64,000 nucleotides of DNA from Argopecten irradians (lineage: Eukaryota > Mollusca > Bivalvia > Pectinida > Pectinidae): positions 39,509,882 to 39,573,881 of the forward strand of contig NC_091145.1 in NCBI RefSeq assembly GCF_041381155.1, written 5' to 3'. The position numbers and the translations under genes were made by a program. Positions 1 through 64,000 of this stretch are shown piece after piece (the stretch's first letter is position 1; each line of letters opens with the position of its first letter). The notes beneath the pieces are model-generated. The model made no database searches, was not told the DNA's origin, and was given only the letters and a program-made list of their open reading frames with translations.

Positions 1-612
1 GCTGATGGACCTAATGGTAAGTTGGCATCATGAGGTACATTTTCTTTCAATGCAGTTGCCACTTCCTCCAAGAGGTCATTTGCATTTTGTAAAGTATTAT
101 TATCCTTACAAAGGTACACCAAAGTCTGGATGTGTTTAAGTTTACTGAGGACATTTCTCTAGACTTTCACGGTATCAATGCTGTCTTCCTTTGTTGAAGA
201 GATTGCTTCCTCCGTCACCGGTTGTCTGGTCAATGCACACAACCCAGAATGTGTTTTTACTGAGGAAGTGTCTAAAGTGAGCAGTGGGTTACTTCTATAC
301 AATAAAGGAAGATCCAAAAAGTCTGAGTTGGTAAATGTGAACACAGCAAACATGTGCTTACATGGCAGAAAATTCCTCCTAAAATCATCACAACTACAGT
401 CCGGGTATGCAGACTCACTGCCCAAAGACACAGTGTATTTCCTGGAGTCACTTTTAACAGTGTAGAGACCCACGGTATTCAGGCTGATATCACTGCTCTG
501 GAAATCTTCCTCTCCCTTACTGAGCCTCTTCAGCATGTGCTGTACAATATGATGAGGGCGATCATGTAGATAAGAAGGGATGCCCTGGTAGGGTTTGAAG
601 TTGGAGGTTGAT
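1..612 (-). CDS. SWIM zinc-finger exon, runs off the left edge, contains a stop
   Basis: The exon begins after CATTTTCAG at 612 and opens in the phase left by the previous exon. It reads SNFKPYQGIPSYLHDRPHHI and carries a SWIM finger at about 354-403 (CSCDDF...PCKH), typical of MULE-related and nuclear DNA-binding proteins. TAG at 159-161 interrupts the frame. The same frame then stays open for 52 codons to the edge with a normal helical composition (RNVLSKLKHIQTLVYLCKDN). This suggests a recent nonsense change, a sequencing error, or true C-terminus loss. Confidence 0.8.
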
Positions 613-1479
613 CTGAAAATGAAAATCTCAATATAATGATTTACATTTTTGGAGTACTATTTCCTGTCAAATCAAAGGCTGTTCCATCAAATGCTATTTT
701 TCTCTATGCAGATGTTTTAATTTTATATTTTACATTTTCTTTATATAATGGAAATGACTACTTAGATGTACAAGCAAAGGTTGTCATTATTTTGACATGC
801 ATTGGTATGTTACATACAATCAGTGTTCTAGCAAATACAGACCAACTCATTCATTAATATGAATTCGGATAGTACAAAACCCTTATGTAACAATATTCAA
901 GTCTCCTGGACACGTTTTGTATTATCTTAAACCCACAAAAACAAAAATTGACAAAACCAGGTTAATTGTAACCATTGATCACTGTTTGTACTCCCATTAT
1001 GTGTATACAGTGGGTAATCCATATACAGGGGATGAACAGTTTTCAATAAAACGTAAAGTATATCTCTGATCAAAGGCATCATGTTGTTTTATTTTCTGGG
1101 TTCGATCCCACTTAGTACAAATCCTGCATTATACAAAAGGATTTCAGGGGTCCCCATGAATTCATAATAACAGGGTTGGACTGTATATGATGGTAATGTG
1201 CACCATTTGATTAGTGCACTATATGGTATGCTAAAACACCCAATGTATGTCAAAAATATGACAATCCATACTTAATTGTTGTATCATCTGTCAGGAATAA
1301 AAAAAACATGTATACTTGCTTTCCAGTAGAAGTTACCAGACATTTTCAAGAACTATCATAACTATTTCATTTCTAATATATGTGCAATGATGAGTAACTA
1401 ATACATAAATGTACAGTCATGTATTTCCTAAATGAAACAAAAATGCTCATGCAGTTTGTGCTGATCTAAGATATATTAC
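613..1479 (-). other. Intron of the CaRF-MULE-SWIM gene
   Basis: The intron is 867 bp, AT-rich and bounded by a proper donor and acceptor on the minus strand. I see no exon, repeat array or RNA gene inside it. Confidence 0.6.
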
Positions 1480-1676
1480 CTAAAGTTCAACATCAAATAT
1501 GTTTGATACAGGTCTGGCAGGAAATCCTTGAAAATTATCTGCACAAGGTTGCTGAGCGAAGCAGAACTGGACAACTTCAAATAGAAATGCTTCAATGACT
1601 TGTTTAGGGTTTCCACACCATTGTTGGTTGTCACAGGTAAATGGAATCCAGGAGCGATACAGGCACGACACCAACT
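1480..1676 (-). CDS. NNGVE-block exon of the CaRF-MULE-SWIM gene
   Basis: The exon is 197 nt, acceptor TTTATAG, donor TTTAG/GTAATA. It encodes SWCRACIAPGFHLPVTTNNG, then VETLNKSLKHFYLK and FKDFLPDLYQTYLMLNFR. The TTNNGVE..N..LK pattern is the standard region between MULE core and SWIM finger. Phase in is 0, phase out is 2, and both neighbours agree. Confidence 0.78.
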
Positions 1677-2183
1677 CTATAAATAAATATATTCTAGTTA
1701 TGGATATAAATGAAATTAATAGTTTAAAAAATTTCTTTTTTGTGCAATTTAATTTTGCATTTTTTTTTTTGAGTGATAAAAATCACAGAAAAGGTCCATA
1801 ACAAAAACATCAATTTTCAATTATGGATTTAATTTACACGAAGCTGTCTTATTCAAGAGAAAATTTTAAGCATATCAAGTTGATAGGTACATATAAAGTA
1901 TGACATCCATTTATATCGTTTACACAAATTCACCCCGCCTCCCTCCAAGTCTCCAAAAACCACAAAGATGATGCATAAAGCATACGAGACAGATATGATA
2001 TCTATTCATACTTTCATTTATCTATCTCTTTATTTTTGGGAGTTTAACATATTACTTGGCTGACAACCCTTGGCCATGTCATTCTGACTTTCTGAGACGA
2101 GGTCATTTACACATACATAGCAATATGACCAAATTTACCCCTTTACCATATGCCAATTCAGTACTTTAGTAAAAAAGTATTAC
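1677..2183 (-). other. Intron of the CaRF-MULE-SWIM gene
   Basis: This 507 bp AT-rich intron separates the linker and NNGVE exons. It contains short homopolymers only. Confidence 0.6.
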
Positions 2184-2356
2184 CTCCTTTACAGAAAGCC
2201 ATTTGCTCTCAACATATCTCCTTAGAGATCCCCGGTAGAAAGACTTCTCTTCCAGACTTTGAATGGCCTCCTGTAGAGTTTCCTCTGAAGGGGCATCAGC
2301 AACTGCTCTCAGATGGCGAAGGAATTCCTCCCTGTCTTCACTTGGAACATTATCCT
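2184..2356 (-). CDS. Linker exon of the CaRF-MULE-SWIM gene
   Basis: The 173 nt exon has acceptor GTGTCGCAG and donor GAG/GTAATA. It translates without stops to a charged helical stretch (DNVPSEDREEFLRHLRAVAD) ending RRYVESKWLSVKE. Its opening phase fits the end of the 2646-2758 exon (one base plus two), and it leaves in phase 0. Confidence 0.75.
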
Positions 2357-2645
2357 CTGCGACACATTCAATATAAATTTCAAATCAGTAAAAAAACATA
2401 AAAAAGGGACCCATGGTCTTAATAGGCGCTTTTCAAAACAGTTTTTAATTTTTAAAATGGGAATATAAACATGATTGATAATTTTGTAGAGTGGCAAAAG
2501 TTATCAACTTGTACTATTAATACCTTTACATGTGAAAGGTCAAACCCTAAATATACATGTAGCTCAACAACGTATCATTCAGCCATATTGCACTGTTTGA
2601 AGTTGGACTTTTGCTCATTTGCTCCTGAAATTTGAATTAACCTAC

Positions 2646-2758
2646 CACTTCTAGACCACCTCTCCCAAGCTTGCTCTCTGTGGAAGGCCACACATCAATA
2701 TTTTCCCGTCAGGAAATTCTGCAGTCACTGCACCAATTTCTGCCTCATCATAATCCAG
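2646..2758 (-). CDS. MULE core exon with one-base frame error
   Basis: The exon opens after TATATAG as LDYDEAEIGAVTAEFPDGK, continuing SYFM from the previous exon exactly as in MULE/CaRF-like proteins. The second half reads AFHREQAWERWSRSG, the conserved FHREQ..W motif, but in a different frame. The exon is 113 nt long, whereas the phase of the next exon requires 112. One extra base (or two missing) therefore lies near 2686-2690. Both homology and phase counting point to the same lesion. Confidence 0.75.
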
Positions 2759-3040
2759 CTATATAAAAAAAAAGTACATCATGATTAAAAACTTCACGTT
2801 ATGGTTTACAAACAATGGACACTAATACACCATCAACTCAATTGCTCTTTGGACTAGATGAGCTAAAAATGATCCATTTGAGTACAGGTAATACCAAACC
2901 ACTTGACCGATGCACATGATATATTGTAACTTAAATTCAATTGTTTTGGGAGATATGATTGGATGGATGGATCCATTGTTTAATGTCCAGTCAAACTTTG
3001 ATGGATATGGAGATAAATATGTATTTTCACAAAAACCAAC

Positions 3041-3901
3041 CATGAAATACGATGGCTTCCAATCTTCATTCCAAGATTTCAGTATGGATAACGCTTCCTG
3101 GATGCTGCTCATGGTTTCATCTTCTGTTATGAATTGGCATACTGGTATATAGTCCACATTGGTCCTCACAACAACAAGGAATAATGGTAGGGCATACTTG
3201 GTGGTTTTATAGGTTGCGTCAAGCAAACACAAGGTATTACCATACAAGTTTAATAATCGTTGTTGCCATTCTTCCTGGTGGATAAAAAGGAACTTGCTGG
3301 TTGAACCATCCTCACAATCGCTGGCTGGTCTAAAATGTATCTTCCTTGAGGGGTCTTCTTCTTTCATCTTTTTTAACCAGTCTTCCAAATTTTCCTGATC
3401 ACATTGAGAAGAATGCTTAGAGGAAAGAGTTAAACAGATATGGTTTTTTATGTCTTTGTTGGTAGGAAAATATGACCTATCCATTGGGGAAGGTTTGGAA
3501 TCCTTGTCATCATACTTCTTGTCAACAAAAGTCTTCAGCAATCTTTTGATAATGCCTACATTTGTTATCCCATCACTCACAAACTCTCTGATTTTAGTTT
3601 TGACTGTATCATCAACTCTGTTTCCCATTACCGATTCTGGTGAAGGAATGTGATTGTTATGCCCGTCAGCTAAAGGGAGTGATACATAAATCCTTGTATC
3701 ACCATAGTCAGGATCATTTTGGAGCCGTTTCCTCAAATCATTCATTAGAATACTGCGTCTGCGGTCTTTCATACTCAAGTCAGAGGTGTAGTCCATATAC
3801 ATCTTAACATGTCTGATAGTTATCTTTGCCTGACAATCAACCTTCCTTGTAGGCTGAAGGTGAACCCTTTTCGTCTGAGCATAATCATGCAAGTTGGGAA
3901 T
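3041..3901 (-). CDS. CaRF C-terminal part and MULE transposase core exon
   Basis: This is a large exon of 287 codons with acceptor TTTTCTAG/ATTCCC and donor ATG/GTTGGT. It begins IPNLHDYAQTKR and carries the basic, cysteine-containing CaRF element (DCQAKITIRHV). A middle region is rich in charged residues. It is followed by the MULE hallmark strand LLDATYKTTKYALPLFLVV at about 3170-3235. The aspartate of LLDATYKTT is the position expected for the first catalytic Asp in MULE transposases. The exon itself has no internal stop. Confidence 0.8.
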
Positions 3902-3930
3902 CTAGAAAATAGAAAGCCAATATAGAGATC

Positions 3931-5297
3931 ACTGAGGTGACGGGCCTCCAATGTAAGATTATATAGAGATGCGCTGAAGTGATGGGCCTCCAATGTCTGA
4001 GTATACAGAGATGCAATGAGGTGACGGGCCTCCAATGTCTGACTATATAGAGATGCGCTGAGGTGACGGGCCTCCAATAACTGAGTATACAGAGATGCGC
4101 TGAGGTGACGGGCCTCCAATGCAAGATTATATAGAGATGCGCTGAAGTGACAGGCCTCCAATGTCTGACTATATAGAGATGCGCTGAGGTGACGGGCCTC
4201 CAATAACTGAGTATACAGAGATGCGCTGAAGTGACGGGCCTCTAATGTAAGTCTTTATAGAGATGCGCTGAGGTGACGGGCCTCCAATGTCTGACTATAT
4301 AGAGATGCGCTGAAGTGACGGGCCTCCAATGTCTGACTATATAGAGATGCGCTGAGGTGACAGGCCTCCAATAACTAAGTATACAGAGATGCGCTGAAGT
4401 GACGGGCCTCCAATGTCTGACTATATAGAGATGCGCTGAGGTGACGGGCCTCCAATAACTGAGTATACAGAGATGCGCTGAAGTGACGGGCCTCTAATGT
4501 AAGTCTTTATAGAGATGCGCTGAGGTGACGGGCCTCCAATGTCTGACTATATAGAGATGCGCTGAGGTGACAGGCCTCCAATAACTAAGTATACAGAGAT
4601 GCGCTGAAGTGACGGGCCTCCAATGTCTGACTATATAGAGATGCGCTGAGGTGACGGGCCTCCAATAACTGAGTATACAGAGATGCGCTGAAGTGACGGG
4701 CCTCTAATGTAAGGCTTTATAGAGATGCGCTGAGGTGACGGGCCTCCAATGCAAGATTATAAAGAGATGCGCTGAAGTGACGGGCCTCCAATGTCTGACT
4801 ATATAGAGATGCGCTGAAGTGACGGGCCTCCAATGTCTGACTATATAGAGATGCGCTGAGGTGACAGGCCTCCAATAACTGAGTATACAGAGATGCGCTG
4901 AAGTGACGGGCCTCTAATGTAAGTCTTTATAGAGATGCGCTGAGGTGACGGGCCTCCAATGCAAGATTATATAGAGATGCGCTGAAGTGACAGGCCTCCA
5001 ATGTCTGACTATATAGAGATGCGCTGAGGTGAAGGGCCTCCAATGTCTGACTATATAGAGATGCGCTGAGGAGACGGGCCTCCAATAACTGAGTATACAG
5101 AGATGCGCTGAAGTGGCGGGCCTCTAATGTAAGTCTTTATAGAGATGCGCTGAGGTGACGGGCATCCAATGCAAGATTATATAGAGATGCGCTGAAGTGA
5201 CGGGCCTCAAATGTCTGACTATATAGAGATGCACTGAGGTGACGGGCCATCTATGTAAGACTATATAGAGATGCGCTGAAGTGACAGGCCTCCAAAC
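3931..5297. repeat. 42 bp minisatellite, about 32 copies
   Basis: The unit contains GAGATGCGCTGAGGTGACGG followed by GCCTCCAAT and a variable ACTATATA segment. Variants alternate between GTCTGACTATA, AACTGAGTATAC, GCAAGATTATA and GTAAGTCTTTATA linkers and between GAGGTGAC and GAAGTGAC. Because 42 is divisible by 3, several minus-strand frames stay open and spell a 14-residue repeat (LEARHLSASLYSQT). This lies inside the intron of the CaRF-MULE-SWIM gene, so I do not regard it as coding. Confidence 0.95.
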
Positions 5298-5344
5298 TAA
5301 GAGAACAAACTAAGAACACAAGCTACCAACTTGAAGGCTTTAGA

Positions 5345-5763
5345 ATTGAACTTAATCTATTTATTTAATCTATTTCTTTAAATTGATCATCCCTTAGGGA
5401 ACACCCCCACCGTTTATACAATATTGGTTCCACTTCACCGAAGGAAGCGAAATTAGAACTAAATCCCTTCATTCCCACAGAAGTCCCACAGAAGAATGAT
5501 TTTAAAGAATTTAATTGCTATATTTTCCCTATTGGGCCCCGCCCTTAAGGCCCCTGGGGGACCAGACCCATTGTTTATACAAAATTGGTTCACCTTTATC
5601 CATGAAAGCTTCAGGCCAAATTTGGTGAAAATCCATTCAGCTGTTTATGACTAGTAGGGATTTTTGTGAAAAGGTGACGGCCGATGGACGACTGACGCTG
5701 GACGACGGACGCTGCGCCATTACATAAGCTCTCCAGACCTTCGGGCCAGGTGAGCTAATAATG
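5345..5763. repeat. Dispersed repeat with GGCCAGGTGAGCTAA tail
   Basis: The segment contains two related internal blocks (around GTTTATACAATATTGGTTCC and GTTTATACAAAATTGGTTCA), a TTTCCCTATTGGGCCCC motif and a GGACGACGGACGCTG tract. It ends in CTTCGGGCCAGGTGAGCTAA. The same tail occurs at 46318 beside another minisatellite. I recognise this class of tail from molluscan genomes; its transposition type is uncertain. Confidence 0.65.
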
Positions 5764-5933
5764 TAACTTCAATTCACCCTTTCTACATAATTTATTAATG
5801 TTTCAAAATTGCAAAATAATGAAATATATTATAACTAATATTATTTTTGATGTTGTAGGATTCTTTTTTAAGAAATCAATGTTACCACGTCTATCTTGTG
5901 TACATATTTACATAATAATATATTAATTAACAC

Positions 5934-6106
5934 CTGCCATATAATTACCGTTGATTGATTGCTGGTTACGCCCTTTCCCATACTGGCACAGCTTGATCAC
6001 ATGTCTGCCCAGACTAAATGCTGGTCCATTTATCGGCAGATTAGGGTGGTGCCATAATAGACGAGGAGTTTTCGAGACCTCAGCCTTTCTAGTTTTATTA
6101 TCATGC
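5934..6106 (-). CDS. CaRF-like N-terminal exon
   Basis: The exon is 173 nt, read from an acceptor ending GTTGTAG to a donor GGCAG/GTGTTA. It translates to a block with KTRKAEVSKTPRLLW, then NGPAFSLGRHVIKLCQYGKG, which fits the N-terminal CaRF/ALS2CR8 pattern (start codon further upstream). It leaves phase 1, whereas the next recognised exon opens in phase 0. So a small exon is missing between them or another one-base lesion exists. The 42 bp minisatellite and a dispersed repeat fill the intron that follows. Confidence 0.6.
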
Positions 6107-6214
6107 CTACAACGAAAGTAGGATAACAAGTCAATTGTGTACCCATTATATTTTTAATATGTACATTTACAATATAGATTCTAATGTATAAAATATAACA
6201 TTTATTAAAATATG

Positions 6215-6342
6215 CAACAGGAGTCAGGAGAAAATGTAGCAATCAGATAATCAAACCTGGGACCTCCAAACACAAGCCAATTAAATACTCTACTGCTGAG
6301 CTACCCGTTCACTGATGATCAACCCAGTCCAATCACGCTACA
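6215..6342 (-). mobile_element. tRNA-derived SINE, copy 1
   Basis: Read on the minus strand it has a tRNA-like A box (TAGCTCAGCAGTAGAG) and a B-box-like GGTTTGATT, preceded by a leader with TTGATCATCA. It ends in ATTTTCTCCTGACTCCTGTT. The copy at 6445-6571 has the same layout. The tRNA part is too decayed to be a functional gene. Confidence 0.75.
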
Positions 6343-6444
6343 TTCCTCCCTCCTTTTTCAAATTCTTTGCCCTAGAAGCTTAAGACATACAAGATCCTTA
6401 AATTATACCACCACAGTGGGTATTTTTGCTGGGTGGCAATTTTG

Positions 6445-6571
6445 TAACAGGAGAGGAGAAAATGTACTAGCAGCCAGACGGGGATTCGAACTCTGGCCCT
6501 CTGAACACTAGCTAAATGCTCTACTGCTGAGCTACCAGGTCATGATGATCAACTCAGTTCTATCCCGCTAC
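6445..6571 (-). mobile_element. tRNA-derived SINE, copy 2
   Basis: Same family and orientation as 6215-6342. It is better preserved, with A box GGTAGCTCAGCAGTAGAGCA and B box AGTTCGAATCC, both internal Pol III promoter elements. The leader and TTTTCTCC(T)CTCCTGTTA tail match copy 1. Confidence 0.78.
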
Positions 6572-7084
6572 AAACACATTTTTTTTTATATAATATGTGA
6601 GTGGTTGGGCTACTGTTTGTTGTCACTGGGTATAGCTGCCAGTTACTGGACATAATGATGTTATATGTTGCAATATATTCGATCCTGACCCTTCCTCCTC
6701 CACATGTACTATAAGAGGCAAGGAATAAAAAGGGAATATAACTGGATACACCGGTTGCATACATGAGATCGTGTCGGGATCAATGCCGTCGGGTAATACT
6801 GTGATTTCCAGTCATTTTACACATTTTTTTTGTATAATTGATATAATTTATGAATGTGCAATCATTGCAAATTAACAATCAATTCATCAGGTGACATTAA
6901 TCATTCTCTTTTGATTCTTCTCTAAAATCACTAATGATAATCATTGATTGTTGGAAATATTACCAGGAATACGGTAGTCTGTTCAACATGTCATTATTGT
7001 TCCTAAAAGAAATATACACCCATTTTACATAAGGTCATACAATTGTAGAAGAACAGGGAATATACACATGTTTACTGTCTATTG

Positions 7085-7150
7085 CGAACAGGAATCAAAC
7101 CCGAGTCTCCGGTATGAAAAAATACAACTATACCAACTGAGCCTTTGACA
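7085..7150 (-). mobile_element. tRNA-like fragment, SINE head or tRNA pseudogene
   Basis: The minus strand shows an A box (GGCTCAGTTGGTATAG) and a B box (GGTTTGATTCC) at tRNA spacing, with an anticodon-arm-sized middle. The acceptor stem does not pair convincingly, so it is called SINE-like or pseudogenic rather than a tRNA gene. Confidence 0.5.
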
Positions 7151-7397
7151 CAATGTACAAACCACATTGACTCACTACTTTTACACAATATAAAATGAAA
7201 TAAAAACTATGTATACTTACCATGTACAGTATTTATATATTATCTAAATACAAAGTACTAGTGTTCACTTTGATTGTTAATTTTGTTCTTTCACAAAAAT
7301 GTTCACCTAGCACTGTGACATTGCAAATGCACTGGTTATTAATGCATTTTTTACAGACCTGCAAGTAGCAAATAATTTATATATATATAAATCAATA

Positions 7398-7472
<75 letters not shown>
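7398..7472. repeat. (GATT)n microsatellite
   Basis: There are about 18 uninterrupted tetranucleotide copies, followed to about 7560 by degenerate AATC/AAAT-type short repeats. Confidence 0.95.
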
Positions 7473-7767
7473 AATCAATCAATTAAATAAATAAACAAAT
7501 TATTAAATCGATCAATCAATGAGTAAGTAAATAAGTAATCAAATAAATAAATAAATAAGTAAGTAAATGCCTAGGCCTATAATTTACCATGAAACAAATG
7601 CTGCACCCGTTTCAAGTCGATGCGTTTCAATTAAATTATCTAATTGATTTTCGTTTGAAACCCAACCAATTATGCCGTCCGATTTCTTGCAGGAAACGTT
7701 AAAGCCGCTGACTGCATCCATGTCAAGCGAAAGCGAAACCGAAAGTAGCTATAGCTAAATATGGAGT

Positions 7768-8196
7768 TTCTACAAAGTACGGGTCATAACACCTCCAAAG
7801 GAGGTTGTGGATGAACAAAGTTATGGGTACTGTTTACCACCACAAGCGTAGATTTTGTGGTTTTGGCTTGGTTTTTGAGGTGCCCATTAGAGCCGAGACG
7901 ACATTTCGACCGGACAGGGAAATGTCTACCTAGCATATTTTTCGTAAATTTCTCGATTCATCAAGCCATAACTTCGTCAATACTTGGCCAATTTTGTTCA
8001 TCAAGCACTCAATGGAAAGATAAATTATTTCTTTTTAAGGTAAGATATCCGTCAATACTGTATATAACCCATTTATTAAAATAATCATGGTTTTAAAAAA
8101 ATAGGTCCGTTTTTCTCGACTGCCGAGTTCATACCCTTGATACTATAATATATATATGTATACTGTTAGTTTAAAAAAAATCGTGCCCGGTCCCTG
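7768..8196 (+). mobile_element. Single arm of a long-inverted-repeat DNA element
   Basis: The segment runs from a TTTCTACAAAGTACGGGTC block to a GGTCCCTG terminus. It is homologous, allowing for indels, to the two arms at 18919-20225 and to 20683-20920. Shared landmarks are CCCATTAGAGCCGAGACGAC, CATTTCGACCGGACAGGG, GGTCCGTTTTTCTCGAC and GAGTTCATACCCTTGATACT. The end read inward begins CAGGGACC, which fits the hAT-type CA(A/G)NG terminal consensus. Short open frames in it are shared by decayed copies and are not evidence for a gene. Confidence 0.65.
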
Positions 8197-10557
8197 TGCT
8201 TACATCCATGCAAAAAAAACACCCACTCTCACCATACATATATGTACACTGACACACAATAACCCTCTTAAGTATACATATGACAAGTGAAGAGGGATTA
8301 TGCTAATTTTACACGTAGATTGTCGCCATGATTACTAATGATAATTACGCTTCCTATGTATACTGTATAGACTACATTAATCAGCAGGTGTCACAACACT
8401 TGACCAATAACCAAGGATTTATAATACGTCCTTGCAATTAACCGACTAATTAATCACGTAATTATTGGTATTTGGAAGTTGTGGGAAACATCATGTAGCT
8501 TTAGCTGACCACAGGGGTCCATCTCCATCCATACAGGTAAGGGTGACACTTGAGCTGATCCCCTCGTTGCACAAGGAAAACAAAGTACCTGTGGAAACTG
8601 CCAATCATAATGGATGTATCTCTGAACGCCAACATTTTGGATTTACCTGTTGGGTAGTTTTTTGTGACAGTGGTTATAGTCTTTTTCCTAAAAGGAGTCC
8701 CAATGCCAACAGGTAAATTTACCTGTAAAAGTTACCTGTGTTGATACTTATCTAAATGTGTATTGATCAATAAGTGTTCAGAATTAATATCAGATACATA
8801 TATACATAACATATGTTACTGTTAATATCTATGAAAATATAACAATAGAATCTATGAATGAAATGAAATTAAATTCACAATGATTTTATTTCAAGAATAT
8901 TAAAGATTTCCTTGATATATCTAAAATCTCTGGTATCAATCTCATTATATTTTCAATAGATTGATACTAAAATCAAGCAAAATTCTTAGAAACCTATTTC
9001 ACATGGAAGTAACTTTCCCATTCAGTAATATCAAAGAAAAAATCCAAAAAGGAATTATCTTATTTCAACTTAGTGCAACAATATAAGCCCTTTGCCTGTT
9101 GGAACGTGATTTTTTCAACGAGGTCTTCCATATATGTCTTTTAAGTTACCTTATATACATATATAGTACATGTAAGATCTGTGTTAATTACCTACAAAGA
9201 GTAGCTAAGTGAATTTATGTCAAATATGATTTCCAAACTTTAAAAAAGTATTACTTGTACTTGACTGAACTTTTTAAGTTAGCAGAACATACAATATATT
9301 TTAAAAGTTGCATTAGAATGCATCATTTATCACAATTATAAAATTTTCCTACTCTCTTATCCTAAAATGATATTTCTAGATCAGCGTGATATTACATTAT
9401 AATGTAAACGTATTTCATTATAGCAAATGAGTACCTAGTAATTATTCCGACCGCTTAGTCCGTGACATGACTGCTACGGGCTGAATATAATATCCAATTT
9501 GATGTAAACAAAGAAATACAAATAAGAATACATATAGCATGTTCTAAGGTAAATTTATGACGGATATTATTTTAAAAAATGAGTACCCGGTGTTGTTTTC
9601 ATTACACCTTGTAACGACAGTGACAAACTCGAGAATGCCTAAACATGCATACATTTACAATATGTACACGAATTAATCCACATCGTAATAAATCATCAGT
9701 GGTCTTTTTGATATTTTGTCAATAATACTAAAAGGTCGTAATTGTGTTTCACGTAAATCACTAAATTAAACATCGTAGTTTTATGGTTTGACACAAGAAA
9801 TGCATTATGACGTAGTAGTTTGTTTTTAATATCATATTCAAATTTTACCTAAATATGTATCAAGTTATGCAGTGTATGTGCTACATGTACAGGGTATAGA
9901 TGCAAGTTCCATGAAAACAGTCATAATTTTGTCTTCTAATTAAAGTACAATATGCGATACACGTAAAACCAATGCAGGTATAAAATGTAACTTTCAGTCA
10001 TTGCAAATACAGATGGGGAAAATATCTTGGTTATAAAACTCTTTCATGATTTTACAGCGGTAGGCGAATTACTTACAATACGATTTTAAATGCAGGTGGT
10101 TATATAACTGAAATGAAGTTGGAAACTTTTGTGAAATGCCAGCATAAAACCAGGACGTAGATCACGTATCACTTATAAAGTATTGGTTAAAATAAACGGA
10201 GAAATAAAACAATCCAAACACAATTGCATATTATAACATTCGCACAAAGATATCCGGTCCTACTGCCGTCATTACATTTTGACAATATTGGAGATAATAT
10301 TTTTTTTAAACAACTCTTTCTGATTACGCCAAAATTTCAAATCGGTATGATCATGGTACACGCAATGTAGTTATATGTTCAAAGAAAACAGAATTTTATC
10401 TAGTTTATTCTATATCTAGATTAAGTTTTACGGATCCATATACACTTTACATTCAGCATATAACAAGGCAAAGACATAAATAGTATACTATCTAAATCTC
10501 TGACCAAGTATAGATCCTTGATTACATCCATTTTATTAAATCAAAAATGGTTACATG
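8197..10557. other. AT-rich intergenic DNA
   Basis: No gene, tandem array or convincing RNA was recognised, apart from the 23 bp TIR remnant at 8412-8434. A short inverted pair (ACCTGTTGGG near 8647 and CCAACAGGTAAA near 8704) is present. Confidence 0.5.
8412..8434. mobile_element. 23 bp remnant of a hAT-like TIR element
   Basis: The piece consists of the two family ends facing each other: CAAGGATTTATAA joined to the complement of CAAGGACGTAT. It is flanked by similar, not identical, octamers (CCAATAAC and CAATTAAC). The internal part of the ~0.4 kb parent (see 19404-19841) is absent. Confidence 0.6.
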
Positions 10558-11053
10558 TGAAGTATTCTTTTTCTTTGTGTCTTTTATGTCGATGAGGTGT
10601 ATGGTGTAGGGTAAAGTAAAGTTGAGTATAAGTCAAATGCTGAGTTGTGGTTTCAGTACTTTATTCCGCATGGCAAAGTATGGCCCAGCACCCATGGTCG
10701 AATGCTGGGGAAAGTTGACAATCTATGCATGGGTTGGTGGCCTTAAATAGCCCTACATGTTTGTGTTGAGTAATATCTATAAATCAATGTTAAGCACAGA
10801 GTCATTCTGAGTTACATCGAAATGCTGACCATTAGCAGACATGATAAATCATAGTCATGTATAACTGTTTGGTTAAATAGCTTTCATCAATGTCTCGACA
10901 ACATGTTACGCTACACGACGACAGGTCCCTAAGGCTAGACCACATTTACAGACATGGACTGTGACTACATATATGTACTGTTAAAACATATATGTATTTC
11001 AATGGTACAACTAATATAATTTAAATTTAACTTTTCCATTATTATATTACATT
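10558..11053. repeat. ~490 bp direct repeat, left copy
   Basis: Near-identical to 15184-15674. It starts TGAAGTATTC and ends ACTTTTCCATTATTATATTA. It contains CCGCATGGCAAAGTATGGCC and GTTACGCTACACGACGACAG. No coding capacity is seen. A fragment of it (TTATTCCGCATGGCAAAGT) also sits at the junction of the 1.1 kb tandem duplication. Confidence 0.85.
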
Positions 11054-13080
11054 CGTCATATTGTTATAAATTAGATCAAATTAGCAATAATTTGATATAA
11101 TAGATCGTTATATTTCTAAAAATTTAACTTTTCCATTATTATATTTATCCATAAATGGAAATAATTGATACTGATAAAAATGTTGAAGGGAAATTCATAT
11201 GAGCAACAAAAAAACAAACAAATTATAGTATGTAAAAACGTAGACTTCCACATAGAATATGAAAACACAGCATTCAAATATAAAACATCTTTAAAATTAT
11301 CCAACGTAGATCTAGAAATGTTTATCAATATGCCGTCACGTGATGAAAGTTAATGAGTGTTGAAAACGATGTACAACCATCTTGAAATCAACGATGAAAT
11401 CTCGCACAACAAGGCTGAGAAAAAATATATATGATGAATGTCAGAGTTCCATTTAAAAATGTTAAATATAAGTTGAGTGTTGATCGTGGATCCTCTTTGG
11501 AGATGAAAATATAACACGTTTCTCCTGGCATTAGACTGCATCAGGTATTTCCAAATCCGTTGAGTCTGTAAGTGATGAATGTTGATGTGTTGACGTGGTG
11601 TGTTGATGTTCATGTCTTCGAGTACAGAGATATATAATATAAAATGTGCGTGAAAATAACACGTCACAATCTCTGTACTCTGACATAGCCTGGCATAGTC
11701 CTAGTTACGATAAAAACCTGGTGAGGAATCACTTCAGGGGGACTATCCAGAAGATGTAAAATATGTTTGATGTGTTGGTATTGATGTAGAAAAATAAAAG
11801 TTTCTTCGTTGAAGATATATCTTGATGTATTGTTGAAAACAAAACCCACTTTCTTTGATGAAGATATGTAGAAATGGAACTCTGATGATAAAATGATACG
11901 GCATACACAAACAAGTCAATACACAACGAAGACAATTTAAAGTCAAAGTATACTGGATTACTGCATATCCTCTTCTATCACTGGAGGCTGTACTAAAGAT
12001 GATTTTTCTGTGGCTTGGATGAAGATTTTTCACTTTTGAATCAAGAGCGACAAGTTTTGATAGATTTGCCTTTTCACTCTTTTCTTTGCAAATAATTGTA
12101 CCAATCACAAATATATTACTAATAATACCATGACATCACCAGAAATACAGAAAAACTATTTGAAGAATAAAAGATAATAAATTAATCACTCAATAACTTT
12201 ATACGTATCAATAAATAGTTGTATTATGATTGTTTATTTGTCATAGAGACAATGGGACCTGTCATGTAACATTTTAACTAATAATTAGTTTGTATTTTAA
12301 CTGGTAGAAAAAAATATCCAGAGGAATATATATTATAATGTGTTAAAAAGCCAATTAATTCAAAACAAACGATCTTGAACTTGTAGTGTTCTATTGGCCT
12401 ATATTAACTGCTGTTGTAAATAGTATAAAAATAAACATGTAAACTGCGCTTTCAAGCGTTAAAACTAACATAACCGTATGTAAAATGTAACAATATAGTT
12501 GTCTCTTTATCTACGGGTATTATCTACGGGTAAAACATTTTGATACTTATAACAATTTCATATATGCAACACTTATTGGATAATTATTACTTATTAATCA
12601 ATATTTATTTCTTTATGTTGCAAAAGCACAGATATTGAATATGTGCAAATTATATGATAACATAACAAAAGTATAGCATACATGTATAGTTTATGAGTTA
12701 CTTTCCTTACATTTTTTTTAACTCTGTGTTTTTTTCTTCTTTTTTTTTCTTTTTTTTTTTGAGTAAGTAACTTTGTGAATTGTATTAGATAAAATGTAAA
12801 ATGTTTTGTTGTGTGTATGAGAAAAATATACCTATACCTGCAAAATTTCATAAAAATGTGTAAGTAAATATATATAATCAATGTTACTTTATTGATTCGA
12901 TTAGCTTAACCTTGCATATGATTGGATTGGAATGCTTGAGGGAAAAAACCTATATACTTATGTATCAGCTAATATGTACTAATTACGACCTCGAGGACAT
13001 GTTCACGATGTTATTGCCATAGGGTAAATGACAAGTAATTAGTAAAGCGTCTGGCCGACGTACGTACTTGCGGCTTAACT
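11054..13080. other. AT-rich DNA between repeat copies
   Basis: Mostly low-complexity. The minus strand at 11940-12108 has a coding-like stretch (KANLSKLVALDSKVKNLHPS, ending near DRRGYAVIQ) without recognisable homology. It might be a lone exon of an unknown gene, but it has no matching partner exon. Confidence 0.35.
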
Positions 13081-14187
13081 CAGACATGATGCAATCTAGA
13101 TGACCACTCATCAAAGAAAGTTCCATAAGTCTAATAGTTGTATATGTAAAATGAATAATGTAGGAGAAAACTATTAAAAATAAAACCTTGCATTCAATTG
13201 CATCAGGTAATACTTTCCTCCAATAATGCAATAAATAATATAATCATCATGTGTATTATGTTGTATGAAAAATTGTTAGGTATATAAAAAGTATAATGTA
13301 CGTATTACGTTATATGAGGATATCAGAGCAACTACAAATTAACGTGTGTGTTTAATCACATCACTACTCTGCTCCTTACATAATAAATGGAAAGTTACTA
13401 AGACATATATTTCTCCGTGAGTAATCACGTGAGATAAAACTTCCCATTAGGTAAAAATATGTAAAATGTGTATTTGTGTAATAGAAAAATAGTATATATA
13501 AACATTAAGGAACCTTCTTGAATATGTGATAAAAAACAATCGACCTAATTCATGAACATGTCACTGGAGAGAAATAGTAGAATCAGTGAAAAAAATGATA
13601 AAACAGTGAATATGTTAAATGTGGCAACTTATCATAGTAAAACAAAATATCTAGCAAGGTTATTAATAAATTTATAGAATCAAACATTTCCATAACAAAA
13701 TGATGAGTTGTTTATTTTGGTGTATATGTGTGCGATAGATGTATTTATGTGGTCAACTCCCTGTGGTGCATGTCTGTGTTTTTGTGTACGTTTTATGTGT
13801 GTATTTCAAAGTAAATTTACATACTGCTTTTAGTTAATAAAATTTACTTTATATATAAAGTTAACAATAATTCTCACTAAGAATAAGTATGGTTCTCAGT
13901 GGTGAAATAGCCATGGTAAAACGGTAATATGATTTTGTGCAAGGAAAAATTTGTGGTACAAATAATTGCTTTTAAAAGAGTTTAGACAAATCCACGTACC
14001 TGTGAACCAATGATCGTTAGTGGCAGTAGTTTCGCGAAGTGTCCAAACCCAGGTTGTTTTTCTCTGCACAGCGCCAGTGAGTATTCTTTTCTTTGTGTCT
14101 TTTTACGATGTGGTGTAGATGTTGTACAGTAAAGTTGAGTATAAGTCAAATACTTGCGGCTTATTCCGCATGGCAAAGTGCAACTCT
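13081..14187. repeat. 1.1 kb tandem duplication, copy 1
   Basis: Starts CAGACATGATGCAATCTAGA and is repeated at an offset of 1107 bp. The two copies differ mainly by single-base indels in homopolymers and by their last ~60 bp. A minus-strand exon-like stretch (from 14000) is carried by both. Confidence 0.9.
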
Positions 14188-15294
14188 CAGACATGATGCA
14201 ATCTAGATGACCACTCATCAAAGAAAGTTCCATAAGTCTAATAGTTGTATATGTAAAATGAATAATGTAGGAGAAAAACTATTAAAAATAAAACCTTGCA
14301 TTCAATTGCATCAGGTAATACTTTCCTCCAATAATGCAATAAATAATATAATCATCATGTGTATTATGTTGTATGAAAAATTGTTAGGTATATAAAAAGT
14401 ATAATGTACGTATTACGTTATATGAGGATATCAGAGCAACTACAAATTAACGTGTGTGTTTAATCACATCACTACTCTGCTCCTTACATAATAAATGGAA
14501 AGTTACTAAGACATATATTTCTCCGTGAGTAATCACGTGAGATAAAACTTCCCATTAGGTAAAAATATGTAAAATGTGTATTTGTGTAATAGAAAAATAG
14601 TATATATAAACATTAAGGAACCTTCTTGAATATGTGATAAAAAACAATCGACCTAATTCATGAACATGTCACTGGAGAGAAATAGTAGAATCAGTGAAAA
14701 AAATGATAAAACAGTGAATATGTTAAATGTGGCAACTTATCATAGTAAAACAAAATATCTAGCAAGGTTATTAATAAATTTATAGAATCAAACATTTCCA
14801 TAACAAAATGATGAGTTGTTTATTTTGGTGTATATGTGTGCGATAGATGTATTTATGTGGTCAACTCCCTGTGGTGCATGTCTGTGTTTTTGTGTACGTT
14901 TTATGTGTGTATTTCAAAGTAAATTTACATACTGCTTTTAGTTAATAAAATTTACTTTATATATAAAGTTAACAATAATTCTCACTAAGAATAAGTATGG
15001 TTCTCAGTGGTGAAATAGCCATGGTAAAACGGTAATATGATTTTGTGCAAGGAAAAATTTGTGGTACAAATAATTGCTTTTAAAAGAGTTTAGACAAATC
15101 CACGTACCTGTGAACCAATGATCGTTAGTGGCAGTAGTTTCGCGAAGTGTCCAAACCCAGGTTGTTTTTCTCTGCACAGCGCCAGTGAAGTATTCTTTTC
15201 TTTGTGTCTTTTTATGTCGATGTGGTGTAGATGTTGTACAGTAAAGTTGAGTATAAGTCAAATGCTGAGTTGTGGTTTCAGTGCTTTATTCCGC
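14188..15294. repeat. 1.1 kb tandem duplication, copy 2
   Basis: This is the second copy of 13081-14187. Its right end runs into the right copy of the ~490 bp direct repeat. The very high identity implies a recent duplication or two alleles collapsed in tandem during assembly. Confidence 0.9.
15108..15190 (-). pseudogene. Possible C-type-lectin-like exon fragment
   Basis: The minus strand reads FTGAVQRKTTWVWTLRETTA followed by TNDHWFTG and then a GTACGT donor. The WVW...HWF(x)G spacing resembles the middle of a C-type lectin domain. It is short, with no partner exons found. The equivalent stretch in the other duplication copy (14000-14083) differs by an indel that changes its frame. This is weak evidence. 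Confidence 0.25.
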
Positions 15295-15674
15295 ATGGCA
15301 AAGTATGGCCCAGCACCCATGGTCGAATGCTGGGGAAAGTTGACAATCTATGCATGGGTTGGTGGCCTTAAATAGCCCTACATGTTTGTGTTGAGTAATA
15401 TCTATAAATCAATGTTAAGCACAGAGTCATTCTGAGTTACATCGAAATGCTGACCATTAGCAGACATGATAAATCATAGTCATGTATAACTGTTTGGTTA
15501 AATAGCTTTCATCAATGTCTCGACAACATGTTACGCTACACGACGACAGGTCCCTAAGGCTAGACCACATTTACAGACATGGACTGTGACTACATATATG
15601 TACTGTTAAAACATATATGTATTTCAATGGTACAACTAATATAATTTAAATTTAACTTTTCCATTATTATATTA
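15184..15674. repeat. ~490 bp direct repeat, right copy
   Basis: Matches 10558-11053 along its length, ending at the same ACTTTTCCATTATTATATTA. Unrelated sequence follows at 15675. Confidence 0.85.
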
Positions 15675-15894
15675 CACATGATAACAGAGATTTAAATCTA
15701 AATCTGTGATGATGGGAACTGTGAACACTCGCTTATTTCTGCCAGATCAATTCTGTCACTTATATTTGTATATCAGAGACATAGAAGTATAAATAGATAC
15801 ATGTATCTAAATTTCTGCTTAATATGAGTCGATTGCCCAGTGGGATACCAATCTACAGGATGTATATAATGATGTCACAGGTAAATTTACGATA

Positions 15895-16015
15895 TCAGGT
15901 ACAAAATCAACCAACCGTGAAATACACATCCGTGTCATTGGTTGTCGCATGCCATGTCCTGGGGCGTATACACAGGCGTGAAGGTTACGTTACGTAATTA
16001 CACCCGAGCCGAGAG
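15895..16015. repeat. Dispersed repeat, GTGAAATACACAT type
   Basis: Shares AATCAACC(A/G)ACCGTGAAATA, GTCGCATGCCATGTCCT and a GTAATTACA block with 50240-50370. No ends or target duplications were found. Confidence 0.55.
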
Positions 16016-16204
16016 TAGATGATGGTGAATCATCTTGCACAATTAAAGTGGAAACATTGGGGGAGCGGTTTAGGGACTTACTACGCTGCATGTGGATTTC
16101 GTATTAAATTTTGAGGCCTCACATGAACCAAGAACTTATAAATTTAAGCTGCCGATGTATTTTCTTTTTATTATGAACTGATTAGTATACATGTTGGTGA
16201 CAAC

Positions 16205-16521
16205 CATCCTCGATATTCCAGGGGTTCCGATCACCTACGATCTCTACACCCCTGGACTATCTCATCGTAAAACTGGAGGCAACAGAACAGAACAGGTAAT
16301 TTAGTCCTTTGATGTACATCAAAAGAACCGTATAACGGTACACTGTGGTTGACTGTGTGGCTTTGAAGTTGGGCGTCGCTCTCTCTGTAGTCTTCAAAGG
16401 AAATCTTTGCTGGTCTGTGATTGGTCAAATATTTTCAGCTGAGTTGCCTTCAATTTCACTATGAGATAGTCCAGGGGTGTAGAGATCGTAAGTGATCGGA
16501 ACCCCTGGAGTATCGAGGATG
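16205..16521. mobile_element. MULE-type MITE with 9 bp TSD
   Basis: A 317 bp element with inverted ends of about 60 bp (CATCCTCGATA(T/C)TCCAGGGG ... GACTATCTCAT). It is flanked by the exact direct repeat GGTGACAAC at 16196-16204 and 16522-16530. A 9 bp duplication with long TIRs is characteristic of Mutator-like elements. It has no coding capacity, so it is a non-autonomous copy. A decayed relative is at 39275-39514. Confidence 0.88.
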
Positions 16522-16530
16522 GGTGACAAC

Positions 16531-18552
16531 ATTCTTATATTATAGAGACGGTCTAGCCGAGTCAAGTATTGAAGGATCATGTACTAGATCACGACGACAC
16601 GAACAACTATTTATCTGACTAATTATTCAAAGGAGTCCAAATTTTCTTATCCTGTGCCTTAGAGTTTTCTCCACTAGTTTGAATTTTGACACCATTTTCT
16701 AAAAAAAACATCACTGATCATCTATGTCGTAAATATATTTGACCGGCCAAATTTTGACGACCTTAAATGTATATCTAAACTTACCGTCACTAGCTTGTAT
16801 AGTCTATCTCATCGCGCACATGTCTTAAATTATAGACAGGTCTAAATTAAATAGTCTGTGGTCGATAACTAATTTGCTATGACTTACGTATTCTAAGACC
16901 GGTTTTGTGTAGGTATAGTGTATAATCTTTTATATGTAGCTTACGACTGCTATATAGCTATGTATCAATATTCTTCCAACAATTCATGTTTACAAAAAAA
17001 AAACTTTTTCGGTTTCTCATTATGAGTTTCATACTCATTTGTCTAATGAAGATGGCCTTTAATTGTGCGCAAGCCTCATCCGCAGACTACACTCTTCAGC
17101 CTCCCGCTGTGATAGACAGATTTACCTATGCCCGGCTAGCATTGCTAGTGCCCGGCCGGGTAACTGGTCAAGTCCTTGTCGGAAGATACTTCAGTGGGCA
17201 GTCATAGAATATCTTCCAGAAGCTGTCATCAGGATCTGTATCTGGCGTGTAAGATATTCATATACGGAATGTTATTGTCATAAAACATTCGCAGTATTCC
17301 GGACGGATTTTACGCATGTATGTCGCCACATACCGAAAAATGTACAAATATACCCAATACCGCTTGACACAATGTGTGTTGTCATAGCGACGGCTGCCCC
17401 AGATCATAGCCACAAGCGTTTATCTGTAGACTTTTGTCAAAATGTACGTGTGCAGTCAGTTATGGTGCTTTAGTTTTCGATAGGAGATCAAACTTAAGTA
17501 CGGTTACTGTGGTACGCATTATTCAGTTTATCGAGGCTCAACTGTAGATCTGCTACACTAAAAACATTTATGCTTTCAATTCGATATAAGATACAACTTT
17601 TCGTTCATTTAGCAGCTAGCACAATTAAAATTTTGATGATGAGTTTTATTTATGTGCGTCCTTGATATTTATATATCGGTAAGACGATGTATTCTGGTAA
17701 GTAATTATAGTATACCATACATTATAGGTACATGTTCATATTATAGAACAGAGTAATTAAATTATCTATGTCGCTGTATAGAACAAATTTTCACACTTAT
17801 ATTTGCTGATGCAATTTTGTAAAATATTTTCTAGAATTCTTTCGATTTGTTTTTCTGGTTTTGACTACGATGAAAATGTGCATATAAATATTGGTGTATT
17901 TGTGTGGGTAAAGATATTTCTAATCATCCATCATGTCATTCAGTAATTTCACTTCTTGTTACACATGGTATCTTGAACATATGCTAAAATAAGTTTAAGA
18001 TTTTTACGTTAAGCAGAAAAGGCACTTGTTGGACTTTGAGAAGAAATATAAATGGTGCACAATCCCTGGATATGAATTAAAAATTAATAAATATATGTTC
18101 TCCTTTTATTCACTAAAACACGTAACATGGATAAGAAGATTTCAAATATATCGGCAGATTTAGTTAATTAAAAGATATCGTTCATCGCTGTCTCTCTGGA
18201 TCTCATTCGGACACTTAAATTTATCTGAAATTAAAGTGTCGTTTACATTACTAAAGAAAACAATAAAAAAAACACGAAAAAATTGCATGGCCTTAGGCAC
18301 ATCTCAAGAAAAATCGTCTGGGTAACGATACCGCTGTCGAAGTACCTCATTCATTTTGACTCGCTGACGTACACGGGACTAAAAATTATATTTTGAAATG
18401 TTCTGTTTAATTTCCTGACAATGATGTCGAAACTACATAAAAGTCGGCCACAGTACCGAGATACCGCCCTCAAATTTGCTCAATTTGTATCTGTATATCG
18501 ACTCATGTGACTGCTGATATTTGGGGGAATAACACAATTAGGATGATGATAT
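16531..18552. other. Intergenic DNA without recognised gene
   Basis: Open frames around 16986-17473 include a signal-peptide-like start (FLIMSFILICLMKMAFNCAQ) but overlap one another and lack homology or splice context. I do not call them genes. Confidence 0.4.
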
Positions 18553-18560
18553 GATTATAT

Positions 18561-18599
18561 CAAGGACGTATATGACATATAAATACATATAAATCCTTG
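18561..18599. mobile_element. 39 bp hAT-like micro-element with 8 bp TSD
   Basis: Begins CAAGGACGTATATGA and ends TATAAATCCTTG, the two termini of the family at 19404-19841, with only a few bases between. An exact octamer GATTATAT flanks it (18553-18560 and 18600-18607). This is the best evidence for the 8 bp target duplication of this family. Confidence 0.8.
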
Positions 18600-18918
18600 G
18601 ATTATATGAATATATTACGAAGTATTTCAACTGAACTAATGCTAAAATACGTAGTCCAAAGGGATCCCCTTGTATACGTAATAGTTATGCACATCTAGGA
18701 ATCTTGTTATCCACTTGAAAACGTTTCTGTTTGAATATAAAGTTACTAGGCCTATCTTCATAATAAAAATTTATTACGCAGTTCAATATACGTGATTTTC
18801 TTTCTTCTAAGAAAAAACATCAGATAGTATATCATACTATTCTAAATCTCTCTTTTAAGCAATCATCTACAAAGTGATACAGTACGTTTATTGGTCATAA
18901 AAATTATCATCATATGCA

Positions 18919-18952
18919 CAGGGACCTGGCACGAAAAATTTTGACCAATAGT

Positions 18953-18992
<40 letters not shown>

Positions 18993-20225
18993 ATCAAGGG
19001 TATGAACTCGGCGGTCGAGAAAAACGGACCTATTTTTTTAAAACCGTGATTATTTTAATAAATGGGTTCTATATAACATTGATGGATATCTTACCTTAAA
19101 GAGAAATAATTTATCTTTCCATTGAGTGCTTGATGAACAAAACTGGCCCAGTATTGACGAAGTTACGGCTTGATGAATCGGGAAATTTACGAAAAATATG
19201 CTAGGTAGACATTTCCCTGTCCGGTCGAAATGTCGTCTCGGCTCTAATGGGCACCTCAAAAACCAAGCCAAAATCACAAAATCTACTCTTCTTGTGGTAA
19301 ACAGTATCCATAACTGAGTTCATCCACAATCTCTTTTGGAGGTATCATGGCCCGTACTTTGTAGAAACTCCATTTAAACATCGTGTAGCTCACTTACTTT
19401 AACCAAGGATTTATAAGTGAGAAGGATTCGTGTCTGTCAACTTTACATTACTAAACACCACGCGAGACGCCTAATGAACCGGGAATAAAAACCGTTTTTC
19501 TCAACAAATACTTGTCTTAAAACGAGTCAAACGAAACACCGTTGTAAAGTTTAATTAAATTTCACGACGTTTATAACTTTGCTTTAAAGACGGAATGTTT
19601 AAGGGATATGTCTTAAATTTTCGTTAAAAAAAATCGACAGCTCATGAAATTACAGCACCGCTTCAGAAAGTAAGACGGTAACCCCTCGCACCCCGCAAGC
19701 TACATCAAAGGCTGCGCCGGCGGATATCAAAGGAAAATCAGTCGTCGACCAACGTCACGGTCCAGAGCACAAAACACAAAAGCGCCTGCCTTGGACTTCC
19801 CCAAAACCCAGTGTGACTTATCCTTCTCATATACGTCCTTGCTTTAACAGTCACCGCCATGTTCATTTTTTTCTCTCTCGGAACGCGTCTTCTCGACTTT
19901 AAGTATCGTTACTACATTATGCAAATTATGTTATGTTTGTGCTTTGTCGGTAAACTCGAGAAGCGTTCCGAAAAAACAAATGAACATGGCGGTGACGGTT
20001 AAAGTAAGTGAACTACACCGATGTTTAAATGGAGTTTTCTACAAAGTACGGGTCATGACACCTCCAAAGGAGATGTGGATGAAAATCAGTTATGGATACT
20101 GTTGTTACCACCACAAGAGTAAGTTTTTTTGTGATTTTGGCTTGGTTTTTGAGGTGCCCATTAGAGCCGAGACAACATTTCGACCGGACAGGGAAATGTC
20201 TAACCGTAGCCATAATTGTTCCTAA
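18919..20225. mobile_element. Long-inverted-repeat element, two facing arms, interrupted by a MITE
   Basis: The left arm (18919-19403 plus 19842-19928) and right arm (about 19928-20225) are mutually inverted. Landmarks run in mirror order: CACCGCCATGTTCATTT, GTTAAAGTAAGTGA, TTTCTACAAAGTACGGG, ATTAGAGCCGAGAC. The left arm ends outward at CAGGGACCTGGCACGA after a (TA)n tract (18955-18985); the right arm is truncated. Both arms cover the start of a short frame (MAVTVKVSELHR...). It is therefore shared repeat sequence, not a unique gene. The hAT assignment rests only on the CAGGG terminus. Confidence 0.6.
19404..19841. mobile_element. 438 bp hAT-like MITE
   Basis: The ends are CAAGGATTTATAAGTGAGAA and, inverted, CAAGGACGTATATGAGAAGG, an imperfect TIR of about 24 bp. 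CTTTAAC flanks both sides (19397-19403 and 19842-19848). It has inserted into the arm of the long-inverted-repeat element. The CA(A/G)NG terminus and a 7-8 bp duplication fit hAT. It is non-coding and homologous in inverted orientation to 20921-21331. Confidence 0.8.
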
Positions 20226-20270
20226 TTTCCCGATTCATATTTTTCGTAAATTTTCCGACGCTATGAACGC

Positions 20271-20303
20271 CAAGGATTTATAAGTGATTTATATACGTCC
20301 TTG
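20271..20303. mobile_element. 33 bp hAT-like micro-element
   Basis: Family ends CAAGGATTTATAAGTGA and TATATACGTCCTTG are almost directly joined. No matching flanking octamer is visible. It lies just outside the right arm of the long-inverted-repeat element. Confidence 0.6.
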
Positions 20304-20682
20304 ATTGGCACGTAAGGCATATTTGTAAAAGTTAATAACGTTTTATGTTGCGATTACATAGTGAATATTTGTAAATTAGCTGAATATGTCAGCATCAAGA
20401 AATCTTCAGCATTGTTAGCAATCTTTATTTGAGGACAACTGAAATATATCCTTGATAAATATTTTGAAAGTTTAATCATATGGATGTATTTTTATACATT
20501 ATTTACAATGGCGTATCGAAAAATGAACTATTCAAAAGCAAGGATTATAATGAACACACATAAATTCTTGTCAAAAGTAATACATAATGTCAGAAATGAT
20601 ATTTCTGATAATTGCTCTATTTCGGATATTCAATTCTTTGTGAGTTTTGGTCAATATAATCATTATTTGATACATATGATCA

Positions 20683-20920
20683 CAGGGACCTGGCACGACT
20701 TTTTTTAACTAACAGTATACATATATATATATTATAGTATCAAGGGTATGAACTCGGCGGTCGAGAAAAACGGACCTATTTTTTTAAAACCGTGATTATT
20801 TCAATAAATGGGTTCTATACAACATTGATGGATATCTTACCTTAAAGAGAAATAATTTATCTTTTCACTGAGTGCTTGATGAATAAAATTGGCCAAGTAT
20901 TGACGAAGTTATGGCTTGAT
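20683..20920 (-). mobile_element. Truncated arm of the long-inverted-repeat element
   Basis: Starts CAGGGACCTGGCACGA and follows the left arm at 18919 through ATGAACTCGGCGGTCGAG to TTATGGCTTGAT, where the MITE at 20921 begins. This is the third copy of this family in the window. Confidence 0.65.
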
Positions 20921-21331
20921 CAAGGACGTATATGAGAAGGATAAGTCACACTGGGTTTTGGGTGAGTACAAGACAGGAGCTTTTGTGTTTGTTCACTGAC
21001 CGTGACGTTGGGCGACGACCTTTTCCCTTTGATATCCGCCGACGCAGCCTTTGATGTAGCTTGCGGGTGCGAGGGTTACCGTCTTACTTTCTGAAGCGGG
21101 GCCGTCATTTTATGAAACGAAAATTTAAGACATATCTTCTAAATCTTCCGCCCTTAAAGCAAGTAATAAACGTTGTGAAATTTAATAAACTTTACATTGG
21201 TGTTTCGTTTGACTTGATAAGACAAGTGCTTGTTGAGAAAAACGGTTTTTATTCCCGGTTCATAGGCGTCTCGCGTGGTGTTTAGTAGTATAAAGAGACT
21301 GTCACGAATCCTTCTCACTTATAAATCCTTG
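20921..21331. mobile_element. 411 bp hAT-like MITE, second copy
   Basis: Inverted relative to 19404-19841 and homologous across its length, with ends CAAGGACGTATATGAGAAGG and the complement of CAAGGATTTATAAGTGAGAA. Exact flanking duplications are not seen, so the flanks have been rearranged or have diverged. Confidence 0.75.
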
Positions 21332-22950
21332 ATGTCCATTAATCGAGAATTTCGCATGTTTTACATGCCGGCTGCGGTTGAAAAACAACCTATGGTACAA
21401 GAGTAATATTTTAGATCACGTTAACATGATAATTATGTAATATTTTAGAAAAGTAGGGCTTAACGCGGTCTTAAAATAGTTTACATAAATATTTTTTCTC
21501 ATGTCATTGGATTTCAAGCATAATCTCAAAAATCCTTGCACAAATTCCACTTACAGTATTAAATACAGATACAATACGAGTACATATTGACATATTTTAC
21601 ATATAAGTAAATATATCTTCGCTGGTACATGTAGATCACCTCATGATCATGCCACAGCCCATAGTTGGGGAATTAATAATATTAATGCGTAATTACCAAA
21701 ATTTATCTCAATAAATACTTGTTAGATATACATTTTGTTCTTAACCAAGTATATCTTCTTTTAAATGGATGCTATAAACCACTGTGTTACACGTACATGC
21801 AGATCTGCATGTGTACGTACACGTATGGCTGCCGATATCTCGAAAAATAAAACGGCAGAATCGTTCATATTTCATGCTGTAGAGTTTACGTTTTAATGTT
21901 CAGTCGCTTTTATTCCATGGGCTGCTATGTGAAGTCTCAAATTGAAGTGAATATTACGTTTAAATAATAATTTGAATACATGTAACATAGACGGTGCATT
22001 TAGATTTATGAATACAGATTGTAGTACTGTAAATGCAGACCAGGACACATTGCGCACGGCTTCGAGTAGTTTTGTTTAAAAATATGAAAAAAAGTAACCA
22101 TAAACTAACTCATTTCTATGTCATTAACTAAATTCCAAAATTTCCAACGAAAAAGTTATCCAAATTACGTAATTTTGTGACTCTGAAAAAGGACGAAATC
22201 CGGGATCTCGGCAGTACTGTACGTAATAATGGCTGCCGTGCGTTTGGGGTAATTTACGAAAGCAAATTTTACTTTGGTCATAATCACACATCGTTTTACC
22301 AAGTAAGACTTAGAAAACAGTAATCGCTTATTAAAATGTCAGTATGATATTTTGAGGAACATGGAATTTAATTTGTAATTTCAAGCTGATATTTGCAATA
22401 TTCTATCTATATGATATGTTGTATGGAATTAGTGTGTCTTACTCTGACTCTGTTTTTCTTATATAAGAAAAAATGAAAGAACGATTCCTTTTGTATTCGA
22501 TGCAAAAGCAGACATACAATTACCACAGCACCAATTTACTTGACACCATATCAATAGATTGTTTTATTCTGTGTTTGTAAACATATTGCTTTGTTTAGTT
22601 TCCTTTTTCTAATAACATACGAGATACAATGGACATTGTGGAACGATCCCGTTTTGTCTTCAGACACGTATACGTGCACAATATACATCAATATTTTAAA
22701 TAAAGTTACATTCTGATTCCTGAAATTACAAATTCATATAATTGGGCACAATTAGATATACATGAAAATACATATTTGAATATTTCATAATTCATGAGTC
22801 CCTGATATTCGTTTGATTAATATGAAAAATCAATGGTCTCAAAATATCTGGCTATGTGACCACTCCATTTCCTCGGGAATCGTCAAACAACGGGATCTTT
22901 ATTATGATCCTATATATATCGTCAACTCTTTTCCCCTGGTATAGCGTATC
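21332..22950. other. AT-rich intergenic DNA
   Basis: I recognise no gene, RNA or repeat array in this stretch. Confidence 0.5.
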
Positions 22951-22954
22951 ATTA

Positions 22955-23140
22955 GACGTCCACTCTATACGGTGGACCGTCACGACCCACTGTATCACGT
23001 GGATAAATGGATGCCCACCCAATACAGTGGACAACGGTGGACCACTGTATCAAGTGGACAGTAATGGATTGTAGTGGACAGTCCTATATCCACTCTATGT
23101 CCACTCGGTCGGTGGACGAGTGGACAAGCCCCGTCCACCT
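22955..23140. repeat. Cluster of GTGGAC / GTCCAC motifs
   Basis: More than ten copies of GTGGAC or its complement are scattered in both orientations (CACTGTATCA(A/C)GTGGA occurs twice). The cluster ends in a near-palindrome around GTCCACTCGGTCGGTGGACG. It lies immediately before the 46 bp satellite and has no coding frame. Confidence 0.6.
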
Positions 23141-23151
23141 GGCCTGTACTG

Positions 23152-26100
23152 TACAGCCTAAATATCCTCGTCAATAAACATGGACATTTGTCAGAGTTAC
23201 AGCCTGAATATCCTCGTCAATAAACATTGACTTTTATCAGAGTTAGAACCTGAATATCCTCGTCAGTAAACATGGACTTTTGTCTGAGTAACCGCCTGAA
23301 TATCCTCATCAATAAACGTGGACATTTATCAGAGTTACAGCCTGAATATCCTCGTCAGTAAACATGGACTTTTGTCAGAGTTAGTGCCTGAATATCCTCG
23401 TCAATAAACATGGACTTTTGTCAGAGTTAGAGCCTGAATATCCTCGTCAGTAAACATGGACTTTTGTCAGAGTTAGTGCCTGAATATCCTCGTCAGTAAA
23501 CATGGACTTTTGTCAGAGTTAGAGCCTAAATATCCTCGTCAGTAAACATGGACTTTTGTCAGAGTTACAGCCTGAATATCCTCGTCAGTAAACATGGACT
23601 TTTGTCAGAGTTACAGCCTAAATATCCTCGTCAATAAACATGGACATTTGTCAGAGTTACAGCCTGAATATCCTCGTCAGTAAACATGGACATTTGTCAG
23701 AGTTACAGCCTGAATATCCTCGTCAGTAAACATGGACTTTTGTCAGAGTTACAGCCTGAATATCCTCGTCAGTAAACATGGACATTTGTCAGAGTTACAG
23801 CCTGAATATCCTCGTCAAGTAAACATGGACATTTGTCAGAGTTACAGCCTGAATATCCTCGTCAGTAAACATGGACATTTGTCAGGGTTACAGCCTGAAT
23901 ATCCTCGTCAGTAAACATGAACTTTTGTCAGGGTTACAGCCTACATATCCTCGTCAATAAACATGGACATTTGTCAGAGGTTACAGCCTGAATATCCTCG
24001 TCAGTAAACATGGACATTTGTCAGAGTTACAGCCTAAATATCCTCGTCAATAAACATGGACATTTGTCAGGGTTACAGCCTGAATATCCTCGTCAATAAA
24101 CATGGACTTTTGTCAGAGTAACAGCCTGAATATCCTCATCAATAAACGTGGACTTTTGTCAGAGTTACAGCCTGAATATCCTCGTCAATAAACATGGACT
24201 TTTGTCAGAGTTACAGCCTAAATATCCTCGTCAATAAACATGGACTTTTGTCAGAGTTACAGCCTGAATATCCTCGTCAATAAACATGGACTTTTGTCAG
24301 AGTTACAGCCTGAATATCCTCGTCAGTAAACATGGACATTTATCAGAGTTACAGCCTAAATATCCTCGTCAGTAAACATGGACTTTTGTCAGAGTTACAG
24401 CCTAAATATCCTCGTCAATAAACATGGACTTTTGTCAGAGTTACAGCCTAAATATCCTCGTCAGTAAACATGGACTTTTGTCAGAGTTACAGCCTAAATA
24501 TCCTCGTCATAAACATGGACATTTGTCAGAGTTACAGCCTGAATATCCTCGTCAGTAAACATGGACTTTTGTCAGAGTTACAGCCTGAATATCCTCGTCA
24601 ATAAACATGGACATTTGTCAGAGTTACAGCCTGAATATCCTCGTCAGTAAACATGGACTTTTGTCAGAGTTACAGCCTGAATATCCTCGTCAGTAAACAT
24701 GGACTTTTGTCAGAGTTACAGCCTGAATATCCTCGTCAGTAAACATGGACTTTTGTCAGAGTTACAGCCTAAATATCCTCGTCAATAAACATGGACATTT
24801 GTCAGAGTTACAGCCTGAATATCCTCGTCAGTAAACATGGACATTTGTCAGAGTTACAGCCTGAATATCCTCGTCAGTAAACATGGACTTTTGTCAGAGT
24901 TACAGCCTGAATATCCTCGTCAATAAACATGGACATTTGTCAGAGTTACAGCCTGAATATCCTCGTCAGTAAACATGGACATTTGTCAGAGGTTACAGCC
25001 TGAATATCCTCGTCAATAAACATGGACTTTTGTCAGAGTTACAGCCTGAATATCCTCGTCAGTAAACATGGACATTTGTCAGAGTTACAGCCTGAATATC
25101 CTCGTCAATAAACATGGACATTTGTCAGAGTTACAGCCTGAATATCCTCGTCAATAAACATGGACATTTTGTCAGAGTTACAGCCTGAATATCCTCGTCA
25201 ATAAACATGGACTTTTGTCAGAGTAAGCCTGAATATCCTCGTCATAAACTGGACATTTGTCAGAGTTACTGAATATCCTCGTCAGTAAACATGGACATTT
25301 GTCAGAGTTACAGCCTGAATATCCTCGTCAATAAACATGGACTTTTGTCAGAGTTACAGCCTGAATATCCTCGTCAATAAACATGGACTTTTGTCAGAGT
25401 TACAGCCTGAATATCCTCGTCAGTAAACATGGACATTTGTCAGAGTTACAGCCTGAATATCCTCGTCAATAAACATGGACATTTGTCAGAGTTACAGCCT
25501 GAATATCCTCGTCATAAACATGGACTTTTGTCAGAGTTACAGCCTGAATATCCTCGTCAATAAACATGGACTTTTGTCAGAGTTACAGCCTGAATATCCT
25601 CGTCAATAAACATGGACTTTTGTCAGAGTTACAGCCTGAATATCCTCGTCAGTAAACATGGACTTTTGTCAGAGTTACAGCCTGAATATCCTCGTCAGTA
25701 AACATGGACATTTGTCAGAGTTACAGCCTGAATATCCTCGTCAGTAAACATGGACTTTTGTCAGAGTTACAGCCTGAATATCCTCGTCAGTAAACATGGA
25801 CTTTTGTCAGAGTTACAGCCTGAATATCCTCGTCAGTAAACATGGACTTTTGTCAGAGTTACAGCCTGAATATCCTCGTCAGTAAACATGGACATTTGTC
25901 AGAGTTACAGCCTGAATATCCTCGTCAGTAAACATGGACTTTTGTCAGAGTTACAGCCTGAATATCCTCGTCAGTAAACGTGGACTTTTGTCAGAGTTAC
26001 AGCCTGAATATCCTCGTCAGTAAACATGGACTTTTGTCAGAGTTACAGCCTGAATATCCTCGTCAATAAACATGGACATTTTGTCAGAGTTAGAGCCTGA

Positions 26101-29100
26101 ATATCCTCGTCAATAAACATGGACATTTGTCAGAGTTACAGCCTGAATATCCTCGTCAATAAACATGGACTTTTGTCAGAGTTACAGCCTGAATATCCTC
26201 GTCAATAAACATGGACATTTGTCAGAGTTACAGCCTGAATATCCTCGTCAGTAAACATGGAAACTTTTGTCAGAGTTACAGCCTGAATATCCTCGTCAGT
26301 AAACATGGACTTTTGTCAGAGTTACAGCCTGAATATCCTCGTCAATAAACATGGAAATTTGTCAGAGTTACAGCCTGAATATCCTCGTCAGTAAACATGG
26401 ACATTTGTCAGAGTTACAGCCTGAATATCCTCGTCAGTAAACATGGACTTTTGTCAGAGTTACAGCCTGAATATCCTCGTCAATAAACATGGACTTTTGT
26501 CAGAGTTACAGCCTGAATATCCTCGTCAATAAACATGGACATTTGTCAGAGTTACAGCCTGAATATCCTCGTCAATAAACATGGACTTTTGTCAGAGTTA
26601 CAGCCTGAATATCCTCGTCATAAACATGGACTTTTGTCAGAGTTACAGCCTGAATATCCTCGTCAATAAACATGGACATTTGTCAGAGTTACAGCCTGAA
26701 TATCCTCGTCAATAAACATGGACATTTGTCAGAGTTACAGCCTGAATATCCTCGTCAATAAACATGGACTTTTGTCAGAGTTACAGCCTGAATATCCTCG
26801 TCAGTAAACATGGACATTTGTCAGAGTTACAGCCTGAATATCCTCGTCAATAAACATGGACATTTTGTCAGAGTTACAGCCTGAATATCCTCGTCAGTAA
26901 ACATGGACATTTGTCAGAGTTACAGCCTGAATATCCTCGTCAATAAACATGGACTTTTGTCAGAGTTACAGCCTGAATATCCTCGTCAATAAACATGGAC
27001 ATTTGTCAGAGTTACAGCCTGAAATATCCTCGTCAATAAACATGGACATTTGTCAGAGTTACAGCCTGAATATCCTCGTCAGTAAACATGGACTTTTGTC
27101 AGAGTTACAGCCTGAATATCCTCGTCAATAAACATGGACATTTTGTCAGAGTTACAGCCTGAATATCCTCGTCAATAAACATGGACTTTTTGTCAGAGTT
27201 ACAGCCTGAATATCCTCGTCAGTAAACATGGACTTTTGTCAGAGTTACAGCCTGAATATCCTCGTCAATAAAACATGGACTTTTGTCAGAGTTACAGCCT
27301 GAATATCCTCGTCAGTAAACATGGACTTTTGTCAGAGTTACAGCCTGAATATCCTCGTCAATAAAACATGGACTTTTGTCAGAGTTACAGCCTAAATATC
27401 CTCGTCAGTAAACATGGACTTTTGTCAGAGTTACAGCCTGAATATCCTCGTCAGTAAACATGGACTTTTGTCAGAGTTACAGCCTGAATATCCTCGTCAA
27501 TAAACATGGACTTTGTCAGAGTTACAGCCAATGTCCTCGTCAATAAACATGGACATTTGTCAGAGTTACAGCCTGAATATCCTCGTCAGTATAAACATGG
27601 ACTTTTGTCAGAGTTACAGCCTGAATATCCTCGTCAATAAACATGGACTTTTGTCAGAGTTACAGCCTGAATATCCTCGTCAGTAAACATGGACATTTGT
27701 CAGAGTTACAGCCTGAATATATCCTCGTCAGTAAACATGGACTTTTGTCAGAGTTACAGCCTGAATATCCTCGTCATAAACATGGACTTTTTGTCAGAGT
27801 TACAGCCTGAATATCCTCGTCAATAAACATGGACTTTTGTCAGAGTTACAGCCTGAATATCCTCGTCAATAAACATGGACTTTTGTCAGAGTTACAGCCT
27901 GAATATCCTCGTCAATAAACATGGACACTTTTGTCAGAGTTACAGCCTGAATATCCTCGTCAGTAAACATGGAACATTTGTCAGAGTTACAGCCTGAATA
28001 TCCTCGTCAGTAAACATGGACATTTGTCAGAGTTACAGCCTGAATATCCTCGTCAATAAACATGGACATTTGTCAGAGTTACAGCCTGAATATCCTCGTC
28101 AATAAACATGGACTTTTGTCAGAGTTACAGCCTGAATATCCTCGTCAATAAACATGGACTTTTGTCAGAGTTACAGCCTGAATATCCTCGTCAATAAACA
28201 TGAATGGACTTTTGTCAGAGTTACAGCCTGAATATCCTCGTCATAAACATGGACACTTTTGTCAGAGTTACAGCCTGAATATCCTCGTCAATAAACATGG
28301 AAATTTGTCAGAGTTACAGCCTGAATATCCTCGTCAGTAAACATGGACTTTTGTCAGAGTTACAGCCTGAATATCCTCGTCAATAAACATGGACTTTTGT
28401 CAGAGTCACAGCCTGAATATCCTCGTCAGTAAACGTGGAAATTTGTCAGAGTTACAGCCTGAATATCCTCGTCAGTAAACATGGACTTTTGTCAGAGTTA
28501 CAGCCTGAATATCCTCGTCAAGTAAACATGGACTTTTGTCAGAGTTAGAGCCTGAATATCCTCGTCAATAAACATGGACATTTGTCAGAGTTTACAGCCT
28601 GAATATCCTCGTCAGTAAACATGGACTTTTGTCAGAGTTACAGCCTGAATATCCTCGTCAGTAAACATGGACTTTTGTCAGAGTTACAGCCTGAATTTCC
28701 TCGTCATAAACATGGACATTTGTTCAGGGTAACAGCCTGGATATCCTCGTCAGTAAACATGCACTTTTGTCAGGATTACAGCCTGAATATCCTCGTTGGT
28801 AAACATGGACTTTTGTCAGAGTTACAGCCTGAATATCCTCGTCAGTAAACATGGACATTTGTCAGAGTTAAAGCCTGAATATCCTCGTCAATAAACTTGA
28901 ACATTTGTCAGAGTTAGAGCCTGAATATCCTCGTCAATAAACGTGGACATTTGTCAGAGTTACAGCCTGAATATCCTCGTCAATAAACATGGACATTTTG
29001 TCAGAGTTACAGTACCTGAATATCCTCGTTCAATAAACATGGACATTTTGTCAGAGTTACAGCTGAATATCCTCGTCAGTAAACATGGACTTTTGTCAGA

Positions 29101-32100
29101 GTTACAGCCTGAATATCCTCGTCAGTAAACATGAACTTTTGTCAGAGTTACAGCCTGAATATCCTCGTCAGTAAACATGAACATTTGTCAGAGTTACAGC
29201 CTGAATATCCTCGTCAATAAACATGGACATTTTGTCGGAGTTACAGCCTGAATATCCTCGTCAATAAACATGGACTTTTGTCAGAGTTACAGCCTGAATA
29301 TCCTCGTCAGTAAACATGGACTTTTGTCAGAGTTACAGCCTGAATATCCTCGTCAGTAAACATGGACTTTTGTCAGAGTTACAGCCTGAATATCCTCGTC
29401 AGTAAAACATGGACTTTTGTCAGAGTTACAGCCTGAATATCCTCGTCAGTAAACATGGGCATTTGTCAGAGTTACAGCCTGAATATCCTCGTCAAGTAAA
29501 CATGGACATTTGTCAGGGTTAGGGCCTGAATATCCTCGTCAGTAAACATGGACATTTGTCAGAGTACAGCCTGAATATCCTCGTCAAGTAAACATGGACT
29601 TTTGTCAGAGTTACAGCCTGAATATCCTCGTCAGTAAACATGGACTTTTGTCAGAGTTACAGCCTGAATATCCTCGTCAGTAAACATGGACTTTTGTCAG
29701 AGTTACAGCCTGAATATCCTCGTCAGTAAACATGGAACTTTTGTCAGAGTTACAGCCTAAATTTCCTCGTCAGTAAACATGGACTTTTGTCAGAGTTACA
29801 GCCTGAATATCCTCGTCAGTAAACATGAACTTTTGTCAGAGTTACAGCCTGAATATCCTCGTCAGTAAAACATGGACTTTTGTCAGAGTTACAGCCTGAT
29901 TATCTTCGTCAGTAAACATGGAACATTTGTCAGAGTTAGAGCCTGAATATCCTCGTCAATAAACGTGACATTTGTCAGAGTTACAGCCTGAATATCCTCG
30001 TCAATAAACATGGACTTTTGTCAGAGTTACAGCCTGAATATCCTCGTCAAGTAAACATGGACTTTTGTCAGAGTTACAGCCTGAATATCCTCGTCAGTAA
30101 ACATGGACATTTGTCAGGGTTACAGCCTGAATATCCTCGTCAGTAAACATGAACTTTTGTCAGAGTTACAGCCTGAATTTACTCGTCAGTAAACATGGAC
30201 ATTTGTCAGAGTTACAGCCTGAATTATACTCGTCAGTAAACATGGACATTTTGTCAGGGTTACAGCCTGAATATCCTCGTCAGTAAACATGGACTTTTGT
30301 CAGGATTACAGCCTGAATATCCTCGTCAGTAAACATGGACTCTTTGTCAGAGGTTACAGCCTGAATATCCTCGTCAAGTAAACATGGACTTTTGTCAGAG
30401 TTACAGCCTGAATATCCTCGTCAGTAAACATGGACATTTGTCAGAGTTACAGCCTGAATATCCTCGTCAGTAAACATGGACATTTGTCAGAGTTACAGCC
30501 TGATTATCCTCGTCAATAAACATGGACATTTGTCAGAGTTACAGCCTGAATATCCTCGTCAGTAAACATGGACTTTTGTCAGAGTTACAGCCTGATTTCC
30601 TCGTCAGTAAACATGGGCATTTTGTCAGAGTTACAGCCTGATTTCCTCGTCAGTAAACACATTTGTCAGAGTTAGCCTGAATATCTCGTCAATAAACTTG
30701 AACATTTGTCAGGGTTAGAGCCTGAATATCCTTATCAATGAACGTCGACATTTGTCGGAGGTACAGCCTGAATATCCTCGTCAATAAACATGGACATTTA
30801 TTAGAGTTACAGCCTGAATATCCTCGTAAGTTAAACATGGACTTTTGTCAGGGTTACAGCCTGAATATCCTCGTCAGTAAACATGAACTTTTGTCAAAGT
30901 TACAGCCTGAATTTACTCTCGTCGTCAGTAAACATGGAAACTTTTGTCAGAGTTACAGCCTGAATATCCTCGTCAATAAACATGGCTTTTGTCAGAGTTA
31001 CAGCCTGAATATCTCGTCAATAAACATGGACTTTTGTCACAGTTACAGCCTGAATATCCTCATCAATAAACGTGGACATTTGTCAGAGTTACAGCCTGAA
31101 TATCCTCGTCAATAAACATGGACATTTGTCAGAGTTACAGCCTGAATATCCTCGTCAATAAACATGGACTTTTGTCAGAGTTACAGCCTGAATATCCTCA
31201 TCAATAAACATGGATTTTGTCAGAGTTACAGCCTAAATCTCCTCGTCAATAAACATGGACATTTGTCAGAGTTACAGGCCTGAAATCCTCGTCAATAAAC
31301 ATGGAAATTTGTCAGAGTTTCAGCCTGAATATCCTATCAATAAACGTGGACATTTGTCAGAGTACAGCCTGAAATCCTCGTCAATAAACATGGACATTTG
31401 TCAGAGTTACAGCCTGAATATCCTCGTCAAGTAAACATGGAATTTGTCAGGGTTACAGCCTGAATATCCTCGTCAATAAACATGGACTTTTGTCAGAGTT
31501 ACAGCCTGAATATCCTCGTCAGTAAACATGGACTTTTGTCAGAGTTACAGCCTGAATTTCCTCGTCAGTAAACATGGGCATTTGTCAGAGTTACAGCCTG
31601 AATATCTCGTCATAAACATGAACATTTGTCAGGGTTAGAGCCTGAATATCCTCGTCAGTAAACATGGACATTTGTCAGAGTTACAGCCTGAATTTACTCG
31701 TCAGTAAACATGGACTTTTGTCAGAGTTACAGCCTGAATATCCTCGTCAGTAAACATGGACATTTGTCAGAGTTACAGCCTGAATATCCTCGTCAGTAAA
31801 CATGGACTTTTGTCAGAGTTACAGCCTGAATATCCTCGTCAGTAAACATGGACATTTGTCAGAGTTACAGCCTGAATTTACTCGTCAGTAAACATGGGAC
31901 ATTTGTCAGAGTTACAGCCTGAATATCCTCGTCAGTAAACATGGACATTTGTCAGGAGTTACAGCCTGAATATCTCTTCAGTAAACATGGACATTTGTCA
32001 GAGTTACAGCCTGAATATCCTCGTCAATAAACATGGACTTTTGTCAGGGTTACAGCCTGAATATCCTCGTCAGTAAACATGGACTTTTGTCAGAGTTACA

Positions 32101-32770
32101 GCCTGAATATACTCGTCAGTAAACATGGACATTTGTCAGAGTTACAGCCTGAATATCCTCGTCAGTAAACATGAACTTTTGTCAGGGTTACAGCCTGAAT
32201 ATCCTCGTCAGTAAACATGGACATTTGTCAGAGTTACAGCCTGAATTTACTCGTCAGTAAACATGGCTTTGTCCGAGTTTACAGCTGAATATCTCGTCAG
32301 TAAACATGGAACTTTTGTCAGGGTTAGAGCCTGAATATCCTCGTCAGTAAACATGAACTTTTGTCAGGGTTAGAGCCTGAATATCCTCGTCAGTAAACAT
32401 GGACTTTTGTCAGAGTTACAGCCTGAATATCCTCGTCAGTAAACATGGACATTTTGTCAGAGTTACAGCCTGAATATCCTCGTCATAAACATGGACTTTT
32501 GTCAGAGTTACAGCCTAAATATCCTCGTCAGTAAACATGGACATTTGTCAGAGTTACAGCCTGAATTTACTCGTCAATAAACATGGTCTTTTGTCAGAGT
32601 TACAGCCTAAATATCCTCGTCAGTAAACATGGACATTTGTCAGAGTTACAGTCTTAATATCCTCGTCAATAAACGTGGACATTTATCAGAGTTAGAACCT
32701 GAATATCCTCGTCAATAAACATGGACATTCGTCAGAGTCAGGGCCTGAATATCCTCATCAATAAACATGG
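23152..32770. repeat. 46 bp satellite, about 209 copies
   Basis: The unit is CAGAGTTACAGCCTGAATAT followed by CCTCGTCA(G/A)TAAACATGG and AC(T/A)TTTGT. Two sites are dimorphic throughout, GTAAAC/ATAAAC and GACTTTTG/GACATTTG, in many combinations. From about 27000 rightwards single-base indels become common. Since 46 is not a multiple of 3, open frames across it (for example MDFCQSYSLNILV...) are rotation artefacts. The array fills 9.6 kb with no other sequence inside. Confidence 0.97.
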
Positions 32771-33173
32771 ATATATTAAACTCACATTATTTTACAAGCA
32801 TTAATTTCCATCAAAATCATATATCCATGTATTCAGAAACATATATGATGAGTTAAAATATGTTTTGTACTATTAGATAGTAAAAATTAAAATGTATCAA
32901 CGAGGTTGTATTTGCTAACATTTACAGGTTTCTGTACACTAGTATCTGACTATATTTAGGCGATTGCTGTAATAACTTGAATTGGTTACATATGCAGATA
33001 TTAGTAACATTCTTGTATATTTAATGTATGATTGTACACTTTGCCGGATTGCCACAAAAACCTCTCTCTACAGTTTTGAATTTAAATTAAATTTGAATGA
33101 TATTTCCGGAATGTAATGTTAGTTTTATACATGTTGACAAGTAATATATAATTGTATGCATAAATGTTAAAAT

Positions 33174-33212
33174 CAGAGTTACAACTTGAATATCATCGTC
33201 AATAAATGTTAA
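33174..33212. repeat. Isolated diverged 46 bp satellite unit
   Basis: CAGAGTTACAACTTGAATAT followed by CATCGTCAATAAATG is a single copy of the neighbouring satellite unit, 400 bp outside the array. Confidence 0.75.
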
Positions 33213-33453
33213 AATTAGAGATTCATACAGTTGACTGATGAGCAATTGTTCTTTAACTTTTTACAGTCAAATAAAAGGAAGCTTTTCATCAATAAACTGA
33301 TATTTCCAACTCAGAACCAAATACTCTTAATATATGCTACAGTGTTTGAAGGCCCTCTAGCACGCATTATGAAGATTGTCTACAAAGCTCTGGCATCTAT
33401 ATAGACCATAGATGCCATAGGAAGATAGTTTAATGCTTAAATAAATCCCCAGG

Positions 33454-34062
33454 ACCTGACATCTTCCACCTTAAACTTCTTGTTAAACTTCAAATGAAAT
33501 ATCACAACCTTTGGAAATTATATTCAGGAAATCGCTAGATAAAGGGAACATTCCAGACAATTGGCGAATTGCAAATGTGACTCCTTTACATTAGAGTGGG
33601 AATCCCAATAAAGTGGAGAACTATCGTCCAATAAGTCTGACCTTAATCCCAGGAACAATTCTCGAAAGAATGATTAGGGACAAGCTTGTAGATCATATGG
33701 ACAGGAATCATCTCTTTACAAAACATCAACGTGACTTCAGATCTGGTAAATCCTGTACTATTGACATGATGGAAGTCCTTGAACACTGGCATAAGCCATA
33801 GACAAAGGAAGCTATATCGATCGACTCAATCTATATTGACTTCAGTAAAGCCTTTGATAAAATTCCTCATAAACATCTACTTCAAGAACTTTTGGGTTAG
33901 GTTTTTACTGGAAAATACTGCAGTGGATAGAAGACTTCTTATTCAACTTACAACAACGAGTTGTTATTCATGGTGAAACTTCTGGACTAGTAGATGTGAC
34001 TAGTGGTGTACCACAAGGTAGTGTCTTAGGTCCGGTTCTATTTCTGATATATATCAATTTAC
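33454..34062 (+). mobile_element. Non-LTR retrotransposon (LINE, CR1/Jockey-like) RT fragment
   Basis: Translation in more than one frame gives successive reverse-transcriptase blocks: [92 protein letters not shown]. These are RT motifs of CR1/Jockey-type LINEs. The catalytic YADD block and both ends are missing, and frames shift several times, so it is a dead 5'- and 3'-truncated copy. Confidence 0.85.
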
Positions 34063-36210
34063 CATAGCTTACGACGGGTTTAGAAGGCAGCTAGGCCAGG
34101 ACAAAATACCCACCTTATGGTACAGTGTAATACGTACAAAATACTTGCCGAATGAAGATCCTGAATAAGGTTGGCTGTTTGTTTGCTTTGCAAGTGGTGG
34201 TCAATCAATGCAATGTAATATTTAAAACTCTGTACAAAGACTCTTTCATATGTGGATATGAAGCATAAACGATGTTCTACTCGAGGGTCACAAAATGTTG
34301 TAAAACCCCAGGCTTGCTATGTTTAAAAAACGAATATGTGGCCATGGAATAGAAATATTTGTATTTTGGATTATCGAATATACAAGGGGGGTTCGTGAAG
34401 AAACTCGAGAGTCGTTATTATGCAACTCGGGTAAAAAATGAACGATCACTAAGTAAAAAACAACATTGTTCTTCAATACTTATATTTGAAAACTGTACAT
34501 AACCTCTATCGTATTCACCTCGCTATCCATTACTCTATAACGAGTTATGAATATAACCGTGGATATTCTATTATAAAATGCATAAAATTATCACTACTTG
34601 TTTTACCACAAAGCTTACATTGTACGACTTCAGTCACACATGATATCGAATATTTAAATAATTCTATTAAATCCCATAAATACTGACGACAGGTTTGTAT
34701 TTGACTTACTAATAATACAGGATTTACTCCAGGATTACAGTGGATGACGTTATATCTTATAATTTCATCACCATCTCTCAGCGTTTCATTCCATCTTAAA
34801 AAAATAAAATTCATATAAAAACCTGTTAATGAAATGTTTCCAGCACATCGCTGGTGGCACAAATACATTTAAGATATAGTCATTATTTTAAAAATCTATG
34901 TTGAATTTAATAAATATTCTATATACAAGAGGAAGAAATCCTATTTGAGTACTTGAAGTGTTGCATTCCAACAATCGACATTGTCTAGTACATGAAATAA
35001 AAATGTTTTCCATCAAAAATTAGCACCACCAATACACAATTTGTTCCAGAACAATAAGTTCCGTCTTTCCACCTCTCCCCATAAATCAAACGATCCTAAG
35101 CATTGAACAGTCACTTATGAGGAGGACGTTTTAGGATGACCTATACAACGACTATACCCATATCACTGTGTTCATTCTAACTCTTCTACAGTTCTTTTGG
35201 CATACGAGTTTTATACTTCACAACCATACAACATACTGTTTCATCCGTATATAGCAAAGAAAACAATTATTGTGTCAAAAGGTAACCGAAACCTGTATAA
35301 GAAATACTAAACGCTTTAGAAACACGTAGTAAGAACTGCACCAGCTAAGCGTATTCAAAACGATAGTTAATGATGCCAGGACATTTTCATCCTTCCGCAT
35401 TTACTTTTACCTTTTGCTTTGATTTTCACACAATAAATAGTTAAGGTCACAAATGATGATGACTCCGGACCATTTCTATCAATTGATCACACCGCAACCA
35501 TGGTACCTTTCCTTACAGGATAGCTGAGACGGGAATGTTGGTGCCCGGCAAATGTATGCCCAGGAAACAGATCTCAAAGTAAGTCCAAAATGATCAGTAA
35601 TAAATTCGAATGATGAGTCCGCTTCTACAGCTTTACACATCTAAAAACAAGCGCGTCAGCTCTACTATCTTTAAAAAAAAGCAAAGCGAAGTCTATGAGG
35701 ATATAACTGACACCGAAAAACGTGACCGTTATGGCGCCAACTGATCACATCAAAATAGCTGTTCCATCTTGTTGATTAAATCACCGTTGATAAACGGTTT
35801 TTCTGGTCTAACTTTAACAATTTTAACGCACCCAATATGAGTTAATAATGTAAATATAAGTATTAAACTATGTTCCTATGGAATCTTTAGTCTATATATA
35901 TGCCAGAGATTTGCAGACAATCATTTCATAATGCGCTAGCGCGCAATGTCCTTTAAAGCTCTGACATCAATATAGACCATGGATTCCATAGTAAGATAGT
36001 TAAATACATAAATATGGATGTAACAGAGTAATTGCCAGTAAGAACGCCTATTATCCCATAGATTGCGTCGTCCGTACATTTGTTAGATGGCGCAGTCACA
36101 CCCTTATTACAAATGTTCAGCTTCAGGGGATCGGACCGATGCCAGATTTAGGTGATCTTCCCTTATCATTAGCACTTGGTACCATGGGGATGACGGGGTA
36201 AGTTTTGACT
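34063..36210. other. Intergenic DNA with possible LINE remnant
   Basis: The minus strand 34545-34868 has an open frame with CKLCGKTSSDNFMHFII, similar to the zinc-binding C terminus of LINE ORF2 proteins, but the last cysteine is replaced. A ~60 bp segment at 35953-36015 (AAGCTCTGACATCAATATAG) resembles 33395-33450 just before the LINE fragment. Nothing else was recognised. Confidence 0.35.
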
Positions 36211-36212
36211 AT

Positions 36213-37275
36213 CTTGTTGGTAATACACGTGTAATTGTATTTCATGGTTTGTAATTCATGTGTAATTGTATAGCTTGTTTTGTAATACATGTGTAATTGT
36301 ATTGTTTAGTTTGTAATGCACGTGAAATTGTATTGCTTGGTTTGTAATACATGTGTAATTGTATTGATCGGTTTGTAATACACGTGTAATTGTTTTACTC
36401 GGTTTTTAATACATATGTAATTGTATTGCTTGGTTTGCAAAGTACGTGTAATTGTATTGTTTGGGTTGCAATGCATGTTGAAATTATATTGCTTGGTTCT
36501 TAATGCACGTGACATTGTATTGCTCGGTTTGTAATACATTTGTAATTGTATTGCTCGGTTTGTAATACATTTGTAATTGTATTGCTTGTTTTGTAATTCA
36601 TGTGCAATTGTATTGCTTGTTTTGTGATGCACGTAAAATTGTATTGCTCGGTTTGTAATACACGTGTAATTGTATTGCTCGGTTTGTAATACATGTGTAA
36701 TTGTATTGTTTGGTTTGTAATGCACGTGAAATTGTACTGCTCGGTTTGTAATACATGTGTAATTGTATTGCTTGGTTTGTAATGCACGTGTAATTGTATT
36801 GCTCGGTTTGTAATACACGTGTAATTGTATTGCTTGTTTTGTAATACATATGTTAATTGTATTTCTTGGTTTGTAATGCACGTGACATTGTATTGCTCGG
36901 TTTTTAGTACATGTGTAATTGTATTGCTCGGTTTGTAATACACGTGTAATTGTATTGCTCGGTTTGTAATACATGTGTAATTGTATTGCTCGGTTTTTAA
37001 TACATGTGTAATTGTATTGCTCGGTTTGTAATATATGTGTAATCGTATTGATTGTTTTGAAATACACGTGTAAATGCATTGCTCGGTTTGTAATACACAT
37101 GTAATTGTATTGCTTGTATTGTAATGTACGTGTTATTGTATTGCTCGGTTTGTAATACATGTGTAATTGCATTGCTTTGCTTGTAATGCACGTGTAATTG
37201 TATTGCTTGGGTTGTAATACATGTGTCATTGTATTGCTTGGTTTGTATTGCACGTGACATTGTATTGCTTGGTTT
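36213..37275. repeat. 31 bp minisatellite, about 34 copies
   Basis: The unit is GGTTTGTAATACATGTGTAA followed by TTGTATTGCTC. Variants alternate ACATGTG/CACGTG and CTCGG/CTTGG. All three minus-strand frames remain open over long stretches because the unit lacks stop triplets. A 315-codon frame (36306-37253) of NTITRVLQTEQYNYTCITN type results. There is no splice or start context, so it is treated as an artefact. Confidence 0.95.
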
Positions 37276-37328
37276 ATTTGTTTTAGTTAATGGCAAACAA
37301 GAAGGCACAATTATGCTCCATTTATTGA

Positions 37329-37498
37329 CATGCAGAACAGATGATCACCGATCTCGGTCATTTTTCGTCTGTCGTCTCCGATTTGATACAAGCTCTCTGA
37401 TTGACTCCTAGGAGCGAGTGGACCAATCAGAGAGCTTGTATCAAATCGGAGACGACAGACGAAAAATGACCGAGATCGGTGATCATCTGTTCTGCATG
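37329..37498. repeat. Perfect 75 bp inverted repeat with 20 bp loop
   Basis: Arms 37329-37403 and 37424-37498 are exact complements (outer end CATGCAGAACAGATGATCAC, inner end CTCTCTGATTG). Weaker symmetry extends outwards (TGCTCCATTTATTGA against its counterpart near 37500-37520). It could form a long hairpin in DNA or RNA. Origin is either a young foldback element or a palindromic duplication. Confidence 0.92.
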
Positions 37499-37889
37499 AC
37501 AATAAACAATAAACGGAGCGTGTGGATCGCTAAGGGATTTTTATAAGTGAGTTTATATTGAGGATCTGCACTTCAAGGGTTGCATTCGTTGAATGGATGG
37601 CGATTTTATTCGGTCTGTCCTCATTAGGGAATCGTGACCTGAGGATGTAGCGCGTACTTTCCGACTAACGATTTTTACACGAATCCTCGTAATTCAACTT
37701 TCGATTTGAAATAAAATTCGCCCATAATCCCATCATATCATATACAATAGTGATTAGTAAGGAATTGTCTTCAATGTAAGCTAAAACATATTCAGATCGG
37801 ATGATTTTTGTGGTGTTCAGATCATTTTACAATTAATCACCCCCTTTTCTGGAAATGGGATACAGGGCTAAGTAAACCACCTTTCAGTA

Positions 37890-37896
<7 letters not shown>

Positions 37897-37921
<25 letters not shown>

Positions 37922-38217
37922 GCGTCGTAAACCTGGGATCCAAGCGTGTCACATGCCCAATATCAGGTCTCTAGGCCTCCTAGTTATTCTCAAGTAGTCG
38001 TTTAAAGAATTTAACTTATTTGACCCTGTGACCTTGAATGAAGGTCAAGGTCATTTATTTGAACAAACTTGGTAGCCCTTCATCCAAGCATGCTGCAGGC
38101 CAAATATCAGTACCCTGGATCTTCTGGTTCTTGAGAAGAAGTCGTTTGAATGAAAAGTTTACGCACGGCACACGGCTCACGGCGGAGGGCGCACGACCTT
38201 CGGGTCAGATGACCTAA
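37897..38217 (-). repeat. Dispersed retro-like repeat with poly(A)
   Basis: On the minus strand it starts TTTAGGTCATCTGACCCGAA, includes AAGTCGTTTGAA-complement and a GACCTTGACCTTCATTCAAG block, and ends in about 24 A residues (37897-37920 as T). Related to 56905-57180. The terminal poly(A) suggests SINE-like retroposition. Confidence 0.65.
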
Positions 38218-38701
38218 AACTCTATTTAAGCTCATTCCTATTATATATTAGTTTCAAATTATTGAGGATGTTTTCCTATGAAATCCTTGCGCCGTTATTT
38301 CAGTCAATCAGAGACGCGTTACGAACGCTATGAAATGATAACATAATTGTTCAACCAATAGAAATGCTTGTAACAAGCAAGGTTTCCACTGAGTGGTGAC
38401 CCGCACAGACACGCTTAGTGTATACAATGTAAATGTTGTAAAAAAACCTTTAACAATATTTGTTTTCAAGTGAGGAAAGTACGGATTTATGATTGAAAGT
38501 AATATAGATAGTACATACGGGTAAATAACGTGGGTTTTAGCTGGCTAGAAGAAAGAAGTAAAATCAAACATACAAAATTATAACCTAAACCAAAATGATT
38601 TATTTCCTATATACAATATTACGGTAGCAAAGCCCTAAAACCGACAATTACTATACAAAATATCATAAATCATTGAATCATCTGCTATTGTATGAAAACA
38701 G
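38218..38701. other. Region upstream of the PTGR1-like fragment
   Basis: AT-rich. No exons for the missing N-terminal half of the PTGR1-like copy at 38702 were found here. Confidence 0.4.
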
Positions 38702-40337
<1,636 letters not shown>

Positions 40338-41542
40338 CATGAAGATATGTTGAGAACGGAAATTTGTTATGGAAAAAGACTATATCCTGAGATTTGGGTT
40401 TGAAAAATGATAATTTTACTGTATATACTGATTGGTTAATTGTTATATAGCATGGCAAAAATAGTCTTAATATTATTAGATACTGTATTGGTAAATAAAC
40501 TTACCTTAAAATAAACTTCAAATGTGTGGAGTTATAATTATGTTTCAATTGAATGTCATGAAAAGATAATATTTTGAAACTTAATATAACATTTCATGAA
40601 TTGCATGTGAGCGCTTCAGGAAAAATACCAAATAATACAAACTACGCTGTAATTCATAACACATGTATTAATGGTGCTTATCATAGCAAAACATATAAAC
40701 TGTTTCGACACTTTAATTGCACTGTTTGTGGATTACCTCCCCTTGTTAATGTAAATTAAAGGTTTCGATAATGTCGAGTGCAATCAAATTCTAATTTGAC
40801 GACTTACTTACAGAACTCTTGCAAACCTTATTCATGTATACGTATAAAGCTTGAAATCGCATTTATACTGCAGAAAAAACCCATGAATAAACATTGTACA
40901 TCCTTGTACAGGGTAATTAAATAAACCTTGGTTATACTAACCTTGTACAGGGTAATTAAATAAACCTTGGTTATACTATACAAGGAAAATGTTGACTATG
41001 TCATACACAATATTGTATTCTCTCATACCTACACGTGTAATACTGGCTGTTCTAGGGCTACACACTCATGTGGCCTGAAGCTGTATTGCATAGCTACGTC
41101 AAGACCATTCCTATTTTTGGGGTACAATTTTTTTCGTTTTTTTCGGAAACTATGATGGATTTATTTAAGCAATTTTAATGTATGGAGAATTGACCTGCAG
41201 TCGCGTTTGTTTCGAATTTATTTCAAAATGGCTGGAAAACATCGTAGTAAAATTATAATAAAACGTCGAGGTATGAGAGAAAAAAATACTTGGTATCACA
41301 AAATCCTGTAAAAAGAGAGTAAAAAGAGTCTTATATTAGTTTCATACATGTATCTCAACTAAAACGAAATGACGCTTACAAATGTATATTTAGTGCCAAG
41401 AGTATATCCAGCAGATGTTTAATACACACTTTCCCATGGTGTCAGCCATTCCTAATCATATATTTACATTTTCTGAATGAAGTTCTAAAATGTTCATCTA
41501 TTCCAATAACTGCGCACATACTGTACTGTTATACACATTGTA
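40338..41542. other. Space between the two convergent PTGR1-like copies
   Basis: Contains a tandem pair of about 36 bp (CCTTGTACAGGGTAATTAAA and following, 40902-40978). No gene is seen; the 3' untranslated regions of both copies would fall here. Confidence 0.45.
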
Positions 41543-41659
41543 TCAGTCCCTGATTTTTACAATTATTTTACCTAAATTCCCTCCTTGAAATAATTTTAGA
41601 AATGCCTCCGGTACCTTGTCGAATCCTTCGTATATCAATTCCTTACCTCGGAGCTTTCC
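41543..41659 (-). CDS. PTGR1: PTGR1-like last exon
   Basis: Acceptor TGTTTCAG; reads GKLRGKELIYEGFDKVPEAF, LKLFQGGNLGKIIVKIRD, stop TGA (41543-41545). It begins in phase 0, matching the end of the 44607-44725 exon and completing VLE-GKL as in the family. Confidence 0.88.
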   Translation of the reverse strand, partial: GKLRGKELIYEGFDKVPEAFLKLFQGGNLGKIIVKIRD

Positions 41660-44600
41660 CTGAAACAAAGATCATACTTATGTTCAAAGTACGCTCAGCT
41701 TTGTTTGATATGTTTACAAAGTAAAGAATGGGCGTTGGAAAAAAACAAACATTTCGTAAATGAATATGATCGTGGACAGAAAGGGTCTTAAATCAGTGTT
41801 CATTTCATATGCGATTTTTTAAAACGAGTCTTAGGGGTTTTTTTTCGGGTCTTGTTTTTGACATAACTTTCCTGCTAGGCAAAGTCAATGGAAATCGCTT
41901 CAATTATATTACACTCGTGCCATAAAAATACAGGGCTGAAATTACTGGATATCAGACGGATTATGTTATAAAATATCCTCCTAACCTCTAGAACTAGATT
42001 ATACTGGGTCCGGTACGCCTCGTGCCAGCTGCTGAACCAGTTAATCTTCCTTACCTCTAGAACTAGATCATACAGAGCCAGGTACGCCTCGTGCCAGCTG
42101 CTGAACCAGTTAATCTTCCTTACCTTTAGAACTAGATCATACAGAGCCCGGTACGCCTCGTGTCAGCTGCTGAACCAATTAATCTTCCTTACCTATACAA
42201 CTAGATCATACAGAGCCAGGTACGCCTCGTGCCAGCTGCTGAACCAGTTAATCTTCCTTTCCTTTAGAACTAGATCATACAGGGTCCGGTACGCCTCTTG
42301 CCAGCTGCTGAACCAGTTAATCTTCCTTACCTTTAGAACTAGATCATACAGGGTCCGGTACGCCTCTTGCCAGCTGCTGAACCAGTTAATCTTCCTTTCC
42401 TTTAGAACTAGATCATACAGGGTCCGGTACGCCTCGTGCCAGCTGCTGAACCAGTTAATCTTCCTTACCTTTAGAACAAGATCATACAGAGACCGGTACG
42501 CCTCGTGCCACCTGCTGAACCAGTTAATCCTCCTTATCTCTTGAACTAGATCATACAGAGCCCGGTACGCCTCGTGCCAGCTGCTGAACCAGTTAATCCT
42601 CCTTACCTCTAGAACTAGATCATACAGAGCCCGGTACGCCTCGTGCCAGCTGCTGAACCAGTTAATCCTCCTTACCTCTAGAACTAATTCATACAGAGCC
42701 CGGTACGCCTCGTGCCAGCTGCTTAACCAGTTAATCCTCCTTACCTCTAGAACGAGATCATACAGGGCCCGGTACGCCTCGTGCCAGCTGCTGAACCAGT
42801 TAATCCTCCTTACCTCTAGAACTAGATCAAACAGGGCCCGGTACGCCTCGTGCCAGCTGCTGAACCAGTTAATCCTCCTTACCTCTAGAAAGAGATCATA
42901 CAAGGCCCGGTACGCCTCGTGCCAGCTGCTGAACCAGTTAATCCTCCTTACCTCTAGAACGAGATCATACAGGTCCCGGTACGCCTCGTGCCAGCTGCTG
43001 AACCAGTTAATCCTCCTTACCTCTAGAACGAGATCATACAGGGCCCGGTACGCCTCGTGCCAGCTGCTGAACCAGTTAATCCTCTTTACCTCTAGAACGA
43101 GATCATACAAGGCCCGGTACGCCTCGTGTCAGCTGCTGAACCAGTTAATCCTCCTTACCTCTAGAACTATATAATACAGGGCCCGGTACGCCTCGCGTCA
43201 GCTGCTGAACCAGTTAATCCTCCTTACCTCTAGAACGAGATCATACAAGGCCCGGTACGCCTCGTGTCAGCTGCTGAACCAGTTAATCCTCCTTACCTCT
43301 AGAACGAGATCATACAGGGCCCGGTACGCCTCGTGCCAGCTGCTGAACCAGTTAATCCTCCTTACCTCTAGAACTAGATCATACAGAGCCCGGTACGCCT
43401 CGTGCCAGCTGTTGAACAGTTAATCCTCCTTACCTCTAGAACTAGATCATACAGGGCCCGGTACGCCTCGTGCTATCTGCTGAACCATTTAATCCTCCTT
43501 ACCTCTAGAACTAGATCATACAGGGTCCGGTACGCCTCGTGCCAGCTGCTGAACCATTTAATCCTCCTTACCTCTAGAACTAGATCATACAGGGCCCGGT
43601 ACGCCTCGTGCCAGCTGCTGAACCAGTTAATCCTCCTTACCTCTAGAACTAGATCATACAGGGCCCGGTACGCCTCGTGCTATCTGCTGAACCATTTAAT
43701 CCTCCTTACCTCTAGAACTGGATCATACAGGGTCCGGTATGCCTCGTGATAGCTGCTGAACCATTTAATCCTCCTAACCTCTAGAACTATATCATACAGG
43801 GTCCGGTACGCCTCGTGCCAGCTGCTGAACCAGTTAATCCTCCTTACCTCTAGAACTAGATCATACAGAGCCCGGTACGCCTCGTGCCAGCTGCTTAACC
43901 AGTTAATCCTCCTAACCTCTAGAACTAGATCATACAGAGCCCGTTACGCCTCGTGCCAGCTGCTGAACCAGTTAATCCTCCTTACCTCTAGAACTAGATC
44001 ATACAGGGCCCGGTACGCCTCGTGCCAGCTGCTGAACCCGTTAATCCTCCTTACCTCTAGAACTAGATCATACAGGGCCCGGTACGTCTCGTGTCAGCTG
44101 CTGAACCAGTTAATCCTCCTTACCTCTAGAACTAGATCATACAGGGCCCGGTACGCCTCGTGCCAGCTGCTGAACCAGTTAATCCTCCTTACCTCTAGAA
44201 CTAGATCATACAGAGCCCGGTACGCCTCGTGCCAGCTGCTTAACCAGTTAATCCTCCTAACCTCTAGAACTAGATCATACAGAGCCCGGTACGCCTCGTG
44301 CCAGCTGCTGAACCAGTTAATCCTCCTTACCTCTAGAACTAGATCATACAGGGCCCGGTACGCCTCGTGCCAGCTGCTGAACCCGTTAATCCTCCTTACC
44401 TCTAGAACTAGATCATACAGGGCCCGGTACGCCTCGTGTCAGCTGCTGAACCAGTTAATCCTCCTTACCTCTAGAACTAGATCATACAGGGCCCGGTACG
44501 CCTCGTGCCAGCTGCTGAACCAGTTAATCCTCCTTACCTCTAGAACTAGATCATACAGGGCCCGGTACGCCTCGTGCCAGCTGCTGAACCAGTTAATCCG

Positions 44601-47600
44601 CCTTACCTCTAGAACTAGATCATACAGAGCCCGGTACGCCTCGTGCCAGCTGCTAAACCAGTTAAGTACATTGAAGCCCTGGACGGTTAGCTGTTTGGCT
44701 ACTATAGCTCGGTATATAGACAAACCTGTATTGGAAAAACATAATAAAACAAGTTTATAAGTATATATTACAGGACCTATAATGTGGAAAATGTCAGGGA
44801 TCATTTTGTGAAGGAAATATATATATCGTCGCTTCACAGGAAAGAAGGTATACCGACATTGGGAAATGATGTCTGAATTATCCCTCTACATGAATGACCT
44901 TAATCATCACTATACATGTGTTAAAGGCCTTGAGATAGAAGGTTTATATGTCACTAGACAAGGATATTTCTGGCTCTTATGATCATGAGAATATCAGTGT
45001 GACTGTATTCGGATAGGACTGTACTGACTTCAGGAGTAATGGTCAGTATCACCACTATACACAGATCCACTTACACTGAGAAAAGTCGATGTGTCGTACA
45101 GGGGTACATAGCTTCAAGTACGACATTGGGGAAGATGGTATGTATCATTACTATTATTCTGATCTATCAGCGTTACTTCCCTTCCTTTAACACCGTCACT
45201 GCACTGACGGAGCAGTCAAACGAAGGGAAGTAACTCTTATATGTTAGAATGGATCACTGACGAATAGCGTTGTTGACAGTGAGAGCAATCATTACTTATA
45301 TCTTAATCATTTTTTTCAAACTAGCATAGCAATTTGTGTAAAAGCAGACTACTAACCTTGAGAAGGCCGATGTATATCATCGCTATATAATGATATAGCG
45401 CCACACAAAGCAGCGCGTCCACCAACCGCCATGTGACAAATCACAGCACCTGCCGAATCACCACCGACCTGCAAATATAAAAGCATCAGAAAATATCCTA
45501 CTTTAGCAGACTTAGACCAACCCTATAAGTAGCTCTCTAGTTTCACAGACAGGGTATAACTAAAAATAATAAATATATTAAAAGAAAAATGCTGAAATAG
45601 ATGATTTTTTTATTAAAGACACATTACTTTTCCGAAGCAAACTGTAAAGGTTTCTTAAAAACATTGATAACATAAGAAAATACATATCGATGTCCTAAGA
45701 TGAGGTAATAATATCAAACACATGCAAGATTCCCTGCATAATATATGATTACTGGCGCTGGTGCAGTGATAGTCAACTACCGGACGGTTTTAGGACGACG
45801 GCGGCAAACATAAGACGACCCGCGTTATGAAAATTTACGTTTCCTTTATTTTAGTTAAATTTTTCAGACGATGATGATGAATGTAGTAATAGTAGTAAGT
45901 TAATAACTTTTGCGACTCTACAAAATTATCGATCTTTTACATTTCCGTTTCAAAAATTAAAAACCGTTTCGGAAAGGTATAATAGTGGGCCTTTAATGTG
46001 TGATACGCATACATCATAATTATTCTTTTTACACGTATTGAAGTAATATCGACTGAATTATAAACCTTTTCTGATTGTTAAAGTATAATAATGGTGATGG
46101 TAGTTATGTAACATTATATTTTTTGAACATGGAACTTACATTGTCGAAGAAACAATTGACACCATTTGGAGCCGTTTCTTGCAACTTTGCAGTGACATCA
46201 TCTGTTTTATAGTTGATAGCAGCATCTAACCCCAGATCATGTGTGATCCAGTGACATTTCTCGTCACTCCCACAGATTCCAATCACCTTACAACCCTGTC
46301 ATACAATAATGTTTATACTTCAGGCCAGGTGAGCTAATAATAGTTCATTGTGGTATACCCTAACGATAATAACAGTTTATTGTGGTATACCCTAACGATA
46401 ATAACAGTTTATTGTGGTATATTCTAATGATGATAACAGTTTATTGTGGTATACCTTAATGATGATAACAGTTTATTGTGGTATACCCTAACGATAATAA
46501 CAGTTTATTGTGGTATATTCTAATGATGATAACAGTTTATTGTGGTATACCTTAATGATAATAACAGTTTATTGTGGTATATTCTAATGATGATAACAGT
46601 TTATTGTGGTATACCTTAATGATGATAACAGTTTATTGTGGTATACCCTAACGATAATAACAGTTTATTGTGGTATATTCTAATGATAATAACAGTTTAT
46701 TGTGGTATACCTTAATGATAATAACAGTTTATTGTGGTATATTCTAATGATAATAACAGTTTATTGTTGTATACCTTAATGATAATAACAGTTTATTGTG
46801 GTATATTCTAATGATAATAACAGTTTATTGTGGTATATTCTAATGATAATAACAGTTTATTGTAGTATATTCTAATGATAATAACAGTTTATTGTGGTAT
46901 ATTCTAATAATAATAACAGTTTATTGTTGTATACCTTAATGATGATAACAGTTTATTGTGGTATACCCTAACGATAATAACAGTTTATTGTGGTATACCT
47001 TAATGATAATAACAGTTTATTGTGGTATATTCTAATGATAATAACAGTTTATTGTGGTATATTCTAATGATAATAACAGTTTATTGTGGTATATTCTAAT
47101 GATAATAACAGTTTATTGTGGTATACCCTAACGATAATAACAGTTTATTGTGGTATACCTTAATGATGATAACAGTTTATTGTGGTATACCCTAACGATA
47201 ATAACAGTTTATTGTGGTATACCTTAATGATAATAACAGTTTATTGTGGTATATTCTAATGATAATAACAGTTTATTGTAGTATATTCTAATGATAATAA
47301 CAGTTTATTGTGGTATATTCTAATATAAACAAGATGATGTAACAGTTTATTGTGGTATACCCTAACGATAATAACAGTTTATTGTGGTATATTCTAATGA
47401 TAATAACAGTTTATTGTGGTATATTCTAATGATAATAACAGTTTATTGTGGTATATTCTAATGATGATAACAGTTTATTGTGGTATATTCTAATGATAAT
47501 AACAGTTTATTGTGGTATATTCTAATGATAATAACAGTTTATTGTGGTATATTCTAATAATAATAACAGTTTATTGTGGTATACCCTAACGATAATAACA

Positions 47601-48942
47601 GTTTATTGTGGTATATTCTAATGATAATAACAGTTTATTGTGGTATATTCTAATGATAATAACAGTTTATTGTAGTATATTCTAATGATAATAACAGTTT
47701 ATTGTGGTATATTCTAATAATAATAACAGTTTATTGTGGTATACCTAAATGATGATAACAGTTTATTGTGGTATATTCTAATGATAATAACAGTTTATTG
47801 TGGTATACCCTAATGATGATAACAGTTTATTGTGGTATACCCTAACGATAATAACAGTTTATTGTGGTATATTCTAATAATAATAAAAGTTTATTGTAGT
47901 ATATTCTAATGATAATAACAGTTTATTGTGGTATACCCTAACGATAATAACAGTTTATTGTAGTATATTCTAATGATAATAACAGTTTATTGTGGTATAT
48001 TCTAATGATAATAACAGTTTATTGTAGTATATTCTAATGATAATAACAGTTTATTGTGGTATAACCTAATGATTACATCATGATATAAACTATTGAAGTT
48101 CGTTACAAATACTATAGATAAATACAGACCATACACTCGTATAAAAACTCCTAAATTTGGCATTCTAAATTAATTCTTAACATAATGATTTTACGCTTCA
48201 TTTCAGTTGCAAAAGCGTTAAAATGAGATGATCGGCTCTATTTGTACATTTACAGTAGAATGGAAAAAATAAATCAATGATTTTAAAACAAATAATTGAA
48301 TTTCATGATAAATACTACAGACCGTTGCTTTGGCTATTTGAGCGGCCACACTACCCACTGCACCACCAGCTGACGTCACCACCACAACGTCTCCCGCCCG
48401 TGGCTTACATATATGGGTCATGCCATAGTACGCCGTCAGACTGTAGAATAGGACATCTACACTCAACACAAATATAATCAACTGAAATATTGTTTTCTGT
48501 TAAATCGAAATAAAACATAAGGCATACAACAGTCTTTTATCATATTATGTTATTTAAAAAAAAGAAACCAAATACATATATTTCTTACATATTTTACACA
48601 ACTGCAACCTTTGCAAAGATTTCACGTCTCCTTATTTTTTAAAATAAATAATTTTGCTTAGTCTCATATAGGATTGTATTCGGATTTCATTTATTCGTTT
48701 CGTGAAGGAAATTCACGAGTAAAATGTCAATTTATGGATTTTTGTTTTCTGTCAGCGATGCAACATCTTTGCCATACCCTGTAAGCCCGAGCATTCCAAG
48801 AGCATTAGAAACCGGAACGTCTCCCATGATTGGCAGTTGCCGAAGTGACTTCATATCAGATACACGGGTAAGTGTCCGCCATCCAACGTTCGCCAACACC
48901 AAGGAATCAACAGGGAATCGAGGATTTTTACTTTGAAGGACT
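41543..48942 (-). CDS. PTGR1: Prostaglandin reductase 1-like gene, N-terminal exons missing, exon-derived array inside
   Basis: Six exons (48778-48942, 48323-48440, 46140-46295, 45357-45468, 44607-44725, 41543-41659) join with all phases correct to a stop. Together they make about 262 codons; the human protein is about 329, so roughly 70 N-terminal residues are not found. Family: NADPH-dependent MDR reductases of alkenals and 15-oxo-prostaglandins, cytosolic. Visible marks are SKNPRFP...NVGWRT, then ALGMLGLTG/LTAYYGMTHI, the cofactor loop TSAGGAVGSVAAQIAK, GCKVIGICGSDEK, ALCGAISLYSDD, AKQLTVQGFNV, and the C-terminal EGFDKVPEAFLKLF..GNLGKIIVKI. Introns host a 32 bp minisatellite and, directly after the 44607-44725 exon, a 69 bp array copied from that exon's end. 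The 5' end abuts a divergent gene at 49380 with only about 440 bp between, so the first exons were lost or never duplicated. Confidence 0.88.
41981..44675 (-). repeat. 69 bp minisatellite made from a PTGR1 exon end plus its splice donor, about 39 copies
   Basis: On the minus strand each unit reads AACTGGTTCAGCAGCTGGCA, CGAGGCGTACCGGGCTCTGT, ATGATCTAGTTCTAGAG, then the intron start GTAAGGAGGATT. The unit is divisible by 3 and translates as NWFSSWHEAYRALYDLVLEVRRI. A 305-codon frame (42193-43110) spans 13 units. Some units carry CAGCTGACACG, giving a stop, and some have altered donors (GTTAGG, GAAAGG, GATAAG). Homogeneity varies: units left of about 42540 carry linkers AAGATTAAC, and those to the right AGGATTAAC. 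Confidence 0.95.
44607..44725 (-). CDS. PTGR1: PTGR1-like penultimate exon, source of the 69 bp array
   Basis: The 119 nt exon, acceptor CAATACAG, first donor CTAGAG/GTAAGG, encodes LSIYRAIVAKQLTVQGFNVL, NWFSSWHEAYRALYDLVLE. Family comparison (human ...FVVYRW...LLKWVLEGKI) shows this exon should end at VLE. Its last ~57 nt and the first ~12 intron bases recur about 39 times downstream. Reading on without splicing adds about three more in-frame 23-residue repeats before a stop near 44439. Confidence 0.85.
45357..45468 (-). CDS. PTGR1: PTGR1-like exon VGG...CGAIS
   Basis: The 112 nt exon, acceptor ATTTGCAG, donor CAAG/GTTAGT, encodes VGGDSAGAVICHMAVGGRAA, LCGAISLYSDDIHRPSQ. The CGAIS.Y.D motif is standard for this family. 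It leaves in phase 1. Confidence 0.85.
46140..46295 (-). CDS. PTGR1: PTGR1-like exon GCKVIG...FFDN
   Basis: Exactly 52 codons, acceptor TGACAG, donor GACAAT/GTAAGT. Reads GCKVIGICGSDEKCHWITHD, then NYKTDD and NGVNCFFDN. The homologous exon of the other copy (38702-38854) is one codon shorter. Confidence 0.88.
46318..46345. repeat. Tail fragment of the GGCCAGGTGAGCTAA repeat
   Basis: TTCAGGCCAGGTGAGCTAAT abuts the 32 bp minisatellite, whose units are rich in TAATAA. It is the same tail as at 5738-5763. Confidence 0.6.
46346..48068. repeat. 32 bp minisatellite, about 54 copies
   Basis: The unit is GATAATAACAGTTTATTGTG followed by GTATATTCTAAT. Variants are GTATACCCTAAC and GTATACCTTAAT, plus GATGAT for GATAAT. 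It fills the intron between the PTGR1 exons at 46140-46295 and 48323-48440. One interruption lies near 47325-47340. Confidence 0.95.
48323..48440 (-). CDS. PTGR1: PTGR1-like cofactor-binding exon
   Basis: The 118 nt exon, acceptor TTCTACAG, donor ACG/GTCTGT, encodes LTAYYGMTHICKPRAGDVVV and the glycine-rich NADPH loop SAGGAVGSVAAQIAKAT. Using this acceptor rather than the AG 16 bases upstream gives perfect family alignment and phase. Confidence 0.85.
48778..48942 (-). CDS. PTGR1: PTGR1-like exon with GWRT region
   Basis: Encodes VLQSKNPRFPVDSLVLANVG, WRTLTRVSDMKSLRQLPIM and ALGMLGLTG. The donor is ACAGG/GTATGG. The start is set by the acceptor TTTCACAAG; alternative AG two bases away is possible. 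It lies upstream in the MDR fold, around the substrate-side loop. Confidence 0.8.
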
Positions 48943-49379
48943 CTTGTGAAATAAATTGTAATTTAAAAAAAATATTTCCGACAAATCTGAAAATTTGGCT
49001 TCATGCAAATAAAAATGGTGCGGTGATTGTGAAAACTGTTATCTCTTTGTATATTAACATGATGGTGATCTTAGTTTATCAAAACCAAACCATATATTTA
49101 GCTCGGACCTAACTTAAGGGACATTTCAGTCTAAGAGTACATTAAAATTAGCTCATGTATCTGTCAAAATGACTAAGTCTGGTGCCAAAGCCAGAGTATC
49201 TTGGGCTATTTGAGGAGGGGGTGGAACTTATTCTAGGAACTTGCTATTTATCAGTGGTCGTTTGGGAGAAAATGTGCATAACCATATATGTATATTCTAG
49301 TCAGAGATAATTTTGCGTCGCGAAATCTGATTGGCCGACCAATCAGAAGGTGTTTCTGAGGCTGGGAGAGAAGTCCAAG
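48943..49379. promoter_or_regulatory. Short divergent intergenic region with paired CCAAT boxes
   Basis: Between the PTGR1-like exon (minus) and the ATG at 49380 (plus). CTGATTGGCCGACCAATCAG at about 49328-49347 is a near-palindrome holding two opposed CCAAT boxes, 33 bp before the ATG. That is a plausible core promoter position for the plus-strand gene; no TATA box was seen. Confidence 0.4.
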
Positions 49380-49432
49380 ATGGCGACTATCGAAGCGGTG
49401 ACCCATGGAGTATCTGCGACTGAAGACAAATG
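49380..49432 (+). CDS. First coding exon, MATIEAV
   Basis: ATG in a good context (CCAAGATGG), encoding MATIEAVTHGVSATEDK, donor TG/GTAAAT in phase 2. The next exon restores W and continues open, which supports the pairing across a 3.2 kb intron. Confidence 0.6.
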
Positions 49433-52400
49433 GTAAATATGCTGTTATATTTAAATCTTGACATCATAATATTATGTTTCTGTGAAGTTTAATGCCTAAT
49501 GCAGTATCGTGAGTACATGCGTCTACGTTTTTGACGATCGTGTAGACTGATTCCATGGGCATGACCCAGTGGCATTACTAGGCCTGCTACTCTCATAACA
49601 TGAGAGTCGACTGGTCAGCCGTTTTTTACCCATTAGCCGTACTACAGTACTGTACTAGTAAACATAACGTCATGGGATTTAATATCCAGTATCTAACTTG
49701 ACGGTGAGGAAGAAATGAGCCAGCTCTATGTATATCAAATAGGTTGAAGAACCACAATAGGCCTATAGCTACATGTATCTCATTTGAATACACGTGGGAA
49801 CTAGGCTAGCACATCATCAATTTATATCATTGGAGATTCGGACGTGTTTAGATTGTGGGTCGTTTCGCTCAAAGCTTAAGATCAAGTGTACCAACAAAAA
49901 AACGTAAATAGAAAAAATGGTATAAACATTTTGCCTTAGGGTATACGTACTTTCAAAACACACATGCAATAAAAAACATACCTTATCCAGTACCTATGCC
50001 TCATCATGCTACAGTGTAACTACCCGAAACCTAATCGTCTCAAAACTGATCATCTCTAGAAACCGAACATGGATGTCATTTACGGAATGAATTCCTCTTT
50101 ATTAATAGTAAATAAAACTTCCCAAAAGTGATCCCTGATCCCAATTCCGAATGGCGAATACTGGACCGATTTTGAGATCGGAATAACTAAAATGCACTTC
50201 TGAAAACCGGCCTTACCTGAGCGACAATGATAGCTTGCATTGAGGTCTAATCAACCGACCGTGAAATACACATGATACACATGCACCTGTATCCATAGGT
50301 GTCGCATGCCATGTCCTAGGGCATGTATACAGTGTGAAGATGTACACGGTAATTACAGCAGAGAAGGTGATGTAATTATTTAATTATGTCTATTGTTTAG
50401 ATATTTAACGAAGGTCTACCATGTGCAAGGGTTTTGTTTACTGTAGGAAAACAAGCAGAGCTACTGTAGTAATATAGAGAAAGTTTCATATTCAATTTTG
50501 AGAGTTTCAAATGTAAATTCTGTGTATGAAGAAGCCAAAGCCATGTATTGTTTTAGGAAATGACCATGTCATATAATGACCGGCATCGACTGATCATCGT
50601 GTAATTAGATCATATTTAATTTGATCCTTGACATAGCAATCGACCGTATGTAGGTTAGTGCAGACGAGAACATCCCGAAGAACATTCACACAACTAACGT
50701 TTATAAGCGATAACAAAGTCAAGATTGTTGTAACCCATTCCTTTTAAACGTATGATTCTCTCTTTTGTGATAATATTTACATCAACAATTAATATCGGTC
50801 GGTTATAACGAACACTAGGCATACAGTCTGGCAGTATAGTGTAGAAAACAACTTCCGATCGATTAAATATGGAACGATATGATTGATATTTGGTTCACTT
50901 CTCCAAACCCAACCCTCTCTAAACCGGCTGAAATTTTATACACCGACCATGATCGGTTTAGGGAAGTTCCACTGTATTTTGAAAGTTATTATTTTTCTTA
51001 TTAAATTGGAAATCTGAAATTTAAAAAATAAATTCTGTAAAAATGGTAGGATTCCTGAAATATTATACTATAAGCAAGTAAATAATAACTCTCAACTAAA
51101 GAGCACATACAATGCATTAGCAAACAGTTTTGTGCAAAAAGCAATGATTTAATATGTCTAAAACAAATGGTCATTCCAAAACAAAAAAGGGAATAACTCT
51201 TAGTTGTTAAATATTGTAACAAGGTAAGATCAGTGTTCTGCACGCTCTACCGACTGGGCTTAAGGGAAATTCCTTAAGGGAAATTCCTCTAGTGCTAATA
51301 AGCTATTTACAATTAAAGGGACAATTCAATGAGGCTAATTCTGTTACATAACCACGAAGTAAAATATGACATAAATGTTTTGTTCTACACTCATTATGAA
51401 ACTATTACTGTTAAGTAGTATTCCACAATATCGATAGCAATAACAGCAATAATGTAATGTTGAAATGGTTAAATATAGCGTGCAATAATCAGCCCTGAAC
51501 CCAGAAAACTGCTTTTAGTATTGGGTATCGGTTGTTAATTCATAATCAATTACTGCTTAAGGACAATCTACTAATTAACAATTTTATAATCGGATACCAT
51601 TTACAGAAAATTCACATATATTTATATATTTAACATTTTACTTTCTCTGAAGAATTTTAGAAAGATATTCTATGAACCAACACTACAAAGAAGTTTTTCT
51701 TAATTCAAATTATCTTTTATTTAACATTTCATTTTGAAATCTTGTTTTGCACCAGTATACACGTAATAAAGGTTCAGAACAGTAAAATATCAGCACAAAT
51801 TATCTCCCATTTTAATAATCGATTAGTGACTTTAATTTCATAATTGATAGTCTTTAGGAAAATCATAATCGATCGATCATCGATTAAAATCGAGAATGAG
51901 TACTACACCATGTTATATTAGATTCTATTACTATAGCTATAGTACAAAGTGTAAAAGGGGCAGATTGATGGGGCTTATATAAAGATTGAGCTGTGGTTCA
52001 ATTCAATTAAAGGGACAACTCAGTGAGGCTATACAAATTCTGTTACATAACCACGAAGCAAATTATGACATGAATGCATTGTTTTACATTCCTTGTGAAG
52101 CATATATAACAAGAGATTTTGACAAATTTCACGACATTGTTAAGTATTTTGATTGATACCATTGAAATTCAGGTAGCAGGTACAACATGTACACTGTACC
52201 CATAACCGAGCCAAACTGACACACATTAAAGAAATGGAATACATATCAACTGAAGCGTTAGTTGATGAAATTATTTTTAGATAGGAAAATGCATCTAATA
52301 AGGTTAACACACAATTGTAAGAGTGATTTGAGTAGTTGTAGGGCCAGGCATACAATACTTCTGACCACTATGTGTAATGGCGGACAGTCGAGTAAGTGAG

Positions 52401-53223
52401 TTTGAACATTTCACATATATACATTTAATTTCACTACAGTGGGCTTTTCTGGCATATCCAATAAATCTGATTTCTATAAGAACTTTTTTTTTTCGAAATA
52501 TGTGCAAATTTTAATGTACTTTTAGAATTGAATTGTCCTTTTAAAGGTAGAATATATAAATGCCATTGGATACAGATATATTCAATGTAGTGTGTTAATA
52601 TCAAAATTTGCTTCTTTCCTTTTTTAGGCGTCTGACATATGCAGAGGTTGTTTGGGCTATGCCTACTAAACCAGAGTCAACGGCCATGACCATGAAAAAG
52701 GTAACTTTGTTGTCTTATATCATTACCATCTTACTATCTTGTTTTTTGTTGACTTACTAAAGTATTCACATGGAATTAGTTTCTTCTGTGTATAGATACA
52801 TGTAAAGTCTTTAATCATGATATAGGTTGAAATTTTAACAACAATACTGATTTTGGTTACCCGGTATTTAGTTTAACAACCTGTAAACTACCATGGTCAT
52901 TTAAAGATATGCCAGGTTTGTTGGTGGAGGAAAGTTGCAGTACCCAGAGAAAAACTACTGACCAGCAGTCGGTACCTGCCTCACATGGGGTTAGAACTCT
53001 TAACCCAGAAGTGCAGGGCTTTTGGCAATCTGAACATCGAATTAACCACTCAGTCACCACAGCCCCTGATCATGGTTAACAATACAATTAAGACAAGCTC
53101 AACACACATATTCTAAAAGTAAAATGCAAGTCCTTTTATTGGCAATTCAATTATTACTACCAATTAGTCCCATGCCGGTGAAACTGGGTTAATTACAGCT
53201 GTGTTAGTGTCCATCTATATCTT

Positions 53224-53257
<34 letters not shown>

Positions 53258-53276
53258 GTTGTCTGTCTTCTGTCTG

Positions 53277-53338
<62 letters not shown>

Positions 53339-56300
53339 TCTGTCTGTCTGTCTGTCTGTCAGTCAAGATTATGGCTTTCAGACAAGAACTTTATTTTTTT
53401 ATTTTTGAATTTATCTTATTTTAAAGGAACTAATGAAGGTGTCATCTCCAAGACGATCAAGAAAGATGCCAAAAATACAAACAAAGGTGAATATTGTTTT
53501 GATATATAATTGATGGGTTGCCAACCAGCTGTCAGTTAGACTGTCCGGGTACGTACAATTGACTTTGCATTTTGTATTATGTATGCTACAACATTGGATG
53601 GGTATACGTGTGAGCATGAGGTATGGCTATATACTGCCTGCTGAGGATAACTTTATAAAGGACTATTTATATAGATATCTCTTCAGGTCATGACAGTCTG
53701 TACCATATGGCAATTTTCATTTTAGATTGTGTTTATATTTAAGGAACTAATGAAGCTTAAGGTGTCCCCTAGTGCTCCAAGGCAATCAAGATTTGGAACA
53801 ACGCACAAAATACCAACTAAGGTAAATATTGTTTTTCTCCAAATACTACCAAGCAATGCAATTCTGTCTTCATTCCACCTTAATACTAGCTAATTTACCA
53901 ACACACACATAGCATTTAAAAAATTAATAACTATCAGAGAACATGTTGAGGCTAGAGTAAACAATTTATTAATACTTAAGTATCATTCAGGGTTTGGGTT
54001 AAAAAAAAAATGACTCTAGTTGGGCTCCAACTATTCCCATAGCCTGAGTGCCCTGCAGGAAGGGCGTAAGAATTGTACCTGCTGCCCCTATTGCATGATA
54101 GTAAAAAGCAACTAAATTAGGAAATGCGTTCCGCAGCAATGGGTAAAAAGCCTATCATAAGTAAGAGGTTAGACACAATTTAGTGTTGTTAAGTATCTTG
54201 TCATGCTATACTTCCAGTATTGTTGGAGTAGGCTATGACATAATCAGAAACAGGTATAATTACAAATCTTTATTATTTCAATCTCATGTATATCAAAATT
54301 GTGTTTATATTTGAAGAAACGTTTTAACATGCCGATGGTAGCCTACCAGGAAAAAACCAGGAGAAAGTCACTGATGATACAACCTAAGGTATGCTAATAT
54401 TGATTTTTCAACATTTAATATTTTTTTATTTTATTTTGGTTCTTTTTATGTAGTAAAATCCTGTTTTCATAATACATTGTAATTATCATACCACTCATTG
54501 GTTAATGCTATGTAACTTTATTGATAGCAATCATTTAATTCCTCCATGAGTATAATTCAAATATTAAATATTTGTTTTCAACAGTTTAGATAAATCATGC
54601 ACGATCCATATGCTAATACATAGTCTGCTCTTTTTACGACAGCAGATCTAGAATGTATGAATGATTAGCTGTAATAATACTTTCAGTGTTACCCGTCCTT
54701 ATCATTAGAGGAAATATGTTTGATTTATGTGCTTTGAGTGACCTCTGCTGCATCTGATTTTCCCTTCTTTTGTTTCAAAGAGCAGACATTTCACAAATTT
54801 TTCTTTTGAAGTTCAAAAATAGTGCTGTATTTGTTTTAATTAATTCTATGTGTAATATCTTTAACCCCTAGCTGTTTAAAGTTGAATATAGAGATTTAGT
54901 CTATATTGGAAGTCATGTAATGCTTTTGCTTTTAATGTTATATATGCTTGTTACTGATTTGAATATGCTTTGTTGTGTGTTTGATATGTTAAATGTGGAA
55001 GTTTATTTACTTTTTCACTGCAGTCCTCACTTAAAAATGATGAACATGTTTATCAACGGTATACATTTGAAAATCTTACGTTGATTAATATTGTTGATAC
55101 TAAATACTGTTAAGCATAAGAATGAATTAGTCTTGCATATTAATATTGTTTTAACTAACATGATACTGCTTTGTGTTTACGTAGAAAAATCCATATTATT
55201 GTAATTAGGCCCTAATAGTAATCAGTTTGTCCGTCCATCTGCCTTTTAATTCCAGATAAATATGACCTGTTTGATGTCTTAACTACTTTTCAGGACAAAA
55301 TGTACCAGCAGTAGAATGTTCACTTTAAAGTCTTTCTTTCTTAAGTTTTGGAAGCATTAATATATTATGTTCTGTTTTTATTTGTTATAACATGTGCATA
55401 CACATAATGTACATCACAGTCACATACATGTCTGATCTTAATAGTTTACATCTTAAGATATATATATAAGAATTGGATGAAATCTGATCCTACTGTTTAT
55501 GAAGAGATATAGGAAAAGCATGAAAGACTAATCTTAATATTTTACATCAAGATATAGAAAAAGCATGAAAGTCTTATAGTTAGGAATTGGATGCATCTTA
55601 TTGATGACTTGCATTGCTTGCAGTTGACCTGTTTCAAGGATCATTTTGGATGAACAATTTGATGCATAATTTTCAATATGTGTATTTTGATATATAGCAG
55701 TGAAATTTTATATCACATTTTTGAGAAACTTGTTTTTCACATAAACTTTAATTTTAAGCTCACCAAAACAATCCTCATACTTATTAGTATTTGTTTTATG
55801 AATGCCAAAAATGATACAAATTATTACTTGATAAGAATGAATTTACGATTGCAATTGACGCATATCAACTTTATCTGCTGTAAATGGTTCAAGGATTGTT
55901 TATGTTAAAGTTATTCATGTTTACAATAATTTTCAGATTTAATCAAACCTTTTCCAAGAGAGTTAAAATAAAAATATTTGATTAAATACATGTACATGTG
56001 TACATACAATTTGTATGTACATACATATGTATATCAAAGATACAATTTGTACATACATACATATGTATATCAAAGATACAATTTGTACATACATACATAT
56101 GTATATCAAAGATAGAAATGTTATGATGTTAACACCTGTTAAATTTGTCAGTTGAATTTGGGTGGGGTTATCATTTTAACAACAGATAAGAATTAAATAG
56201 GGCAGTCATAACATTGACGGTACATGCACTCTTGCTTTTTCCACTGTATAATTATGTATTGAGTGTGATGTCAATATAATGAAGTACTGTAGCTTGTGTG

Positions 56301-59300
56301 TGCTCATTTGAATGTTATATTGTGATATCTTTTGCTATGTTCTTCATAACCACCTCAATATATCCCTTTGTTGTCTTCTTAATTTTTTTCTGGTTTTGTT
56401 TTTATCTATTTTAAATTTTCTTTGTACTAAATCAGTTATATTTATAAGTAGATATATTTAGGTATTTATAAGATATGTATTGCATAATTACATTTCATAA
56501 TTTTTTTTACTTTTATACACATGTAATTTATAAATATATGTATTGATCCAAAATCAGTGAACTTCCGGTATATTTATAGGGTATGCATTGAGATCACGGA
56601 AGACTTGACCATCATCCTAAAAGCAAAGTCAATAAGATCAATTTTTCGAAGGAACGGTGTAAAGGTAAGCTCCATGCTTTTATTTGAATTTCTATAGAAA
56701 CATAAATAACTTTATTATTTGTTCTCTTGTCTGTCAACGAGAAAATTGTTACAGTAACTTTTAAGTTCTTAACACTTTTGACTCTTTAAAAGCCATTTAA
56801 ATTTGAATATTGTTTGTCAATTGCAGCAGGGTCAACCAAACAAAAAATGTGTACGTTCAAGTTTTACAAGAAAACGGAAAGAAGTAAGTATGACACCATG
56901 CGACCATGCAAGCCAAAAAATATCTTTAAACAACTTCTTCTCAATAACCAAGAGGCCGAAAGAGGTTTTATTGTTATTGGGCCCCTGGCATGTTGGGGTG
57001 AAGGGCTACCAAATTTGTTCAAATGAATGACCTTGACCTTCATTCAAGGTTACAGGGGTCAGATTGACAAAAATCTTTAAACAACTTCTTATCAACAACA
57101 AACAGACCTAGACACCTGATATTACCTGTTTCATGCATAGAAATTCTTATTGACTCTCTTATGTGTTGAGTATATGCACTATGAATACCAAATAGCAGGT
57201 GAGCAATTCAGGCCCATTGGGAACTTGTTTTGCCAATGGTATGTTGTGAAATAACTCTTCAGATATCTGTCAAATTTGGTATGATACTTTTTATAGGTAA
57301 TAAATTATCAGCACTTTCAAGACATTTTATAAGCGCTCACTTCTGAAAAAAACATTGCAATACAATTGATTTCTGTATTAGAGTAGATGAATTATATTGG
57401 TAATTATTTTATTATTATAGGTAATCAACCTTCCAACTGGAGTTCATTGTTGTGGTATTTACCACAACAATGACTTCAAATACCTCGATCACTTCAAGAA
57501 ACATCACTTGGAAACAGGTATGTATTTCCTAGATTTCCAACTAACATGCTACATAGAATATGTCTATCCAATTGCATTCATACCACATTGAAACACTGTT
57601 CAATCTCTATATATTGTAAACCAACTGATTTTTGTGTGCAATTAAGTGTCCTGAATGATCAGAAATGGCAAAAAATAATTGCCTCCAAAATCCTCTGAGC
57701 ACAGATACATTATTAAATCACTCTGATACATTATTATATAAGTATGTGACTTAAAATCATGAAACTGTGAAAAGGTCATTAATAGACATGGAAGGCTGGG
57801 CTTTCTTTAACTTTCTAGTTTGCTTAGCAAAGTTGCAAAAATGTGATTTTTTTTCTTTCTAAATATGAATTTCATTAAGCAAATTGTTCATTTTAATGAA
57901 AAACGTTAGATCACTTTGAAGCTCTAAAATATGTATGTTATGCATCAATTGAAAAGCACAAGCATACAAATATATGTTACATTTAGCTCCCAATCATTCC
58001 TTCAAACATACTCCTTCATGCATGATTTTACTTTACATCTCTTCAACATTAAATTATATATGGTAACATAACTGATTAACTTATCAACACTTTTAGACTT
58101 GCTTTGAAAGCAATACAAGTGAAAAAATAGAAAATGCAGCGAAAGCATGAAAGGAAAAGTAGTCGATATTGGACAGGTTGTATAGTTGATTGAGATTAAG
58201 TCGTGCATATAAATGTCACCGATGTTGGAGCGTGTGTCAGCGTGATTGGATATCGGGCGAGTGAATCAAACTTTTGCGTTTCATGTTAATTAGGATGATT
58301 TAATTAATTTTATTTTAATTTGGTTTACATTAGCCTTCAGATGATTTTTCACAGTTAATTATTTTTAAATAAACATAAATATTATTCATTATAATCAACG
58401 GCAATGACCATGCATCCACAGTTGTATACCGAAAAATGGCTCTACTTTTACTGTTGTGTCGCTAACCTGCTTGTGTTTCAATAGAAATAAGTAATTATTG
58501 TCTTTTTGTATTATTGTGATAATTTCATATTTATGCTGCAACTTATTTTTTACAGCTACTGATAAGCAAGACATATCACTTCCTATCACCAGGACAACGC
58601 TAAGAAGGGGAGTTCAATCGGAGGATAGCGATAAGTGTACAGGTTCCAAAGGGGAGGAGACAGTGGGGTTTCTACACCAGAACCCTACATTTGTCTTCAC
58701 ACACTCTGACTCAAAAAGGTTGTTGTGTTGTGAAGATGTGGAATCAAATCCTGAGTTTGACTCAAAAAGGTAGTTAATAATTCATCAATTATAACATTAT
58801 TTTATTAATATACATAATCTGTATTCAGATAAAATGAGTAAAGCAAAGACTTCAATACCAAGATTGAAACCTAATGTTTGATATATGAACAGATCTTTTT
58901 ATGGTAAATGGACTAAAAATTAGACAATGTAAAATAGGTGAAGTAGTAAACTGTGGTGCATTTCAGAGAATGTTTTTTATATCAAAATTAATGATGTTAA
59001 TCAAAACGTTTCATGCTATGTTATATTGACTGAATCCTTTTGAAATTGTAGTGTATGCATGAGATGTGCCGGGGTATTGAATCGATCAGGTTTTCCTCTA
59101 TTCATGACCTATCTTGTCACATATCAGCATATCATGTATTTGATATAATATGTGGATGGGATGGTTGTGTTTGGGGAGGACCTGATGTGGTTGATCGAGA
59201 GATGGAGACACATATACTGAAACATGTATATATGGTAAGTACATGTATAGCAATAACATATTGATTGTTGTAATTAATATATTTATCAATAACTTATTAT

Positions 59301-62300
59301 TAATAATATATGTTTTTAAATTCTATTTTTTCAAACGTATGTGTAAGGATTGTAAGTAACTATGACCCAAAGATGTTCATATCCGTGTTTTTTATCCTAT
59401 AAGTCTTTATATCTTTGTAATTTTAGTCCACCATATTTGACTCATTTGAGTCATGGTGCCAAGCTCTTCCATCTGGATCTTTTGATGAAAATGACACCGA
59501 TCTACGCCTTTGCCCCCCTGCCTTGGTTAGTATGGTTTTTGGCTATTTTAGTTTCATTAAAGATTAACTTGAATAGGTTTTTTTTTTTTATGTTATGGAA
59601 AGAGAGTACACTCAGATGTTGTTATACATCCATAACAAAACATCTATTCAAATCAATCCTTATAATTCAATTAACTAAAGGTAATGTTTGCAATATTCAA
59701 AATTCATTTTGGGACTCTTTTGTCTATGAAATCATTACATGGTCATTTCAGCCAATCAGAAGCAAAGTTACAAATGACAATACCATTTTTTCCTTTATTA
59801 ACTGATAAAGTAAATTTTTAAGCCAATGAAAATGCTCATAACAAACAAAACTGAATTATTGCGATAAAATGTTAAATGTAAGTTATTGTCTGTGTGCAAA
59901 TATTGACTGCCGTGTCTATAATGTCTATATCAGTGTTAATGCCATTTACATGTACAGGACATATTTTTCTACCAATAGATACAATTATCAATTAGTATAT
60001 AGCCAGTTATTTTGTACGTATCTTGTGATTATTATTTTTACTTTTACACAGAGAGAAAACTTTGATGAGCTTCTCCTGGATTCCAGTTTCCCCATTAAGA
60101 AACGGTACACCTTATTTGACCATAAGATGTACCTCTTTCATTTTCAACAAAAGGAACCAGAAGAATACCGTAAACAAGTTGAAAGTTTTGTTTCAAGGCA
60201 GCCAGCGGGCAAATGGGAATTTAAGGGCAATCAGTATACAGTTGTCAATGAACAATATGAGTTGAATACAGGTACCAACAAAGATTTAAATGTACCTCTT
60301 TTTACAGATGTTTACTGTGTGAAAATGCCTGACAACACTGATAGACGTAAACCACAAACTTCCAGACCTGAGTTAATAGGAACTAATTTTACACTTCATA
60401 TACAAGAAAAGGAAAAAACTGTAAAAAAAAAGGAAAATACATCATACCCAACCAGAATCACTAGACTTTCCTTGGAAGGGAAATTTATTGGACAATTTGA
60501 AAAAATGCAAAAATGCAATAGTTGCTGAATCAAAGATTCTTGAGTATTTACATGACAGAACTTTTATATCAAGTAATTCAAAATTTTTGTTAGAGGCAGA
60601 AGATTGTGGTGTTCGGCTTTCAACATCTCCTGATACTAGTGAAGGTGTATTTATGTGTAATGTTTTTCAAGTTGATATTGAAGGCAAAAATATTTTTTAT
60701 GCTAGATTTATTGAATCCGGCTGTTACACAGGTTTTATGTCCCAATTTGGAATTGATCGGTTAGTTGAGATGTTCAATATATCACCAGATTCATTGTTTT
60801 TGAATCAAGTAATTACAACAAATGATATAGAATCTTTAATCAAAAAGAGGGAAAATATCCGTGCCATGAAAGGAAAGAAAGGAAGAAATGACAAAAATTA
60901 TAGATATAGCCTAGATAATTTGAAAAAGCAAATAGGGCATTGTATACATCAGGCCTCAATTTGTGATGTCGATTTTGTTTTTAATCTATCACATTGTGTT
61001 CGAAAGGGTTTTCATGCCAAGATAGAGTCAGGGTGTACGGATGACTGGTTTTTTCACACAAATCTTCTTAACGATTCAAAAAAACAGTGGCAGGACAAAC
61101 TACAATCATTTCCTCTGCAAAGGTGTGTACAGCCTGCCATTCTTTCTGAACAGTTTGCTGAAGAAGTATTTCCCTGCTCATTATCATTGTTGCAGCAATC
61201 AGTTTTCATAAATTACTTGTCAAATTCGCATTCAATGACCAAAGAAAGAGTAAGATTTGAGGAAAGACTGCCGATATCAAAAACACTTCCAAAGACTTTT
61301 CGTAATCAGATTACATGGCTGTATTTAAGAAAAGATATTGTAAAATTAGTTACGGTTTTCAAAGACTGCATAAATATAGACTCTAGTACTGATAAAAATG
61401 AAAATCTGTCATTTGCAGCTTTGCATTCAAATTTTAATAACATTAATAGAAGCGATTCAGCTTCTTCAACACAGCACAAAAATGGCATAGCAACGAGAGA
61501 AATGCTTTCAGAGGTTCTTGGAAGTACTCCAATTGAAAATTTAGCTGAAACCTGCACTATTTTTGATGGTTTTAAGCGAGATATAGTCCAATCTGGTTCA
61601 TTACATATTCGTTCCAATACTGAAAATAAAACAGTTGTACTTCTTAATGATTATAATCCTGAAAATGGTAAATTTTCTATATATGACTATGTTCATACCT
61701 CTAGAGAAAGAACAGAGGATGGTTTTGTGTTCAAGTGTTCTTGTAGAACTTATAAAACTCTTATTGAATGTGCACGAGGAGAAGATGTTTTTCAAAACAG
61801 TTTGATTGATGCTTCAACTTGCGTAAAATGTATGCATTGTCGTTTTCTGAAAGAGTGCATCATGCAGAAGCTTATGAATGCTTCAAGTGGTGAAACAAGT
61901 TTGGATGCAAAAATAGCTGAAGGGTTAACATATTGTAATCAGCCATTTGTTACTTTAAGTGGTAGGAATAATACTAAAAAGTTTTCAGTATCTAATTCCC
62001 ATGGAGATCTTTCATTTGTACATATTACATTTAATGCATCCACCAACAGGTATGTCATTTCGTGTTTAAATGGTTACTGTAAATCTGTTAAAGGTGCGAA
62101 GAGAAATATTGATTTATTTGATAATAATGACTCGCTTTGTGAACATTTAAAATCCATTCATGAGTCAAATGAGTGGCAAAACTTTAAAGTGGAAAGAAAT
62201 GATTTTGATCAAGAAACTTTTGACAGTGATTCTCATGAAGACCTTCCAGAGATTGAAATAGAAATTGGTTCAGAACTTCTGGTAGATTCAGAGGATAGTC

Positions 62301-64000
62301 CAGGATGTTTTGATATTTCATCTGGTTTGTGGCATTTTACATGTAGAAGTCTTCACTATCCCAGAAAAGAATTTTCAAACGAGTTAGCTGCAGCTATTCA
62401 GTCAAGAGATTTAATTAGTGATAACAATGGTGCTTGTGTTCCTCGTATTGATGGATGTTTGAAAGGTCCTGTATTTGTTCAAGATATTCCAGATACACCT
62501 TGCTCATGTGGAGCAGGTTGGTTTGATTTTCAACATCCACAAGGTAAAACAATATTTAAAAGACACTTCCATCTCTATACAGAGAATGCACCTGTTTTAT
62601 GTCAAGTTTACACTAGGATATGTCTGAGTTCTTCATGTTTATTACCATGGGACGAAGGGAAAATGTCTTGTATTCATGTATATAGTGCAGATACTGCAGC
62701 AGGTGATGAAATTGGTTTCATGTTTATCAATCAAGTTCTAAATTCAAAAACAACCTTTTCTGGTTTTTGTAAATCTATGACGTCAACTTATAGGAGGCGC
62801 TGCCCTCAGTCTAGAGGATTTATGGATCCTGCAGTGTTCCTAAATTGGTGGTTCAGTTGGGCTTCCAATATGAAAATTGATTTTAGAAAACCATGTGATG
62901 TTTGTAAATTTACACCAAATCAATTAGCTTGCGATGGAACAAAAGTGGGAATAAGTTTCAGAAATGCCAAATTTCAAACAATTGAAAAGCCTTCAGAAGC
63001 TACAGTGCATCCAACCTTACACAGAAGGTTGGATAGATGTTTTCTTAAAAATTCAGTAGACATATCTGCTGATAACCTGAAAATCTTAAGAGAACATCTT
63101 TTATTCTTAGCAAAGACATCTTTAGGTGAAAAGAATCTAAATTATGATATTCCTGATCATTTAATTGAAGCCAGAACAGCTCTTCTTCTACGTGTATTAC
63201 CTGAGGAGGTTAAAGAATCATTTGAGCGTTTTCTTGGGGATGACATGACTGGAGTTGAAAAGTTAGTCTATGCCAAGTTACAGACATTGTTATCAACAAC
63301 TGCACCAATATCCACTGTTGTTCCCAAATGCATTGTGACATCTTTATATCAATTACTTGATCATATCAGAGGCATTAATGAAAATGAGAATGGTGATAAG
63401 TATTTCAATGCTGCAATGCAAAATTTGCGCTTTTATTGTCCAGAGGTTAGAGATCTTATTGCATCTTCTTTGTACTGTCATCCCAATCAAGACATTTTAC
63501 ATCAAGACATCTACAAATTCATAAAATATATTACAGATTGTGTTAATTCTTTGGAGGTTTATCCTCCAGAAGATGCTGTAGAGCAATTTGGAACCTATAA
63601 TCCACCCAAATATGGAAGAGCATATTACTTCTCTCCAAGTGGTGCAGTATTGCGAAATATTCGTAAATTTTCTATCGATGAGAAGGGAGCCAAAAATAAT
63701 GAGTCTGATGATAGTCCTATGTCATTTGAGACATGTCACAAACTGTTCTCCAAGGCACAAATGGCATCAAGAGGATCTACTTCCTTGTTTTTGTGGTTTT
63801 GCCCATCACACGGTCATTGCTATGGCTTCCATATGGCATTTGCTGAAGGAAGAAAAGACCCCTATGCTTCATTATACAGTCATTTAGAAACCCCGCCAAA
63901 AGACCTATTCTACGATTTTGCCTGTAATTTGCAAGAATATTGCCTAAATAGAGAAAGTGGATACTTTGAAGGTGTACGATTTTTTCATGATATTTTTCAT
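49380..64000 (+). CDS. Multi-exon gene ending in a KDZ-type transposase region, runs off the right edge
   Basis: Exons recognised: 49380-49432, 52628-52700, 53427-53486, 53744-53821, 54317-54388, 56593-56664, 56827-56883, 57421-57517, 58556-58769, 59052-59234, 59427-59525, then a long open exon from 60056. The first part (about 260 residues) is basic and serine-rich with a zinc-finger-like exon. The last part is a large transposase of the KDZ class: zinc clusters, ACDGTKVGIS and YDFACNLQEYC..RE. Phases agree from 49380 to 58769 and from 59052 to 60500, but not across 58769/59052. So the locus may be two units: a gene ending at the TAG overlapping 58769, and a KDZ element or gene starting near 59055. 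One frame slip near 60505 splits the long exon. Either a domesticated transposase gene or an autonomous KDZ transposon. Confidence 0.65.
49433..52627 (+). other. 3.2 kb first intron
   Basis: Holds a GTGAAATACACAT-type repeat (50240-50370), a tRNA A-box fragment (51234-51263, minus) and two copies of a short dispersed repeat (AATTAAAGGGACAA(T/C)TCA, near 51314 and 52005). No exons were seen. Confidence 0.5.
52628..52700 (+). CDS. Second exon, WRLTYAEVVWAMPTK
   Basis: 73 nt after CCTTTTTTAG, ending AAAAAG/GTAACT. Reads RLTYAEVVWAMPTKPESTAM, TMKK. Phase in 2, out 0. Homology not recognised. Confidence 0.6.
52905..53066 (-). mobile_element. tRNA-derived SINE
   Basis: On the minus strand: A-box-like GTGACTGAGTGGTTAA, B-box-like GTTCTAACCC, then a body with GGCAGGTACCGACTG and TCTGGGTACTGCAACTTTCC-type sequence. 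It sits in the intron after 52700. The body resembles a SINE class common in bivalves, from memory. Confidence 0.6.
53225..53360. repeat. (CTGT)n microsatellite
   Basis: About 32 tetranucleotide copies with a few single-base slips. An overlapping frame reading LSVCLSVC is an artefact of the repeat. Confidence 0.95.
53427..53486 (+). CDS. ELMK exon 1
   Basis: 60 nt, phase 0 to 0, acceptor TTTTAAAG, donor AAG/GTGAAT. Reads ELMKVSSPRRSRKMPKIQTK. Paralogous to the next exon. Confidence 0.55.
53744..53821 (+). CDS. ELMK exon 2
   Basis: 78 nt, phase 0 to 0, acceptor ATATTTAAG, donor AAG/GTAAAT. Reads ELMKLKVSPSAPRQSRFGTT, HKIPTK. The matching start, the final I.TK and shared flanking intron words (GTGTTTATATTTAAG, GTGAATATTG/GTAAATATTG) point to exon duplication. 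Confidence 0.55.
54317..54388 (+). CDS. Third basic exon
   Basis: 72 nt, phase 0 to 0, acceptor ATATTTGAAG, donor AAG/GTATGC. Reads KRFNMPMVAYQEKTRRKSLM, IQPK. Ends IQPK like IQTK and IPTK of the two ELMK exons, and is preceded by the same GTGTTTATATTT words. Confidence 0.5.
54389..56592 (+). other. 2.2 kb intron
   Basis: Very AT-rich. Contains a 36 bp unit repeated three times (TACAATTTGTACATACATAC ..., 56004-56115) and a loose duplication around 55500-55590 (AAAAGCATGAAAG). No exon seen. Confidence 0.5.
56593..56664 (+). CDS. Small exon ITEDLTIILKAK
   Basis: 72 nt with acceptor GCATTGAG and donor AAAG/GTAAGC. Reads ITEDLTIILKAKSIRSIFRR, NGVK. The acceptor lacks a pyrimidine tract; the stronger AG 12 bases upstream would give a stop in the required phase, so the boundary is uncertain. 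Confidence 0.4.
56827..56883 (+). CDS. Small basic exon
   Basis: 57 nt, acceptor CAATTGCAG, donor GAA/GTAAGT. Reads QGQPNKKCVRSSFTRKRKE, phase 0 to 0. Strong splice sites; no homology recognised. Confidence 0.5.
56905..57180 (+). repeat. Dispersed repeat, relative of 37897-38217
   Basis: Contains AACTTCTTCTCAATAACC, TTGGGCCCCTGGCATGTTGG and GAATGACCTTGACCTTCATT, the last being the complement of the block at 38030-38060. It lies in the intron after 56883. Confidence 0.6.
57421..57517 (+). CDS. Zinc-finger-like exon
   Basis: 97 nt, acceptor TTATTATAG, donor ACAG/GTATGT. Reads VINLPTGVHCCGIYHNNDFK, YLDHFKKHHLET. The C-C...H...HH arrangement suggests a degenerate C2H2-type finger, and would put DNA binding in this N-terminal part. 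Confidence 0.55.
57518..58555 (+). other. 1 kb intron
   Basis: AT-rich, with no recognised repeat or exon. Confidence 0.45.
58556..58769 (+). CDS. Exon with 2A-like DVESNP motif
   Basis: 214 nt after TTTTTACAG. Reads ATDKQDISLPITRTTLRRGV, then GFLHQNPTFVFTHSDSKR, LLCCEDVESNPEFDSKR. The phrase SDSKR is repeated, and the matching DNA (GACTCAAAAAGGT) offers two possible donors, at 58718 and 58770. If unspliced, the frame ends at TAG at once. The block LLCCEDVESNP resembles the 2A translational-recoding motif D(V/I)ExNPGP, but the essential GP is replaced by EF. Confidence 0.55.
59052..59234 (+). CDS. CX4C...HX3H zinc-finger exon
   Basis: 61 codons after AAATTGTAG, donor ATG/GTAAGT. Reads CMHEMCRGIESIRFSSIHDL, CHISAYHVFDIICGWDGCVW, DREMETHILKHVYM. 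CGWDGC with HILKH forms an atypical C2H2 finger. The open phase is 0, which does not match the phase 2 exit of the 58556-58769 exon. The ATG at 59055 could be a start. Confidence 0.6.
59427..59525 (+). CDS. Linker exon STIFDSFESWCQ
   Basis: 99 nt, phase 0 to 0, acceptor TAATTTTAG, donor TTG/GTTAGT. Reads STIFDSFESWCQALPSGSFD, ENDTDLRLCPPAL. Acidic; no domain recognised. Confidence 0.55.
60056..64000 (+). CDS. KDZ-type transposase, large exon, open to the right edge, one frame slip
   Basis: Opens after TTTTACACAG as RENFDELLLDSSFPIKKRYT and runs to a TGA at 60526-60528. From about 60506 the next frame takes over (NAIVAESKILEYLHDR...) and stays open for about 1160 codons to base 64000. One A too many in the A6 or A5 run at 60500-60513 would explain the break. 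Landmarks: zinc cluster CSCRTYKTLIEC...CVKCMHCRFLKEC (61736-61860); CxC domain CSCGAGWFDFQHPQGK (62501 on) with following CQVYTRICLSSSC; PCDVCKF...ACDGTKVGIS (62891-62950); and CPSHGHCYGFHMAFAEGRKD...YDFACNLQEYCLNRE...VRFFHDIFH (63800-64000). The spaced HG/EGxxDP/YDxAC/RF..D.FH set is typical of KDZ transposases; Asp of CDG and of YDFAC are likely catalytic (inference). The remaining catalytic part lies beyond the window. Length and openness argue for a young or selected sequence. Confidence 0.8.

What the first reader, a model, noticed from the sequence alone, without database searches (positions are those of the whole stretch)
41981..44675. Coding exon end and its splice donor amplified into a ~39-copy array inside a PTGR1-like gene
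The 69 bp unit equals the last ~57 nt of the penultimate exon (44607-44725) plus the first ~12 nt of the intron, so nearly every unit repeats a usable GAG/GTAAGG donor in frame. The unit length is a multiple of 3. Splicing could use any of many tandem donors, adding 23-residue steps (NWFSSWHEAYRALYDLVLEV...) to the reductase C-terminal part; unspliced copies with TGA would truncate it. A minisatellite born from an exon-intron boundary, with serial 5' splice sites, is something I have not seen described. It could tune isoform length or act as a splicing sink.
Basis: partly seen in the sequence, partly recalled or inferred. Interest (0 to 1): 0.88.

Follow-up and report, generated by a model that had tools for sequence, protein, structure and literature searches.

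The report
Splice-donor minisatellite in a reductase gene
In an animal reductase gene, the end of one exon and its splice signal have been copied in tandem 38 more times into the next intron; this looks like a neutral repeat of a kind already known from two human genes, probably with little effect on the protein.

Summary
The array is real: 69 bp x 39 at 41975-44665, minus strand, in a PTGR1-like gene. The unit is the last 57 nt of the penultimate exon plus the first 12 nt of its intron. Of 39 donors, 36 keep GT and 27 are exactly GAG|GTAAGG. 'Any of many donors in frame' is wrong: unit 3 carries an in-frame TGA and unit 18 a 1-nt deletion, so only donors 0, 1 and 2 give an intact C-terminus (+0, +23, +46 aa). 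Neither donors nor frame show constraint (1.44 variant units per donor position, 1.42 elsewhere; distinct variants fit neutral expectation; 10 of 38 units carry stops). The arrangement is not undescribed: human CBS has a 31-bp VNTR named c.1444_1467+7(16_21), and human ABCA7 a 25-bp VNTR beginning with its exon's donor GT, with one-unit retention near 2%. Most likely this is a neutral minisatellite born at an exon edge, spliced mainly at the first donor by exon definition, with minor +23-residue and nonsense by-products. No RNA, population or relative sequence was available, so donor use is inferred.

The parts
41975..44665 (-). 69-bp x 39 tandem array (1 exonic copy + 38 intronic copies)
   Evidence: (TRF)
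44607..44725 (-). penultimate exon (119 nt) of the PTGR1-like gene; its last 57 nt are the seed copy; donor 0 after 44607
44469..44606 (-). units 1 and 2: the only intronic units whose retention keeps the frame open (donor 1 after 44538, donor 2 after 44469; +23 and +46 aa)
44400..44468 (-). unit 3, with in-frame TGA (stop for every transcript using donors 3-38)
43848..44537 (-). units 2-6 and 7-11: five-unit block copied with 0,1,0,1,0 differences (recent block duplication)
   Evidence: coordinates from the unit list
43366..43433 (-). unit 18, 68 nt (1-nt deletion, frame shift for all later units)
41660..44606 (-). intron 5 (2947 nt), 89% array
41543..41659 (-). last coding exon to stop (GKLRGKELIYEGFDKVPEAFLKLFQGGNLGKIIVKIRD*)
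45357..45468 (-). exon of the same gene (VGGDSAGAV...)
46140..46295 (-). exon of the same gene (GCKVIGICGSDEK...)
48323..48440 (-). exon of the same gene (LTAYYGM...AGGAVGSV...)
48778..48942 (-). first detectable exon (VLQSKNPRFPV...); 5' limit approximate; N-terminal exons not found
46335..48073 (-). second intronic minisatellite of the same gene, 32 bp x 54, filling 86% of intron 2; no exon sequence seen in it by eye (not searched)

Best explanation
A minisatellite born when a 69-bp segment straddling the 5' splice site of the penultimate exon of a PTGR1-like gene was tandemly duplicated, then amplified by slippage or unequal exchange into an array that now makes up 89% of the intron. Nearly every unit carries a donor together with the exon-end context. 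The transcript is most likely spliced mainly at the first (exon's own) donor, because exon definition favours the upstream donor and the small exon when both introns are long. Downstream donors are used at a low level: donors 1 and 2 would give in-frame +23 and +46 residue proteins, and donors 3-38 give a nonsense transcript. The array itself evolves neutrally. Shown: anatomy, frames, stops, lack of detectable constraint. Inferred: donor use, neutrality for the organism, mechanism of amplification.
For: Array and seed identity. No constraint seen: donor 9-mer mean 1.44 variant units per position against 1.42 elsewhere; 51 of 69 dinucleotide positions vary no more than the GT; 42 distinct variants fall 9 synonymous, 29 nonsynonymous, 4 stop against 10.3, 28.3, 3.4 expected; 10 of 38 units have a stop in their own frame. 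Block duplication of units 2-6 into 7-11 and greater likeness of near neighbours (3.5 differences at lag 1, about 5 at lags 10-15) are usual for minisatellites. The window holds other large minisatellites (32 bp x 54, 31 bp x 34, 46 bp x 209, 42 bp x 33), so arrays are common here. Flanking introns are 631 and 2947 nt, above the 200-250 nt at which exon definition takes over; strict exon-definition events between donors of near equal strength prefer the upstream one (passages of PMC9225289). In ABCA7, retention of one VNTR unit was about 2 +/- 1% of the measured isoforms (passages of PMC5954066; I read '14 +/- 6 and 2 +/- 1%, respectively' in the order in which the paper names the two events).
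Against: 31 of 39 donors pair with U1 about equally well (-9.9 to -10.1 kcal/mol; the other 8 lie at -3.4 to -6.9) and better than the gene's other four donors (-5.4 to -8.3), so the first donor has no edge in strength. Under the intron-centric rule of Reed and Maniatis the downstream-most donor would win, giving mostly nonsense RNA, and over all human alternative-donor events the downstream donor was preferred in about 60%; the upstream preference after filtering for equal strength is also only about 60%, a bias and not a rule (passages of PMC9225289). In ABCA7 VNTR length goes with lower expression and more exon 19 skipping. Few independent variant events underlie the neutrality test, so weak constraint would be missed. 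Rules and yardsticks come from human cells.
Confidence: 0.7

Rival explanations
1. The array is a splicing sink. The many equal U1 sites draw splicing downstream, most transcripts take donors 3-38, carry the unit-3 TGA and are degraded or truncated, and the gene is reduced in output in proportion to repeat number.
For: 36 of 39 donors keep GT; 36 of 39 donor choices (donors 3-38) lie behind the unit-3 TGA; donor 3 puts it 39 nt, and donor 4 108 nt, before the junction, more for later donors. In CBS a higher repeat number goes with lower enzyme activity (PMC5188458 passage); in ABCA7 VNTR length goes with lower expression (PMC5954066 passages).
Against: Exon definition tends to favour short exons and, among equal donors, the upstream one when introns are long (PMC9225289 passages). 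In ABCA7 unit retention was not affected by VNTR size.
Confidence: 0.17
2. A working isoform dial: donors 0, 1 and 2 are used on purpose to give reductases with 0, 1 or 2 extra copies of the 23-residue C-terminal helix.
For: Unit length is a multiple of 3, the four junction codons are open, and donors 0-2 give intact C-termini with exon lengths 119, 188, 257 nt. A single-sequence AlphaFold model of exon plus two units is mostly helix (mean pLDDT 70.1, pTM 0.35).
Against: A multiple-of-3 unit with an open junction has a chance of about 0.28. No coding constraint seen in the units. Two stop-free leading units are expected about half the time ((28/38)^2 = 0.54, from the counts). The insert would fall between VLE and GK inside the conserved C-terminal part of the reductase (alignment); its effect was not modelled. 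The fold model is weak.
Confidence: 0.06
3. The gene is a non-functional partial copy, and the array is decay in a pseudogene (compatible with neutrality of the array).
For: N-terminal exons (about residues 1-70) were not found in the window. One donor is poor by sequence (ACG|GTCTGT). The neighbouring plus-strand copy has a broken frame in its penultimate exon.
Against: Six exons join into an open 261-aa frame, matching PTGR1 over 257 residues. Both differences between the exon copy and the unit consensus are synonymous, though two events are few.
Confidence: 0.15
4. Assembly artefact: the unit number was inflated by mis-assembly.
For: No reads or second assembly available.
Against: The 38 units comprise 30 distinct sequences, and near neighbours are more alike than distant ones; an array of 2.7 kb is within one long read.
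Confidence: 0.04

Closest known systems
Human CBS 31-bp VNTR, c.1444_1467+7(16_21)
   Same: The name (passages of PMC2630376) says that 24 nt of exon end plus 7 nt of intron are repeated 16-21 times, so each unit carries the donor; that the reference mRNA holds just one copy follows from the name (my inference). A review places it at the exon 13-intron 13 boundary, calls it non-coding, and reports that more repeats go with less activity (passage of PMC5188458).
   Different: 31 bp is not a multiple of 3, the exonic part is shorter, copies are fewer, and polymorphism is shown. RT-PCR evidence of alternative splicing there is recalled (Lievers 2001, not held).
Human ABCA7 intron 18 25-bp VNTR
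   Same: The array begins with the canonical donor GT of exon 18 and repeats the unit about 12 to 427 times; retention of one unit is measured (passages of PMC5954066).
   Different: The VNTR is described as lying in the intron from the GT on, without exon sequence in the unit; the unit is out of frame, so retention gives a premature stop. Exon 19 skipping rises with length; here the next exon is the last coding one, so skipping has no close counterpart.
Internal tandem repeats at exon-intron boundaries of human segmental-duplication genes (PMC2812944)
   Same: Minisatellites at exon-intron boundaries of recent gene copies that change splicing (passages).
   Different: About 30 bp x 4 on average; the paper's point is the formation of novel introns. 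I saw nothing on serial identical donors in the passages shown.
CBS 844ins68
   Same: A duplication of a splice junction in which splicing strongly favours one of the two sites, keeping normal mRNA (passage of PMC2630376).
   Different: A single duplication of an intron 7/exon 8 junction, not an array. The passage says 'donor' but the work it cites is titled 3' splice site selection, so I take it as an acceptor case.

Membership tests
Splice-donor-bearing VNTR (CBS/ABCA7 kind) | Repeat unit contains the exon's authentic 5' splice site and the array starts at that site | tested here: met
   39 donors in register, 36 with GT; exon tail 55 of 57 identical to unit consensus
Splice-donor-bearing VNTR (CBS/ABCA7 kind) | Ten or more tandem units of minisatellite size | tested here: met
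   69 bp x 39
Splice-donor-bearing VNTR (CBS/ABCA7 kind) | Unit number varies between individuals | not testable with these tools
   no other individual, and no own genome held
Splice-donor-bearing VNTR (CBS/ABCA7 kind) | Transcripts that retain one or more units | not testable with these tools
   no RNA data
Prostaglandin reductase 1 / LTB4 dehydrogenase (PTGR1) | Sequence match over the catalytic and nucleotide-binding region | tested here: met
   1v3t E 3e-61 over query 1-257; PF00107 76.7 bits, cut-off 31.8
Prostaglandin reductase 1 / LTB4 dehydrogenase (PTGR1) | Complete N-terminal domain and curated family score | tested here: inconclusive
   first ~70 residues not found in the window; PF16884 only 16.4 bits, cut-off 31; TIGR02825 221.7 bits, cut-off 579.85, for the partial protein
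Intron gain from AGGT-containing tandem duplication | A duplicated copy supplies a new 3' splice site (AG) used with the donor of the copy before | tested here: inconclusive
   the consensus unit ends TCTAGAG|GTAAGG, pyrimidine share 0.62 upstream against 0.50-0.69 at the gene's five acceptors, but another AG lies directly upstream and a third 6 nt before that; use not testable. The family was seen only as a search listing and a passage

The most novel reading that the evidence does not exclude
An in-frame splice-donor VNTR: because the unit is 69 nt and the first two intronic units are open, natural alleles could encode reductases with 0, 1, 2 or (in alleles where the TGA lies further in) more extra C-terminal helices. 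Array turnover would then change a protein's length ladder and its nonsense load without touching the exon. A bolder form: each TCTAGAG|GTAAGG junction acts as a zero-length recursive splice point, so the intron is removed unit by unit with no trace in the mRNA.
Probability: 0.09. Interest if true: 0.6.

Novelty: new member of a known kind. Interest (0 to 1): 0.33.

Why it matters
It adds a clean case to the two human precedents found, with 39 serial 5' splice sites, 31 of them nearly equal in U1 pairing, at even 69-nt steps behind nearly identical exon context. Nature has thus set up the classical duplicated-donor experiment at large scale: one long-read cDNA run would show which rule (first donor by exon definition, or last donor by intron proximity) wins when strength and context are nearly equal. 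It does not require a new mechanism.

Tried and rejected
Selection on donors or frame: tested and not seen. RNA structure as a donor selector: exon plus three units folds no better than shuffles (z 0.64, 75 of 100 shuffles fold at least as well). Antisense gene: the plus strand has a 335-aa stop-to-stop frame over the array (43753-44760), explained by a stop-free repeat unit; no antisense GTRAG donors in the consensus unit. Array elsewhere: an 18-base piece of the unit gave 48 matching stretches in prokaryote contigs, by record title mostly actinobacteria, and 1 in viral contigs, each with one match and so no array; taken as chance, uninformative, and these collections are not animal genomes. 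N-terminal exons: three N-terminal probes gave nothing convincing upstream of the first exon. Pfam on the stop-to-stop frame holding exon plus units (44439-44885): five families listed, none above its cut-off. Cassette use of single units as exons: AG sites in the unit are crowded by other AGs, thought unlikely but not excluded. Literature: nine searches, seen as listings; passages of five papers were read, none in full. The CBS 31-bp VNTR was a recalled lead, then confirmed in passages; ABCA7 came. One search found no papers; (mollusc) listed two, neither read. I saw no paper on an in-frame donor array in these searches, which cover open-licence papers only.
Full report
What is there. The minus strand of the window carries the 3' part of a PTGR1-like reductase gene. 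Six exons, 48942-48778, 48440-48323, 46295-46140, 45468-45357, 44725-44607 and 41659-41543, join into an open frame of 261 residues that matches prostaglandin reductase 1 structures (1v3t, E 3e-61, query 1-257) and Pfam ADH_zinc_N (76.7 bits, cut-off 31.8). The intron between the last two exons is 2947 nt, of which 89% is a 69-bp tandem array. The penultimate exon's own last 57 nt are the first copy: they match the unit consensus at 55 of 57, both differences synonymous, while the best match elsewhere in the window, both strands, is 28 of 57. The unit is 57 nt of exon end plus 12 nt of intron start. There are 39 donors in all, the exon's own and 38 copies; 36 keep GT and 27 are exactly GAG|GTAAGG.

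What the frame allows. The unit is 23 codons, and its junction codons (GTA AGG AGG ATT) are open, so intron units 1 and 2 read through in frame. Unit 3 has TGG changed to TGA. Joining each donor to the acceptor at 41659 shows that donors 0, 1 and 2 give C-termini with +0, +23 and +46 residues and the normal end. The script printed 13 of the 39 donors, among them 10 of the 36 donors 3-38; all 10 stop at the same TGA, and the 26 not printed must do so too since all contain unit 3. Unit 18 is 68 nt, which shifts the frame of all later units. Thus the ladder of isoforms is at most three steps long in this allele. A unit length divisible by 3 with four open junction codons has a chance of about 0.28, so the in-frame property is not striking.

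Selection. Over 38 units, positions of the donor 9-mer carry on average 1.44 variant units against 1.42 for all other positions; 39 of 69 nine-base stretches vary no more than the donor, and 51 of 69 dinucleotides vary no more than GT, itself counted. The 42 distinct variants divide into 9 synonymous, 29 nonsynonymous and 4 stop, against 10.3, 28.3 and 3.4 expected for the same changes at random positions; 10 of 38 units have a stop in their own frame. There is no sign that donors or frame are kept. The test has low power, since many units share variants by descent. Units 2-6 and 7-11 are copies of one block (0, 1, 0, 1, 0 differences), and near neighbours are more alike than distant ones: ordinary minisatellite growth. 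The duplicated block carried the TGA with it.

How it most likely works. By U1 pairing, 31 of 39 donors lie at -9.9 to -10.1 kcal/mol and 8 at -3.4 to -6.9; the gene's other four donors lie at -5.4 to -8.3. With near equal donors, choice depends on the unit that the spliceosome first recognises. When flanking introns exceed about 200-250 nt, the upstream donor and smaller exon tend to be preferred; with short introns the downstream donor is. These are biases: over all human events about 60% favour the downstream donor, and after filtering for equal strength about 60% favour the upstream one (passages of PMC9225289). Here the introns are 631 and 2947 nt and the exon is 119 nt with donor 0. I therefore expect mainly donor 0. 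In human ABCA7, where a VNTR repeats the donor GT of exon 18 about 12 to 427 times, retention of exactly one unit was about 2 +/- 1% and was not affected by array size, while exon 19 skipping rose and expression fell with array size (passages of PMC5954066). The first of these would give here a small amount of an in-frame +23 residue reductase; some nonsense RNA is also expected. A single-sequence model of exon plus two units is mostly helical but weak (mean pLDDT 70.1, pTM 0.35); it says little about tolerance. RNA folding of exon plus three units is no better than shuffles.

What is known. The human CBS 31-bp VNTR is named c.1444_1467+7(16_21), that is, 24 exon nucleotides plus 7 intron nucleotides repeated 16 to 21 times (passages of PMC2630376); more repeats go with lower CBS activity (passage of PMC5188458). 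The primary paper (Lievers 2001) is not held. ABCA7 is the second case. Tandem repeats at exon-intron boundaries that alter splicing are also reported for human duplicated genes (passages of PMC2812944). The present array differs in having a large exonic part, a unit divisible by 3, and 39 copies. I call it a new member of a known kind.

Limits. No whole genome is held for the window, no collection of animal genomes was on offer, and the species is not known to me; an invertebrate is my guess. No RNA or second individual was available. The N-terminal exons were not found, so a partial or dying gene is not excluded. The neighbouring plus-strand copy has a frame break in its penultimate exon.

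Noticed in passing
36025-40295 (+): A second, convergent PTGR1-like copy on the plus strand; the exon near 39853-39991 has a frame break (the similarity runs from one frame into another), so it looks like a pseudogene.
   Followed up: partly
36216-37275: 31 bp x 34 minisatellite starting about 18 bp after the donor of the plus-strand copy's exon 36025-36198; it does not include the donor.
   Followed up: partly
46335-48073: 32 bp x 54 minisatellite filling 86% of another intron of the same gene and ending about 40 bp before the next exon.
   Followed up: partly
23152-32771: 46 bp x 209 minisatellite, 9.6 kb.
   Followed up: no
3920-5295: 42 bp x 33 array (unit divisible by 3) with a 210-bp higher-order repeat; the minus strand reads LEARHLSASLY... 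in open frames next to a 359-aa stop-to-stop ORF (2822-3901) that by eye (recalled, not searched) resembles a MULE-like transposase.
   Followed up: no
43753-44760 (+): 335-aa antisense stop-to-stop frame across the array; a product of the stop-free repeat unit, no evidence of a gene.
   Followed up: partly
48317-48325 (-): Donor ACG|GTCTGT at the end of the exon 48440-48323, poor by sequence (U1 pairing -5.7 kcal/mol).
   Followed up: no
33595-33761 (-): Two short weak matches to PTGR1 N-terminal probes (E 0.07 and 3.9, the second with internal stops); perhaps remains of an N-terminal exon, perhaps chance.
   Followed up: no
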